Source: Ipomoea triloba (taxonomy: Eukaryota > Streptophyta > Magnoliopsida > Solanales > Convolvulaceae). From it: a stretch of 64,000 nt of DNA. Positions 1-64,000 of this stretch are shown here, piece by piece. The position numbers were made by a program, and so were the translations under genes. Positions within the stretch are counted from its first letter, which is position 1, and every line of letters begins with the position of its first letter. Location of the stretch: NCBI RefSeq assembly GCF_003576645.1, contig NC_044930.1, forward strand, positions 8,736,551 through 8,800,550. Reading direction: 5' to 3'. The notes below the pieces were generated by a model. It was given only the letters and a program-made list of their open reading frames with translations. It ran no database searches and was not told the origin of the DNA.

Positions 1-91
<91 letters not shown>
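1..91. repeat. (TA)n microsatellite
   Basis: An uninterrupted TA dinucleotide run begins at the window edge, so its true length is unknown. Confidence 0.95.
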
Positions 92-92
<1 letters not shown>

Positions 93-700
93 GGTTTAGA
101 TTTAGGTTTTAGGGCTCTATACTATTACAATTTATATTTTGTAATTTTTAAGTTTAAAAAATTATCAAAATGTCACTGCATTTTTTTTTTACAAATTACT
201 TCAAATGCATTGTATTTCTTCTAGATAGATGAGTAATATTGATTTTTAGGAACAAGTTATCATGTGAGTTTGCCCATGCGCACGTGTATGTATAATTGGG
301 ATCAAATAAGAACAATTTTTCATGTAAGAACTACGAACAAATCTGATCCATATATCTAAGATGATCAAAGGTTGAAAATTAATGAAAAAAAAAAATGCAG
401 CGGCATTTCTATAATTTTCTGTAAATGTGATTATACCATTTGTAAATGTTTAACACTTAAGTGCACACATATATGTCCAAGTTCAAGTGCGAACATATCT
501 TCCTATGCCATAAAAAGAGTGTAAAATCATCTCTAGTATCCTTTTAGAATGGTTGGATAGAGACGACAAAAGAATCTAGGAAAAAAATGACGACATCTTT
601 ATAATTATTACGAATTTTGAATGTACACTAGAACAAGTTTAATTGTCCATCAATAACTATAGTGCATTTAAGATGTACCAATGCTACACTTAAATTGTAT

Positions 701-926
701 CAGTGCACCTTACGTTATAAATAAGCTTGGTGCACTCCTTTTAGATTTAAACTTAGATCTTATACATAGAGATCAAATGCAATTTACTATACCACACTAA
801 ATTACACATGCATCAGTGCACCTTATATTATAAATAAGCTTGGTGCACTCCTTTTAGATTTAAACTTATATCTTATACATAGTGAGATCAAATGCAATTT
901 ACTATGCCACCCCATTACATATCAAT
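701..926. repeat. Direct duplication, 113-bp unit
   Basis: Two adjacent copies start at 701 and 814 with the shared motif cagtgcacctta, followed by near-identical sequence that includes ataagcttggtgcactcc. They differ at only a few positions, which indicates a fairly recent tandem duplication. No coding potential is seen. Confidence 0.85.
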
Positions 927-1508
927 CTCTGAGATTTAGTGTAGTTGGTTTGTCGCCTGACTTAAAGGTTATGATGGAAGGCGATAGTATGAAGTTTGAA
1001 CCCCACTGGACACATGTATGAGAAAAACGGCCCAGGGATGCTGGAAGGTATGGGTTGATTGTACAACTTGTTATTTACATCCGCAAAAATTTTAATGGCG
1101 AAATCTTGTTGGTTTAGGATTAGTCCAAAGAAATTAGGATCATTTTAAAAAAAAATTTACACATTCCACCTTTTAAATATTACTTCAAGCAACTTCTTAT
1201 AAAGAAGAATTAGCTAGGCCGGTGATTAAATTATGATATTTAATCAACATGGATAAAGCCATACTTAGAGTTTATCCCACATATATTGAAGACGTAAATT
1301 AAGAATCATACTTTTATAAGATGAGAGTTCGTGCATGTTTCAAAATACAAACAAAATATAGTAATTATAACTGGCATAATATAATATTTAATTATTAAAA
1401 TAAAGAAAAATAAATAAAAATTAATTATATATAATAAGGTGAGCCGTGTGATAGGTGAGTGGTGCTTTTAAAACATTTTCAACTTTTTTAAGTATGAATA
1501 ATTGATGC

Positions 1509-1668
1509 CAAAACTTTGTGGTCTAGTGGCACGAAGTTTCACTTTCATATGGAAGATTGTGGGTCAAGCTTCAGTGAAAGTGAAACTGACTCTGTGTGCT
1601 TTAATAGGTTGGGAAAATAGTTATGAACATATACTGCATTGTAACAGAGTCAAAAACAATTATCATTC
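1509..1668 (+). mobile_element. tRNA-derived SINE copy
   Basis: It starts with an A-box-like segment (tggtctagtggcac), has a B-box-like segment (gggtcaagcttcag) about 40 bases later, and ends in a body shared with the copies at 8906 and 14102 (gtgctt...taggttg.gaaa.tag.tatgaaca). The A/B-box spacing and a shared 3' body point to a pol III-type SINE family. This copy is diverged. Confidence 0.6.
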
Positions 1669-2409
1669 CATTTTATCCATCTTCATTTGTCACCCCCCCG
1701 ATATGTTGCCTACTCACTATATCCCTCATTTTTATTTTTATTTTTTGTTCGTATTGGTGCTTTAGATGTTATTATATTATGATCAATTGCTTTGATTTGT
1801 TGTTTTTGTATTTTTAAAATCTTTATTCCCATTATAAGGTCACATAACCAAACATAAATATTGGTAATCATTTTGATTTCACCCTATTAGCAAAACATGC
1901 AAAGTACTTTCACCAAAACTCATTACTATTACCAAGTATGTGATTCTCATTCTGATTACGTTTCTATGTGTGAATCAAACAAGCCCTTATAATTATTATT
2001 TGTGACTATATATGTACTAAGTAAACATCACTTGTGCTTCGCATTTTGTATTTAAGTAATACATGAATCAATTCATAACACATCAAGGAAACAAGAAATG
2101 TAGCCCGCATGAGCAGCTCAACTGATTACATGGGTGAAATTTGGGAGAAGAGATCAGGGATTGAGAAGGAAACAAGGAGTGCACATTAATTTAAATGATA
2201 ACGAGATGGAAATCTTATGGTTCAAAAATAATAATAAATAAATAAAATTTATACAATGTTGTATTGTACCTCTTATGTATTGACACTAATACTAATAGTA
2301 TTCAATATAATTAGTTACACCTACATAATTATATTAGATACGTAGTACAACTTGACATTAATATTAATATAATTTACATGTAATAGGGAATATTCTCCGA
2401 GTATATCTT

Positions 2410-2955
2410 CCTATACAAATTGTACACCTGCTTGGTATCCAGAAACCACCAATAAGAATATATCCCGACATTAACTGACCATACGCTTAATTGGCTTTGT
2501 CGACCTCAAATCCTTGACCGATGTCGCTATGAGCTGCACAAGCGCTTCGATGAATTAAGACTGGCCCCGACCAGATTAGGTCGGGGCGAACAACCCAAGC
2601 AAGGCAATTTAGATATCTTAACTCAACTTCTTCCTAGTGGGTATTAAGGAGTCTTGATACACGTAGCCGTCAAGGCACTATTCCCGCGCTCCCCTAATGC
2701 ATGCGAGTCATGTTGGGCACCTGACATGTGTCCCTTCCTACACCAATAAATACTGCATTTATGATAACAGATGGGGGCTTTTGGCATTTTCACCTACTCT
2801 GTATAAGCTTGGGATCGCCTGGCCTCCATCCAGTTCGATCTCCGAGCTTAAAGACTTAAACCAACAAGCAGATTAAAGAAGGATCGATCCCTACGCGATC
2901 TGATCTCAATACTTATACGTATCTGTGGGAATAAGTGAATGTACCACATCAACAT
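2410..2955. repeat. Possible solo LTR or LTR fragment
   Basis: This block is clearly richer in G+C than its AT-rich surroundings. It holds a TATA-like tataagcttgg near 2800 and ends in gtaccacatcaaca, the kind of terminus seen in plant Gypsy LTRs. I found no partner LTR, internal domain or clean target duplication, so the boundaries and class are tentative. Confidence 0.3.
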
Positions 2956-5704
2956 GTATACAAGTTGATTGGACATTTAGTTTGGTAACCAAGTCTAACT
3001 CTTTATACGAATTTTTTATTACTTTTTTTAATTTGATTCAGTAAGTTATAGACAATTTAATTTCATTTACTTTTTCTGTGGTCCTTTGCCAACTAGATTC
3101 AAAAGACAATTTTTTTTTGTAAATCAAAATATAACTTAGCTTGATATTAATATTGATTGAGACTTTAAAAAAACAAGTATAAATAAAATATGCCTCTAAA
3201 TAAAGGTCCACAAAGTCAAAATAAATTGGTGTTTGTTATCTCCTTTAGAAGAAGAGTAGAAGCTAATGAGCTCCAAAAGAGTTGCTCCATAAAGAAGGCA
3301 ATGATTTTGGATGACCGACGAAGGAGGGAACAACGTGGGCCACATCTGCACCTTCGCATTGTCTCCTACTCTTCAATCGCCAACCTCTTTGTCCTTATCC
3401 TATCATTATCGCTACAACAATTTTCTCACCCGTTTACTATTTTCCTAAAATTATTTTCATTTCTCCACTGTTGGATGTCAATGTATGCTCCAGCAAAATT
3501 ACTATAAATAGATGTGCCATGTTTGTATATATATGTGCTACTTCATTATTTCACTTTTAAGTTTACATTCACTTTTACCAACTTAAAAAAAAAATAAAAA
3601 TTATCTGCATGTGCTAAAAAAAGTTAGTCAAATTGACTCTAAATTAGCGTTTGATTCAGAAATAAATAAAAACTATAAAAATGACTTATTAATGGGAAAA
3701 AAAAACTCAAATTAATGTAATGAATTAAACCAATTTTTTTTTAATATTTTGTGATAATTATATTAATTGATACTAAAAATAATTTAACATTTTTTATATA
3801 CATATTGTACTCAAAATCAAGTGAGAAGAGTGTAAAGTAACTCGACGATCTGTTCTTCTTTGGCTAGAGATGAAGACGTGCGTACTATTGTCTTTGCTGA
3901 AGACGAAGAAGGAAGGTGTAGAAGGCAACCACATAGGCTGCCTTCCATTTTTATATTTATGTTTTTTTTTTATTTACAAGCATAAATAAAGATTTTTTTT
4001 AAAATTTTAACCAAAAATCAAATTTTTATGTGGAATATCAGTTATTTTTTGTTTGATTGAATAGGTTTAACTTATTTAAGGAGTTAATTGCATTTTTTAA
4101 AATTGGATGAGTCAATCAATGTGTAGTTCACTAACTAATTTAACCCTTATTCTTTTTGTTTTTTTGAATGCTTATTGCATTTTTAGTCCTTATTCCTATT
4201 CTTTTCCAAGACCAATAGCTCCAACTCCACAAGTTGATCTCCTTTCAAGAATAATTTTGATTTTTTTTTTAAAATTGTTGGGCAGTGGATGCAAATAAAT
4301 ATGTAGTTTATGATTTTGGGAGAAGGAAACCTTTAAGTAGCATATAGTTGTAATCTACAGTACCACAAAAAATTAGAATACTGTAAGAAGTTGAAAATAG
4401 AATTTTTCTTAAATATATTATGCGAAATCGGTAATGAATGAGTAAGAGATAGAAACTCTTATTAGACATAATACCTCCCTATATTTAAAAAAAATAAATA
4501 AAAAATACATACAATATGCTTAGCATCTGATCTGCTTTAATTTACTAATATGGTTAGCGTGATAAATAGGCATTGACAATTCAATGTAGCCAAAAAGGAC
4601 CGAAAATTAAAATCACATTTAATATCATTAAAAAGTACTTTAATACACAAAAGCTCTTGCTTACCTTAAAATTGGCCATAGTCAAATATGAAAAAATGTC
4701 TAAGAAAGCATTGAGATTTCTTTTCTCTTTTTGGGGTACATTTTGGTGTTTGTCTATGTATCTCTTTTATTATATTTTAGGAAGATAAAAGATATAGTAA
4801 AGAGTGTCAAAATTTAGCATCTGGCATATAAAACTGATTGTCCAATAAACAACACATTATTTAGAAAGAGAGCGTGTCAAACTTTCATGCATAATATAAA
4901 TCATAATGTACTTGCTTTCTTCAATTAAATGAATGTAATCACAACACTTGCAATGTGCATTAATTTTGGGCATGCCATTACGCAACTTACTAAACTAAAC
5001 CAAACCAAACCAAACCAATACAAGTACAATAAGACCTATAATGGCATAACTCATAGGAGATGAAGGGGGTTTTATACTCCAATAAAACACATTTAGTGAA
5101 AGATATTATCAATGTTTTAATAGGAAATTTAAAATGAATGTTTAAAATTGAAGAATATTTGCTCTATTCTATAATGCACACAATGAATAGTTGTAGAATG
5201 TAGAGGCAGAAAACAACGAAAAGAATTGCCTCAAAGAGGTTATGATTGTACATTGTATAGGAGGTGTGAAATTTGGTTGTTTACACGTTACTTCATTAGA
5301 CTATTACATTTATATGCATACAAAATACGAAACACAATCAACTATGAAGACATATATACTCCTTCACAAAACTTATTTATACATGAGAAAAATATGATAT
5401 ACGAACACGTATTTACAGTTTCAAAAAAAAAATGGTAAGCATACGGTGAAGACGTATATGTAATTTCCAAAATTCCACAAATCATTTTGGAAAATCATTA
5501 ATTTAGCAAGATACACTCTTTTGGTGAATGTGTACATCTACAAATGCACATTACACATTTAGGCAAAAGAGTTTTCCTACTTACACATTTCAGTCAATGA
5601 TCCTTGTTCTCTATCACCTCAATGGAAAATTTGTTTTCAATGTCCAGCATACTATCATTCTGCATTGATAAGTACTTCTTCGGCTATCGAATGAACAATA
5701 AATA

Positions 5705-7345
5705 TCAAAGAAAATGAATGTCAAGGAATTCATCCCCATTTGTGGTTTCAATTATGTTACTAGCTTTGCTCTGGTGCAAGGCCAAAAGCTGTAGCACTTG
5801 ATAGATATCCTTTGAAAACGCCTTTGAATTATCACCAGAAACAAATTCTTGAACCACACTGTTTACCTCAATGAGACTGCAGCCTGGCATTTTCTTCATG
5901 CTCTTACTCCTTATAAATCTCCTCATTGCTGATACACAATCCCACTTTCCCATATCTGCATAGATGTTTGCTAGAAGAACATAGTTACCAGTATCGTCAG
6001 GTTCAAGTTCAAATAGATGCTCCACTGCAACGACTGCAGTTTCGAGATTTCGATGAGTTCTGCAAGAACTCAACAGAGAACCCCATATTGCAGAGTCTGC
6101 CTTCATCGGCATGCTCCTTATGATTTCAAGAGCACGGTTGAGGTTCCCTGCACGTGCAAGAAGATCAACAAGACAACCGTAATGTTCGATATCAGGGCTT
6201 ATCTTATAATCATCTCTCATAGAATCAAAGTACCTCAAACCCTCATCCACAAGATTAGCATGTCCACAAGCTGATAATAGACCAACAAATGTGATCTCAT
6301 TTGGTTTAACATTGGTCTTTTCCATTTCTTTGAATAACCCTATGGCATCGTGAGCTCTTCCGTGATTTGCTAGACCCCCAATCATCGTACTCCAAGAGAT
6401 CACATCCCTATCGGACATCTCATTAAACACCTGCCAAGCTTTGTTCACATTACCACACTTTGAATACATTTCCATCAGTGCATTGCATACACAAGTCCTC
6501 CTCAATAACCCATTTTTAGCCGCATAAAAGTGAATCCATTCTCCTACCTCTAGTGCCCCCAGGTGTGCACAAGCTGGCAAAACTGCAACTAAACTGATCC
6601 AATCGGGTTTCACCCCAGCCATCTGCATTCTCCTAAAAACATCTAATGCATCCCCATAACACCCGATTTTCGTGTAACCAGAAATCATAGTTGTCCAAGA
6701 AACAATATTCTTATCAGGCATCTCTTCAAATAAGGTTCTTGCCCTTCTAACTTTACCCAACTTTAGGTACCCAGAAATAAGACTATTCCAAGAAATCACA
6801 TCTCTCATAGCCATTTCCTCAAACAGCTTATGTGCTTCACTTATTTCCTCACACTTAACATACATATTTAGCAATGAATTCTCTATCACATTATTGGACT
6901 CCAACCCTAATTTACATACATGCCCATGAAATTGTTTACCCAAATCTGCGCTTAGAAGGCCTCCAGATGACCTAATAACAAATGGATACGTATATGAATC
7001 AGGAAAAATGGGCTCTTCACGTTTGAGTTGTCTCATCATCATTGTATACACATCTATGCAGGATACATACATATGCTTCTGCGTGTAGGCTCTGATCATA
7101 GAATTGAACAAATATATGTTTGGCTCTTCAACATGCTTGAATAGCAAACTAGCATATTCTATAGCCCCAATTTTATCACAAAAATCTATCATTTTTGCCA
7201 CCAAGAAATTGCTTTGTGTCAATGAAAACTTAATCACTTGGGAATGTATTTTCTTCATGTGGGCTATGTTCTTACAATTTCTCAAAATGGGCATCAACAT
7301 ATCTTCTAACCCTTTGATTGTCAAGACTCCAGTTTTTGTGGCCAT
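5705..7345 (-). CDS. E-class pentatricopeptide repeat (PPR) protein, probable organellar RNA editing factor
   Basis: This is an intronless gene of 546 codons with an ATG at 7343-7345. The protein is a PLS-type PPR: a run of roughly 35-residue motifs starts near residue 75, with typical phrases such as RDVISWNSLISGYLKLG and KNIVSWTTMISGYTK. After the motifs come E and E+ domains (GCLVDLLARAG, LEPDDTGNYVLLANIYA, KKMPGCSLIEVN), ending near residue 525 without a DYW deaminase domain. Proteins of this class bind specific sites in mitochondrial or plastid transcripts and recruit a deaminase in trans for C-to-U editing. The C-terminal part resembles what I recall of Arabidopsis MEF21 (At2g20540), but this needs an alignment. 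No long presequence is obvious, although the short basic N-terminus is compatible with organelle import. A degraded inverted copy of its 3' third lies at 12521-13094. Confidence 0.93.
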   Translation of the reverse strand: MATKTGVLTIKGLEDMLMPILRNCKNIAHMKKIHSQVIKFSLTQSNFLVAKMIDFCDKIGAIEYASLLFKHVEEPNIYLFNSMIRAYTQKHMYVSCIDVYTMMMRQLKREEPIFPDSYTYPFVIRSSGGLLSADLGKQFHGHVCKLGLESNNVIENSLLNMYVKCEEISEAHKLFEEMAMRDVISWNSLISGYLKLGKVRRARTLFEEMPDKNIVSWTTMISGYTKIGCYGDALDVFRRMQMAGVKPDWISLVAVLPACAHLGALEVGEWIHFYAAKNGLLRRTCVCNALMEMYSKCGNVNKAWQVFNEMSDRDVISWSTMIGGLANHGRAHDAIGLFKEMEKTNVKPNEITFVGLLSACGHANLVDEGLRYFDSMRDDYKISPDIEHYGCLVDLLARAGNLNRALEIIRSMPMKADSAIWGSLLSSCRTHRNLETAVVAVEHLFELEPDDTGNYVLLANIYADMGKWDCVSAMRRFIRSKSMKKMPGCSLIEVNSVVQEFVSGDNSKAFSKDIYQVLQLLALHQSKASNIIETTNGDEFLDIHFL

Positions 7346-7349
7346 TATT

Positions 7350-8309
7350 TACTTCACTGATCTTTGAGGAACTCTACTTCTCTTTTGTCAGTGATGTGGG
7401 TAGTACACCAGCACAATACCCTAGATCATCATATCTCATGATCTGTATAACTGTATTCACATTAGACATACACGATATTTGTATGTGCAGCCAGAGAGAG
7501 ATGGAGTATAAGTACAGAGTTCTTTGAGAATCTCTCTGGGAATGGAGGAAACTTCTCTGAGCCGGAGTAGTAGAATCCACCATCTGCGAACATCATATTA
7601 GTAAAAACAGAAATCAAATTTCAATAATTTTCTCAGGAAGAAGATCAAAAACCTTACATTCACCTATGAACCCTTGAATTTTATATTGAGAATGCTAAAT
7701 GGGACAGCCCTCCAGCCCGTACTAATTTTTTTAAAAAAAATTCATTTATTAAAATTAACAAATACACACAATTAGTCAATTACACTTACAAATTGCAAAA
7801 TTTGTAGTTTTGTACTTAGAAATTACAATAATAATCTAACATTCTAATTTATAGCAAATTAATAATATATGATTTATATCAATTATCAAACAAAATTGTA
7901 GTTAGTACATTAAATTTTACACAAATATTTACACAATTAAACAAATTTACTAAATTACTGAATTAGTACATAAAAAATTAAAAATGTTCCAATTCTTCCA
8001 AGTTCCAACACAAAACTCAACATTCAAGTTTCAACTTTCAAAGTTTCCAACACAATAGTGACAATACTCAGCAATCAACATTCAAAGTTTCAAGTTCCAC
8101 TTGACCAAAACTCCAAAACAAGCTAAACAGTCAAAACATAATTTAAAATGTTATACAGATGCTCACAGAGTCACAAACAGTAAGCAGTAAGCAATTAAGC
8201 AGGTAAGATACTAATCACATTATCACTAACATAGTAACATTTTAACAACAAATCAGTTAATCAACAACATTAATAATAAGTAACTAATTACTAAATATTG
8301 TTTAGTGTT
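7350..8309. other. Upstream region of the PPR gene and AT-rich spacer
   Basis: About 250 bases immediately upstream of the PPR start probably hold its promoter and 5' UTR. From about 7700 to 8300 the DNA is AT-rich with repeated short phrases (caagttccaa, caacattcaa). No gene is recognisable. Confidence 0.5.
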
Positions 8310-8610
8310 TACCTGGAGCTAGAGCTACTGCCGGTCTGCCGAACGGAGAAGGGAGAAGGGAGACCGGAGACGCCGAGAAGGGAGACCGGGGCACCTACTG
8401 TCGAACGCCGAGTACGGAGTAAGGAGAAGGGAGACCTGGGCTTGCGCCGCTCGCCGTCGCCGAGTTCGAGTACCGTCGCCGAGGACGTCGCAGACGGCAT
8501 TAGAGAATTAGGTTGTCGCCGAGTAGGTTGTCGGTTGTTGCAGACAGCATTAAGGATTAAGGAATTAGGATTTAGGGCACAGACGCAGTACGCAGAGTGC
8601 AGACGGTGAG
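8310..8610 (-). other. GC-rich, CpG-dense island, possible transposon leader exon
   Basis: A sharply bounded island of about 300 bases is far richer in G+C and CpG than anything nearby and contains repeats of gaagggagacc. Read on the minus strand, it ends in a splice-donor-like CCAG/gtaaac at about 8309-8315. AT-rich DNA with short repeated phrases lies on that side. This resembles the non-coding first exon of a DNA transposon, but no transposase or terminal repeats were identified. A 103-codon open frame on the plus strand (8298-8609) looks like a by-product of high G+C. Confidence 0.35.
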
Positions 8611-8905
8611 AATTTTAGGGGAAAGTAATTTTAATTTCTGAGGAGATTAACATAATAATTCAAATTACATTATTTGTTAAATAATAATAAAACTTTTGGG
8701 AATTGAAACCAAAATATTAAAATGTTCTAGGTAAGAATAATAATACAATAATCATCATCAAAGATAATAATTTTATCTTCTCTTCGTTTCAATTCAGCAG
8801 CGAATTGAAATTTAAAAGGAAAGAGGCCTATGAATTTCAATTTTACAATTGGAGGAAATTGCAATTCTTCGAAATTATAATTCCTTTCAATTAAACAATT
8901 GTGTC

Positions 8906-9020
8906 AAAGATCTTGGTCTAGTGGCACCCAGTGTCCCGGTTTACACTCCTACATTGTTGACTGTTTGTGCTTCAGTAGGTTGAGAAAGTAGCTATGAACA
9001 AATACTATATTGCGACTCGA
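8906..9020 (+). mobile_element. tRNA-derived SINE copy
   Basis: It begins with tggtctagtggcacccagtg (A-box region) and ends with the family body taggttgagaaagtagctat, as in the copies at 1509 and 14102. The B box is eroded or deleted. It abuts a long TA repeat and the assembly gap. Confidence 0.6.
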
Positions 9021-9053
9021 TTTTTAAAATAAAGGTCTTAGTTACAAAATTTG

Positions 9054-9057
<4 letters not shown>

Positions 9058-9137
<80 letters not shown>
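9058..9137. repeat. (TA)n microsatellite running into the gap
   Basis: About 80 bases of TA repeat end exactly where the N run starts. The repeat probably caused the assembly break. Confidence 0.95.
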
Positions 9138-9553
9138 NNNNNNNNNNNNNNNNNNNNNNNNNNNNNNNNNNNNNNNNNNNNNNNNNNNNNNNNNNNNNNN
9201 NNNNNNNNNNNNNNNNNNNNNNNNNNNNNNNNNNNNNNNNNNNNNNNNNNNNNNNNNNNNNNNNNNNNNNNNNNNNNNNNNNNNNNNNNNNNNNNNNNNN
9301 NNNNNNNNNNNNNNNNNNNNNNNNNNNNNNNNNNNNNNNNNNNNNNNNNNNNNNNNNNNNNNNNNNNNNNNNNNNNNNNNNNNNNNNNNNNNNNNNNNNN
9401 NNNNNNNNNNNNNNNNNNNNNNNNNNNNNNNNNNNNNNNNNNNNNNNNNNNNNNNNNNNNNNNNNNNNNNNNNNNNNNNNNNNNNNNNNNNNNNNNNNNN
9501 NNNNNNNNNNNNNNNNNNNNNNNNNNNNNNNNNNNNNNNNNNNNNNNNNNNNN
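9138..9553. other. Assembly gap (416 Ns)
   Basis: A continuous run of N. Open frames spanning it are meaningless. Confidence 1.
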
Positions 9554-9742
9554 CGGTTCACACCACTCAATGTTACGAAATACACCACTCAATGTTAAGA
9601 AACACACCACACAAATATGCACTGTGGTGTGTTTCTTAACATTGTGGTGTGTTTCATTGTGGTGTGTTTCTTAACATTGAGTGGTGTATTTCGTAACATT
9701 GAGTGGTGTGTGACCGCACGGGAGAGCATGGCCACATTTGAA

Positions 9743-9746
<4 letters not shown>
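9554..9746. mobile_element. Foldback MITE, left end lost in gap
   Basis: The segment folds on itself: blocks of caccactcaatgtta on the left recur inverted as taacattgagtggtg on the right, ending with gaccgcacggg and acatttgaac. The element at 41322-41668 carries the same arms and the same outer sequence in the opposite orientation, so this is a dispersed MITE family. The left terminus is hidden by the N gap, and a (TA)n run follows at 9747-9785. Confidence 0.7.
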
Positions 9747-9786
<40 letters not shown>

Positions 9787-10099
9787 CTGTTCGGGGACGG
9801 GGCGGCAGTGAGGGGTATCCTCGTCCTCGTCCTCGATCCCCGAAATTTTTTTCCATCCCCGTCGGACGGGGACAGGGCACATTGTCATCCCTAGCGATAA
9901 TGTGGGTGCAATCTCACAAAGTGAGGGGCTTCTTGACTCGTTGTGCGTAGTAAGCACTAAGCACCTTTACAAAAGTCCATATTTGATTCGTGGAAAATAT
10001 TGGTTCCGTGTTTGGAAAACAAAATATTTTCGTGTAGAAAAAGTTTTCCATCTCATGTTTGATTCGTGGAAAATATATCATGAACGATGGTCCACCATA

Positions 10100-10680
10100 C
10101 ATGGTGTATCAAATCACTTATATAAAATTCATTTTTAATATACTGAAGGTTCAATTTTAGTGCATTGAATGTTCACTTTTCAGGTTTATTTTTAATATGT
10201 TGGAAGATCATTTTTTGGTATAATAAAGTAAAAGGGAAAAGGGTCAAATATATTCTCGAACTTTAGATAAGAAGTCAATTAGGCCCTTGAACTTTTGAAA
10301 GTTCCANCATGGTGTATCAAATCACTTATATAAAATTCATTTTTAATATACTGAAGGTTCAATTTTAGTGCATTGAATGTTCACTTTTCAGGTTTATTTT
10401 TAATATGTTGGAAGATCATTTTTTGGTATAATAAAGTAAAAGGGAAAAGGGTCAAATATATTCTCGAACTTTAGATAAGAAGTCAATTAGGCCNCAGGTT
10501 TATTTTTAATATGTTGGAAGATCATTTTTTGGTATAATAAAGTAAAAGGGAAAAGGGTCAAATATATTCTCGAACTTTAGATAAGAAGTCAATTAGGCCC
10601 TTGAACTTTTGAAAGTTCCAATTAAATCCACAAACATGTTATTTTAGAGCAATTAAACTCACTAACCTGTTGGTGACCTG
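10100..10680. other. Two unmerged contig overlaps marked by single Ns
   Basis: The sequence from 10308 repeats that from 10100 exactly, as far as I could compare (186 bases), and stops at an N (10494). The sequence from 10495 then restarts with that found at 10191. Each restart follows a lone N at 10307 or 10494. True genomic DNA probably contains this stretch once. Confidence 0.85.
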
Positions 10681-10944
10681 TAATTGCAAGTCAATTAGGT
10701 TTCCGGTGACTCTCCGACAAACCTCCGGCGAAACTTAAGCAAGTTAGGTCAAAATCAGCGACCGACAACCATACGGTCGCCTTCTCCGGTCGACGGAGAT
10801 TGCGACCAGTTTGGCCGCTTTCTCCAGTCAACGAAGAAGCCATCTCTGTCGACTAGAGATGGCAACTCATTTCCAGTCGATGGAATTGGAGATGGCGGCC
10901 AGATTGTATGTATAAAAGAAAAATAAATTACTTCTAATTACCTA

Positions 10945-11016
10945 GCCTTTGTAGCATAGTGGTAGTGCGTTCGCTTCGTAAGCGAAAGGTCGTGAGTTCG
11001 ATCCTCACCAGAGGCT
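10945..11016 (+). tRNA. tRNA-Thr (anticodon CGT), copy A
   Basis: This 72-base gene folds as a cloverleaf. The acceptor stem GCCTTTG pairs with CAGAGGC (one G-T wobble), the anticodon stem TTCGC/GCGAA encloses the loop TTCGTAA (anticodon CGT), and the T stem GTGAG/CTCAC encloses TTCGATC. The internal A box (TAGCATAGTGG) and B box (GAGTTCGATCC) are intact. A run of six Ts at 11031-11036 supplies a pol III terminator. Genomic tRNA genes lack the CCA tail, as here. Confidence 0.93.
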
Positions 11017-11135
11017 TTAGCGTTGAACGATTTTTTACGGGATGTGTTCTTTGCTTTGACTTCTGGAATAATTAACTTTAGCATCAATCTTATCTACCTT
11101 GGCAGAGACTGCCATCCATCGTCTGACGGGGATGC

Positions 11136-11300
11136 TCATTGACTCGATAATCTCACAAAGTGAGGGGGGGCTCGATAATCTCACAAAGTGAGGGGCTCAT
11201 TGACTCGCTCATTGACTCATTGACTCGATAATCTCACAAAGTGAGGGGGGGCTCGATAATCTCACAAAGTGAGGGGCTCATTGACTCGTTGTGCGTAGTA
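11136..11300. repeat. Short tandem repeats of a ctcacaaagtgagggg unit
   Basis: Four close copies of gataatctcacaaagtgagg alternate with partial copies of ctcattgactcg. The core ctcacaaagtgag is nearly palindromic. It lies at the junction between the two copies of the tRNA-bearing duplication and may mark the recombination point. Confidence 0.85.
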
Positions 11301-11947
11301 AGCACTAAGCACCTTTACAAAAGTCCATATTGGTTCCGTGTTTAGAAAACAAAATATTTTCGTGTAGAAAAAGGTTTCCATCTCATGTTTGATTCGTGGA
11401 AAATATATCATGAACGATGGTCCACCATACATGGTGTATCAAATCACTTATATAAAATTCATTTTTAATATACTGAAGGTTCAATTTTAGTGCATTGAAT
11501 GTTCACTTTTCAGGTTTATTTTTAATATGTTGGAAGATCATTTTTTGGTATATTATAAGTAAAAGGGAAAAGGGTCAAATATACCCCCGAACTTTAGATA
11601 AGAAGTCAATTAGACCCTTGAACTTTTGAAAGTTCCAATTAAATCCACAAACATGTTATTTTAGAGCAATTAAACTCACTAACCTGTTGGTGACCTGTAA
11701 TTGCAAGTCAATTAGGTTTCCGGTGACTCTCCGACGAACCTCCGGCGAAACTTAAGCAAGTTAGGTCAAAATCAGCGACCGACAACCATACGGTCGCCTT
11801 CTCCGGTCGACGGAGATTGCGACCAGTTTGGCTGCTTTCTCCAGTCGACGGAGAATTGGAGATGGCAACTCATCTCCAGTCGATGGAATTGGAGATGGCG
11901 GCCGGATTGTATGTATAAAAGAAAAATAAATTACTTCTAATTACCTA

Positions 11948-12019
11948 GCCTTTGTAGCATAGTGGTAGTGCGTTCGCTTCGTAAGCGAAAGGTCGTGAGT
12001 TCGATCCTCACCGGAGGCT
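11948..12019 (+). tRNA. tRNA-Thr (anticodon CGT), copy B
   Basis: It is identical to copy A in the D, anticodon and T arms. One acceptor-stem base differs (CGGAGGC instead of CAGAGGC), replacing an A-T pair with a wobble, and the fold is retained. Unlike copy A it lacks a nearby run of four or more Ts: only TTT follows, and the first T4 is about 100 bases downstream. Transcription may therefore terminate poorly. Confidence 0.88.
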
Positions 12020-12099
12020 TAGCGTTGAACGATTTCTGACTGGACTGACTGCATTAATATACTTGCATCTGCATAGTTTACTTATTGGTTCCGGTTCCG

Positions 12100-12418
12100 T
12101 GTTTGGAAAACAAAATATTTTCGTCTATAAAACGTTTTCCATTAACCAAACGGAGGAGAATTCTATTATTTTTCTCAAATTTTTAAGGAAAACTCTGTGT
12201 TTGGAAAACAAAATATTTTGGTGTAGAAAAAGTTTTCCATGAACCAAATTCTATTATTTTTCTCAAATTTTTAAGGAAAACTCTGTGTTTGGAAAACAAA
12301 ATATTTTCGTGTAGAAAAAGTTTTCCATGAACCAAACGGATGAGAATTCCATTATTTTTCTCAAATTTAAGGAAAATTTTTTCCTTGAAAAACTTTTTCC
12401 ATCTAACCAAACATGCTC
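12100..12418. repeat. Tandem repeat, about 90-98-bp unit, three copies
   Basis: Three units start at about 12100, 12198 and 12286 with tgtttggaaaacaaaatatt and contain gttttccat...aaccaaa and attatttttctcaaattt. The phrase ggaaaa...ccaaac is typical of internal repeats in hAT-type MITEs. Confidence 0.8.
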
Positions 12419-12520
12419 TTAAAAAAATTATGGACAAATAACCCTTGGTTTAGTCTTAGATTGGGTCCTAAACAAGTCAGTTTGATATTTTTCTAACTCG
12501 TCGAGGTAGACCTGTTCTGA

Positions 12521-13094
12521 CAACTCTAGACGAGGGTTTGAGGTACTTTGATTCTATGAGAGATGAGTATTATAATTATAAGATAAGCCCTAGATATCGA
12601 ACATTATGGTTGTCTCCTTGAAATCATAAGGAGCATGATATGCCAATGAAGACAGACTCTGCAATTTGGGGTTCTCTGATCTGTTGAGTTACTACAGAAC
12701 ATACTGTATTCATCGAGATCTTAAAACTGTACGTGCAGTCATTGCAGCGAATATCTGTTTGAACTTGAACATGGTGTGATGGATGATGATACTGGTAACT
12801 ATGTTGTTCAAGCAAACATCTATTTAGATATGGGAAAGTGGTATTGTGTATCAGCATAACTAAGGAGTTAGAGCATGAAAAAAGAAAAAAGAAAAAAGAA
12901 GGCCAGATCGCAATCTCATTGAGGTAAACAGTCTGATTTAAGAATTTGATTGTAGTGATAATTAAAAGTCATTTTCGATGGATATCTATCAAGTATCAAC
13001 TGCTACTACTTGCTTTTGGCCTTGCACCATTAAAGATAGTAACATAATTGAAACCACAAATGGGGATGAATTTTACGATATTCATTTTCTTTGA
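12521..13094 (+). pseudogene. Decayed copy of the 3' third of the PPR gene
   Basis: The plus strand matches the coding strand of the PPR gene at 5705-7345, in inverted orientation to it. It starts at the segment encoding DEGLRYFDSM and runs through the E/E+ region to the original stop (gatattcattttctttga at 13077-13094). It has an internal deletion, several frameshifts, in-frame stops and an AAAAAG expansion near 12880, so it cannot encode a protein. The match continues to the stop codon. The source gene is intronless, so DNA duplication and retroposition cannot be told apart. Confidence 0.85.
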
Positions 13095-13145
13095 TTCATT
13101 TCATTGAAAGAAAGCAGAGGAGGGATGTACTTATCAATGTATAAT

Positions 13146-13632
13146 CTTAGAGTGTGTTTGGAAAGTAGTAAAATGTTTTTTTTTTTTTTTGAAAAATGAG
13201 TTATTTTTAAAAAACAGTTTCATATTTATTTGGTTGCATATTGGAAAACTGTCTTTTGTGTGTTTGGTTCATTTTTTGAAAAATGAGTAGAATTGTATAA
13301 TTATATATTTTTATTATTGTATTTAAAATATTAAAATATATGAAATAATAATATTTATTATAAAGAAGAAGAAAAAAAACCTTCGCTGCTATGGTTTCCG
13401 GCCAGAAATCAGTCCGCTGGAATGGAATTGGCCGTCCCTCACACGGAGGTTATTTTCTCTTTCTAGAAAATGACTTCTGGACTTTTTGTCCGGAAGTTGT
13501 TCTCCGGAAAAAAGAGGGTATTTTTCTTGGTTAATGAAAATCATTTTCCGTTGACCACATTTTCCGGACCTTGCCAAACACCGAAAACCCAGAACCGGAA
13601 ATTATTTTTCAGGTTACCAAACACACCCTTAG
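13146..13632. mobile_element. hAT-like MITE
   Basis: The ends read gagtgtgtttggaaag and gttaccaaacacaccc and are inverted relative to each other. The interior has mirrored gaaaatg/cattttc phrases. No transposase is present. The target duplication is unclear. Confidence 0.5.
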
Positions 13633-13943
13633 TTAGAAATCGATAAACTGACTGGATAAGATAAAAAAAAAAAAAAATTAAGGTCAAGGTCGAAATATTG
13701 TAGCTTGATAAGAAATCAGTCTGATACGTTTGAATTTCGAAACTGATAAGTTCGATGGCCCGAAGGGGCTAGCCCAAGCTAGCCACTCAAAACTTTGTTA
13801 TAGGAGTGATGTGGAACAAAGTATACATAGAGTTTATATGTAAGCTCATCTTTATTTTTTGTTTATTAAGTTGTTAAATAAAATTTTAATAATATATTAA
13901 TAAATTTATCTTTTTATGAAAATAAAATAATTTTAAAAAGTCA

Positions 13944-14040
13944 AAGAGCTTACGGTCTAGTAGCACCTGGTTTTACCTCTACATAGGACTATAGGAGGGG
14001 GTGGGTTCGAGCCTCATTGGAGGCAATATTGGTATTTTTG
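13944..14040 (+). mobile_element. tRNA-derived SINE copy (5' part)
   Basis: The A-box region cggtctagtagcacctgg and the B-box region gggttcgagcctcattgg are correctly spaced. The 3' body is short or missing. Another member of the family inserted in reverse orientation 60 bases downstream. Confidence 0.65.
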
Positions 14041-14101
14041 AGAAGTTGAATCCTTTGATTGTCATGCAACATTCTAGCGGGCATGTTACTGGAATATGTT
14101 T

Positions 14102-14230
14102 TTTTTTTTAATACTACTGACTCTATTATAATACAATATCTGTTCATAATTACTTTCTCAATCTTACTGAGACTCGAATCCACAACTTTCTATATAAAGG
14201 AGCAACTTGGTGCTATTGGACCACAAGATC
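14102..14230 (-). mobile_element. Complete SINE with 13-bp target-site duplication
   Basis: On the minus strand the element begins gatcttgtggtccaatagc, carries a B box (ggattcgagtctcag) and ends in the family body followed by a poly-A tail (T run at 14102-14109). The flanks are perfect 13-bp direct repeats, ctggaatatgttt, at 14089-14101 and 14231-14243. This is the clearest evidence that the SINE family moved by target-primed reverse transcription. Confidence 0.85.
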
Positions 14231-14628
14231 CTGGAATATGTTTCTTCATTGATGGGCCACATCCTCACTTTCTTGCATTTATTCATTTATTGCACAACTA
14301 GTCCAGGTTGATGGCCTGTATTTAAACAGATAACCTGCAAGAAACCTCAACTTCCAACTGGTAAATTATTATGCTGACGATTAACGAGTCCTACAATATT
14401 AAAAATATAAGGCAGAATAAATGAGTTTATAACGCCATGAGTTAGACTAGCTAATGAATTTGATTTAATTTTTTACAGCACGTTTGGTTCACGGAATGAA
14501 TTTTGAGGTAATAGGAAGCTATTCTATAAAGAATGGAATAAGCAAGAAATAGAATATGAATTGTATTCTATTGTTTGGTTCACGGAAGGAATAGAAATGA
14601 AATATATTTTAAAAGATATAAATAACCT

Positions 14629-14629
<1 letters not shown>

Positions 14630-14672
<43 letters not shown>

Positions 14673-14694
14673 GAAGAAGAAGAAGAAGAAGAAG
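14630..14694. repeat. Compound (TAA)n-(GAA)n microsatellite
   Basis: A TAA run to about 14671 changes directly into a GAA run. It lies inside a T/A-rich MITE-like region. Confidence 0.95.
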
Positions 14695-14959
14695 CACATT
14701 CATGTTATTATTAATATTATTATTATTATTATTATGTAATAATAAAATAAAATTTATAATAATATTAATAACAATAATAAGAGAAGCACTGCTCCTCTTT
14801 TGAAATTAATTAACAACAGGATGAGGAAGTCTTAAAGACTCAAAAACTCATTCATTTAAGGAGTCTTAATTGCTCTTAGTTACAAGTTTTTTTTTTTTTT
14901 AAATAATATAGGAGCCTTTTGGGAAAAGGAAGATAACGTGGGTAAAATTGAAAATATCA

Positions 14960-15910
14960 GGGTCTGTTTACTAACAGAAAACTGTTTTCTGTTTTCTGTT
15001 TTTCTAATTTTTCAGTTTTCATTCTTGTTTTCCATTCTCTGTTTTCTGTTTAGAAAACTTTTTTACTAAGACTTATTTTTTCAAATTAACGTTATAAAAT
15101 TAACAATAAGTTTAATTTCGAGTTATTTTTAGACCTTATATTTAAAATATTTTAAAATATATTTGGTTTAAATAGAATAAATATATAATTTACTTTGAAG
15201 TCCAATATATGTAAAAAAAAAAAAGTTACATTTGATATCCGGACCAAATTTATATATGTATATAACATAAATAAAAATATATTTGAACCAATAACCTATT
15301 AAGTTCACACAAAATTTAGTTTAGATAATATTAATATTTTTTGAGCTAATATTTAAAATATGTTTGGATATATTCATTTGAATGACATGTATGTAATATA
15401 TAATTTTTATTTTGAATTCTAATATAGTAATATATGTGTGAAATTTCAATATCTGATATCTGGATCAAAACCAATAATTAATTGAGTTCAATCAAAATAT
15501 AAAGCGTGGTATAGATTTCAATTTTTAATTTAGATAATGTGAATGATGTATAATTTTAAGCATAATCAAATTAATTATGTTTAAATAAATAATGTAAATA
15601 GAAAAGATAGAAGATGATGATAAGTAAAAGAAGATGATAATAAATGTAATCATAGTAATGAATAAATATGTAAGTAGATAATGGTGAGAATGTGGTTATA
15701 ATGACATATAGTCTAATAAATGATAGCTAATTCTATTTTCCATTTACAAAACAATTTTTTATAGTGTTTCAGTTTTCTAGAAAACTGAAAAATTATTTCC
15801 TGTTTTCAAAATGGAAAACTGTGCTAGTAAACATGTTTTCTGTTTTCTGTTTTCCAGTTTTCAAAATTTCCAAAAAATTAGAGAAAATTTCCAGTTAGTA
15901 AACACACCTC
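14960..15910. mobile_element. hAT-like non-autonomous element
   Basis: The left end gggtctgtttactaacag and the right end ctgttag-type sequence (ccagttagtaaacacacc) are inverted copies. Several gttttctgtttt tracts near the left end recur inverted or direct near the right end. The interior is AT-rich with no open frame of note. Confidence 0.5.
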
Positions 15911-16639
15911 AATGTTTTAAAAAAAGGAAGATCTTTTCCCAAAACGTCATTGGGTAAAATTAGAAATGTCAACATTAGGCTATTCATGAGGACACATGAA
16001 TACCCTAATACCTAGGGGGCTTAGGAATCTCTATTCTCCTTGCAAGGGGAATAGGTCATTCCCAGGAATAGTAGCTTTTTCTCACTGAAATAGACACTAG
16101 GGTCACACTTGTCCGTGAGATGAGACAGTCTCACGCAAGCATTTGCTATAAATCTATATCATTGATAGTAAATAAGCTACCAGAATAATTATAGAAATTA
16201 ATTTTATATTGCAGAGTATGAGTACAAGAGTTTTGAGTGTGTATAAAAGGTCTCCTACTTATATCTAAAAACATAATAAGTCTCAATCAAGGTTATATCC
16301 TTGATTTATGTCCCTTTTTTAGATGCTAATAAATGTGTACATTTTACTTTAAATGTTGTACACTTTAATGTTATTAGACAAAATTGTCCCTACTACATTC
16401 TTGTTATACAAAACTACCCTTACACCGTTATAACACCGTTAGTTTTAACTCCATCATTATTACCCTACACCTATATCTATCGTATCTTTTTTCTATTCTT
16501 TAATTGTCATTTTATTAAAATCATTATATAATTAATTTAATGGTTGATTATATTTTAATTAAATTTCTATGAATGGTAAATCATGTGTGTATAAAATACA
16601 TATATTATTTGTGTATATATAATTTGTATTATACATTTT
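15911..16639. other. AT-rich spacer without recognisable gene
   Basis: I see only MITE-like flanks and short chance open frames, none with domain signatures. Confidence 0.5.
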
Positions 16640-16862
16640 AATTATTTGTATTTATTAATATTTTAATATTGGGCATAAGTTAATTATTTGTATTTATTAA
16701 TATTTTAATATTGGGCATAAGTTTTCGCTTTGTATTTATTAATATTTTAATATTGGGCATAAGTTTTCGCGCTGTATTTATTAATATTTTAATATTGGGC
16801 ATAAGTTTTCGCGCATCATTTATTAATATTTTAATATTGGGCATAAGTTTTCGCGCATCATG
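16640..16862. repeat. Tandem repeat, about 48-bp unit, five copies
   Basis: Each unit contains tatttattaatattttaat followed by attgggcataagtt; later units add ttcgcgc. The repeat makes a periodic open frame at 16711-16971 that is not a plausible gene. Confidence 0.9.
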
Positions 16863-17009
16863 CGTACAAAATACTAGTAATAATACTAAGAGCCGAGCCT
16901 ATATTGAATATGGTGTGGCCTATCAAATTATCCTTGTCAATCATTTTCTAATTGTGGCACAATGGGCATGACTTTCACCCAATTTCACCAAATTTTAATA
17001 TTTCTACAG

Positions 17010-17143
17010 TTTGGTGAAATACTAACCATACCAACAATTTTATAATTGGAAAAACACACCAATGAAAATGGTATAGTTTGGTGAAATACTAACCATACCA
17101 ACAATTTTATAATTGGAAAAACACACCAATGAAAATGGTATAT
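17010..17143. repeat. Perfect tandem duplication, 67-bp unit
   Basis: Two copies start at 17010 and 17077 (tttggtgaaatactaacc) and are identical as far as I can see. The internal phrases ccaatg/cattgg-like ends suggest a MITE remnant. Confidence 0.9.
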
Positions 17144-17918
17144 CTAGTGTGTTTGTCTATTGTAACCTTAATTGAGGTGTTGAAGAAGAAATAAGATGCA
17201 GGGCATTAACAAGAAGCCACCAATCATGATTGGCAACAAGGGATGAAGCAATGGTGTAATTTATTTCTCTTTATGTACTAGCTTCATCAATGCTAATTAT
17301 GCTATTGCTAATATTAAAAAACCGTTAATAAATAGACATGCATTATCTGTAGAGATATAATGTATATCTTTAATAGTATTTAGATGTAATATTATAGTAG
17401 AGATGTTGAGTTTTGGTCTTATAATTTTGTTTGTATTCTAATTTGTTTTCAATTAGCATGCATCAATCCATTAAAAGTACAAAGATTTGATATCGAATTT
17501 CTTTTTGTTAATACCGACTCTTGCAAAAGTATGCTGACTTGAGGAGTGCTAATGCCTTGTAAGTTTTGCTTGGAACTTTGATCCTTACAAAATAGACCCC
17601 AAGAGGGGTATTTATACTCATCCATTCGAACAGTGAAGATCGACTTGATCCTACGACTAAGATTTTGTCTCTAAAGTTCTCCTTACAATTTATACCATTC
17701 CATGAGTTCTCTAATATATATTCTAGAGGATTCTAGAAATCCCAACACATCTCTAGAGTTATGTACGTAATTTCATAATATTCTACAAACTCGAAAAAAT
17801 TATGTACAAATGCAAAAATGACCGGGACCAATGGACGATGCAGCCAACATCCAAAATTTGTAGCAAAGTAGCTCAGGTGTAACACAAAGCTCATGGCCGA
17901 GTAGTGGCTATTGGGCAA

Positions 17919-18152
17919 ATTATTGTGTGGACAGAACAAAAAGTACAATTTTTTTTTGGAGTAAAAAAAATACAATTTTAATATACTAAAAGTACATTAT
18001 TCGTGTACGGAATGTACATTATATAAAATAATGCATTGTTAGTACTCAAATATTGTATTTTCCTTGAATATAATGTATATTTTTAATATACTAAAAATAC
18101 ATAATTTGTGTACTAAATATACATTATGTGATAGTATGATCCACACAATAAT
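17919..18152. mobile_element. MITE, ATTATTGTGTGG family, copy 1
   Basis: The terminal inverted repeats are attattgtgtgg and ccacacaataat. The interior repeats taatatactaaaagtacatt-type blocks. Two further members are at 51957-52199 and 61069-61531. Confidence 0.75.
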
Positions 18153-19001
18153 GATTATGACTTTACGACTTTACTTCCAGTAAGTTTGTTTTTTTCCTTT
18201 TTTCTTTCTCTTTCTTTTGTGAACTGTTTCTGTTTAATTTCCATGCTTCCACAGCACTGACTTACATTGTTTCTGAAGTTAGTTTATTACATCATTGAAG
18301 AATCCAACTAAAGTTTGCAACTCCAACTTGACTTTAACTTGGACTCAAACACCTTGTGACACTATAAATAGGCCCTTATTCTACAAAAAAGGCATACCTG
18401 CCAACTCCTTTGGAACACACAGGTAGTGCAGTGCCCCTCCCCCTCAGAGCCCCACCCATAAGTATTTATTCCCTAAATTTCCTTAGCTTGCACAAATATA
18501 TAGGGAAACACCCCATAAGTATTATTTTTTAAATATAAATAATTATTATTATCATCATTAAAAGAATTGCTCAGTAATATTTTTAATAAATAACTTAGTA
18601 ATAAATTTGTGTTCGTACTTTAAAAATGAACTAAACAGAAAAATACTGTTTTCTAACTTTTATCCAAGCACCAGAAAATAAAATTGTTAAACAGACCCTT
18701 AGTAATACTTAACTAATAGAATATTTAAAGGTGTAAGATTTAAAGGTGTAAGAGTACTTTTGGCATAAAAAAATACAATAATTTTAACATCACGTATAAC
18801 TTCACAAGCACAAAAAACATGGGCATAAATTTATGAATACGTGTATTGACTCTTATTAGTTAGATTAGATAAAAGTAATTGCGTTGAAAGTGGTGGCTGA
18901 AGGGGTGAAACATAATTCTCGTACTTAAAAGTTAATGTTTAAAATGATAACGACCTTATGGTCAAACGGCATAGCTGTGACTCACGTTATTAAAATTTAT
19001 T

Positions 19002-19123
19002 GAACGTGTGGACAAATCCAAACCATAAAATGAGCGGGGGTCTTTTTCATAAATATTATAAAGTTTGTTTATTTTAAACTGTTAGATCTACTAGATCAAT
19101 GGTTTGGATTTGTCCACACGTTC
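19002..19123. repeat. Perfect 25-bp inverted repeat (hairpin)
   Basis: The arms at 19002-19026 and 19099-19123 are exact reverse complements (outer end gaacgtgtggac) separated by 72 bases. It may be a minimal MITE. Near it (19196-19395) is another stretch with caccac/gtggtg mirrored motifs. Confidence 0.85.
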
Positions 19124-19969
19124 TCACCTAGAACATGATTCTCACCTGATTAAGGACACACACACATATATATGCTGGTTAAATTCAAATGCGTCGTTCT
19201 GTTCCTGTGCGGCCGTGCAGACTGCACCACCATGTATGCACATATACAATAAAGTGCACAAATGCACCATATAAATACACCACACTCTGGTGCATGTATT
19301 TATGAACATGTAGTGGTTCATACATAGTGGTGCAAGACCACACGTCACATGACCACACGAAAAACAGTGGCTATATATATATATAAAAGCATGCGCGAGC
19401 ATTTGGGAATAGCTAATACCTTGGACCCCTTGACTATTTTCCTGTAAAGAGAATTATTAACTCTCTATGCTTCATTTGTCTGAGGGATGAGGATACTATA
19501 TTGTAACATAGTCAATAGCACTAAAAAAAAAAAGGTCTATTCCTTAGAATAGTAATCCAACCAATTTTATGAATAAGCATGCTCTTAGTCATGTTACTAA
19601 GTTTTATTCATAAAATTCTTCGTTATGTGCTACGTGGAGACAGTGGATGTCGTTTAGGCAATAATGGTCCTTTCTATAAAGGTGGCATCAAATTTAATGT
19701 TGATTGTGAAATTTATCCTCAAAGCTGCCCCAGCTATGTGTTTTGTGGCCTCAAATATAAATTACTTTCTTGTCCTCATCCCTCACCATCCACAATGTAA
19801 TTTTCATTGGAAACTGGAGGAAAGGGAGATCACAGTCTCACATGGATTTTTCAACCCATCAATAATTCACCACTTTTTACACATTTGCCCTACACCAGTG
19901 GCTAAACTCTGCTGTGACAGCAAGGGAGAAGTTAGTCTTTACACACCCGGATTTTAACTAGGAAGTGGG

Positions 19970-20860
19970 AGCGCGAGAAGCGGTTAAGAGTTGGAAAGGT
20001 GCAGCAAAGCAAAGCAAAGCAACGCAGCGGCAGAGTGTGAGTGGTGAAGAGATACCAACAAATTTTGTAAGGGGGAAAGTGGATAAAGACCACATTTTTG
20101 GTTACATTATGGCACTATTTGGAGTCCCCATTTTTTTGTGTGAACATTATCTTCCCAATATCTTCTCTTTCTGGTTCTCAACAAAGCCTCCAAATTCAAC
20201 ACACTTTCCTATAGCTACTAGTCTACTACCCAGCTCTACTGCTCTTGCCACTTAAACATGCAAATATAATCTCCAGCAGGTTCTTTTTCTTTGTTCATTT
20301 AGTATTGCTAGTTTGGCTTCTTTTCAATTCAATCTCTACTTTCTTTTTTATCTGTGTTGATTAATGCTAGTTTGGGTTGTTTTCAATCTTTAATTCTTTT
20401 CTGTGTTGATTAATGCTAGTTTGGGTTGTTTTCAACCTTTAATTCTTTTCTTTATTGATTAATGCTAGTTGGGTAGTTTTCAGTGTTTACAATTGCTTTA
20501 TGTTGATTAATGTTACTTTGGGTTGTTTTCAGTCTTTATTCAGATTGAGCTCTGCAAAGGTTTTGCCACTCTCATGTAGTTCAGCATTTAATTCGCTATT
20601 TTTCAACCCATTATTTTCACAATTTGAGTCTCTTTCAGAGAAACTTTGCTATTTCTTTTCTAAATTGATGCTTGGAATCTTGAATTTTGTGGTAAGTCTA
20701 TGATTGGTCCTGTCCGGTTGAATTGAAGTTCTTCTGTTTGCTATATATAGGCTAGTTAAAGGTTGTGTATTTGCTGTAATTTAGTGGGAAGAAAGTAGGG
20801 TAGATAGTTTTTTTTGTTTGCAAGTTTGTGGGGATATGTACTTATTGTGGTTCATTTTAG
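19970..20860 (+). promoter_or_regulatory. Probable PHOT2 leader region with a 5'-UTR intron
   Basis: A T-rich leader precedes the PHOT2 start. A strong donor (gtaagt at 20692) and an acceptor (ttcattttag ending at 20860) define a likely 169-base intron just upstream of the ATG. An earlier, weaker donor near 20280 would give a longer intron containing the tandem repeat at 20357-20550. The transcription start cannot be fixed from sequence alone. Confidence 0.5.
20357..20550 (+). repeat. Tandem repeat, about 49-bp unit, four copies, in PHOT2 leader
   Basis: Units start at 20357, 20405, 20455 and 20503 with ttgattaatg.ta..ttggg and include gttttca plus a T-rich tail. A partial unit precedes them near 20305. 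The position, between the presumed transcription start and the ATG, makes an effect on splicing or expression possible but unproven. Confidence 0.85.
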
Positions 20861-20864
20861 TGAA

Positions 20865-27439
<6,575 letters not shown>

Positions 27440-27845
27440 AGGTATATATCTACTCATTTCAATACTTTCCAAAAGAATGCTGGCTGATTCTGGCATACTC
27501 AACTCAGCTAAATCAAACTGGACTACTTGTATTCTGTATTCATGTTAAGTCCTTTCAATAACTCACCAAAGTTGCCTACTGTGCAGGGCTATGTTTTCCC
27601 CAACATGCAAAGTAAAAGACTTTGTTCTATTCTATGTATGCACTACTATATAATTGCATGTTTCCACAGAAGAGGAACATCATTAGAGGAAGTTGAGGAG
27701 TTTAAATTGTACAGAGCTGATTTTAGCAATGTTAATCTATACTCCATTTTTCTTCTTTCAAGCTTTATTTGGATCTCCCTGTTTGAAGGTCTTGGAGAAG
27801 AGATGTAAAGTAGTCAGGCAATAAACATTACTACATTAGCTATCC
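27440..27845 (+). terminator. PHOT2 3' UTR with likely intron and poly(A) signal
   Basis: Two bases after the stop there is a donor (ag/gtatat at 27442), and tttccacag ends at 27669, so a 3'-UTR intron is likely. A canonical AATAAA occurs at 27820-27825. This would place the transcript end near 27840. Confidence 0.6.
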
Positions 27846-27917
27846 ACAACCGTCTGTTCATTTTAGTGAATAAAAACTTAAACCTCAGCTTTCCAAGCAC
27901 AACTATTATAACTTATC

Positions 27918-28156
27918 GGCCCTGTTGGTAAATGGCTATTAACTGATTGGGTTAGAGTGTATAACTAGTTGATAATATTAGCGGATTGTAGAAAGGCGTT
28001 TGGTAAATTAGCTGTTAGTTGATAGTTGTTTAGTATAATTTTTTTTTTTTCAAAAAGCTAATTGAAAAAGTTGTTTTGAGCAATTTTTTGAATTTTAGCA
28101 TTTTGGAGTTGCAAAAAGCTGATTAACCAAAAAGCTGAACGTAGTCCTGGAAACAA
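27918..28156. mobile_element. hAT-like MITE
   Basis: The left part (gttggtaaatggctatt) and the right part (aaccaaaaagctgaacg) have the mirrored agctaatt / ttagctgt phrases of plant hAT MITEs. The ends are imprecise. Confidence 0.4.
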
Positions 28157-28439
28157 ATTGATAGTAGAAAACAGACTTGAACCACCGCATATCTGAGCAA
28201 ATCATAATAATTAAGAAAATTAATTAGTGCAATTAGGTTCAAACTAATTGTATTGCTGAAAATATAAAGAAAAAATGACACTTTTCCCCCTAAAATTATA
28301 TATTTATACTGTGTTTACTCCTTCAATTATTCATGTATCCACATTAGCTTCGAAGTGATAAAAATTGCTTATTATTGCTTTCTTCTCAACTTTTAAAAAT
28401 TGGGAGTGAAAAGAAAGTAACATTTGCCTTCTTTTAAAC

Positions 28440-29939
28440 ATTTACATATTACAAGTGTGCATAAAAAAAGTATTTTTTTAATAGAATTTTGAAAAGAATT
28501 GAAAATAATGGGACTAGTACTTTTCACAAAATTATGTAGGGTTTTGAATCTACACAATTTTGTTTATCCTTTTCAAATCTACATATTTTTTGTTGTCTTA
28601 GAAAATGATCACTTTTAAAATAATTAAGGAAATTAATGTGAATATATAATTGAATAATTCAGGAGAAGAAGCACTATAAACATATAATTGAAAGGAAAAA
28701 AGTATCATTTATAAAACAACAACAAAAACAATAATTGAAAGGAGAAAATATAAACAATTCGACTGACTTCAAGTTGGAATCGTTGCAGATAAGAAGGATA
28801 TAAAAATAGATAGCTTTTTTTTTTGTTTTTGTTTTGGTTTTGTTTTGTTTTATTTATTTATTTTGTTTTTGTTTTTGTTTTTTTTTTGTGCGCATCCATA
28901 TCAATAAAAAATTAACAAAGTAACAACATACAGTTTGGTCACTAAGCAAAATCCCAATGAAAACTACTACACCATCCAGCCAGGCAGCCAGCTTAACACG
29001 TACATAAACTTTTAGAAAGAAATTCACATCATCACTGCTCAAATTAAAAGTCACACACGTACCTGAAGAAAAGTTGAATATACAACTACGTTAGTCACCC
29101 TAAAAATAATTATTACTCCGTAATACTTAAAATTAAAATAATTAATTTATTATATCTTCTAAGAAACTAAAATTAACATTTTAAAACATACTAATTAAAA
29201 AAATTAAATGTGATTAACCTTTTGGACAGAGGTATACATTACTTACTATTTCTTGTTTGGGATTAGAGGTGCTGGGGATGTCGGATCCAATAGTGTTCAC
29301 ATTTTACTCCCCATATGCTTGCCCATGCCTGTATGCATGTAGGAATTGAACAATAAAAAGTCCTTATTATTGCTCTCTTCTCAATTTTTCAAAGATTGAG
29401 AGTGAAAAGAAGGCAATACGCTATTCTCAACTTTTAAAAATTGAGAGTGAAAACTGAAAAGAAGGCAACATTTGCTTTCTTTTTAACATTTACATATTAC
29501 ATGTGTTCATAAAAAAAATAGTTTTCTTTTCAATTAGGATTTTAAAAAGAATTGAAGGTGATGAGACTAGTATTTTTCACAAAATTATTTAGGATTTTGA
29601 ATCTACACAATTTTGTCAATCCTTATCAAATCTACATATTTTTTGCTGTCTAAAATAATGATCCCTTTTAAAATAGTTAAGGAAGTTAATGTGAATATAT
29701 ACCTGAATAATTCAGAAGAAGAAGCACTATAAACCTATAATTGAAGGGAAAAAAGTCTCAGTTATAAAACAACAACAAAAACAGTAATTGAAAGCAGTAT
29801 TCAAAGGAGAAAATATAAATGATTCGACTGACCTCAAGTCGGAATCCCTGCAGATAAAAAGGAAATAAAAATAGATTTTTTTTGGGTTTTTGTTTTTGTT
29901 TTTGTTTTTGTTTTTGTTTTGTTTTGTTTGTTTTGTATT

Positions 29940-30024
<85 letters not shown>

Positions 30025-30490
30025 TGCATCCATATCAATAAAAAATCAACAAAGTAGCACCATACAGTTTGGTCACTAAGCAAAATCCCAATGAAATATA
30101 CTACACCATCCAGCCAGCTTAACACGTACACCAACTTCTATCCTTTTATTTCAGAAAGAAATTCACATCATCACTGCCCAAACCATTAAAAGTCACACAC
30201 GTACCTGAAGAAAAATTAAATATACAACTTGCTTAGTTGAAATCACCCTAAGAATAATTATTACTTTGTAATACTTAAAAATAATTAATTAATTTGTTAT
30301 ATCTAAGAAACTAAAAATAATATTTTAAAACCTAATAGTTAAAAAAAAAAATGTGATCAACCAATTGAAACAGAGGTATAAATTACTTACTATTTCTTGT
30401 TTGGGATTAGAGGTGCTGGGAATGTCGGATCCAATAGTGTTCACATTTTGCTCCCCATATGCTTGCTCATGTACCTTTATGTAGGAATTG
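28440..30490 (-). repeat. Tandemly duplicated 3'-terminal region of the NLR gene
   Basis: Two diverged copies, about 28440-29350 and 29460-30490, are offset by about 1.05 kb. Each contains, on the minus strand, the tail-exon sequence, the terminal-exon acceptor (gaag then gtacgtgtgtgac) and the 3'-UTR text ctggatggtgtagta. In the first copy the tail exon (29247-29328) is 82 instead of 84 bases and carries a stop, so it is a relic. The second copy is the edge of the contig overlap and is identical to the functional tail at 31495-31776. Confidence 0.8.
29941..30023. repeat. Poly-T tract of 83 bases
   Basis: The homopolymer is preceded by (GTTTTT)n. Open frames here that encode poly-lysine or poly-phenylalanine are artefacts of composition. 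The tract length may be unreliable. Confidence 0.95.
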
Positions 30491-31373
30491 AATAACAATA
30501 CATTATTTTAATTTGAAGGAATGGAATAATATTGAAAGAGCAAAATTCAATTCTTCTAGCAAATAGCAATCAACCTCTGCTAGCGTGCATATATATTAAC
30601 AACTTATAATCATACAATAGTTATTTTTCTCTTTAAATTAAAATACTCAATGTGAAAATTAATTAATATTCTACCTTTGAAATATATATCTTCTTTAATT
30701 TTCTGGAATATATATATATTTAGTAACCACTTACTTCTGTTGCTTGTGGCGGAAGAGGGGTGATGAAGAGGTTAACTACTCTACCGTCGGCGAGTATTTC
30801 ATGATGAATCTCTTTTGCAGAATTAGCTACTCTTTCATGCACGCGAAACAATTCCATCACTTTAAGATTGGGTACGTAAGCAAAAGCAGATGGAATATTT
30901 TGTAGGGAAATGCAGCTTCTAAGTACTAAACGTTCTAACACTGGAAAGCTTTCATTCTTAGATGCCCATGTTACTAGGTTTGTCCTTCCGACGCGTAAAT
31001 ACTTAAGTCGTTTGAAAGTAACATCAGGGCTTAGATCCCAGAGTTCTCCAGAGAAGGCATTGTCATCCAATTTGAGCACCTCAAGCGTCTTCAGTGATCC
31101 CAATACAGTCATGTCATTCCATTGAAACAATGTACCACACAGGGTTAACTTTCTTAGCTTACTTGCAAACTTATCCAACATTGGGACCTTTAACGCCACT
31201 TTCTCAGAGTTTGCATGAAGCTTTAAGTTCTCTAGGCAGTTTAGCATTTGAAGAAGATTGTTGAACAAGCAAACTTCTTGATGACCTTGTTGCTGCAGAA
31301 GCCCTAGCTCTGATAAATTTCCACGTACACCCAATTTTTGGAGATTTGGGATCTTCCGAAAGATCTTTTTTGN
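30072..31373 (-). other. Artefactual duplicate of NLR 3' end (unmerged contig overlap)
   Basis: Bases 30072-31372 repeat as 31374-32674 at a constant offset of 1302, with no differences at the points I compared, and are separated by one N at 31373. The apparent partial LRR gene at 30720-31372 is therefore not a second gene. It breaks off in the middle of an LRR codon run exactly at the N. Confidence 0.92.
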
Positions 31374-31494
31374 GTCACTAAGCAAAATCCCAATGAAATA
31401 TACTACACCATCCAGCCAGCTTAACACGTACACCAACTTCTATCCTTTTATTTCAGAAAGAAATTCACATCATCACTGCCCAAACCATTAAAAG

Positions 31495-31776
31495 TCACAC
31501 ACGTACCTGAAGAAAAATTAAATATACAACTTGCTTAGTTGAAATCACCCTAAGAATAATTATTACTTTGTAATACTTAAAAATAATTAATTAATTTGTT
31601 ATATCTAAGAAACTAAAAATAATATTTTAAAACCTAATAGTTAAAAAAAAAAATGTGATCAACCAATTGAAACAGAGGTATAAATTACTTACTATTTCTT
31701 GTTTGGGATTAGAGGTGCTGGGAATGTCGGATCCAATAGTGTTCACATTTTGCTCCCCATATGCTTGCTCATGTAC
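31495..31776 (-). CDS. C-terminal tail exons of NLR gene A
   Basis: A short exon at 31776-31693 (84 bases, 28 codons, phase 0, contains GSDIPSTSNPKQEI) ends at a consensus donor gtaagt. It is followed by an acceptor (ttcttcag) and a terminal exon at 31506-31495 that adds three codons and a TGA. These join in frame to the LRR exon ending at 32037. The acceptor of the 84-base exon (ataaag) is weak. The identical artefact copy is at 30193-30474. Confidence 0.6.
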
Positions 31777-32036
31777 CTTTATGTAGGAATTGAATAACAA
31801 TACATTATTTTAATTTGAAGGAATGGAATAATATTGAAAGAGCAAAATTCAATTCTTCTAGCAAATAGCAATCAACCTCTGCTAGCGTGCATATATATTA
31901 ACAACTTATAATCATACAATAGTTATTTTTCTCTTTAAATTAAAATACTCAATGTGAAAATTAATTAATATTCTACCTTTGAAATATATATCTTCTTTAA
32001 TTTTCTGGAATATATATATATTTAGTAACCACTTAC

Positions 32037-34328
32037 TTCTGTTGCTTGTGGCGGAAGAGGGGTGATGAAGAGGTTAACTACTCTACCGTCGGCGAGTATT
32101 TCATGATGAATCTCTTTTGCAGAATTAGCTACTCTTTCATGCACGCGAAACAATTCCATCACTTTAAGATTGGGTACGTAAGCAAAAGCAGATGGAATAT
32201 TTTGTAGGGAAATGCAGCTTCTAAGTACTAAACGTTCTAACACTGGAAAGCTTTCATTCTTAGATGCCCATGTTACTAGGTTTGTCCTTCCGACGCGTAA
32301 ATACTTAAGTCGTTTGAAAGTAACATCAGGGCTTAGATCCCAGAGTTCTCCAGAGAAGGCATTGTCATCCAATTTGAGCACCTCAAGCGTCTTCAGTGAT
32401 CCCAATACAGTCATGTCATTCCATTGAAACAATGTACCACACAGGGTTAACTTTCTTAGCTTACTTGCAAACTTATCCAACATTGGGACCTTTAACGCCA
32501 CTTTCTCAGAGTTTGCATGAAGCTTTAAGTTCTCTAGGCAGTTTAGCATTTGAAGAAGATTGTTGAACAAGCAAACTTCTTGATGACCTTGTTGCTGCAG
32601 AAGCCCTAGCTCTGATAAATTTCCACGTACACCCAATTTTTGGAGATTTGGGATCTTCCGAAAGATCTTTTTTGTGCAACTTGCTGGTGATATTATACAA
32701 AGTGTGCGGATGCTTGTTCCTCCGGAGCTATTTTTGTGAGGGGACGGTAATTGCATAGGAGTGTTGGTGTGGACATGCCTTAGCTTTTCCATGTTCCATA
32801 TGCCTCCATCAATTTGTAGCCTCGGTTCTGTGGTATTGATTACCAGAGTCTCCAATTCACCAAGATGTTTGAATGATTTAGGCAGGAAATTGAGATTATT
32901 GGCTGTGATAGCAAGATACCTGAGAAGATACAAGCCATAAATATCATTCGGTAGCAAGCTAGACCTAATGAGTTGTTGCTCAATATTTAACACCTTAAGA
33001 AGTGTAAAAGTGTTTGAGATAGTTGCTAACTGCTCTTGTGTCACATCAATAATCTCATCCCATTCTGAGGAAAATGCCGACAAAGAATGGACGTGTTTAC
33101 CAAAAGGACTCCTCCTACTCCTCCTTTTGTTGTAGCAACTGAGGTAGAAATGAGATGGATTCTTTTCTGCAGCTAATAATATGTCCATAGTAGAGGAATG
33201 GAAACAAAGACGACCACGAGTTGAAGAAGAAGAAGAAGTATTCTCATCATCTAACTTTTGCACCTCATCATCTATTACCTTAAATAAATTTTTCCTTGTA
33301 GCTTCAATTTTGCAGAAATCATGAATTGCATCGTGGATGCGACACATTTTTATTTGACCATCTGCTCTTCTTTTCCTCACAATCACAAGATTTCTATCAA
33401 CAAGATCATTCAAATATTTTTGAGCTTCAACTTCTACGTCTAAATGGTATCCAAACTCATCTACAGTTGGAATGAATTCTTCGGCAATCCATAAACGGAT
33501 TAACTTCCAAACATCAATATCATGTCCTTGGGGAAAATATGCAAAATATAGGAAGCAATTTTTCAACATCTCATGAGGCAAATATTTATATCCCAACTTT
33601 ATTAGCTCGTGGAAACTCTGGTGTTCTTGAGGAATTCCTGAATCAGCAATTCGTTGCCAGTCATCAATAGTTGTACACGTTCGTAGGACACCAGCAACCA
33701 GTACTATAGCAAGCGGTAGTCCTTGGCATTGTTTTGCTATTCTTTTCCCGACAGCTTCTAATGACGAGTCGCTGCAGCCCATTCCACCAAAAACATGATT
33801 TTCTATTATCAACCAACCATCATCGTCGCCTAACAATCGTAACTCGTGAGATTTCCAGGTAGGATTTTCTAGAAAGATATGAGTTCGGGTAGTCATCAGG
33901 ACTCTACTTCCATTCAAATTTTCTGGAAATGCAACTTTCAAAGAATCCCAAACTTCTTTTCCCCATAGATCATCCAATACAATGAAGTATCTTTTAGCCT
34001 TCAATAAATTCTTTATTTTATCTCCCAATTCATCTTCTGAATCCATGCTAAAGTCTTCTGTATGCTTGGTAATTTGAGATAGAATGTTGATGAATTCTTG
34101 CCTTCTATTAAAGCACTGTGAAACATGAACCCATATGCGGCAATCGGTGAACTTTTGTTTAATTTCCGGGTCTTTAAAAAGCATTAAAGCAAGGGTAGTT
34201 TTGCCAGTACCACCCATCCCCACAATTGGGATGACAATGAAATTATTGGATCCCTCCAATAAACGATCTTTTATGGTTTCCAAATCATTCTTAAAACCCA
34301 CTATCTTATTTTCATGCACCGGTCCACC
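32037..34328 (-). CDS. NB-ARC-LRR exon of R1-like NLR gene A
   Basis: A single 764-codon exon runs from acceptor tttcag (ending at 34329) to donor gtaagt at 32036, both in phase 0; without splicing it would stop at 32022. It encodes the nucleotide-binding switch and ligand-sensing part of a CC-NLR immune receptor. In order: P-loop GMGGTGKTTLA, RNBS-A (CRIWVHVSQCF), kinase-2 YFIVLDDLW, RNBS-B GSRVLMTTR, GLPL as QGLPLAIVLVAG, RNBS-D CFLYFAYFPQ, and the MHD-position motif as RIHDAIHDF. About 400 residues of irregular leucine-rich repeats follow. All ATPase motifs look intact. Its CC exons lie 3.4 kb upstream at 37778-38872, across an intron filled with MITEs. With those and the tail exons the protein would have about 1,114 residues, similar to R1-class proteins. 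Such receptors act in the cytoplasm or nucleus to trigger a hypersensitive response. Confidence 0.92.
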
Positions 34329-34398
34329 CTGAAAATTTAAAGGAGAAAATTCATGAAAACACGAAACCCATACTAATCAAGTGCTGTGGGAGGGTGAA

Positions 34399-35391
34399 GG
34401 ATTGTTATGCCGTGGACCCAGGTCCACCTTGTACCTGGGTCTACATTCACATACACTATACTCTACATTCACAATTTGTAAACATCACATTTACACATTA
34501 CAGGATTATATGTTTAGTAACTATACTCTACATTTACATACACTATATTCTACATTCACAATTTGTAAACTCCACATTCACACATTCAAAACTCTATATT
34601 CACAAGTCCTATACTCCACATTCACAACTTGAGAACTCTACATTCACACATTACAGGGCTACAAGTTGTGCAAATTATATGGTGGACCATGGTCCACAAT
34701 GCATTGTGGACCACGATCATAGCTGATACTGCAGTTGTGTTCAAAGGATACTGCAGTTGTGTTGAAAGGAAACTGCAGTTGCACGGAACAGAGCCCATTC
34801 ATCCGTTCAAGACAACTGTAGTATCCGTTCAACACAACTGTAGTATCCGTTCAACACAACTACAGTTCCAGATGGATGACACGGCCTTTGTTCCGCGCAA
34901 CTGCAGTTCCAGATGGATGACACGGCCTCTGTTCCGCGCAACTGCAGTTCCCTTTCAACACAACTGCAGTATCATTTCAACACAACTGCAGTATCAGTTT
35001 CACACAACTTCAGTATCAACCATGACCCATGGTCCACAATGTATTGTGGACCATGATCCATAGTATAATGACTGACAAGTTGCTAGAACTTCTTAACTCT
35101 ATTACAGATTCACACATGCATAACTCTACATTCACGATTTCTATACTCCATATTCACAATTTGAAACCTCCACATTCACACATTTCTGGACAACTCTACA
35201 TTCACACAATCATAAATCTACATTCACAATTTCTATACTCTACATTCACACATTTTTTGATAACTCTATATTCAGCAATATGTTTACTAATTAAAAAAAA
35301 AAAAGAAAAAAGGACAAAAACGACAAAAACAACGTAGTTTTGGACCCAGTCCACCTTGCAAGGTGGACCTGGGTCCACAGCATAATTTGCC
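34399..35391. mobile_element. MULE-type non-autonomous element in NLR A intron
   Basis: A perfect 9-bp target duplication, gagggtgaa, occurs at 34390-34398 and 35392-35400. The terminal inverted repeats of about 30 bases share gtggacccaggtccacc. Inside lies a second pair of inverted arms (about 34681-34740 and 35005-35063) centred on the palindrome tccacaatgcattgtgga. Between those arms is a tandem array of acaactgcagt motifs. The outer zones repeat ctacattcacaatttg. A 9-bp duplication is the hallmark of Mutator-like elements. No transposase. Confidence 0.8.
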
Positions 35392-35654
35392 GAGGGTGAA
35401 AGGAAACAAAATTGAAATTCACTTTCAAATCATTAGTACAATGTGCACTGTCCAAATGTTCAAATTAATTCTAATACTTGCCTTTGAACCACAAAAGGGC
35501 GGAACAAACTTTGAATTTTATAGCCTGTCAAACTATAGTGCTTTTTAGTCTGTCTCGCCAAATCTAACCATTTTGGCGAGGTGCACTGAAGTCCGCTTAG
35601 TATGTATACATTACTAACATTAGTGTGTATATATACATAATTTTATATAGAGTA

Positions 35655-36661
35655 ATTAATATTACAAATGATCATCTAATTATTGAGTTAGTACTCTTTT
35701 TAGTCCTCAACTTTCAATTCGATCAATGACTTTCATTTTTTTACCACAAACAAATATTCATCTGTTATAATTTCTGTTAAATGGTTATTTAAAAAAAAAG
35801 GTTATTATTGTCAAATCAATTAATATGATTATGATTATCTCTTTTAGAAAATAAGTGGGTTAATTTAATATGAATGTGATCCATGGATTGCTCGAGCCTA
35901 ATGCCAGACTGCCTAACCCAAGTATCCCAACACCATCAATTATAATTGTTAAATAAATGCATTTTGGAAAAATTTCCAACCGAGTTGTTCAAATAGTTGA
36001 CTTGATAACAACAAGCATTAAAGTTTTAGAGATTTTAGTTGTTCAAATAGTTGACTTGATAACTCGATCGTACCAAAAATGAAATCTACTCAATAATCAA
36101 ATATAAACAATATCCAATCAAATATTACCACATAGCCAAAGACCTTGTGGTCTAGTGGCACCCGGTGTCCCGGTTCACACTCCCACATGAATGATGGGAG
36201 TGGGTTTGAGCCTCAGTGGAGGCAATTGTTGACTCTTTGTGCCACTGTAACGATTTTAGTTTAAGAAGAAGAATATTTTAGCTTAACAATATAAAAATAT
36301 TTTATATATTTATAATAATTTTACTTTACATTTTACAGTATGACTTTTATATCTATTAACTTAACTTTTATTAATATTGAAATTAATTATGTTGACATAT
36401 AATTCTTAAAAGATGTAATCATAATCATATTCAATTAACTCACATAATTCTTTGAAAGATGTAATCATAATTATATTAATTAATTTGATGATAATACCCC
36501 TAGATTTGACCGTCATTAAACAAAAAATTCAATGGAGGACTATTTGTGGTAAAAAAATAAAAAATAAAAGTTAAGGTACTACGTATTTTGGTCAAATTGA
36601 AAGTCGAGAGCTAAAAGGAGTACTAACCCAATAGTCAAGAGGACTATTTGTAATATTAACT
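35655..36661. mobile_element. Long foldback element with nested SINE
   Basis: The left arm (from about 35655: attacaaatgatcatctaat...gttagtactctttt) is matched by an inverted right arm ending at about 36661 (aaaaggagtactaa...actatttgtaat). The centre includes a SINE at 36138-36262. Ends are approximate and the target duplication was not resolved. Confidence 0.55.
36138..36262 (+). mobile_element. tRNA-derived SINE copy
   Basis: The best-preserved 5' half of the family: gaccttgtggtctagtggca (A box) and gggtttgagcctcagtgg (B box). It is nested in the foldback element of the NLR A intron. Confidence 0.75.
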
Positions 36662-36912
36662 TTTATATAATTACATATATAAATATATGTTTTTTTTTAT
36701 ATTGACAAAAAGTGTATTACTAATTAATATATTGTATAAATGATTTTTTATTGACTTATTGATTAATGCATTATGTATTTGACAGTTTATTAGAACTTAT
36801 TACTTTATTAGTTATTATTGTGTTGAACAAATTAATTAAAAATGCATAATGTATGTTTGAAATTTTCAAATTAGTTTAGTATATGCTTTTTATCAGTTTT
36901 ATATTAATTTGA

Positions 36913-37312
36913 GAGTTAATTCCAATTTCGGTCCTAGATTTATAGGAGACAATCCACTTTTAGTCATTTTTTATTAAAAAATCCTCATTTGGTCCTAGTG
37001 TTATTGTGGCATGACCAATTTTAGTTCACCATCAACAAAATTGTTGAAATATCGTTAAATACAAAGACATTTCAATAATTTCTATACAAAGTATGTTAAA
37101 CCGCTATATTTTTTATGTTTATGTTTTTGAAAACATTTATAATTGATGATCGAAATGTCCTTGTATTTAACGATATTTAAACTGATTTGTTGATAAAGGA
37201 CCAAAAATGGTCCTGTCACAATAACACTAGGACCAAAAGTGGATGTTCTAATAAAAAAGGACTAAAAGTGGATTGGCACCTATAAATCTAGGACCAAAAA
37301 TGGAATTAACTC
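36913..37312. mobile_element. MULE-type long-TIR MITE, copy 1
   Basis: Almost the whole 400-bp element is an inverted repeat: it starts gagttaattcc and ends ggaattaactc, with cctagatttatagg and its inverse near each end. Copy 2 at 61980-62382 has a perfect 10-bp target duplication. Here the duplication is degraded. Confidence 0.75.
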
Positions 37313-37429
37313 TAATTTTTATTTATGTTTCAAATTTTTTAATTTTGGCGGGCTTTGCTTAGCCTCGCGGGCCTAAGGTGGAGATAGGCCGGCCTTTTTT
37401 AGGCTCGCCCACCCGGCTTGCAAATCATT

Positions 37430-37640
37430 ATTGTTTGGACCATGGTCCACGTAGCTGCAAATTATGCCGTGGACCCAAGTACACCTTGCAAGGTGGACCT
37501 GAGTCTAATACGATGCCGTTTCACTATTTTTTTTTTAAATAAAAATACTAAATATATAGCCCTGAAATGTGTGAATGTGAAGGTTTCAAATTGTGAATAT
37601 GGAGTATAGAATTTGTAAATGTAGAGTTATGAATGTAAAT
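37430..37640. mobile_element. Fragment of the 34399-type MULE element
   Basis: It contains tggaccatggtccac and a terminal-repeat piece (gccgtggacccaagt, caaggtggacctgagtc), then reversed versions of the tgtgaatgt/acattcaca motif seen in the full element. It is truncated and rearranged. Confidence 0.55.
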
Positions 37641-37777
37641 TAAATGCGCTTAGATTCTTAGAACGTAACTGAATTGAATGAATGGCAATTTTTGAATTGA
37701 ACAACTAACGCAAATGAAATGATTTGAAATAATGATAATTTGAGAATAGTAGGTAAGTTTTTGTGGTACATACGTAC

Positions 37778-38248
37778 CTTGGGTGGGCGCAGATCAATGT
37801 GTTTGTAGTCAAGTAGGTATAGAAAGTCTTGATCGTGGTCTTTGCCAATCCTTTTCATCTTTGCTCTAATGGACTGGATCTTACTCACATGGACTCTGGG
37901 CTTTGCTAAATATGCAAAGTTGTCCAATTGTAAGAGATGTTTTCCTTGATGCTTCTTCTCCAGTGCAAAGTAGTTGGCAACCGCATCCCACGCCTCATTC
38001 ACAAGCAATCGGAATTTTTTCACAACTACTCTCAAAACACGGTGTTCATTGGCATATGGGTTCTTGCAAGCTTTCACTAGCTTCTCTTTAAACCCTTGAA
38101 TGAGGGAGGTCATGTCCTGTATCTCTGCCTGCTCAGACTCCAGCGGGCCGTAACAAACCAGGTTTTCATCGACAATTTTCACCAGCTTCTCTATCACCAC
38201 CTTTATATCCTCTATCACTTTGTCAATGACTGTCATCAGTCCCTCTCT
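37778..38248 (-). CDS. Second coiled-coil (CC, Rx-N-like) exon of NLR gene A
   Basis: A 157-codon exon bounded by acceptor atttctacag and donor AAG/gtacgt, both phase 0. It encodes a helical R1-type N-terminal domain (MTVIDKVIEDIK, VVKKFRLLVNEAWDAVANY, KIQSIRAKMKRIGK). It is homologous to the exon at 38375-38872 and to that at 53318-53785. The domain mediates oligomerisation and signalling in CC-NLRs. Because it has a true acceptor 126 bases after the previous donor, it reads as an internal exon giving tandem CC domains, although it has its own in-frame ATG at 38236. Confidence 0.82.
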
Positions 38249-38316
38249 CTGTAGAAATATATAGAAAATACAACTATAATAATGCTCACACTGCACGGAT
38301 CGGATTGCTCATAATT

Positions 38317-38318
<2 letters not shown>

Positions 38319-38356
<38 letters not shown>
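38319..38356. repeat. (TA)n microsatellite in the CC1-CC2 intron
   Basis: The 126-base intron between the two CC exons of NLR A is largely a TA repeat, so its length may vary between individuals. Confidence 0.9.
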
Positions 38357-38357
<1 letters not shown>

Positions 38358-38374
38358 GTACTATACGTACGTAC

Positions 38375-38872
38375 CTGGATAGATAGCTGAACTCCTCGGG
38401 TTTTGTACATGCTGATGAGGGATTGAAGGTCAGTTTGGTGTTGTTGGCGAATCATATCCACCTCTGTCTTAACAGACTGGATCTCACTCTCACAAGATTT
38501 CAACTTTTTTATATTGATTGGTAGCGGAAAAGTTCTCAAGGCTTTGTCTTCGTACATCTTCTTCTTCAGTGCAATGTAGTTGGCAACCGCATCCTCGGCT
38601 TTATTCACAACAGTTTGGAAGTTTTTGACTATCAAAACATCCACACATGCAAATGGGTTCTTGTAAGCTTCCACCAGCCTGGCGTTAAACGTTTCGATGT
38701 CGGATGTCAGATCCTGTATCTCCGAATCTAGGACCACAAGAGGAATCCCCCAACTCTGCTTCACATTATTATTATTATTGTATGCGGCTACAGTTTGAAC
38801 CAGCCTATCTACCGCCTCACTTACCTCTTGCTCTATCACCATGTCCATGGCTGCCGTCATTGGTACCTCTCT
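38375..38872 (-). CDS. First coiled-coil (CC, Rx-N-like) exon of NLR gene A
   Basis: The exon runs from acceptor acgtacag to donor CAG/gtacgt. It has 166 codons in phase 0, with the likely start ATG at 38860 (MTAAMDMVIEQEVSEAVDRL). The motifs DLTSDIETFNARLVEAYKNP and KAEDAVANYIALKK match the R1-type CC domain. It lies only 89 bases downstream of the donor that ends the NB-ARC-LRR exon of gene B (38962). There is thus no room for a separate promoter, so it may either use a promoter inside gene B or be spliced onto gene B. A poly-Asn stretch (NNNNN) near residue 37 is encoded by an ATT/AAT repeat. Confidence 0.82.
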
Positions 38873-38931
38873 CTGTACGTTAACAACAGGAATTAAATGC
38901 ATGCATTATTTGATATCTGATCGAGTGCATA

Positions 38932-41202
38932 TTAATTATATTTATTATAATTAGTAATTACCTTTTCAGAGGTTATGACGAGCTTGATTTCATCGTTTCT
39001 TCCTTTGATCTCGTTTGCTGACTTAACTGCATTTTCACTCATGTGAAACAATTCCATTACCTTAAGGGTATGTACGTTACCAAAACATTCTGGAATTCTT
39101 TCAAGGGAGCTGCAGTTTCGAAGGACTAGACCTCTTAAAACAGGAAAGCTGATATGGGTGGCCAGCTTCCAAGTTACTAGGTTCGTCCTTCCAATGCGGA
39201 GATATTGAAGCCTTCCGAAAACAACATTATTGCTTAGTTCCCAATTCTTCCCCTTGAATGCATAGTCATCCAACTTCAGCACCTCAAGCTCCTCCAACAA
39301 CCCCAATACTGCTAGGTCTTTCCACTTAAACAGTGTGCCGGAGAAGCTCAACTTTTTTAGCTTACATGCAAACTTGTCTAGAATAGGAACAGTTAACACT
39401 TTATTATACTGTCCATAGAGCTTCAAGTTTTCAAGGCACTTGAGCATTCCAAGATTGTTGAGCAAGCAAATATTTTTCTTTTCCTCTAAAAGTTTAGATA
39501 AATTCCCACGAACACCCAATTTTTGGAGATTGGGCGTTCTACTAAAGATCTCTTTTGTGCAACTTGTGGGTGATATTGTAGAAAGTGTGCGAATAGTTTT
39601 TCCTCCAGAGTTATTAGTTTTGGGAGGAAAGGGTAATTGAGTAGAGGTGTTGGTGCGTACATGTCTTAACTTTTCCATGTTCCATATGCCTCCCTCAATT
39701 TGTAGGGTCCTTGCTGTGGTTTTGATCACTAAAGTCTCCAATTCACGAAGATTTTTGAATGATTCGGGGAGGAGATTGAGATTGCTTGTGATGGCAAGAT
39801 ACTTGAGAAGATATAAGCCATACACCTCGTTCGGCAACAAGTCACAATTGATGGATTCAATATTCAACACCCTAAGAAGTGGAAAGCTGTTTGGGATGGT
39901 TGCTAATTTCTCATGTGCAAGACGAGTCTCACTCTTTTGTGTGGAAGACAGCAACAAAGAACGGATATGTTTGCCAAACCGATATGAACTCCTCCTTTGG
40001 TTGTAGCAATTGAGGAACAAACCTGCAGATGATTTATCTTCTGTTGCATCATCAAGTATGTCTGCAGTAAAGGAGTGGAAACCAAGACGGCGAGTTGACG
40101 ATGAACAAGTATTCTCATCATCTAATCTTTGCCCCTCATCCATTATGTGGAATAAATCTTTCCTTGCAGCTTCGTTTTTGCAGAACTCGTGCAATGTGTC
40201 ATGGATGCGGCATGTTTTTATTTTACCATCTGCTCTTCTTCTTATCACCTTCACAAGATTTCTATCAACAAGATCATTCAAGTATTTTTGAGCTTCAACT
40301 TCTACATTGTCTAAAGGGTATCCCCACTCATTTACAATTGGAATGAATTCTTCAGCTATCCACAAACGAACCAACTTCCATATAGCAATCTCATGTCCCA
40401 TGGGAAAATATGCAAAATACAGGAAACAATTTTTCAACTTCTCATGAGGCAAATCATCATAGCTCAACTTTACTAGCTCATGGTAGCTTTGGTCTTCTCG
40501 ATTAATTTCTAGAAGCGGATTATCAGCCACTCGTTGCCAGTCCTTAGAAGTTATACATTTGCGTAGGATACCAGCTACCACAACTAGAGCTAGTGGCAAT
40601 CCGTTGCATTTTTTTGCTATTTGTAGCCCGAGCTTTTTTAAAACTTTGTCACTACATCCCTCTGTACCAAAAACATTATTTTTAATAAGCGACCAACCAT
40701 CTGTATCACTTAACTTTCTTAAATTATGAGATTTCCAGGTAGAATCAACCACATTGTCATGCCTGGTAGTCACCAAGACTCTACTTCCATTCATGTTTTT
40801 AGGGAATGCAGTTTGTAAAGAATCCCAATCTTTTCTTTCCCATACATCATCCAATATAATGAAGTACTTTCGGTCCTTTAAAAGGGTCTGAATGGTATCT
40901 TTCAACATTTCTTCAGACTTGGTGGTTAAGTCTTCAGTACTCTTAGTGATTTGATATATGATGCTAATGAATTTATGTTTTCTATCACACCATTTTGAAA
41001 CAGGAACCCAAATGCAAACCAAATCGTTGAGAGTGCTTAGTTCGTCAAAAAGCATTCTGGCAAATCTAGTTTTTCCAGTACCAGTCATCCCAATAATTGG
41101 GATGACATCAAAATTATCGGATGCCCCTAATAAACGAGATCTTACTGCTTCCAAATCTTTTTCAAAGCCGAATACTTTGTTTTCCTCAGCTGTTGGTCGA
41201 GC
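38932..41202 (-). CDS. NB-ARC-LRR exon of R1-like NLR gene B
   Basis: This exon starts at acceptor cacgttcag (phase 0, encodes ARPTAEENKVFGFEKD). It either terminates at a TAA at 38932 or is spliced at donor AAAAG/gtaatt (38962/38961), which is positionally equivalent to the donor of gene A. Motifs in order: P-loop GMTGTGKTRFA, RNBS-A (CIWVPVSKWCD), kinase-2 YFIILDDVW, RNBS-B GSRVLVTTR, NGLPLALVVVAG, CFLYFAYFPMG, RIHDTLHEF, then LRRs. It is clearly paralogous to gene A. The P-loop differs from the usual GMGGxGKTTLA at two positions (Thr for Gly, Arg for the second Thr), while the GxxxxGKT core is kept. Its CC exon is probably at 53318-53785, across a 12-kb intron containing a Copia element. 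Confidence 0.9.
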   Translation of the reverse strand, partial: ARPTAEENKVFGFEKDLEAVRSRLLGASDNFDVIPIIGMTGTGKTRFARMLFDELSTLNDLVCIWVPVSKWCDRKHKFISIIYQITKSTEDLTTKSEEMLKDTIQTLLKDRKYFIILDDVWERKDWDSLQTAFPKNMNGSRVLVTTRHDNVVDSTWKSHNLRKLSDTDGWSLIKNNVFGTEGCSDKVLKKLGLQIAKKCNGLPLALVVVAGILRKCITSKDWQRVADNPLLEINREDQSYHELVKLSYDDLPHEKLKNCFLYFAYFPMGHEIAIWKLVRLWIAEEFIPIVNEWGYPLDNVEVEAQKYLNDLVDRNLVKVIRRRADGKIKTCRIHDTLHEFCKNEAARKDLFHIMDEGQRLDDENTCSSSTRRLGFHSFTADILDDATEDKSSAGLFLNCYNQRRSSYRFGKHIRSLLLSSTQKSETRLAHEKLATIPNSFPLLRVLNIESINCDLLPNEVYGLYLLKYLAITSNLNLLPESFKNLRELETLVIKTTARTLQIEGGIWNMEKLRHVRTNTSTQLPFPPKTNNSGGKTIRTLSTISPTSCTKEIFSRTPNLQKLGVRGNLSKLLEEKKNICLLNNLGMLKCLENLKLYGQYNKVLTVPILDKFACKLKKLSFSGTLFKWKDLAVLGLLEELEVLKLDDYAFKGKNWELSNNVVFGRLQYLRIGRTNLVTWKLATHISFPVLRGLVLRNCSSLERIPECFGNVHTLKVMELFHMSENAVKSANEIKGRNDEIKLVITSEKVITNYNKYN

Positions 41203-41671
41203 CTGAACGTGTAAAGAAGGAACCAAAAAAAAAACATTACTGATCAAGTGCTAAGACGATAATGTTGGTAATCGTTGAATAAGTCGATATATCAAATATA
41301 TATATATATATATATAGAAATCTGTTCAAATGTGGTCGCGCCTTTCCGTGCGGTCGGTGCGGTTTACACCACTCAATGTTAAAAAATGCACCACTCAATG
41401 TTAGAAAACGCACCACAATGAAAATACACAAAACAGCATAAAACACACCACACACCCAAAATAATGCACCATAACTCCCCTGCCCCTAATGGTGTATTTG
41501 CTAATACTATGTGGTGTATATTTGCATACCTAGTGGTGTGTTTTCTGGTGATACGTACCTAATGATGCATATTTGAGTGGTGCATTTTATATCATTGAGT
41601 GGTGTGTATTTGTATACATAGTAGTGAGGCCGCACTGACCGCATGTTAAGGTGCGGCCACACCCGATTATG

Positions 41672-41718
<47 letters not shown>

Positions 41719-41834
41719 CCATAAAGGGTTTCTTTAAACTTGCGGTTTAAACCCAACAAAAAGAAACATAAATCCAAGTTGTTTGTACACATATTTTCCT
41801 TAAAACCGATTCGCTACTTTCTGAGGGTGCTAGG
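41203..41834. other. NLR B intron, part proximal to the NB-ARC exon
   Basis: Contains the MITE at 41322-41668 and TA repeats at 41294-41317 and 41675-41717. Bases 41718-41834 continue across the Copia insertion into 46685 onward. Confidence 0.7.
41322..41668. mobile_element. Foldback MITE, caccactcaatgtta family
   Basis: The left end (caaatgtggtcgcgc...gtgcggt) and the right end (gaccgcatgttaaggtgcgg) are inverted, and the interior has mirrored caccactcaatg/cattgagtggtg blocks. Same family as 9554-9746. TA repeats lie on both sides. Confidence 0.7.
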
Positions 41835-41990
41835 TGTTAAACCCATAGCTTGAACTAGTATTTAGATGATTTTGTTATTTACTATTCTTTAGGCTTTAGT
41901 TTTGATTCTGTTGTAACTTCTTTTTGTAGAGTGCTATATATACCTTCAGTGTAAATCATCAATGAAATCAATTCATTCCTACTCTTTACA
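41835..41990 (+). repeat. Copia 5' LTR
   Basis: 156 bases, with a TATA-like gctatatatacc near its 3' part. Followed directly by the primer-binding site. Confidence 0.95.
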
Positions 41991-42066
41991 TGGTATCAAG
42001 AGCTAGCAACTATTCTTACTTTTTTTTTTTACTCTTTTCCTTTTCCTTAGCCTACATTGCTACACA

Positions 42067-45000
42067 ATGTCTACCACAACTGAAACAACCGCAATTATAC
42101 ACCCATAGTCCAAATTACTGCTCCTGCGAATTTCCCTATTAAGCTTACTTCCTCCAACTTTTCAGTTTGGAGACGACAAATCAAAGCCACTTTAAGTGGC
42201 TTCAATTTACTAGGCTACATTGATGGAAGTACTGTAGCCCCATCCCAGTTTTCCGATGTCGCGAAATCTATTCCAAATCCTAGCTATACAAATTGGTACC
42301 GTCAAGATCAAATTATAATTAGTGTCCTCCTTGGAAGCTTGACCCCATTCAACCACTCATCTCTTCCGCTGAAACCTCTCATGCAGCTTGGGAGTCATTA
42401 ACAACGTGCTTTGCAAACACCTCACGTGGGCGAATTGTCTCGCTTAAATCCAAGTTAGCCCGTAATCCACGAGGTAATCGATCCATTGTTGATTATCTGA
42501 ACGATATGAAGGTCATTACTGATGATCTTGCTCTCGCACAATGCCCAGTGTCCGATGAAGATCTTACGGTTCACATTCTTACTCAGATTGGTGAAGAATA
42601 CAACTCTGTTGTATCAGCTGTACGTGTCCGAGAGTCTTCACTATCACTCTTTGAGCACTTTGAGATACTCACAGACCATGAGCGTATGCTAAAGGAAGCA
42701 GATGAGTCCCGGCAGAATGTTATTGCCATTGCGAATGTTACTCAACGGTCCTCAAACAATGGTCGTTCATCTCAAGGTAATTCTTATATGAATCGGCACA
42801 ATCGTAGTCAGTTTGCAAATAACAATTCTCGACCACCGTGGCAAAATTACAACAGTGGACGAGCCTCCCAGAATGGTTTGGTGTGTAAGTTCTGTAATAT
42901 TCCTGGACATGAGGTACGTTATTGTCGTAAGCTAATCCGATTTTTGACAGAGAATAATACCTCGCATGTTCAATCCGCAAGCTCGAGCCCGACCCCGTCT
43001 GTCAATACGTCTACGACACAACCTATGCTGACACACCCGTGGTTATTTGATAGTGGCGCTTCTCACCATACCACGTCGAGTACTTCACCGCTACATACTT
43101 TCAGCGAATATGGTGGTCCAGATGAGATACGCCTGGGTGATGGTAAGTGTCTTCCTATAACTCATATTGGTCACACTACCCTTTCTACACCATCCCGACC
43201 TCTTTCCCTTAATAATGTTTTGTGTGTTCCTACGTTACATAGGAATTTAGTGTCTGTTTCTCAATTATGCCACGCTAACTCTATTTCGATTGAATTCTTC
43301 TCTAATTTCTTTCTCGTGAAGGATTGTCGAACGGGGGTACCACTGATGCAGGGGGAGACCGTTGATGGTGTCTATTACGCTCCTACCTCATTTATGCCTC
43401 AAGTCAATGCAACGAATTTGGTGTCTCTGTCAGATTGGCATCATCGTTTGGGTAACCCCTCTAATAAAATACTTGTTCTGTTTTAAGTCGTTGCTTCAAT
43501 GTTTCCAACTTTCCATTAAATCGTTTTCACTCTATTTCTTGCAACATTAATAAGAGCCACAAATTACCCTTTGTAAAAAATTCTATGGCGAGCTCGCCTC
43601 TAGAACTAATTTATACTGATGTTTGGAGCTCGTCACAAAAATCAATTGATGGCTATACTTACTATGTTATTTTTGTTGACCACTTTACAAAATACATTTG
43701 GTTCTACCCACTCAAAAAAAAGTCAGATGTGGCTCTTATTTTTCCACAGTACAAAAGACTTGTAGAAAATTATTTCAATAAAAAAATACTCTCAATATTC
43801 TCAGATAATGGAGGAGAATTCATTAAACTTGTTCCTACATTTAATAATGAGGGGATTTTTCATTTCACCACTCCCCCTCATACCCCTGAGCATAACGGAA
43901 CGGCTGAACGTCGTCACCGCCACATAGTTGAGACTGGTATGTCATTATTACATTCAGCTTCTTTACCTTTGTCTTTTTGGTCTCATGCGTTCCAAACTGC
44001 AGTTTATCTCATAAATAGGTTGCCCACACCTATCTTGGGTAACCAATCTCCTTTTGCTGTCTTATATAAAACTCAACCCAATTATGCTAAGCTCCAGCCG
44101 TTTGGATGTTTATGTTTTCCCTGGCTAAAATCGTACCGCTCACATAAACTTGAGCCTAAATCATCTTCTTGTATTTTTTTGGGTTACTCAAATTCAAAGT
44201 CTGCCTATAAATGCTATGAACCTAATAAAAAAAAAGGTTTTCTCTCTACGAATGTTAAATTTGTTCCAACCCAACTTCCCTACAAAACTCTAAATGTGGA
44301 TGATTCTGCAATTTCAACCTCTCGAGTCACAAATAATGTTTGTCCATTTTCCAATCTAGTTACACAGCCACGTCCGTCTAGACATGCAAATACAACTCCT
44401 ACGTATGATTTTCAGGTTTCTCAACCGTCCGTGCCAGCTCCGTCGCCGATAGCAACTCCTCCGCCGGCGGTCGATCTCTTCCAGTCTCAACCAACGTCCG
44501 TGCCACCTCCATCGCCATTAGCTCATGTTTCGTCGCCCAGTAGTCGTTCTCCGGTGTTGTCTCCACCACGTACGTCATCGCCTCCTTCGGCGTCATCCCC
44601 TAATCCGACGTTATCTCCTCTTCCAGCGTCATCTCATCCACCAATGTCGTCCCCTGAACTGGCGTCATCCCCTCCTCAGGCGTCGTTCCCCACATCGGCA
44701 TCATCCCCCACTCCAACTTCGTCTAGTAGCACACCGGTAGTCGCTCCACGTCAGGTACCTACTACTCGACCTGTCCAGAACCGCAAGCCTAATCCTAAAT
44801 ATTTTGGTCTTTCATTTGTCAATACCGCCTCATCAGTACATCCCTTACCTCCTCGTCTTGAACCTAACACCATCACCCAAGCGTTGAGAGATCCTTTGTG
44901 GCGTATGGCAATGGACGAAGAGTATGAGGCTTTACTACGGAATATCACTTGGGTTTTGGTACCATGACAATCCAAACCGGTAATTGGGTGCAAATGGGTG

Positions 45001-46381
45001 TTCCGGGTTAAATGTAAGCCAGATGGTTCTGTTGACAAGTATAAGGCACGGCTTGTAGCGAAAGGGGTATTTACAGCAAGCTGGGCGTGATTTCTTTGAA
45101 ACATATAGCCCAGTAATGAAACTTGTTACTATACGTGTGGTTATTTCTTTTGCATTGCATAATAATTGGCCTATACGGCAGTTAGACATTAATAGCGCAT
45201 TTTTGAATGGAACGTTGACTGAAACTGTTTTTATGGAACAACCACCGGGTTATGTTAATGTGGATTTTCCTTCTCATGTTTTTCAGCTTAAAAAAGCTTT
45301 GTATGGCCTTAAACAGGCACCGCGAGCCTGGTACCTTGAGCTTAGCCGTTTTTTGTTGCGTTATGGTTTTGTTAAGTCATAGGCAGAAACTTCCTTATTT
45401 GTTTACTCAGCTAATGGCATTCTCATGTACATTTTGGTGTATGTCGATGATATCCTACTGACCGGGAGTAGTGTTGTATGTGTTGAGCAGTGTGTACGAG
45501 CATTGTCTAATGCCTTTGCATTGAAAGACTTGGGTCATGTTCATCATTTTCTAGGTGTGGATGTCATTTCGACTATGGCTGGTATGTTTTTGTCCCAATC
45601 ACAATATATTTCTAATATTTTGGTCAAATTTCACATGGATGGTGCTAAGCCAGTTTCCACGCCCATGAGTTCTTCAGAGGTTCTCCCTTTGCCGGACTCT
45701 TCTACAGTTGTTGATCCTACAGGTTATTACAGGCTTATTGGTATGTTGCAATATTTGAGCATTACTCGTCTAGATGTTTTGTTTGCTGTGAATCGTTTGT
45801 CACAGTTTATGCATGCACCATCTACGACTCATTGGTCCACTGCGAAGCGTGTTCTACGCTACCTTAAAGGGACATTGTTCCATGGGCTATTTCTCAAAGG
45901 TACCACTTCTTTTCAACTTACTGCCTTTTCTGATTCCAAAGGTACCACTTCTTTTCAACTTACTGCCTTTTCTGATTCTGATTGGGGTGGCTCTTTTCAA
46001 CTTACTGCCTTTTCTGATTCTGATTGGGGTGGCTCCAGCACTTTGGGTGCCTTTTCTGATTCTGATTGGGGTGGCTCCAGCACTTTGGGCCGTTCTACCA
46101 CTGCTTATGTTTTGTACCTCGGGGGTAACATTGTTTCTTGGAAGTCAATGCGTCAGAAGTCAGTTTCTCGTTCTTCCACTGAGGCAGAATACCGTGCCCT
46201 TGCGAATGCTACTGCTGAGGTTTTGTGGGTTCAACATCTCTTGCGAGAGCTACACGTGGTACTGAAAAGCTCTCCTATTTTACTATGTGATAATCTTAGT
46301 GTATATGTCTGCAAGAATCCTGTGTTCCACTCTAGAATGAAGCATCTTGCCCTTGACTATTTCTTTGTTCGTGATTGGTGA
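42067..46381 (+). pseudogene. Copia gag-pol, disrupted by stops and a frameshift
   Basis: The presumed gag ATG (42067) meets a stop after 13 codons. Domains seen across three frames: gag with zinc knuckle CKFCNIPGHEVRYC (about 42887), protease WLFDSGASHH (about 43045), GAG-pre-integrase WHHRLGNPS (about 43437), integrase with YTDVW, SDNGGEF and NGTAERRHRH (43585-44300), a Pro/Ser-rich linker (44400-44800), reverse transcriptase with YGLKQAPRAW and YVDDI, and RNase H ending with [11 protein letters not shown]. Breaks include stops at about 43484, 44967 and 45380 and a frameshift near 45060. RNase H contains a 42-bp in-frame tandem expansion (45923-46090). The element cannot make a complete polyprotein. 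Confidence 0.93.
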
Positions 46382-46523
46382 CGTCGGGTGCTTTGGTTGT
46401 TCGTCATCTTTCCTCCAAAGAGCAGCTCGCTGATATCCTCACAAAGCCGTTGAGTCGTGCGCCTTTTCAACTTTTTCGGTCCAAGATTGGAGTCTCCGAT
46501 GGATCCTCCATCTTGCGGGGGCA

Positions 46524-46679
46524 TGTTAAACCCATAGCCTGAACTAGTTTTTAGATGATTTTGTTATTTACTATTCTTTAGGCTTTAGTTTTGATTCTGT
46601 TATAACTTCCTTTTGTAGAGTGCTATATATACCTTCAGTGTAAATCATCAATGAAATCAATTCATTCTTACTCTTCACA
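46524..46679 (+). repeat. Copia 3' LTR
   Basis: 156 bases, six differences from the 5' LTR. Followed by the target duplication ctagg. Confidence 0.95.
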
Positions 46680-46684
46680 CTAGG

Positions 46685-47690
46685 AACGTTGTAGCGTCAG
46701 TCTCCTAGGATAAAACTGATTACAACCTTAAGTTAGTTTGAGTACTCAAACGAAAGGTCCGGCGAACGAGAACAATGGAAGAGCAATCCGTACAATTTAC
46801 GGAAGTAATTGGCAGAATTTCTCTTTCTAAGAAAACGATTTTGAAAGAGAAGGAAACAAAATTCATATTTTGACAATTCAAAATCAGCAGCTAAAAAAAT
46901 TTTGCCAACACCACAACGCTCAATCTCCCGGGATAAAACAAATTAGGACATTAAGTTTGAGCACTCAAACGAAAGGTCCGGCAAACGAGAATAATGGACG
47001 AGCAAACCGTACAAATTACGGAAGTGATTGTCATAATTTCTCTTTCTAAGAAAACGATTTTGAGAGAAGAGGAAAGAAAATTCAGTCGACCTTAAGTTTG
47101 AGCACTCAAACGAAAGGTCCGGCGAACAAAAACAATAATGGGCGAGCAAACCGTACAATTTACGAAAGTGTTCCGTAAGAACAATAATGGGCGAGCATAC
47201 CGTACAGTTTACGGAAGTGATTATCAAAATTTCTCTTTCTAAGAAAACGATTTTGAGGGAGGAGGAAACAAAATTCATATTTTGACCGGTCAAAATCAAT
47301 AGCTAAAAAAAACCCCTAAATAAATCATATTAGTAACCCCATAGAATTCAATTAGAGAAAGCCTCTATGCTATACAATTCAATATGATTTTTTTTAAAAA
47401 AAAAAAAAGCAATAATGGGCGAGTAAACCGTACAATTTACAAAAGTGTTCCGTAAGAACAATAATGGGCGAGCAAACCGTACAGTTTACGGAAGTGATTG
47501 TCAAAATTTCTCTTTCTAAGAAAACGATTTTGAGGGAGGAGGAAACAAAATTCATATTTTGACAGTTCAAAATCAACAGCTAAAAAAGCCCCCACTAAAT
47601 AAATCATATTAGTAACCCCCATAAAATTCAATTAGAGAAAGCCTCTATGCTATACAATTCAATATGAATTTAAAAAAAAAAAAAAAAAAA
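46685..47690 (-). repeat. Tandem array of about 150-240-bp units
   Basis: Four to five imperfect units repeat cgaaaggtccggcgaac, gggcgagcaaaccgtaca, tttctctttctaagaaaacg and aacaaaattcatattttgac. A longer period also repeats aaagcctctatgctatac. The Copia element inserted just next to the array. The short open frames on the minus strand merely reflect the repeat. Its class is unknown; it may be part of an older LTR element. Confidence 0.8.
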
Positions 47691-48325
47691 GCTCTTGTAT
47701 ATATAGTGGTGCAAACCCACTTTCCAAGCCAACATGGGACAAGTGCTTTTACAAAATCTTTCCACCTTCATTTTCCAACTCAAATGGGTCTACTTTGAGA
47801 ATCAATTTCTCATTCATCTACTATCCATTTTGAGCGTACAATGTATCAATTTCTTTGTCTCACTATGAAGAACTCGAATCTACTTTAATCCAACTCAAAA
47901 AGAAAGTAGACCCCACATATATTTGTATCATAAAATAGCCACTTTCTATGCCGTTTTATGCTAATATTCCATCAGATAATAACAAAGATTAAATTTATTT
48001 GCAGATCTTTGAATGTTTAAACTCTAATTTTTAGCAAAGGAGTGTACCAATTCATAAGAAATATTTTAATGGTAAAAAATTTCTGGCTTAATATTCTTCA
48101 TCTGTATACATGTCATTATTTGATTGGTTTATTTAATATTTAATTAATAATTAATAAATAAATTCAATTTTTAACTTGTTATAGGATCTACCAATTTATG
48201 AGTAGTCAATGAAGGTAAAGAGTTTCATTATCACATTAAGAAAAAAAAATTATTCATATTTTAACGTGGCATATATATGCCCTATAATGAAAAGAATCCG
48301 AAAATGCATGCCCAGAATAGATGAT
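47691..48325. other. Intronic or intergenic AT-rich DNA
   Basis: No gene, RNA or element is recognisable in this stretch of the large NLR B intron. Confidence 0.5.
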
Positions 48326-49378
48326 GGCTATGTTTGGCAAACCTAGCTGAAAAGGTAGCTGAAAGCTTAAAAGTAGCTGAAAAGCTATAAGCTCGAAGCT
48401 GAAATCTGAAGAGCTGTTAAGCTAGTTGTTATGCTTAAAAGTGTTTGGTAAACTTAACTTTTTGATAAGCTGGTAAATGTAAAAAGACTAAAAAGGACAT
48501 CTTCATACAATTTAAATAATTTTAAATTTAAATATGTTTGTTTATATATTAAAATATAAAATAATGAAATCAATATTTTTAAATAAAATATAAAGTAAGA
48601 ACATATATTTGAAAATATATAAAGTAAAAAAAAATGTTTATAATTCATAAGATTAGTTCATAAAAAAATTAAGAGTTTATTACCAAAATAGTCCCTCGAC
48701 TATTGTGAAATTACCAATTTGGTCCTCAACAATTTTTCGTGACCAATTAAGTCTATCGACTTTGAAAAATTTAACCAACTTGGTCCTCCGTTTATTTTTC
48801 TGTTAAACATCCATTAAATCGGGACCAAATTTGTAATTTTGCTATAGTCAATGGACCAAATTGGTAATTAATTTTCACTGAAATGGTCCCTTGACTATAG
48901 AAAAATTACCAATTTGGTCCTGATTTAACGGATGTTTAACGGTAAAATAAACGGAGGACCAAATTGGTTAAATTTTTAAAAGTCGAGGGACTTAATTGGG
49001 CACAAAAAATTGTTGAGGACCAAATTAGTAATTTTGTAATAGTTGAGGGACCATTTCGGTAATAAACTCAAAAATTAATGTTCAAACACAAATGTCAAAC
49101 TGAAATTACAACCAAACATAATTGAAAAAAAATGTCAAAAGGGTTTTAATTGAGAGGGGTAAAGGATGCCATTTATTTAAAATAATAAGGATAAAGATGG
49201 AAAAAAGTTAAAAAGCTACTAGCTTATTTTTTAAAAGCTACCCCAAGTAACATTTCAAAATAAGCTCTTATTTTAAGCTACTAGCTTATTTTGAGAACAT
49301 TACCAAACAGAGCTTATAGCTTATTAATAGGTCAAAATAAGCTATAAGCTCCTAAATAAGCTCTGTAAAACAGAGCCG
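48326..49378. mobile_element. hAT-like MITE split by a MULE-type MITE
   Basis: The left part (gctatgtttggcaaacc, agctgaaaagc repeats) and the right part (gcttatagcttatt, ctctgtaaaacagagcc) have the inverted agct-rich ends of plant hAT MITEs. The interior is interrupted by the element at 48673-49069. Confidence 0.6.
48673..49069. mobile_element. MULE-type long-TIR MITE with perfect 9-bp target duplication
   Basis: The element begins gagtttattaccaaaatag and ends ggtaataaactc and is largely self-complementary. Direct repeats aaaaattaa flank it at 48664-48672 and 49070-49078. Architecture similar to 36913 and 61980, but the sequence differs. Confidence 0.85.
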
Positions 49379-50104
49379 ATATGTTACGTACACCTATTGA
49401 ATGTGCCAATTACACTTGCTAATTATGCTAGACCATCCTATTGGTTCTTGCTTTATAATGGTCAACAATCTTTGAGAGGATTTTTAGTAAGAATATGGTA
49501 TTTTCTTGTGTGTTAGACTTGGATAATTCTCCGTGTAATTAAGTTAGTAATTTAAAACCCCTAAAAAAATTCATTTATAAAAGTATTATCAAATTGTTCA
49601 ATCAACAAAGGATCAAAGGTAGTGAATGATGAGTAGTGAAGGATGTTGACAAGTGGAGAAGTAAGACATCCTCAGCTCATAGTAAAGCTTAATTAAGCAG
49701 TATTATATTGTAAGTATAGTTCAAGAATGCTTATGATTTGTCTTAAATTATTCAGAGTTTGAGATCGAGTCTCATGTTTACAACCAAGCTAAATTTTGGA
49801 AGGAGATTTGAGGAGAAACGGCAACCTCTATACCTCCATTATAAGTTTATTAGTTTAAATGTGTTTGTAATTTTGCTTTAAAATTTAAAAATAATGTTAA
49901 TAGTAAGAATTGAACTCTTAATTTATCCTTTATTCTTAACCTAGATTAATTAAATGCTAAAGAATTTTCAAAAAAATAAAAATTTAAATGCTAAAGGCAT
50001 TTATTAAATTTTTTGTATAACAATATATTTATTTAAATCATTCACTAACATTATATAGTTATATAATTATAACGCACACGCACGCGCGCGCACACACACA
50101 CATT
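49379..50104. other. AT-rich spacer
   Basis: No gene is recognisable. A (CA/CG)n tract occurs at 50072-50101. Confidence 0.5.
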
Positions 50105-50245
50105 AATGATCAAATGAGAACTGCACCATAGGTAAGAATGTGAGAACCAACATGAATGTACACAATCTACTCCAAGGTAGATTGTGTGCATTGTGTGCAT
50201 TTATATTGTAGTTCACAGTTCTTACCTAAGGAGTAGTGGTCCCTT
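50105..50245. mobile_element. Short foldback MITE
   Basis: gagaactgcaccataggtaa at the left is mirrored by ttacctaaggagtagtgg at the right, with gtgtgcattgtgtgcatt in the centre. The family resembles the one at 51085-51495. Confidence 0.45.
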
Positions 50246-50253
50246 GAACGCAA

Positions 50254-50254
<1 letters not shown>

Positions 50255-50314
<60 letters not shown>
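50255..50314. repeat. (TA)n microsatellite
   Basis: A 60-base TA run. Confidence 0.95.
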
Positions 50315-50315
<1 letters not shown>

Positions 50316-51084
50316 CTTAGTCATATTATGTTTTTAAATTTTTACAAGTCTTAATTAATACGTTTAATTGTAATTTTATATTAATATTAATATAATTATA
50401 TATATAACTAATGTAAATTTTATTTATTACATAAATTAAGTAAAGTTATAAATTATACATTTTATAGACTTCATAACTTAATAATATTATAATTATAAAG
50501 TAAAAATAAAAATATTACATATAAATTATATCAATGTTAAATAAACTATAAGTATATTTCAAACTAGGACGACATATACACTAATAAATACGGAGTATAA
50601 AGTTATACATAATTCAATTAATCTAAACCGACATTTCTAAATTCTAACTAAAAATAATTAATATACTTACACAGTTACACTATAATATAATATATACAGT
50701 AAGCTTTTAACTTTTCATTATTTATTATTAATAATTTATATTGTAATATATTTATTAAAATTTTATTTAAAAATGTAATAAAAATATATTGAAGGTGAAC
50801 TCACATATAAATTTCATGTGTGTTATGTTTCGCATCATTTCTATAAGAAGAATAGTTTTCAATAGTTCGAGTTATCGGGCTAGCCCATTTAATTTTGGGC
50901 TAGCCCTATTGGGTCATCGGCCTTATCGGTTTCGGGCTCATCGGACTAATATTTTTTATCTAGTTAACCCGTTCGAGCTATAGCTCTGTCGGTTTTGATT
51001 TTATTGGGCCAGCCCATCGGGTTCGGGCCCGATTATCATCTCTTTATATTAGTGTATATTACTAATATTTGTGAGTCTATAGGT
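50315..51084. other. AT-rich spacer with a GC-rich repeat fragment
   Basis: Mostly AT-rich DNA with no gene. At 50860-51020 the DNA becomes G+C-rich with repeated phrases gggctagccca, ttatcggtttcggg and cccatcgggttcggg. This looks like a fragment of a dispersed repeat with palindromic tracts. Confidence 0.45.
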
Positions 51085-51495
51085 AAGAACATGAGAATTA
51101 CATGAATGCACTGAAAATACTATACAAATGCACTGCAACTACTCTAGGGTCTGCATTTGTCCTCCAAGCATGCTTGGAGTATATTCGTTGCATTCATGCT
51201 GTATATTCAGGTGAAAACATCTCTTAATGTGAGAACATGCGGAATTCTTTGGTAATGCACGATAAGTTCTACATGAATGCACAATAACTACTCCAGCTTC
51301 ATGACTAGTACACGAATGCATCACACATTCGTGTAATAATTAACGTGAATTCATGTAGTAGTTTTGGTGCATTCATGTAGTAGTCACGGAGCTAAAGTAG
51401 TTATTGTACATTCACGGAGAACTTATTGTGCATTACTGAAGAAGTCCGCATGTTCGCATGTTAAGGCCGGTCCGCACCTTAATGGGACCCTATGT
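51085..51495. mobile_element. Foldback MITE
   Basis: Mirrored blocks (acatgaatgcac / gtgcattcatgt, agaacatgcgga / tccgcatgttcg) fill the segment. The right end, aaggccggtccgcacctta, resembles the ends of the MITE at 41322. Confidence 0.5.
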
Positions 51496-51662
51496 ACACA
51501 TACATACATAATATATATATATGTGTGTGTGTGTATTAATACATTGTATAAATAATTTGTTGTTAACTTATGGATTAATGCATTATGTATTTGACTATTT
51601 ATTAGGGCTTATTACTTTATTAATTAGTTATTGTTGTGTTTAATAAATTAAAATTGCATTAT

Positions 51663-52250
51663 TTATGTTTAAATTGCCACTTTCTTAGACATGAATCCAA
51701 CTGGCAAGTGGTGAACCTGGATCCAGAATTTAGCAGTTTCCAAAGCCACCTTCCCCAGATGTTCATCCTGGTTTAAACAATTAAACGCCGCAAGCTAAGA
51801 CCACAAGGTTCTGATCAAAACACCACGGCCAGTCGTCTAGCACGCGAGTAATATCCATTTAATGATAGAATTGAAAGAGGAAGCACTCATGTCCAATTTC
51901 CTTGATACTCACACCTCTACATGGACGCCAAACACTCGATCGACATAACATGGCAAATTATTGTGTGGACCATAATTTACATAGTGCTGTGTAGACCATA
52001 ATAAAAAATACATTTTTAATATATAAAGTATACATTATTTGTGTACTAAATGTACATTATATAATATAAAGTACATCCTGTACACAAATAATGTACATCC
52101 CCTGAATGCAATGTATATTTTTAATATATTAAAAGTATATTAATTTTATATTGAATGTACATTATTTGATAGTATAGTCCACTCACACAGTACAATAATG
52201 ATTGCATGACATCTCAGAAGACCGTAAATTTGACGGGACGTTCTGTACTA
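51663..52250 (-). pseudogene. LINE-derived relic with a DUF4283-like domain
   Basis: On the minus strand, translation of 51663-51722 gives FWIQVHHLPVGFMSKKVA. Just upstream, phrases such as DDWPWCFDQNLVV fit the DUF4283 domain typical of plant LINE ORF1 and zinc-knuckle proteins. Stops and frameshifts interrupt it, and a MITE (51957-52199) is inserted in it. No reverse transcriptase is nearby. Confidence 0.6.
51957..52199. mobile_element. MITE, ATTATTGTGTGG family, copy 2
   Basis: It begins attattgtgtggaccata and ends in a diverged inverse (cagtacaataat). The interior repeats taatatattaaaagtatatt-like and tacattat blocks, as in copies 1 and 3. It splits the LINE relic. Confidence 0.7.
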
Positions 52251-52429
52251 AGCTTACTAAGCAATCTCGGAAACTTATATCATGTAATAAGGTCCACATA
52301 GCTTTGTAAACTCTAAGTTGAAATGATGTCATTTTGATTTTTAGAGTTCAAGAGATTATATAATTTGTTTTTATAATCCACACTATGTAAATTTTGATTT
52401 TCCAGGTTGTATCCACATAAATACTAACC

Positions 52430-52880
52430 TATTCTAGGTATAGAATTTATACTCTTTAAGTATAGAATGTCATAACACAAGACACATACACATTTATATA
52501 TTTATTTATTTTTAATTTAATTTAGGCACAAAATTTATCTTTATAGGCACAGAATTTCACAACATAAAATTCATAACATAAGACATGCAATATGTTGTGT
52601 GTTACAAAGCTACTAATTTGTTTTATGTATGGAATTTAGACTCTTAAGATAAGGTACAAAATTTCACAACACAAGACACATACACATGTTATATATTTAC
52701 TTAATTATTTTCAAATATGATTTTAGGTACAAAATTTATGTTCATAGACACAGAATTTCGTAACACAAGACGCGTAAATTAATAACATAAGACACACAAT
52801 ATGTATGTTGTGTGTTACATAGCTACTAATTTGTTCCAAATACATAATTTATACTCTTATGGTAAAAAATTTCATTAAAC
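52430..52880. repeat. Tandem repeat, about 213-bp unit
   Basis: Two full units plus a partial one share cacaacacaagacacataca-type text, the phrase atgttgtgtgttaca and gctactaatttgtt (at about 52609 and 52822). Confidence 0.75.
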
Positions 52881-53317
52881 AAGACATACACATACTTCAT
52901 AGTATTAAAAAAAAAAAACAAAGATAACATGAATTGGACAACCAAACTATCGTCGTCAAAATTAAATAAATTATCGTAAAAAACAATGTCATACAGAGTC
53001 CATAGTACACCACGAATCCTGGTCCCGATATAAAGATTGGACTAGTTAATAGCGGGAATTGTTCTAAAAGAATGGGTGGAAAGGCGATGAGAGAAATGAT
53101 TGTTCAATAAATGTTCTCTCTAGCTAGCCCTCCCTATCTATCTACAATGCAACCTGTTATGGTTTAAAAGCATATTCTACACAATTTACCCATCAATCCG
53201 ATCCCATATGATATATTTATGTAACGAAATACGATCCAAGTACGGAGTATTTTAATTGCTGAAACCAATATAATAGTTTGAAATAGTTGAACTTAAAAGG
53301 AATAGTTGATGTATTAC

Positions 53318-53785
53318 CTGGAGAGTTTTCACATTATTGTATTGGCCTTTGATTTCGAACTGCATGAGATATAGAAGTTCTTTTTCGTGCTCTTGGCGAA
53401 TCGCTTTCATCTTTGCCCTGATGGACTCTATATCGCTCGCATAGGCGCTGACCTTACCACAAAGTGGAATCCTATCCCAGGACTTTAAAATGACATGGTC
53501 TCCGTGTCTCTTATTCAGTACAACGTATTTGGCAATCGTATCCTTGGCTTCATCAACAACAATTCGGAATTTTTTGACTATTACTCTCAAAACATGGTGG
53601 TCGTTGGCCCTTGGGTTCTTGAAAGCTTCCCCAAGCCTGGCGGTAAACGTTTCGATCTCGGAGGTGAGATTTATTATCTCAGAATCTATGCCACGAGCCC
53701 GCTTTACATTGTCTGTTACAGTTTGGACCAAAGCATTTACCCCCTGTGTTACCAGTTCCTCTAGGACTTTGTCCACGACTATCAT
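53318..53785 (-). CDS. Coiled-coil (CC, Rx-N-like) first exon of NLR gene B
   Basis: Starts at the ATG at 53785 (MIVVDKVLEELVTQGVNALV) and ends at donor CTCCAG/gtaata in phase 0, giving 156 codons. The motifs DSEIINLTSEIETFTARLGE and VIVKKFRIVVDEAKDTIAKY are shared with the CC exons of gene A. No usable acceptor precedes the ATG where the paralogues have one, so it is probably a true first exon. The next NLR exon on this strand is the NB-ARC-LRR exon at 41202, which it fits in phase. Alternatively it is an orphan CC relic. Confidence 0.72.
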
Positions 53786-53885
53786 CCTTAGCTTGCTTGC
53801 TTGCGCTCTCTCGATCACTATCTCGCAGGGAATTGAAGAAATAGGAAATGCAATTATGCAGGAGGTATACACTATACAGTGGATT

Positions 53886-54719
53886 AGATGCTAATGCGCG
53901 CTGAGTGTGAATACTTTAATTTTTTTGAAGTTGACTTTGCATACAATTAGTATTTAGAATGAATTCCATTTTTTGTCCCATTGTTATAGGGAGAGTCTAA
54001 TTTTAGTTTAGCTTAATTAATTTTGCACATTGCGACCACTGTTATTAAACGTGTTCCACTTTTAGTCTATCATTAGTATTTCCGTCAAGAGGCTGCGTAA
54101 TCTATCTAGGGATATTTTGGTCTTTCTATGATTGTCTCTTCTCTTTTACTCTTTTTTACGACAACCGGTTCCAATTAATCACTCTATCTCATTGAGAGAT
54201 CATGGAGGTGGGTCAATCGCCTCCAAAAGTGGTGGTGGAGGCGTTCGATCGTGTCTGAGATATTCTGGTCGATTTGCGTCGTAAGGGGTATACACTATAT
54301 GTAACTTCGCCTCCAACAATAAACTATGTAAAACTACATATATGTTACTATTTTTTATTTTAAAAAATAATTGTATTGTAATTCAAATGTAGTGTGCCAA
54401 ACAAAGTAGAACTACTGAATGTGGATATTAGGGTTATAAAATTCATGTACGAAATTATTTTCAAAAATTTGTTGAAAGGAATGGTAAGGCAAGTAATTTA
54501 ATAAAATATCTCTCCTTCAAATTTTTGAAAATACTAATTTATTGATTATTTATTTCTTTTCAACTTTGTAGAGCTTGGAGAGATTTGGAAGATTGCACTA
54601 CAATAATCAAGAGATTGATAAAGTTAGAGGCATATAGTCCAAGTTTCTTATTGATGAATGTGTTAATACAATGCTTCTTTAGTACATTAAATAATTGATG
54701 TTGATTATTTTAGTTTCAA

Positions 54720-54753
<34 letters not shown>
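53886..54753. other. Upstream region of NLR gene B
   Basis: Would contain the promoter of the CC first exon. It contains a half-MITE-like segment (53960-54110), a G+C-richer part with gtggtggaggcg near 54230, and an (ATT)n microsatellite at 54722-54752. No gene is recognised. Confidence 0.45.
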
Positions 54754-54754
<1 letters not shown>

Positions 54755-55741
54755 TAGAATTTTCGCCCGTGTGTTGCACAGAATGGATTTGTTATAATAT
54801 TTTAATAATATTTGTGTCGATATACAATTATATAAATTATAACATCAAATATTATATAGCGCAATTGATGGAATTGGTTGGAAGATCAATTATGTTTTAT
54901 GATGTTTTCCTTGCTCGAATTATAACAAATAATTGTCCAATTACCCATGCAATGCACGGATAATTTTTTTTATTATATATTGAGATAATAAAAATAAAGA
55001 AATTGTAAAAAAAATTCTAATATTGAACGTGTACATTTATTTGATTATAAGATTAGTGCAAAAGTATTACTCAATTAATTGAATAATATATGATTTATTT
55101 GTCTACAATTATCTTAAAAAGATCTATATATAATATGACTTATGTAATTATATTATTACTAAAATAAATATGGGAAAAATGAGAAATAATTTAATTATAA
55201 TTATTATAAAAATAAATTCAACGATCAATGTTTAGCTTAATTAGCATAATAATTATTAGCCAATTATTATTAATCAATTACACTTATATATGTGTAATTA
55301 TACTTTTATACTTTAAGTATATTCATTTTCACCATATTGCATTTAGTTTTATCTTCTTCCTCCATATTTGAATGAATTAATTTTGATTATTATAAAAATC
55401 TAACAACCCATGTCAAATTAATATTTTTAAAGTTTAAATAACTTAAAGTTTTCAAAAGGAAAGTATAATTATTTTTTATTAAAGTTTTAAAATAATTTTT
55501 AGTCAATTAGTAATATCTTTTTCCTTTTCCGATAAATGATTTTACTTTTATTAATAGTGTTGATACGTGAATATAGCAATGATATTACCAATTAATAGAT
55601 ATTAATTAATTTCTATTTTACATTTTCTTACCAAATAAGCTTTATTAATTATTTGACCAATAAAATATTTAATAAATTGACTATAAAAGTTTGGGCGGGA
55701 AAAATGAAATAGGGAGATTTTATTTTTATATATAGTATAGA
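54754..55741 (-). mobile_element. Helitron-like element (both ends identified)
   Basis: On the minus strand the element starts TCTATACTATATATAAAAAT (complement of 55741 leftward) and ends CTAG at 54754, preceded by a hairpin-like gtgcaacacacgggc. It lies exactly between an A (54753) and a T (55742), the A/T target preference of Helitrons, and has no target duplication. It is 988 bases, AT-rich and non-autonomous. A second terminal-like motif (cccatgcaatgcacgg) at about 54942 suggests nesting. Confidence 0.7.
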
Positions 55742-56663
55742 TAATACGTGTAAGTTTAATTTTGTTTAATTATTGATGTAATATGTGTACCTTTAATCTC
55801 CTTTAATTATGTCGTAATATGTGTACCGCTAATTTCCTTAATTGATTAGATAAAATCTATAGTATGGCAAGCTATATTATGGCAAGTATAAAAAACAATT
55901 TAAGAATCTCAAAAAAAAAAACAATTTAAGAAAAGTATAATGTGTGAATTAATTTCTTAATTACTATAATTAAAGATTTTATTCAAAAGTAACTATTAGT
56001 ATAAATTTATGTGTAATAATCTGTGAATTTGAGTAATTTGCATAATTGTATGGACGCAATAATTTGTGAATTAACGTAATAATCTGTGAATTGGAACAAT
56101 TATCATAATTTTTTAAATATCCTTTAATTATGATGGACTTAATAAGTGTATTATCAATTTACTTAATTGATTATATAAAAATATAAAATTTAAATAATGG
56201 AAAGTATTAATTCCTTTATTTCTATAATTTTTAAGAAGGAATTCTCAATGTTTAATTATACCATAATAAATTTAGATGTTAAATACAATTGGTAATTACC
56301 ACGGGTCATTTAGATGCTATAGTAATTACCTATATATATTACCTAAATAAACAGATTAACATATGGATCAACATTATAAAAAATGATGAAACCTTTTAAG
56401 TAAGATACATTAGGAAATGTATCAATTAATTAAAATATGATAGATAGTACCAAAAAAAATTAAAAGTTGACAAAAAAATTATATTAGCAAATTGATTAGC
56501 TAGTATCAATCCTGCTAATTTTTCTTAATACTATGTTTGTAATTACCGTTATAAACATATTTAATAGAAAATTTTAATTAGGAACTTATATTAAGCATTT
56601 TGGATTATTATTATAATATTATTAATAATATTAATATTAGAAAAATTATATTAAGAATTAAGA

Positions 56664-56710
<47 letters not shown>

Positions 56711-56982
56711 CTTAATAGCAGCAGTATTATATCAATGTAAAAAATTTATATTATTATTATGTATGCAATAGATCCACCTCATCTCTGATCCTATCCCAAA
56801 ACCATAATAATATGCAAGAGTATAAGATAAACTTTTCAAAAGAAACACAACTAAGGGATGGGAATAGCAAGTAATTTTAATACAACATATTTATAACAAC
56901 CAAACCAAATTAAAAAAAGAAAATACGCAGAAACTTCTCCATAAAATAATAACTTTTAGAAATAGAAAAATATGTAATTTTA
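55742..56982. other. AT-rich, repeat-derived DNA
   Basis: Only low-complexity sequence and a (TTA)n microsatellite (56663-56711). No gene is recognised. Confidence 0.5.
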
Positions 56983-57438
56983 CCACTTCATAACTGTAAC
57001 AACAACTGAATTGAACCCTTGCAGCCATTTGCTCCTTATTCATTGCCCTTTCTGATCCAATTGCTGATACTGGTGCTAAAAGCACTCAACAATCTTCATA
57101 AGTTCCGCGCCGAAAACCCCAATATGTAATTCAAGGCCTTGAACCATGTTTGCCTTTTTCCCATCCACTCTCTCGTAATCAACAAAATCTTTATTTCGCT
57201 TCACTTGCCGGGGAGAATATGGTATGCTCTTTCTCCTCTTCCTCCGCTAACCCCTATCGTTTACCCTAGATGACGTCGGTGAATGTTTGCGATTTACCGG
57301 TGCCAGCGACAACGCATCGAAAACCGTCTTTTTCAACCAATTAAAGTAGGTCGGTGCAATTCTTGGTGCATGCACCACCGTAGCTTTCTAAGAGGAGTTA
57401 GATGGGGCTTCGTTATCACTAGGAAACGGTATATCACC
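56983..57438 (-). pseudogene. Fragment of an ALKBH9/10-like 2-oxoglutarate oxygenase gene
   Basis: In one minus-strand frame (57438 to 57076) the translation contains RNKDFVDYERVDGKKANMV followed by QGLELHIGVFGAE and LMKIVECF. After a frameshift, QFSCCYSYEV (about 57010-56985) follows. These match the conserved entry to the catalytic domain of plant ALKBH9/10-type RNA m6A demethylases (QGLELHTGVF, then QFGCCYNY), as I recall the family. At least three in-frame stops and a frameshift disrupt it, and the iron-binding HxD...H motif is absent. A leader-like exon with ATG and donor (ATGGACAAGCTTAAG, gtaagtg) lies at about 57565-57645 on the same strand. The surrounding Helitron termini suggest transposon capture. 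Confidence 0.65.
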
Positions 57439-57710
57439 AAATTGAATTACAAAAAATTTCAAAACAATTGTTAACACGAAATCATAAACTAAACAATGAA
57501 AGGAAGAACAACAAAGCATAACCATGAATCTAAAGAAAGAAATCAAAGGATTTTCACTTACTCTTGAGTCTTAAGCTTGTCCATTAGAGTCGTGATCGGA
57601 ACCCTACGAAATGAACGCCAACTTTGCCGAGTTCAGAAGTTGTGAGGGAGCAATCTCTGATGCTCAAAACTTATATAAAAGAAATTGGCGTCAATTTAAA
57701 CTTGTTGGAA

Positions 57711-58150
57711 TAAAATTAGGAAGAATGCTACCAGGGGTTTTAATTTTATCGGGATTATGGCAATAAATTTTATGAAAATATATAAATGGTTAATTAATAA
57801 AATAACCATATATATATATTTGGTTTTACTAAAATAATTCTCGTGGTAATATGGAATAAAATTAGGAAGAATGCTAGTGGAGTAGAGGTTTTAATTTCCT
57901 TGGGATTATGGCAATAAATTTTATGGAAATATATATAGATAATTAATAAAATAACCATATATATATTCGGCTTTACTAAAATAATTCTCGTGGGATTTTG
58001 AAATAAAATTAGGAAGAATGCTACTGGAGTAGAGGCTTTTATTTTCTTGGGATTATAACAATAAATTTTATGGAAATATATATAGTTAATAAATAAAATA
58101 ACCATATATATATATATATGGCTTTACTAAAATAATTCTCGTGGAATTAT
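57711..58150. repeat. Tandem repeat, about 145-bp unit, three copies
   Basis: Units start near 57711, 57856 and 58002 with ataaaattaggaagaatgct and contain aataaaataaccatatat and ttactaaaataattctcgtg. The open frame on the minus strand is repeat-derived. Confidence 0.88.
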
Positions 58151-58214
58151 GGCATATAATTTTACTAAAATAATTCTTAATTTGATTTTACTAAAACGCC
58201 CCTGAGTTTGAGCG

Positions 58215-58257
58215 AGAAAATTTGGGAGGAGGATATTATTTTTATATATAGTATAGA
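58215..58257 (-). mobile_element. Helitron-like 5' terminus
   Basis: It ends ttatatatagtataga followed by T, the same terminus as at 55741, preceded by the same ggaggatatt leader as the copy at 59005. It is probably the 5' end of the element that carries the ALKBH-like fragment. The partner 3' end was not found. Confidence 0.5.
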
Positions 58258-58289
58258 TAGATTATATTACATTACATATATTAGGAATA

Positions 58290-58426
58290 GGAATATATCA
58301 CCAATTAATATTAACAATATTATCATATCACTAATCACCAATCACCAATTAATTAATTAATATCAATATCAATATTAATATATAACAATATTACCATATC
58401 ACTAATCACCAATCAGGCAATCACCA

Positions 58427-58487
<61 letters not shown>

Positions 58488-58870
58488 CTAATATATAACA
58501 ATATTACCATATCACTAATCACCAATCACCAATTATTTATTCTCTTTTAAAATAATCACCAATTAATTAATTAATATTAGTATATATTAATATTAAGAAT
58601 AATACCATATACCATATTATCATTGAGTTAATATTAATATATAACAATATTACCATATCACTAATCACCAATCACCAATTAATTATTCTTTTTTAAAATA
58701 ATCACCAATTAATTAATTAATATTAGTATATATTAATATATTATATATTAATATATTAATATTAAGAATAATACCATATACCATATTATCAATTATCAAT
58801 TATATATCACCAATCACCCATCACCCATTAATATTAACAATATTACCATATTATCATAATCATATTAATA
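58290..58870. repeat. Cluster of short repeats (catatcactaatcaccaat)
   Basis: At least five copies of accatatcactaatcacc followed by aatcaccaattaattaat occur with irregular spacers of TA repeat (58431-58483) and AT-rich DNA. The spacing and spacer composition exclude a CRISPR array. Confidence 0.8.
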
Positions 58871-58959
58871 TAATAATATTATAGGATGGATAATTAATAA
58901 AATAATAAAATAATAAATAAATAAAATAAATGATTTTACCAAAATACCCCTAAGTTTTG

Positions 58960-59005
58960 GGGGGGAAATTTGGGAGGAGGATATTGTTTTTATATATAGT
59001 ATAGA
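58960..59005 (-). mobile_element. Helitron-like 5' terminus
   Basis: It ends ttatatatagtataga followed by T at 59006 and shares aatttgggaggaggatatt with the terminus at 58257. The repeat cluster to its left may be its body. Confidence 0.5.
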
Positions 59006-59204
59006 TTATTATTAATTAGTATCAATTGTATAATTTATTAGCTAGATTAATTGTGATATTTATTAGTAATTGAGAGATTTATTAGCTTGATCAATTGTGA
59101 GATTATGAATCTAAAATTGCACAGGATTTGAATGTCGATGTGAATTGTAAAATTGCACAAATTTTGGGAGGAAATTATAATACAAAATAAATATTCAAAA
59201 AAAT

Positions 59205-59495
59205 TATAGAACCGACGTCATATACTTTTTAAAAAAATTAATTTAAACTTAGTTGTTGTATGTTACTTTAAAAAAATTTGAAACTAACAAGCGACATTAA
59301 TTTTTTCCTAAAAATTGATGTCGTATGTTTTTTCTAAATATTTTAATTTAAACATATGATGTTGGTTTTTAACTTGAAAAATATGTCATATGTTTAAATT
59401 AAAAAATATACGACGTCGGTTTGTCTAAAGAACCGACATCGTATACTTCTAAAAAAATTTAAATTAACATTCGACGTCAATTTTTAAATCAATTA
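59205..59495. repeat. Array of gacgtc/gacatcg subterminal-type repeats
   Basis: Both orientations of accgacgtcatata-like motifs (aaccgacgtcatat, tgatgtcgtatg, tacgacgtcggtt, aaccgacatcgtat, acattcgacgtcaa) occur with regular AT spacers. Such arrays occur in the subterminal regions of CACTA elements, but I see no CACTA terminus or transposase. Confidence 0.5.
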
Positions 59496-59554
59496 CAGTA
59501 ATTTTGTTTTATTTAATTTTTTATTCTGTCAAATATTCAACTAGATAAAATTAT

Positions 59555-59835
59555 TGAAGTTCAAAACTCAATTAAACATAAAACTACATTAAAATAATTA
59601 TGATAATGATCTAACTCATAAATGTCATAATAAAGTTACTTTGATGTGCCCCATCACAATACTATGCAAATGGATTCAGTGGATTGGCACAATTACGCAA
59701 ATAATTTAGGTAGGGCGTCAAGTCAGAATACATCAAAAGTCATATCGTTGTCTCCTTAATAAAGGTTGCGCCATTTCCTTAATTATTTGAGCTAGTGAGT
59801 TTTGTAGCTTTTCGTACGATATTATCTGCTAGTAG
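59555..59835. repeat. Locally repeated segment, copy 1
   Basis: Shares ggattggcacaatta.gcaa, ataatttaggt, tcaagtcagaatacatca and gtgagttttgtagctttt with copies at 60570-60770 and 62395-62900. Confidence 0.8.
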
Positions 59836-60569
59836 GAAAATAAGTTTTATTATTCTCATCTTTTATTTTTCTTACAAATATTTGATATAGATATTTTTTT
59901 GGTTCACATGATGAAAATAGTACTACGTATATCGTTTGTCATATTAGAAAATAGAAGTAAGGGATCAAAAAGAATTTTGGAGTATAAATAGTAGAACATA
60001 ATTTTACATGTACTCACATTTTTTACTTCCATCTTTTACTCTCTATGATGTGGCATGGTTTGATTACTTAATATAATAGGGGTCATGCTTTTTATTTATT
60101 TTGTTTTCATTTTTCTAATAAAAATTGAACATAAAAATTAATTAATTATTGAATTTAAAAAATATACAATTAGCTTATCGAACAAGTAAAAATTATGCAA
60201 ATGTACCAAAATGACTATAGAACCAATTAATTATCAGTTGCTTAGCTTAGATGACTTTTGTTTTGTTTTTTTTTTTTTTGTTTTTTTTGTTTTAAATTTT
60301 GAGTTTTTTTTTTTTGTTTATTTAAAAACTACTGTTCATTTCACCAAGACTCCATCACCATTATCTTATGAGTTATTTGGTTAGATGTAGTTGCAATTTA
60401 AATACAACACAATTCTTTGGTAACCCAAATTACAGTATTTAGTTTGAGCGAGTTACAATTCCATCAAATTACAATTCATATCCTTCCCATATGAAATCAG
60501 TTTAGCATTATACTTATCATTAAAGTTGATATGCCCCCATCCGAAGTAAACTTTAGAGTATGCATGTTA
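59836..60569. other. AT-rich spacer
   Basis: No gene is recognised. Contains poly-T tracts and MITE-like phrases. Confidence 0.5.
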
Positions 60570-60770
60570 CAATTCATAAAGTTGATATACCACATCACAC
60601 TATTATGCAACTGGATTGGCACAATTATGCAAATAATTTAGGTGGTGTCTCAAGTCAGAATACATCAATAGTCATATCATTTTCTTCTTATTAAAAGTTG
60701 TGCCATTTCCTCAATTATTTGAGCTAGCTTGTGAGTTTTGTAGCTTTTCCTACGATATTATCTGCGTTAG
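60570..60770. repeat. Locally repeated segment, copy 2
   Basis: Diverged copy of the segment at 59555 (same order of shared phrases, about 0.95 kb away). Confidence 0.8.
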
Positions 60771-60940
60771 GCTTATCTTTGAAAAATAAAAAATAAAATT
60801 CAGTGTTTGGTTGCTGTTTGAAAAATTATTTTGATGTGTTTGATTCATTTTATAAAAAAAACAGTAACATTATTTATAATTTTAAATATACAATAATTTA
60901 TTATTATTATTATCAAATTCCTAAACGCACAACCTTCTCT

Positions 60941-60942
60941 AT

Positions 60943-60981
<39 letters not shown>

Positions 60982-61005
60982 TAATATTATTATTATTATT
61001 ATTAA

Positions 61006-61043
<38 letters not shown>
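60941..61043. repeat. (ATA)n-(TTA)n microsatellite
   Basis: An ATA run flips to TTA runs and forms a perfect AT hairpin. Poly-isoleucine open frames here are meaningless. Confidence 0.95.
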
Positions 61044-61045
<2 letters not shown>

Positions 61046-61068
61046 AGATCACCATCCAAATCCCGGTA

Positions 61069-61531
61069 ATTATTGTGTAGATCGTGGTTTTGGAACATAA
61101 ATATAATATACATTTTTTTTTGAAAGGTAAATGTAGCTATTCCATTAATTCATAACATAAAACGTTACATCAACAATCAATGAAATGGTAAACCATTCCT
61201 TACCGTCAGACATAGAAACAACTTTTCTAACTATGCTATAGAAAACTTGAATCGCAGACTGTTTCATAACTAGGAAGCTATGTTCCTTCAGGGAGCTTAA
61301 AGCTTCATCAAAGATCTGGGTCTTCGTCATCATATAAGATACATTTTTATTATGCTAAAAGTATATTATTTTTGTACTGAAGGTATATTATTTGATAGTA
61401 TATATAAAATAATGTATTTTCAGTACTTAAATAATGTACTCTAAAATAATGCACTTTATGTACAAAAATAATTTACTTTTAATATATTAAAAATATACTT
61501 TTTATTTATGGTCCATGTTCTATGCAATAAT
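61069..61531. mobile_element. MITE, ATTATTGTGTGG family, copy 3, split by LINE tail
   Basis: Left end attattgtgtagatcgtgg, right end gtccatgttctatgcaataat. The interior matches copies 1 and 2 once the insertion at 61118-61338 is removed. Confidence 0.7.
61118..61338 (-). mobile_element. 5'-truncated LINE tail
   Basis: On the minus strand it ends ctacatttacctttc followed by an A run, typical of plant L1-type LINE 3' ends. It is flanked by direct repeats atacattttt (61108-61117 and 61339-61348). It encodes a 62-codon open frame at 61145-61333 (DGKEWFTISLIVDVTFYVMN) that may be the C-terminal remnant of a LINE protein. Confidence 0.65.
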
Positions 61532-61979
61532 GATCGCCCAATCCCTACCCAATGTGTAGAAAAGTTGCCATATTTTCTTTGGTGGATCAAACTTTTCCAC
61601 CAAGCCAGCTAGCAAAGTTTTAAACTAGCCTATAAATATCTAAAATGATTTCATACCCAATTTATTTTAATTTTTTTTATTTAGTTTTTTTTTTTGTTTA
61701 ATTGAGTTCTAAACTTTAATAATTTTACTTAATTGGATCATCTATTAGAATAATTTAGTAATTTTTCTTATATTAATACCAGTTTTTTTTTTTGAAAACA
61801 TATTAATACCAGTTTAATCATTACCGATAATAATTTTACCTAATTTAGTTATCAACTTAACTATATTGGTTTAAATAATTTAATCATCAACTACAGTAAT
61901 TATTTAATTATTCAATTCTTAAGTCTAATAGTCAAGAATTCAATTAGATAAAATCATCAAAGTTCATAACTCAATTAAA

Positions 61980-62382
61980 GAGTTAATTCCATTTTGGTCC
62001 TAGATTTATAGGTGACAATCCACTTTTAGTCGTTTTTTATTAGAACACATCCACTTTTGAGCCTAGTATTATTGTGTCATGATCAATTTTGGTCCTTCAT
62101 CAACAAATCAGTTTAAATATCGTTAAATACAATTACATTTTGGTCTTCAATTATGAATGTTTTCAAAAAAAAATAAACATACAAAATAGTGTAGTTCAAC
62201 ATACTTTGTATAAAAAAGATTGAAATGTCTTTGTATTTAACGATATTTCAACGATTTTGTTGCTGGAGGACTAAAATTGGTCATGCCACAATAATAGTAA
62301 GACCAAATGAGGATGTTCTAATAAAAATGGACTAAAAGTGGATTGTCACCTATAAATCTATGACCAAAAATGGAATTAACTC
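61980..62382. mobile_element. MULE-type long-TIR MITE, copy 2, with 10-bp target duplication
   Basis: Begins gagttaattcc and ends ggaattaactc. Flanked by perfect direct repeats ctcaattaaa at 61970-61979 and 62383-62392. It is homologous along its length to 36913-37312. Confidence 0.85.
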
Positions 62383-62394
62383 CTCAATTAAACA

Positions 62395-62900
62395 TAAAAA
62401 GAATTTTAAAACTAAATAAAAATAATTATTATAATGAATTGTGTATTAAGTTAACTCATCAATTTCATACTGAAGTTGATATACCCCATCACACTATTTT
62501 AATCTACTTTCTCTGTCTCATTTTAACTGTCTTACTTTCCTTTTTAATTTGTCCCAAAATGTTGTCATCTTTTTAAAATTGAACATCACCATCATTCTAT
62601 TTTTCCAATTTACCCTTATAACTTTTACTTCTTTTATTACTTTTATTTTCAAAAGTGAAAAAGTAAATGGTATAATTGAAAAGTACATTACATTTACGTA
62701 ATTTCTTAATAAACGTGCAAAAAGTAAATAAAACAATCAATTCGGGGAGGAGGAAGTGTAATGCAACTGGATTGGCACAAGTATGCAAATAATTTAGGTG
62801 GAGCCTCAAGTCATAATACATCAATAGTCATCATCATTTGCTTAATTATTTGAGCTAGTGAGTTTTGTAGCTTTTCTTACCATATTATCTGGTAGTACCT
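62395..62900. repeat. Locally repeated segment, copy 3, interrupted by a Stowaway MITE
   Basis: The same shared phrases as copies 1 and 2 flank the insertion at 62507-62758 (ataccccatcacactatt before it, gcaactggattggcacaa after it). Confidence 0.75.
62507..62758. mobile_element. Stowaway-type (Tc1/mariner) MITE
   Basis: A TA dinucleotide flanks both sides. The left end ctttctctgtctcatttt and the right end ggggaggaggaagtg resemble the ctccctccgtcccatttt Stowaway terminus and its inverse. 252 bases, no coding capacity. The uninterrupted target is known from copies 1 and 2 of the host repeat. Confidence 0.75.
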
Positions 62901-64000
62901 CAAATAATTGTTTTTTAAGGAAAATTTGTAGTTTATACTTTATACCCTCACAAATATTATCATTTTTGTATATAAGTAATATACATCTTATTCTTAATTT
63001 AATATTATATTTATTAGTATAAGTATTATATTTCATATTAACCCAACTTTTTCTATAAATAAGGATTCGAAAGACGGTCTTATACAAGTTTTTATTTCAG
63101 AAAATATATGTGAATCATATAATTTTGAGAAATTTTTAATTTGATATGATTTGAAGATTGGATATAACTATGATGTGATAGTGTTCCAGTACATCCTTCC
63201 TAATTAATTCAAATGTTTATATTTAGTTTGAAGGTTATCCAAAATGATTAGATTTTTCCTATCTTCACCACTATAATTTGCACACTAAAACGCAATTGAA
63301 ATCTCGCCAAGATATCATCTTACATATAAGCCGGACTGTTCAACATACTAGCTAGGACTGTTCAGCATATTTCAATAGGGAATTAGAGGACTCATCTTTA
63401 ATTTTATCCCGATATTGTTCCTGTTTGATATTTATTGTAACTTGACACTTACGAATTTTAATATAGTTCAATTTTTTTTGTGTTTATAAATTATAATTAG
63501 GAGTTACCGATTCACTACTAAACACAAAATAGGAAAAAGAAAAGAGAAAAGAAACAACTAAATGATTTCATATGTGGTGGCATTATCTTAATAGTTAATG
63601 ACACTTTTAGTTCTGTTTAAGGATTAATTAATCATTATTAAATAAAACAAATTAATAAGGAAAATTGATGAAGTGGTCTTTTGAGTGAGTGGATGTGTAA
63701 GAAGATACCCTACGGATATCGTTCCCACAAGCATTGACGATAGGCGTAGAGTTTTAATGTTCTAAGCATAAGATACTAATGTTTCCCATGGAAATCTAGC
63801 CAAATCGAAGGGTTGATTTGGATACAAACACAATATCAAACAACACACTATAATGAAAACAAATGATAAGAAAGTGGAGGTAGATATGAACTAAAGGTAG
63901 GTCAAGATAGTGATCCCAAATTGGGGACCAATTCAAAAGATGATAGATGCCATATAACAATAGGGAAGCCTTTCTCAAGGTCATCACACACTCCTAGAAC
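62901..64000. other. AT-rich region at the window end
   Basis: No gene is recognised. From about 63690 the base composition becomes more balanced (ggatatcgttcccacaagc); this could be the edge of a retroelement or transcribed region continuing outside the window. Confidence 0.4.

Follow-up and report, generated by a model that had tools for sequence, protein, structure and literature searches.

The window, a 64,000-nucleotide stretch of Ipomoea triloba DNA, encodes on its minus strand what we interpret, with a probability of about 0.77, as one NLR gene and not two. Judging from the sequence, the 89 bases that separate the first NB-ARC-LRR unit from the following coiled-coil (CC) exons would be a short phase-0 intron, and a twin NLR would be the product of the main full-length mRNA. 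The spliced reading of all exons yields 2,021 residues and a stop, in the order CC, NB-ARC-LRR, CC, CC, NB-ARC-LRR and tail, in line with the protein of about 2,020 residues that the original prediction had read from the phase-0 exons. Two sets of NB-ARC and LRR regions are thus contained in one open spliced frame, which is a reading of DNA and not of a protein.

Organization of the probable twin NLR locus

The first coding exon (53318-53785, minus strand, as are all exons and introns below) encodes an Rx_N-like N-terminal CC domain. It starts with ATG, ends at CAG|gtaata, is open in phase 0 and scores 28.2 bits against Pfam Rx_N (cut-off 27.7). The CC domain is thus of the Rx type, as judged by similarity to Rx_N or to the CC of a solved NRC or Rx protein. 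This exon falls outside the region covered by the original prediction, beyond an intron of 12,115 bases (41203-53317) whose exon join is identical in I. nil P0002 and I. trifida P0117. Self-comparison revealed an LTR retrotransposon within this intron (41835-46679, plus strand, antisense to the gene) with terminal repeats at 41835-41990 and 46524-46679 that are 96% identical; one translated open frame, judged by eye, suggests a copia type.

The unit 1 NB-ARC-LRR exon (38962-41202) is open over 747 codons, contains the P-loop, kinase-2, GLPLA and IHD motifs, and ends with TCTGAAAAG|gtaatt. After the 89-base gt...ag spacer (38873-38961) follow two internal CC exons: CC1 (38375-38872, 166 aa), which is homologous to the N-terminal CC by self-comparison, and CC2 (37778-38248, 157 aa), with an intron of 126 bases between them (38249-38374). 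An intron of 3,449 bases (34329-37777) leads to the unit 2 NB-ARC-LRR exon (32037-34328, 764 aa), which has intact motifs and the donor ACAGAA|gtaagt. A tail exon (31693-31776) with the sequence VHEQAYGEQNVNTIGSDIPSTSNPKQEI, kept in I. batatas P0007, and a last coding exon ending in VRV-stop (31495-31506), assigned from its sequence only, complete the gene. An N stands at 31373, and a repeat of 1.3 kb is also present. The donors of both units, originally predicted to share position and phase, do occupy equivalent exon boundaries, the unit 1 exon being about five codons shorter at this end (ITSEK| versus ITPLPPQATE|).

The 89-base spacer and its counterparts in Ipomoea

The spacer has an A+T content of 75% versus 56-61% in the coding exons, ends with ttaacgtacag, contains a YTRAY branch-like motif 21 bases upstream of the acceptor, and is flanked by exons that join in phase 0. 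The intron-like appearance noted originally is thus borne out, as is an acceptor that opens CC1 at 38872 after 89 bases. Without splicing, the unit 1 frame meets a stop at 38934-38932 after nine extra residues, where an in-frame stop had been placed before. A single AATAAA is found 16 bases into the spacer; base-composition arithmetic predicts about 0.2 occurrences in 89 A+T-rich bases, so that its presence is not unusual.

A search for double NB-ARC proteins in related species, envisaged in the original prediction, gave 28 LRR-to-CC junctions in 26 of the 198 proteins examined, all of them predicted gene models from Ipomoea (four species). Equivalent in-frame joins are present in the ortholog models P0118, P0007 and P0124 (I. 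batatas), P0117 (I. trifida) and P0002 (I. nil). The P0118 junction, LVITSEK|REVPMTAAMDMV, is in frame and identical to the window at that site, with identities of 99% (LRR), 95% (CC1) and 98% (CC2); P0118 and P0124 are partial, beginning inside unit 1 and stopping inside the intron after CC2. As the junction is read alike in orthologous models from three further species, it is unlikely to be due to chance, and a layout that returns in various Ipomoea models and paralogs does not represent accidental read-through. This recurrence in predicted models supports the originally proposed fusion. In related paralogs where CC1 could be located, the spacer is longer (approximately 0.9, 1.35 and 2.4 kb), which makes fusion there less forced.

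The same features could be read as two head-to-tail NLR genes, an explanation we consider unlikely. Unit 1 would then be a protein of 912 aa that ends nine codons beyond its exon border, unit 2 would have its promoter inside the unit 1 LRR exon and its start at the CC1 ATG, and joined mRNAs would be only occasional read-through chimeras, of a kind altered by FPA activity in Arabidopsis, where read-through or chimeric RNAs are reported for 17 FPA-sensitive NLR genes (PMC8116057). Both the in-frame stop and the AATAAA lie where this explanation needs them, models P0126 and P0138 end by running into the homologous intron, and an ATG is found near the start of CC1 in the window and at 20 of the 28 junctions. 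Annotators also over-join in this cluster, as follows from P0010 (LOC116005648), probably an annotation chain, which links exons spread between 9,069.7 kb and 8,908.4 kb while skipping over other NLR exons. However, 89 bases appear to leave little space for a 3' UTR, a terminator and a promoter, as had been argued originally, and the supposed start is preceded by a splice acceptor and conserved codons. At eight of the 28 junctions in all, that of the I. nil ortholog among them, a residue other than Met stands at the supposed start, and two of the four genomic CC1 exons read have TTG or ATA instead of ATG. Moreover, a tail exon was found only for unit 2, and the ordered pair is kept across species. 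A splice switch, which is compatible with the single-gene reading, is a tentative possibility on sequence grounds: splicing would give the twin, intron retention or early polyadenylation would give the 912-residue unit 1, and their ratio would set receptor activity; skipping of CC1 and CC2 could also produce a CC-NBLRR-NBLRR chain, a layout found in a separate Ipomoea set. The stop and AATAAA inside the intron, the phase-0 joins and the ends of P0126 and P0138 are consistent with such a switch, and early 3' ends are described as common among Arabidopsis NLRs (PMC8116057), but the two retained-intron models may be partial predictions and the AATAAA is not unusual for this base composition.

It is quite improbable that the locus is decaying, with the twin layout as a by-product of tandem duplication that gives no functional protein. 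The related I. triloba loci Z and V both change frame in the first-unit NB-ARC (in V the unit 2 LRR also does so near its end), a retrotransposon sits in the 12 kb intron, no full-identity model of the window locus was found among the 7,994 and 7,989 candidates scored, and CC1 has a near-neutral dN/dS of about 0.9. In contrast, all seven exons are open with NB-ARC motifs in both units, the N-terminal CC and the two NB-LRR exons have a median dN/dS of 0.45-0.49, and the I. nil ortholog retains both units. CC1 itself contains no stops in any of four genomic copies, where a simple simulation of neutral change gives 1.6 to 2.8 per copy at 0.1 to 0.195 changes per site, which speaks for the single-gene reading.

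Placement in the NRC helper clade and proposed mechanism

In a midpoint-rooted NB-ARC tree of 53 rows, in which NRC2, NRC2a and NRC3 are the only named anchors and R1-like rows were recognized by database labels and long N-termini, both window units group with the NRC anchors (98/93), apart from the R1-like receptors. Unit 1 pairs with unit 1 of I. nil P0002 (100/99) and unit 2 with its unit 2 (100/100). The ordered pair is therefore orthologous, and since both units have ordered counterparts in one I. nil protein, the layout is older than that split. In the other chr15-type twins, units 1 and 2 fall into separate 100/100 clades. The best solved relatives of both window units are NRC2 and NRC3, with alignments that cover almost the full length (E-values 1e-156 to 3e-150), and a profile of the three CC exons retrieves five PDB sequences at E<=1, all NRC2, NRC3 or NRC4. 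The MADA motif (MADAxVSFxVxKLxxLLxxEx) is absent by an ungapped consensus count, with one of 13 consensus positions matched in the window, one to two in the twin relatives, and one to seven in eight single Ipomoea relatives (seven in P0136 and P0140, one in P0157). We therefore place the twin in the NRC-H clade but not among the working helpers. The ‘linked receptor pair’ proposed originally can thereby be refined: with both units placed among the NRC helpers by the NB-ARC tree, the locus looks like a duplicated helper-type receptor and not like a sensor-helper pair.

We infer that the twin originated within the Ipomoea branch of this clade when an NLR with several exons was duplicated in tandem, where phase-0 joins would let upstream and downstream NLR exons combine in frame, and that transcription runs across the junction. 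The two NB-ARC-LRR units may act as tethered protomers, adjacent in one NRC-like oligomer, so that a single chain would provide two protomers. Only the N-terminal CC would have a free alpha-1 end; the internal CCs, each capped by the LRR before them, would evolve faster and probably serve as recognition surfaces or linkers. Given the absence of the MADA motif, the twin would be expected to act as a sensor or modulator via ordinary MADA-bearing NRCs and not as an autonomous executor. Taken jointly, and rather speculatively, morning glories may possess covalently linked NRC-clade receptors with two (in some models three) helper-type protomers per chain, in which the MADA death helix was lost and the internal CCs were freed to diversify, and which, as built-in modulators or sensors, could contribute protomers to NRC hexamers in pairs. 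The recurrent phase-0 boundary that follows the LRR would then be a docking point to which an HMA-like decoy, tails or whole NLR units are added, and the 89-base intron, by being spliced or not, would switch between twin and single forms.

Plant NLRs are thought to act by assembling separate protomers into rings. Two protomers per chain would limit the possible rings and bring three CC domains into one molecule, and the twin makes it testable whether linked protomers can share one resistosome, whether a free alpha-1 helix is required in each protomer, and what use Ipomoea makes of its large NRC-H set (36 genes reported in I. trifida; PMC11371149). The counting of NLRs is also affected, as annotation can split or over-join such loci.

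Comparison with known NLR systems

The closest known proteins are the helpers NRC2, NRC3 and NRC4, as seen in the near end-to-end alignment (NRC2 and NRC3), the NB-ARC grouping (NRC2, NRC2a and NRC3) and the CC profile (NRC2, NRC3 or NRC4). The twin differs from these in having two units and three CC domains per chain and no MADA motif, while the NRCs in the cited literature, as far as its available text goes, are single CC-NB-LRR proteins. NRCX, an atypical NRC-H member modulating NRC2/3 and described from five Solanaceae species, is similar in belonging to the NRC-H clade without a working MADA motif, but has a single unit and is still MADA by HMM, whereas the twins are unlike the MADA consensus by the ungapped count; the same report found no Ipomoea orthologs of NRC2, NRC3, NRC4 or NRCX (PMC9851556). 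RNAs altered by FPA also combine neighboring NLRs in one RNA, which is predicted for the twin, but they join separate annotated loci (PMC8116057), while the twin shows no evident end of a separate gene and stays in frame through the junction.

Double NB-ARC chains, regarded as unusual in the original prediction, are already known (PMC3782705). Tandem assemblies with more than one NB-ARC per predicted chain, as in the twin, include TNTNL (RPP2A), TNLTNL, CNLNL and CNLCN (PMC3782705, PMC2175511, PMC6115920, PMC9661794), and RPP2A reportedly functions in resistance. What the available sections of these sources describe are either TIR types or annotated architectures in small numbers. The CC-NBLRR-CC-CC-NBLRR order, unlike these, recurs within the NRC clade in several Ipomoea species and in paralogs, and as far as the literature searched shows, such a conserved twin among receptors of the NRC helper clade is new.

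Exon layout and the 89-base spacer

The locus is best read as one gene that contains a short intron and has a putative twin receptor product (CC - NB-ARC-LRR - CC - CC - NB-ARC-LRR - tail). On the minus strand, the N-terminal CC exon (53785-53318) is followed by an intron of 12.1 kb, the first NB-ARC-LRR exon (unit 1, 41202-38962), a spacer of 89 bases (between 38962 and 38872), two internal CC exons (CC1, 38872-38375; CC2, 38248-37778) separated by an intron of 126 bases, an intron of 3.4 kb, the second NB-ARC-LRR exon (unit 2, 34328-32037), a tail exon (31776-31693) and a last exon (31506-31495). All exon joins are in phase 0 and the spliced frame comprises 2,021 residues, in agreement with the original prediction of phase-0 exons encoding about 2,020 residues. 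Its view of the spacer as an intron is likewise supported by the A+T content (75% versus 56-61% in the exons), the 5' end gtaatt after AAG, the 3' end acgtacag and a YTRAY motif 21 bases from the spacer end. Without splicing, the frame runs into the predicted stop nine residues past the unit 1 exon end. Intron retention would yield a single 912-residue receptor, so the spacer intron could be a switch.

COPIA-R7 at Arabidopsis RPP7 reportedly affects 3' end choice. The first intron of the predicted twin gene contains an antisense LTR retrotransposon (41835-46679), which recalls this COPIA-R7/RPP7 case (PMC7529245). The unit 2 end and the tail are covered by a direct repeat of 1.3 kb (30068-31372 and 31369-32674); the copies are 99.9% identical, the seam carries one N (31373), and the repeat is either a recent duplication or an assembly artefact. 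More copies of the short tail exon lie downstream (about 29330-29240 and 30470-30390) and the database model P0003 has many tail repeats in a row, indicating that the tail is a repeating exon. Judged by eye from translations, the window also encodes a pentatricopeptide-repeat protein (5705-7348, minus strand) and the N-terminal portion of a protein resembling phototropin (20808-21452, plus strand).

Relatives with the same layout and their constraint

The window spans 8,736,551-8,800,550 of contig 15. Among the genome matches, related minus-strand units form a cluster that begins, at its low-coordinate end, with this locus and extends to about 9.1 Mb. The spliced protein as query retrieved 116 proteins, and exon pieces were mapped onto all 198 proteins gathered. 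Of the 198, 26 carry LRR-into-CC junctions (28 in total), and every one of them belongs to I. nil, I. trifida, I. triloba or I. batatas. At the junction and around it (LVITSEK|REVPMTAAMDMV), the I. batatas model P0118 and the window are identical. In the I. nil ortholog P0002 (FEK|RERPTTAAMDMV), the first ATG usable as a second-gene start is lost, with another Met four residues on. The residue at the would-be CC1 start is Met in 20 of 28 junctions and not Met in eight; of the four genomic CC1 exons that were read, two have TTG or ATA as this codon. The models P0001 (I. trifida) and P0002 reach a third unit.

The arrangement CC-NBLRR-NBLRR or NBLRR-NBLRR, without internal CCs, occurs in another set of Ipomoea proteins and in some from Lamiales and Centaurea. 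A second Ipomoea cluster is located at C14:1.39-1.75 Mb (loci L048, L052, L062, L063 and others); P0014-P0017, P0019 and P0020 are CC-NBLRR-NBLRR models of this type, with P0016 and P0019 mapping to C14. Perilla and Salvia (P0033, P0035) and Centaurea (P0032) have two-NB-ARC models about 1,600-1,800 aa long, whose first unit falls outside and whose second unit falls on the NRC side of the NB-ARC tree, a pattern resembling the joining of a sensor-like with a helper-like NLR in one chain. Both units of Erythranthe P0038 fall outside the NRC side. Such models may be annotation joins.

Pairwise dN/dS values (simple Nei-Gojobori script; pairs not independent) have medians of 0.49 for the N-terminal CC (15 pairs), 0.45 for unit 1 (6 pairs), 0.91 for CC1 (6 pairs), 0.58 for CC2 (10 pairs) and 0.47 for unit 2 (6 pairs). 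No segment used contains a stop codon, although single-frame matches favour open stretches. Whole CC1 exons give six values from 0.80 to 1.18 and are stop-free in all four copies read. Under neutral drift, with 0.1 to 0.195 changes per site, each copy would be expected to carry 1.6 to 2.8 stops and would escape them with a probability of 18% to 5%, so CC1 is probably translated yet fast-evolving.

One gene or two

Several observations speak against one gene. An AATAAA within the spacer represents a possible early transcript end, and the homologous intron contains the end of two database models. Paralogous spacers are longer than 89 bases (about 0.9 kb at locus Z, 1.35 kb at Y, 2.4 kb at V; for LOC116007226, where CC1 was not located, somewhere from about 1.5 to 4.1 kb). 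The first-unit NB-ARC has a frame change at loci Z and V, and V has another near the end of the unit 2 LRR; in the units read at loci X and Y, the frame is unbroken. None of the database models retrieved with the protein of the window matched it at full identity. In addition, database gene models may be over-joined: P0010 (LOC116005648) chains exons over 160 kb (C15:9069716-8908404), skipping other NLR exons, and DNA at 8.91 and 8.94 Mb matches its second-unit core and CC2 exactly. This calls for caution with NLR counts in the chromosome 15 cluster. Unlike P0010, LOC116007226 (P0004, 18 kb) and LOC116005647 (P0008, 15 kb) are compact in their mapped exons.

The NB-ARC trees favour the single-gene reading. 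One of them, built from 57 segments, separates the first units of chromosome 15-type twins from the second units, except for the second unit of P0001, which groups with first units; C14-type models separate likewise. In a second, midpoint-rooted tree (53 rows), the window pairs with P0002 unit by unit (support 100/99 for unit 1, 100/100 for unit 2), so the ordered pair is older than the I. triloba/I. nil split.

NRC affinity and known systems

In the 53-row tree, the 18 Ipomoea rows form a group with NRC2, NRC2a, NRC3 and four further rows from Solanaceae (98/93); R1-like rows, which carry long N-terminal extensions, lie apart from it. NRC2, NRC3 and NRC4 are the best solved-structure matches of both units, and the CC profile matched only NRC chains in the PDB (5/5 at E<=1). 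No full-length NRC-dependent sensor occurs among the PDB hits of the units, so PDB rank alone cannot separate helper from sensor. I. trifida is listed with 36 NRC-H genes, tomato with 9 and N. benthamiana with 13 (PMC11371149). The model of an I. triloba relative of unit 1 (P0123, C15:8980667-8982850, 76%) extends beyond the corresponding exon end and adds an HMA-like domain. At E<=1, this domain matches 23 PDB sequences, with 1.6e-7 as the best value and Pikp-1, RGA5 and Rmo2 HMA among them, and it received no HMA call from Pfam; it resembles an integrated decoy within the NRC clade.

The listed twin proteins begin with MIVVDKVLEE, MTIVVDKVLE or close variants. In an ungapped count over 13 fixed positions of the MADA consensus (PMC6944444), they match one or two, and eight single Ipomoea relatives match one to seven (P0136 and P0140, 7; P0142, P0139, P0141 and P0144, 4; P0137, 3; P0157, 1). 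This loss suggests that the twin may be a sensor or modulator working through ordinary NRCs. Its two units would be protomers tethered to each other in an NRC-type assembly; the N-terminal CC would be the only free one, and both internal CCs would be at liberty to vary.

The recurrent CC-NBLRR-CC-CC-NBLRR order within the NRC helper clade was not found in the literature searched. The kind itself, chains with several NB-ARCs, is already known: TNLTNL and CNLNL architectures are listed in PMC3782705, where RPP2A, a TNTNL, is said to work in resistance, TNLTNL also in PMC6115920 and CNLCN in PMC9661794, and read-through NLR RNAs are reported from Arabidopsis (PMC8116057). In MADA loss, the twins resemble NRCX, a modulator of NRC2/3 that belongs to the NRC clade and is described as lacking a working MADA (PMC9851556).
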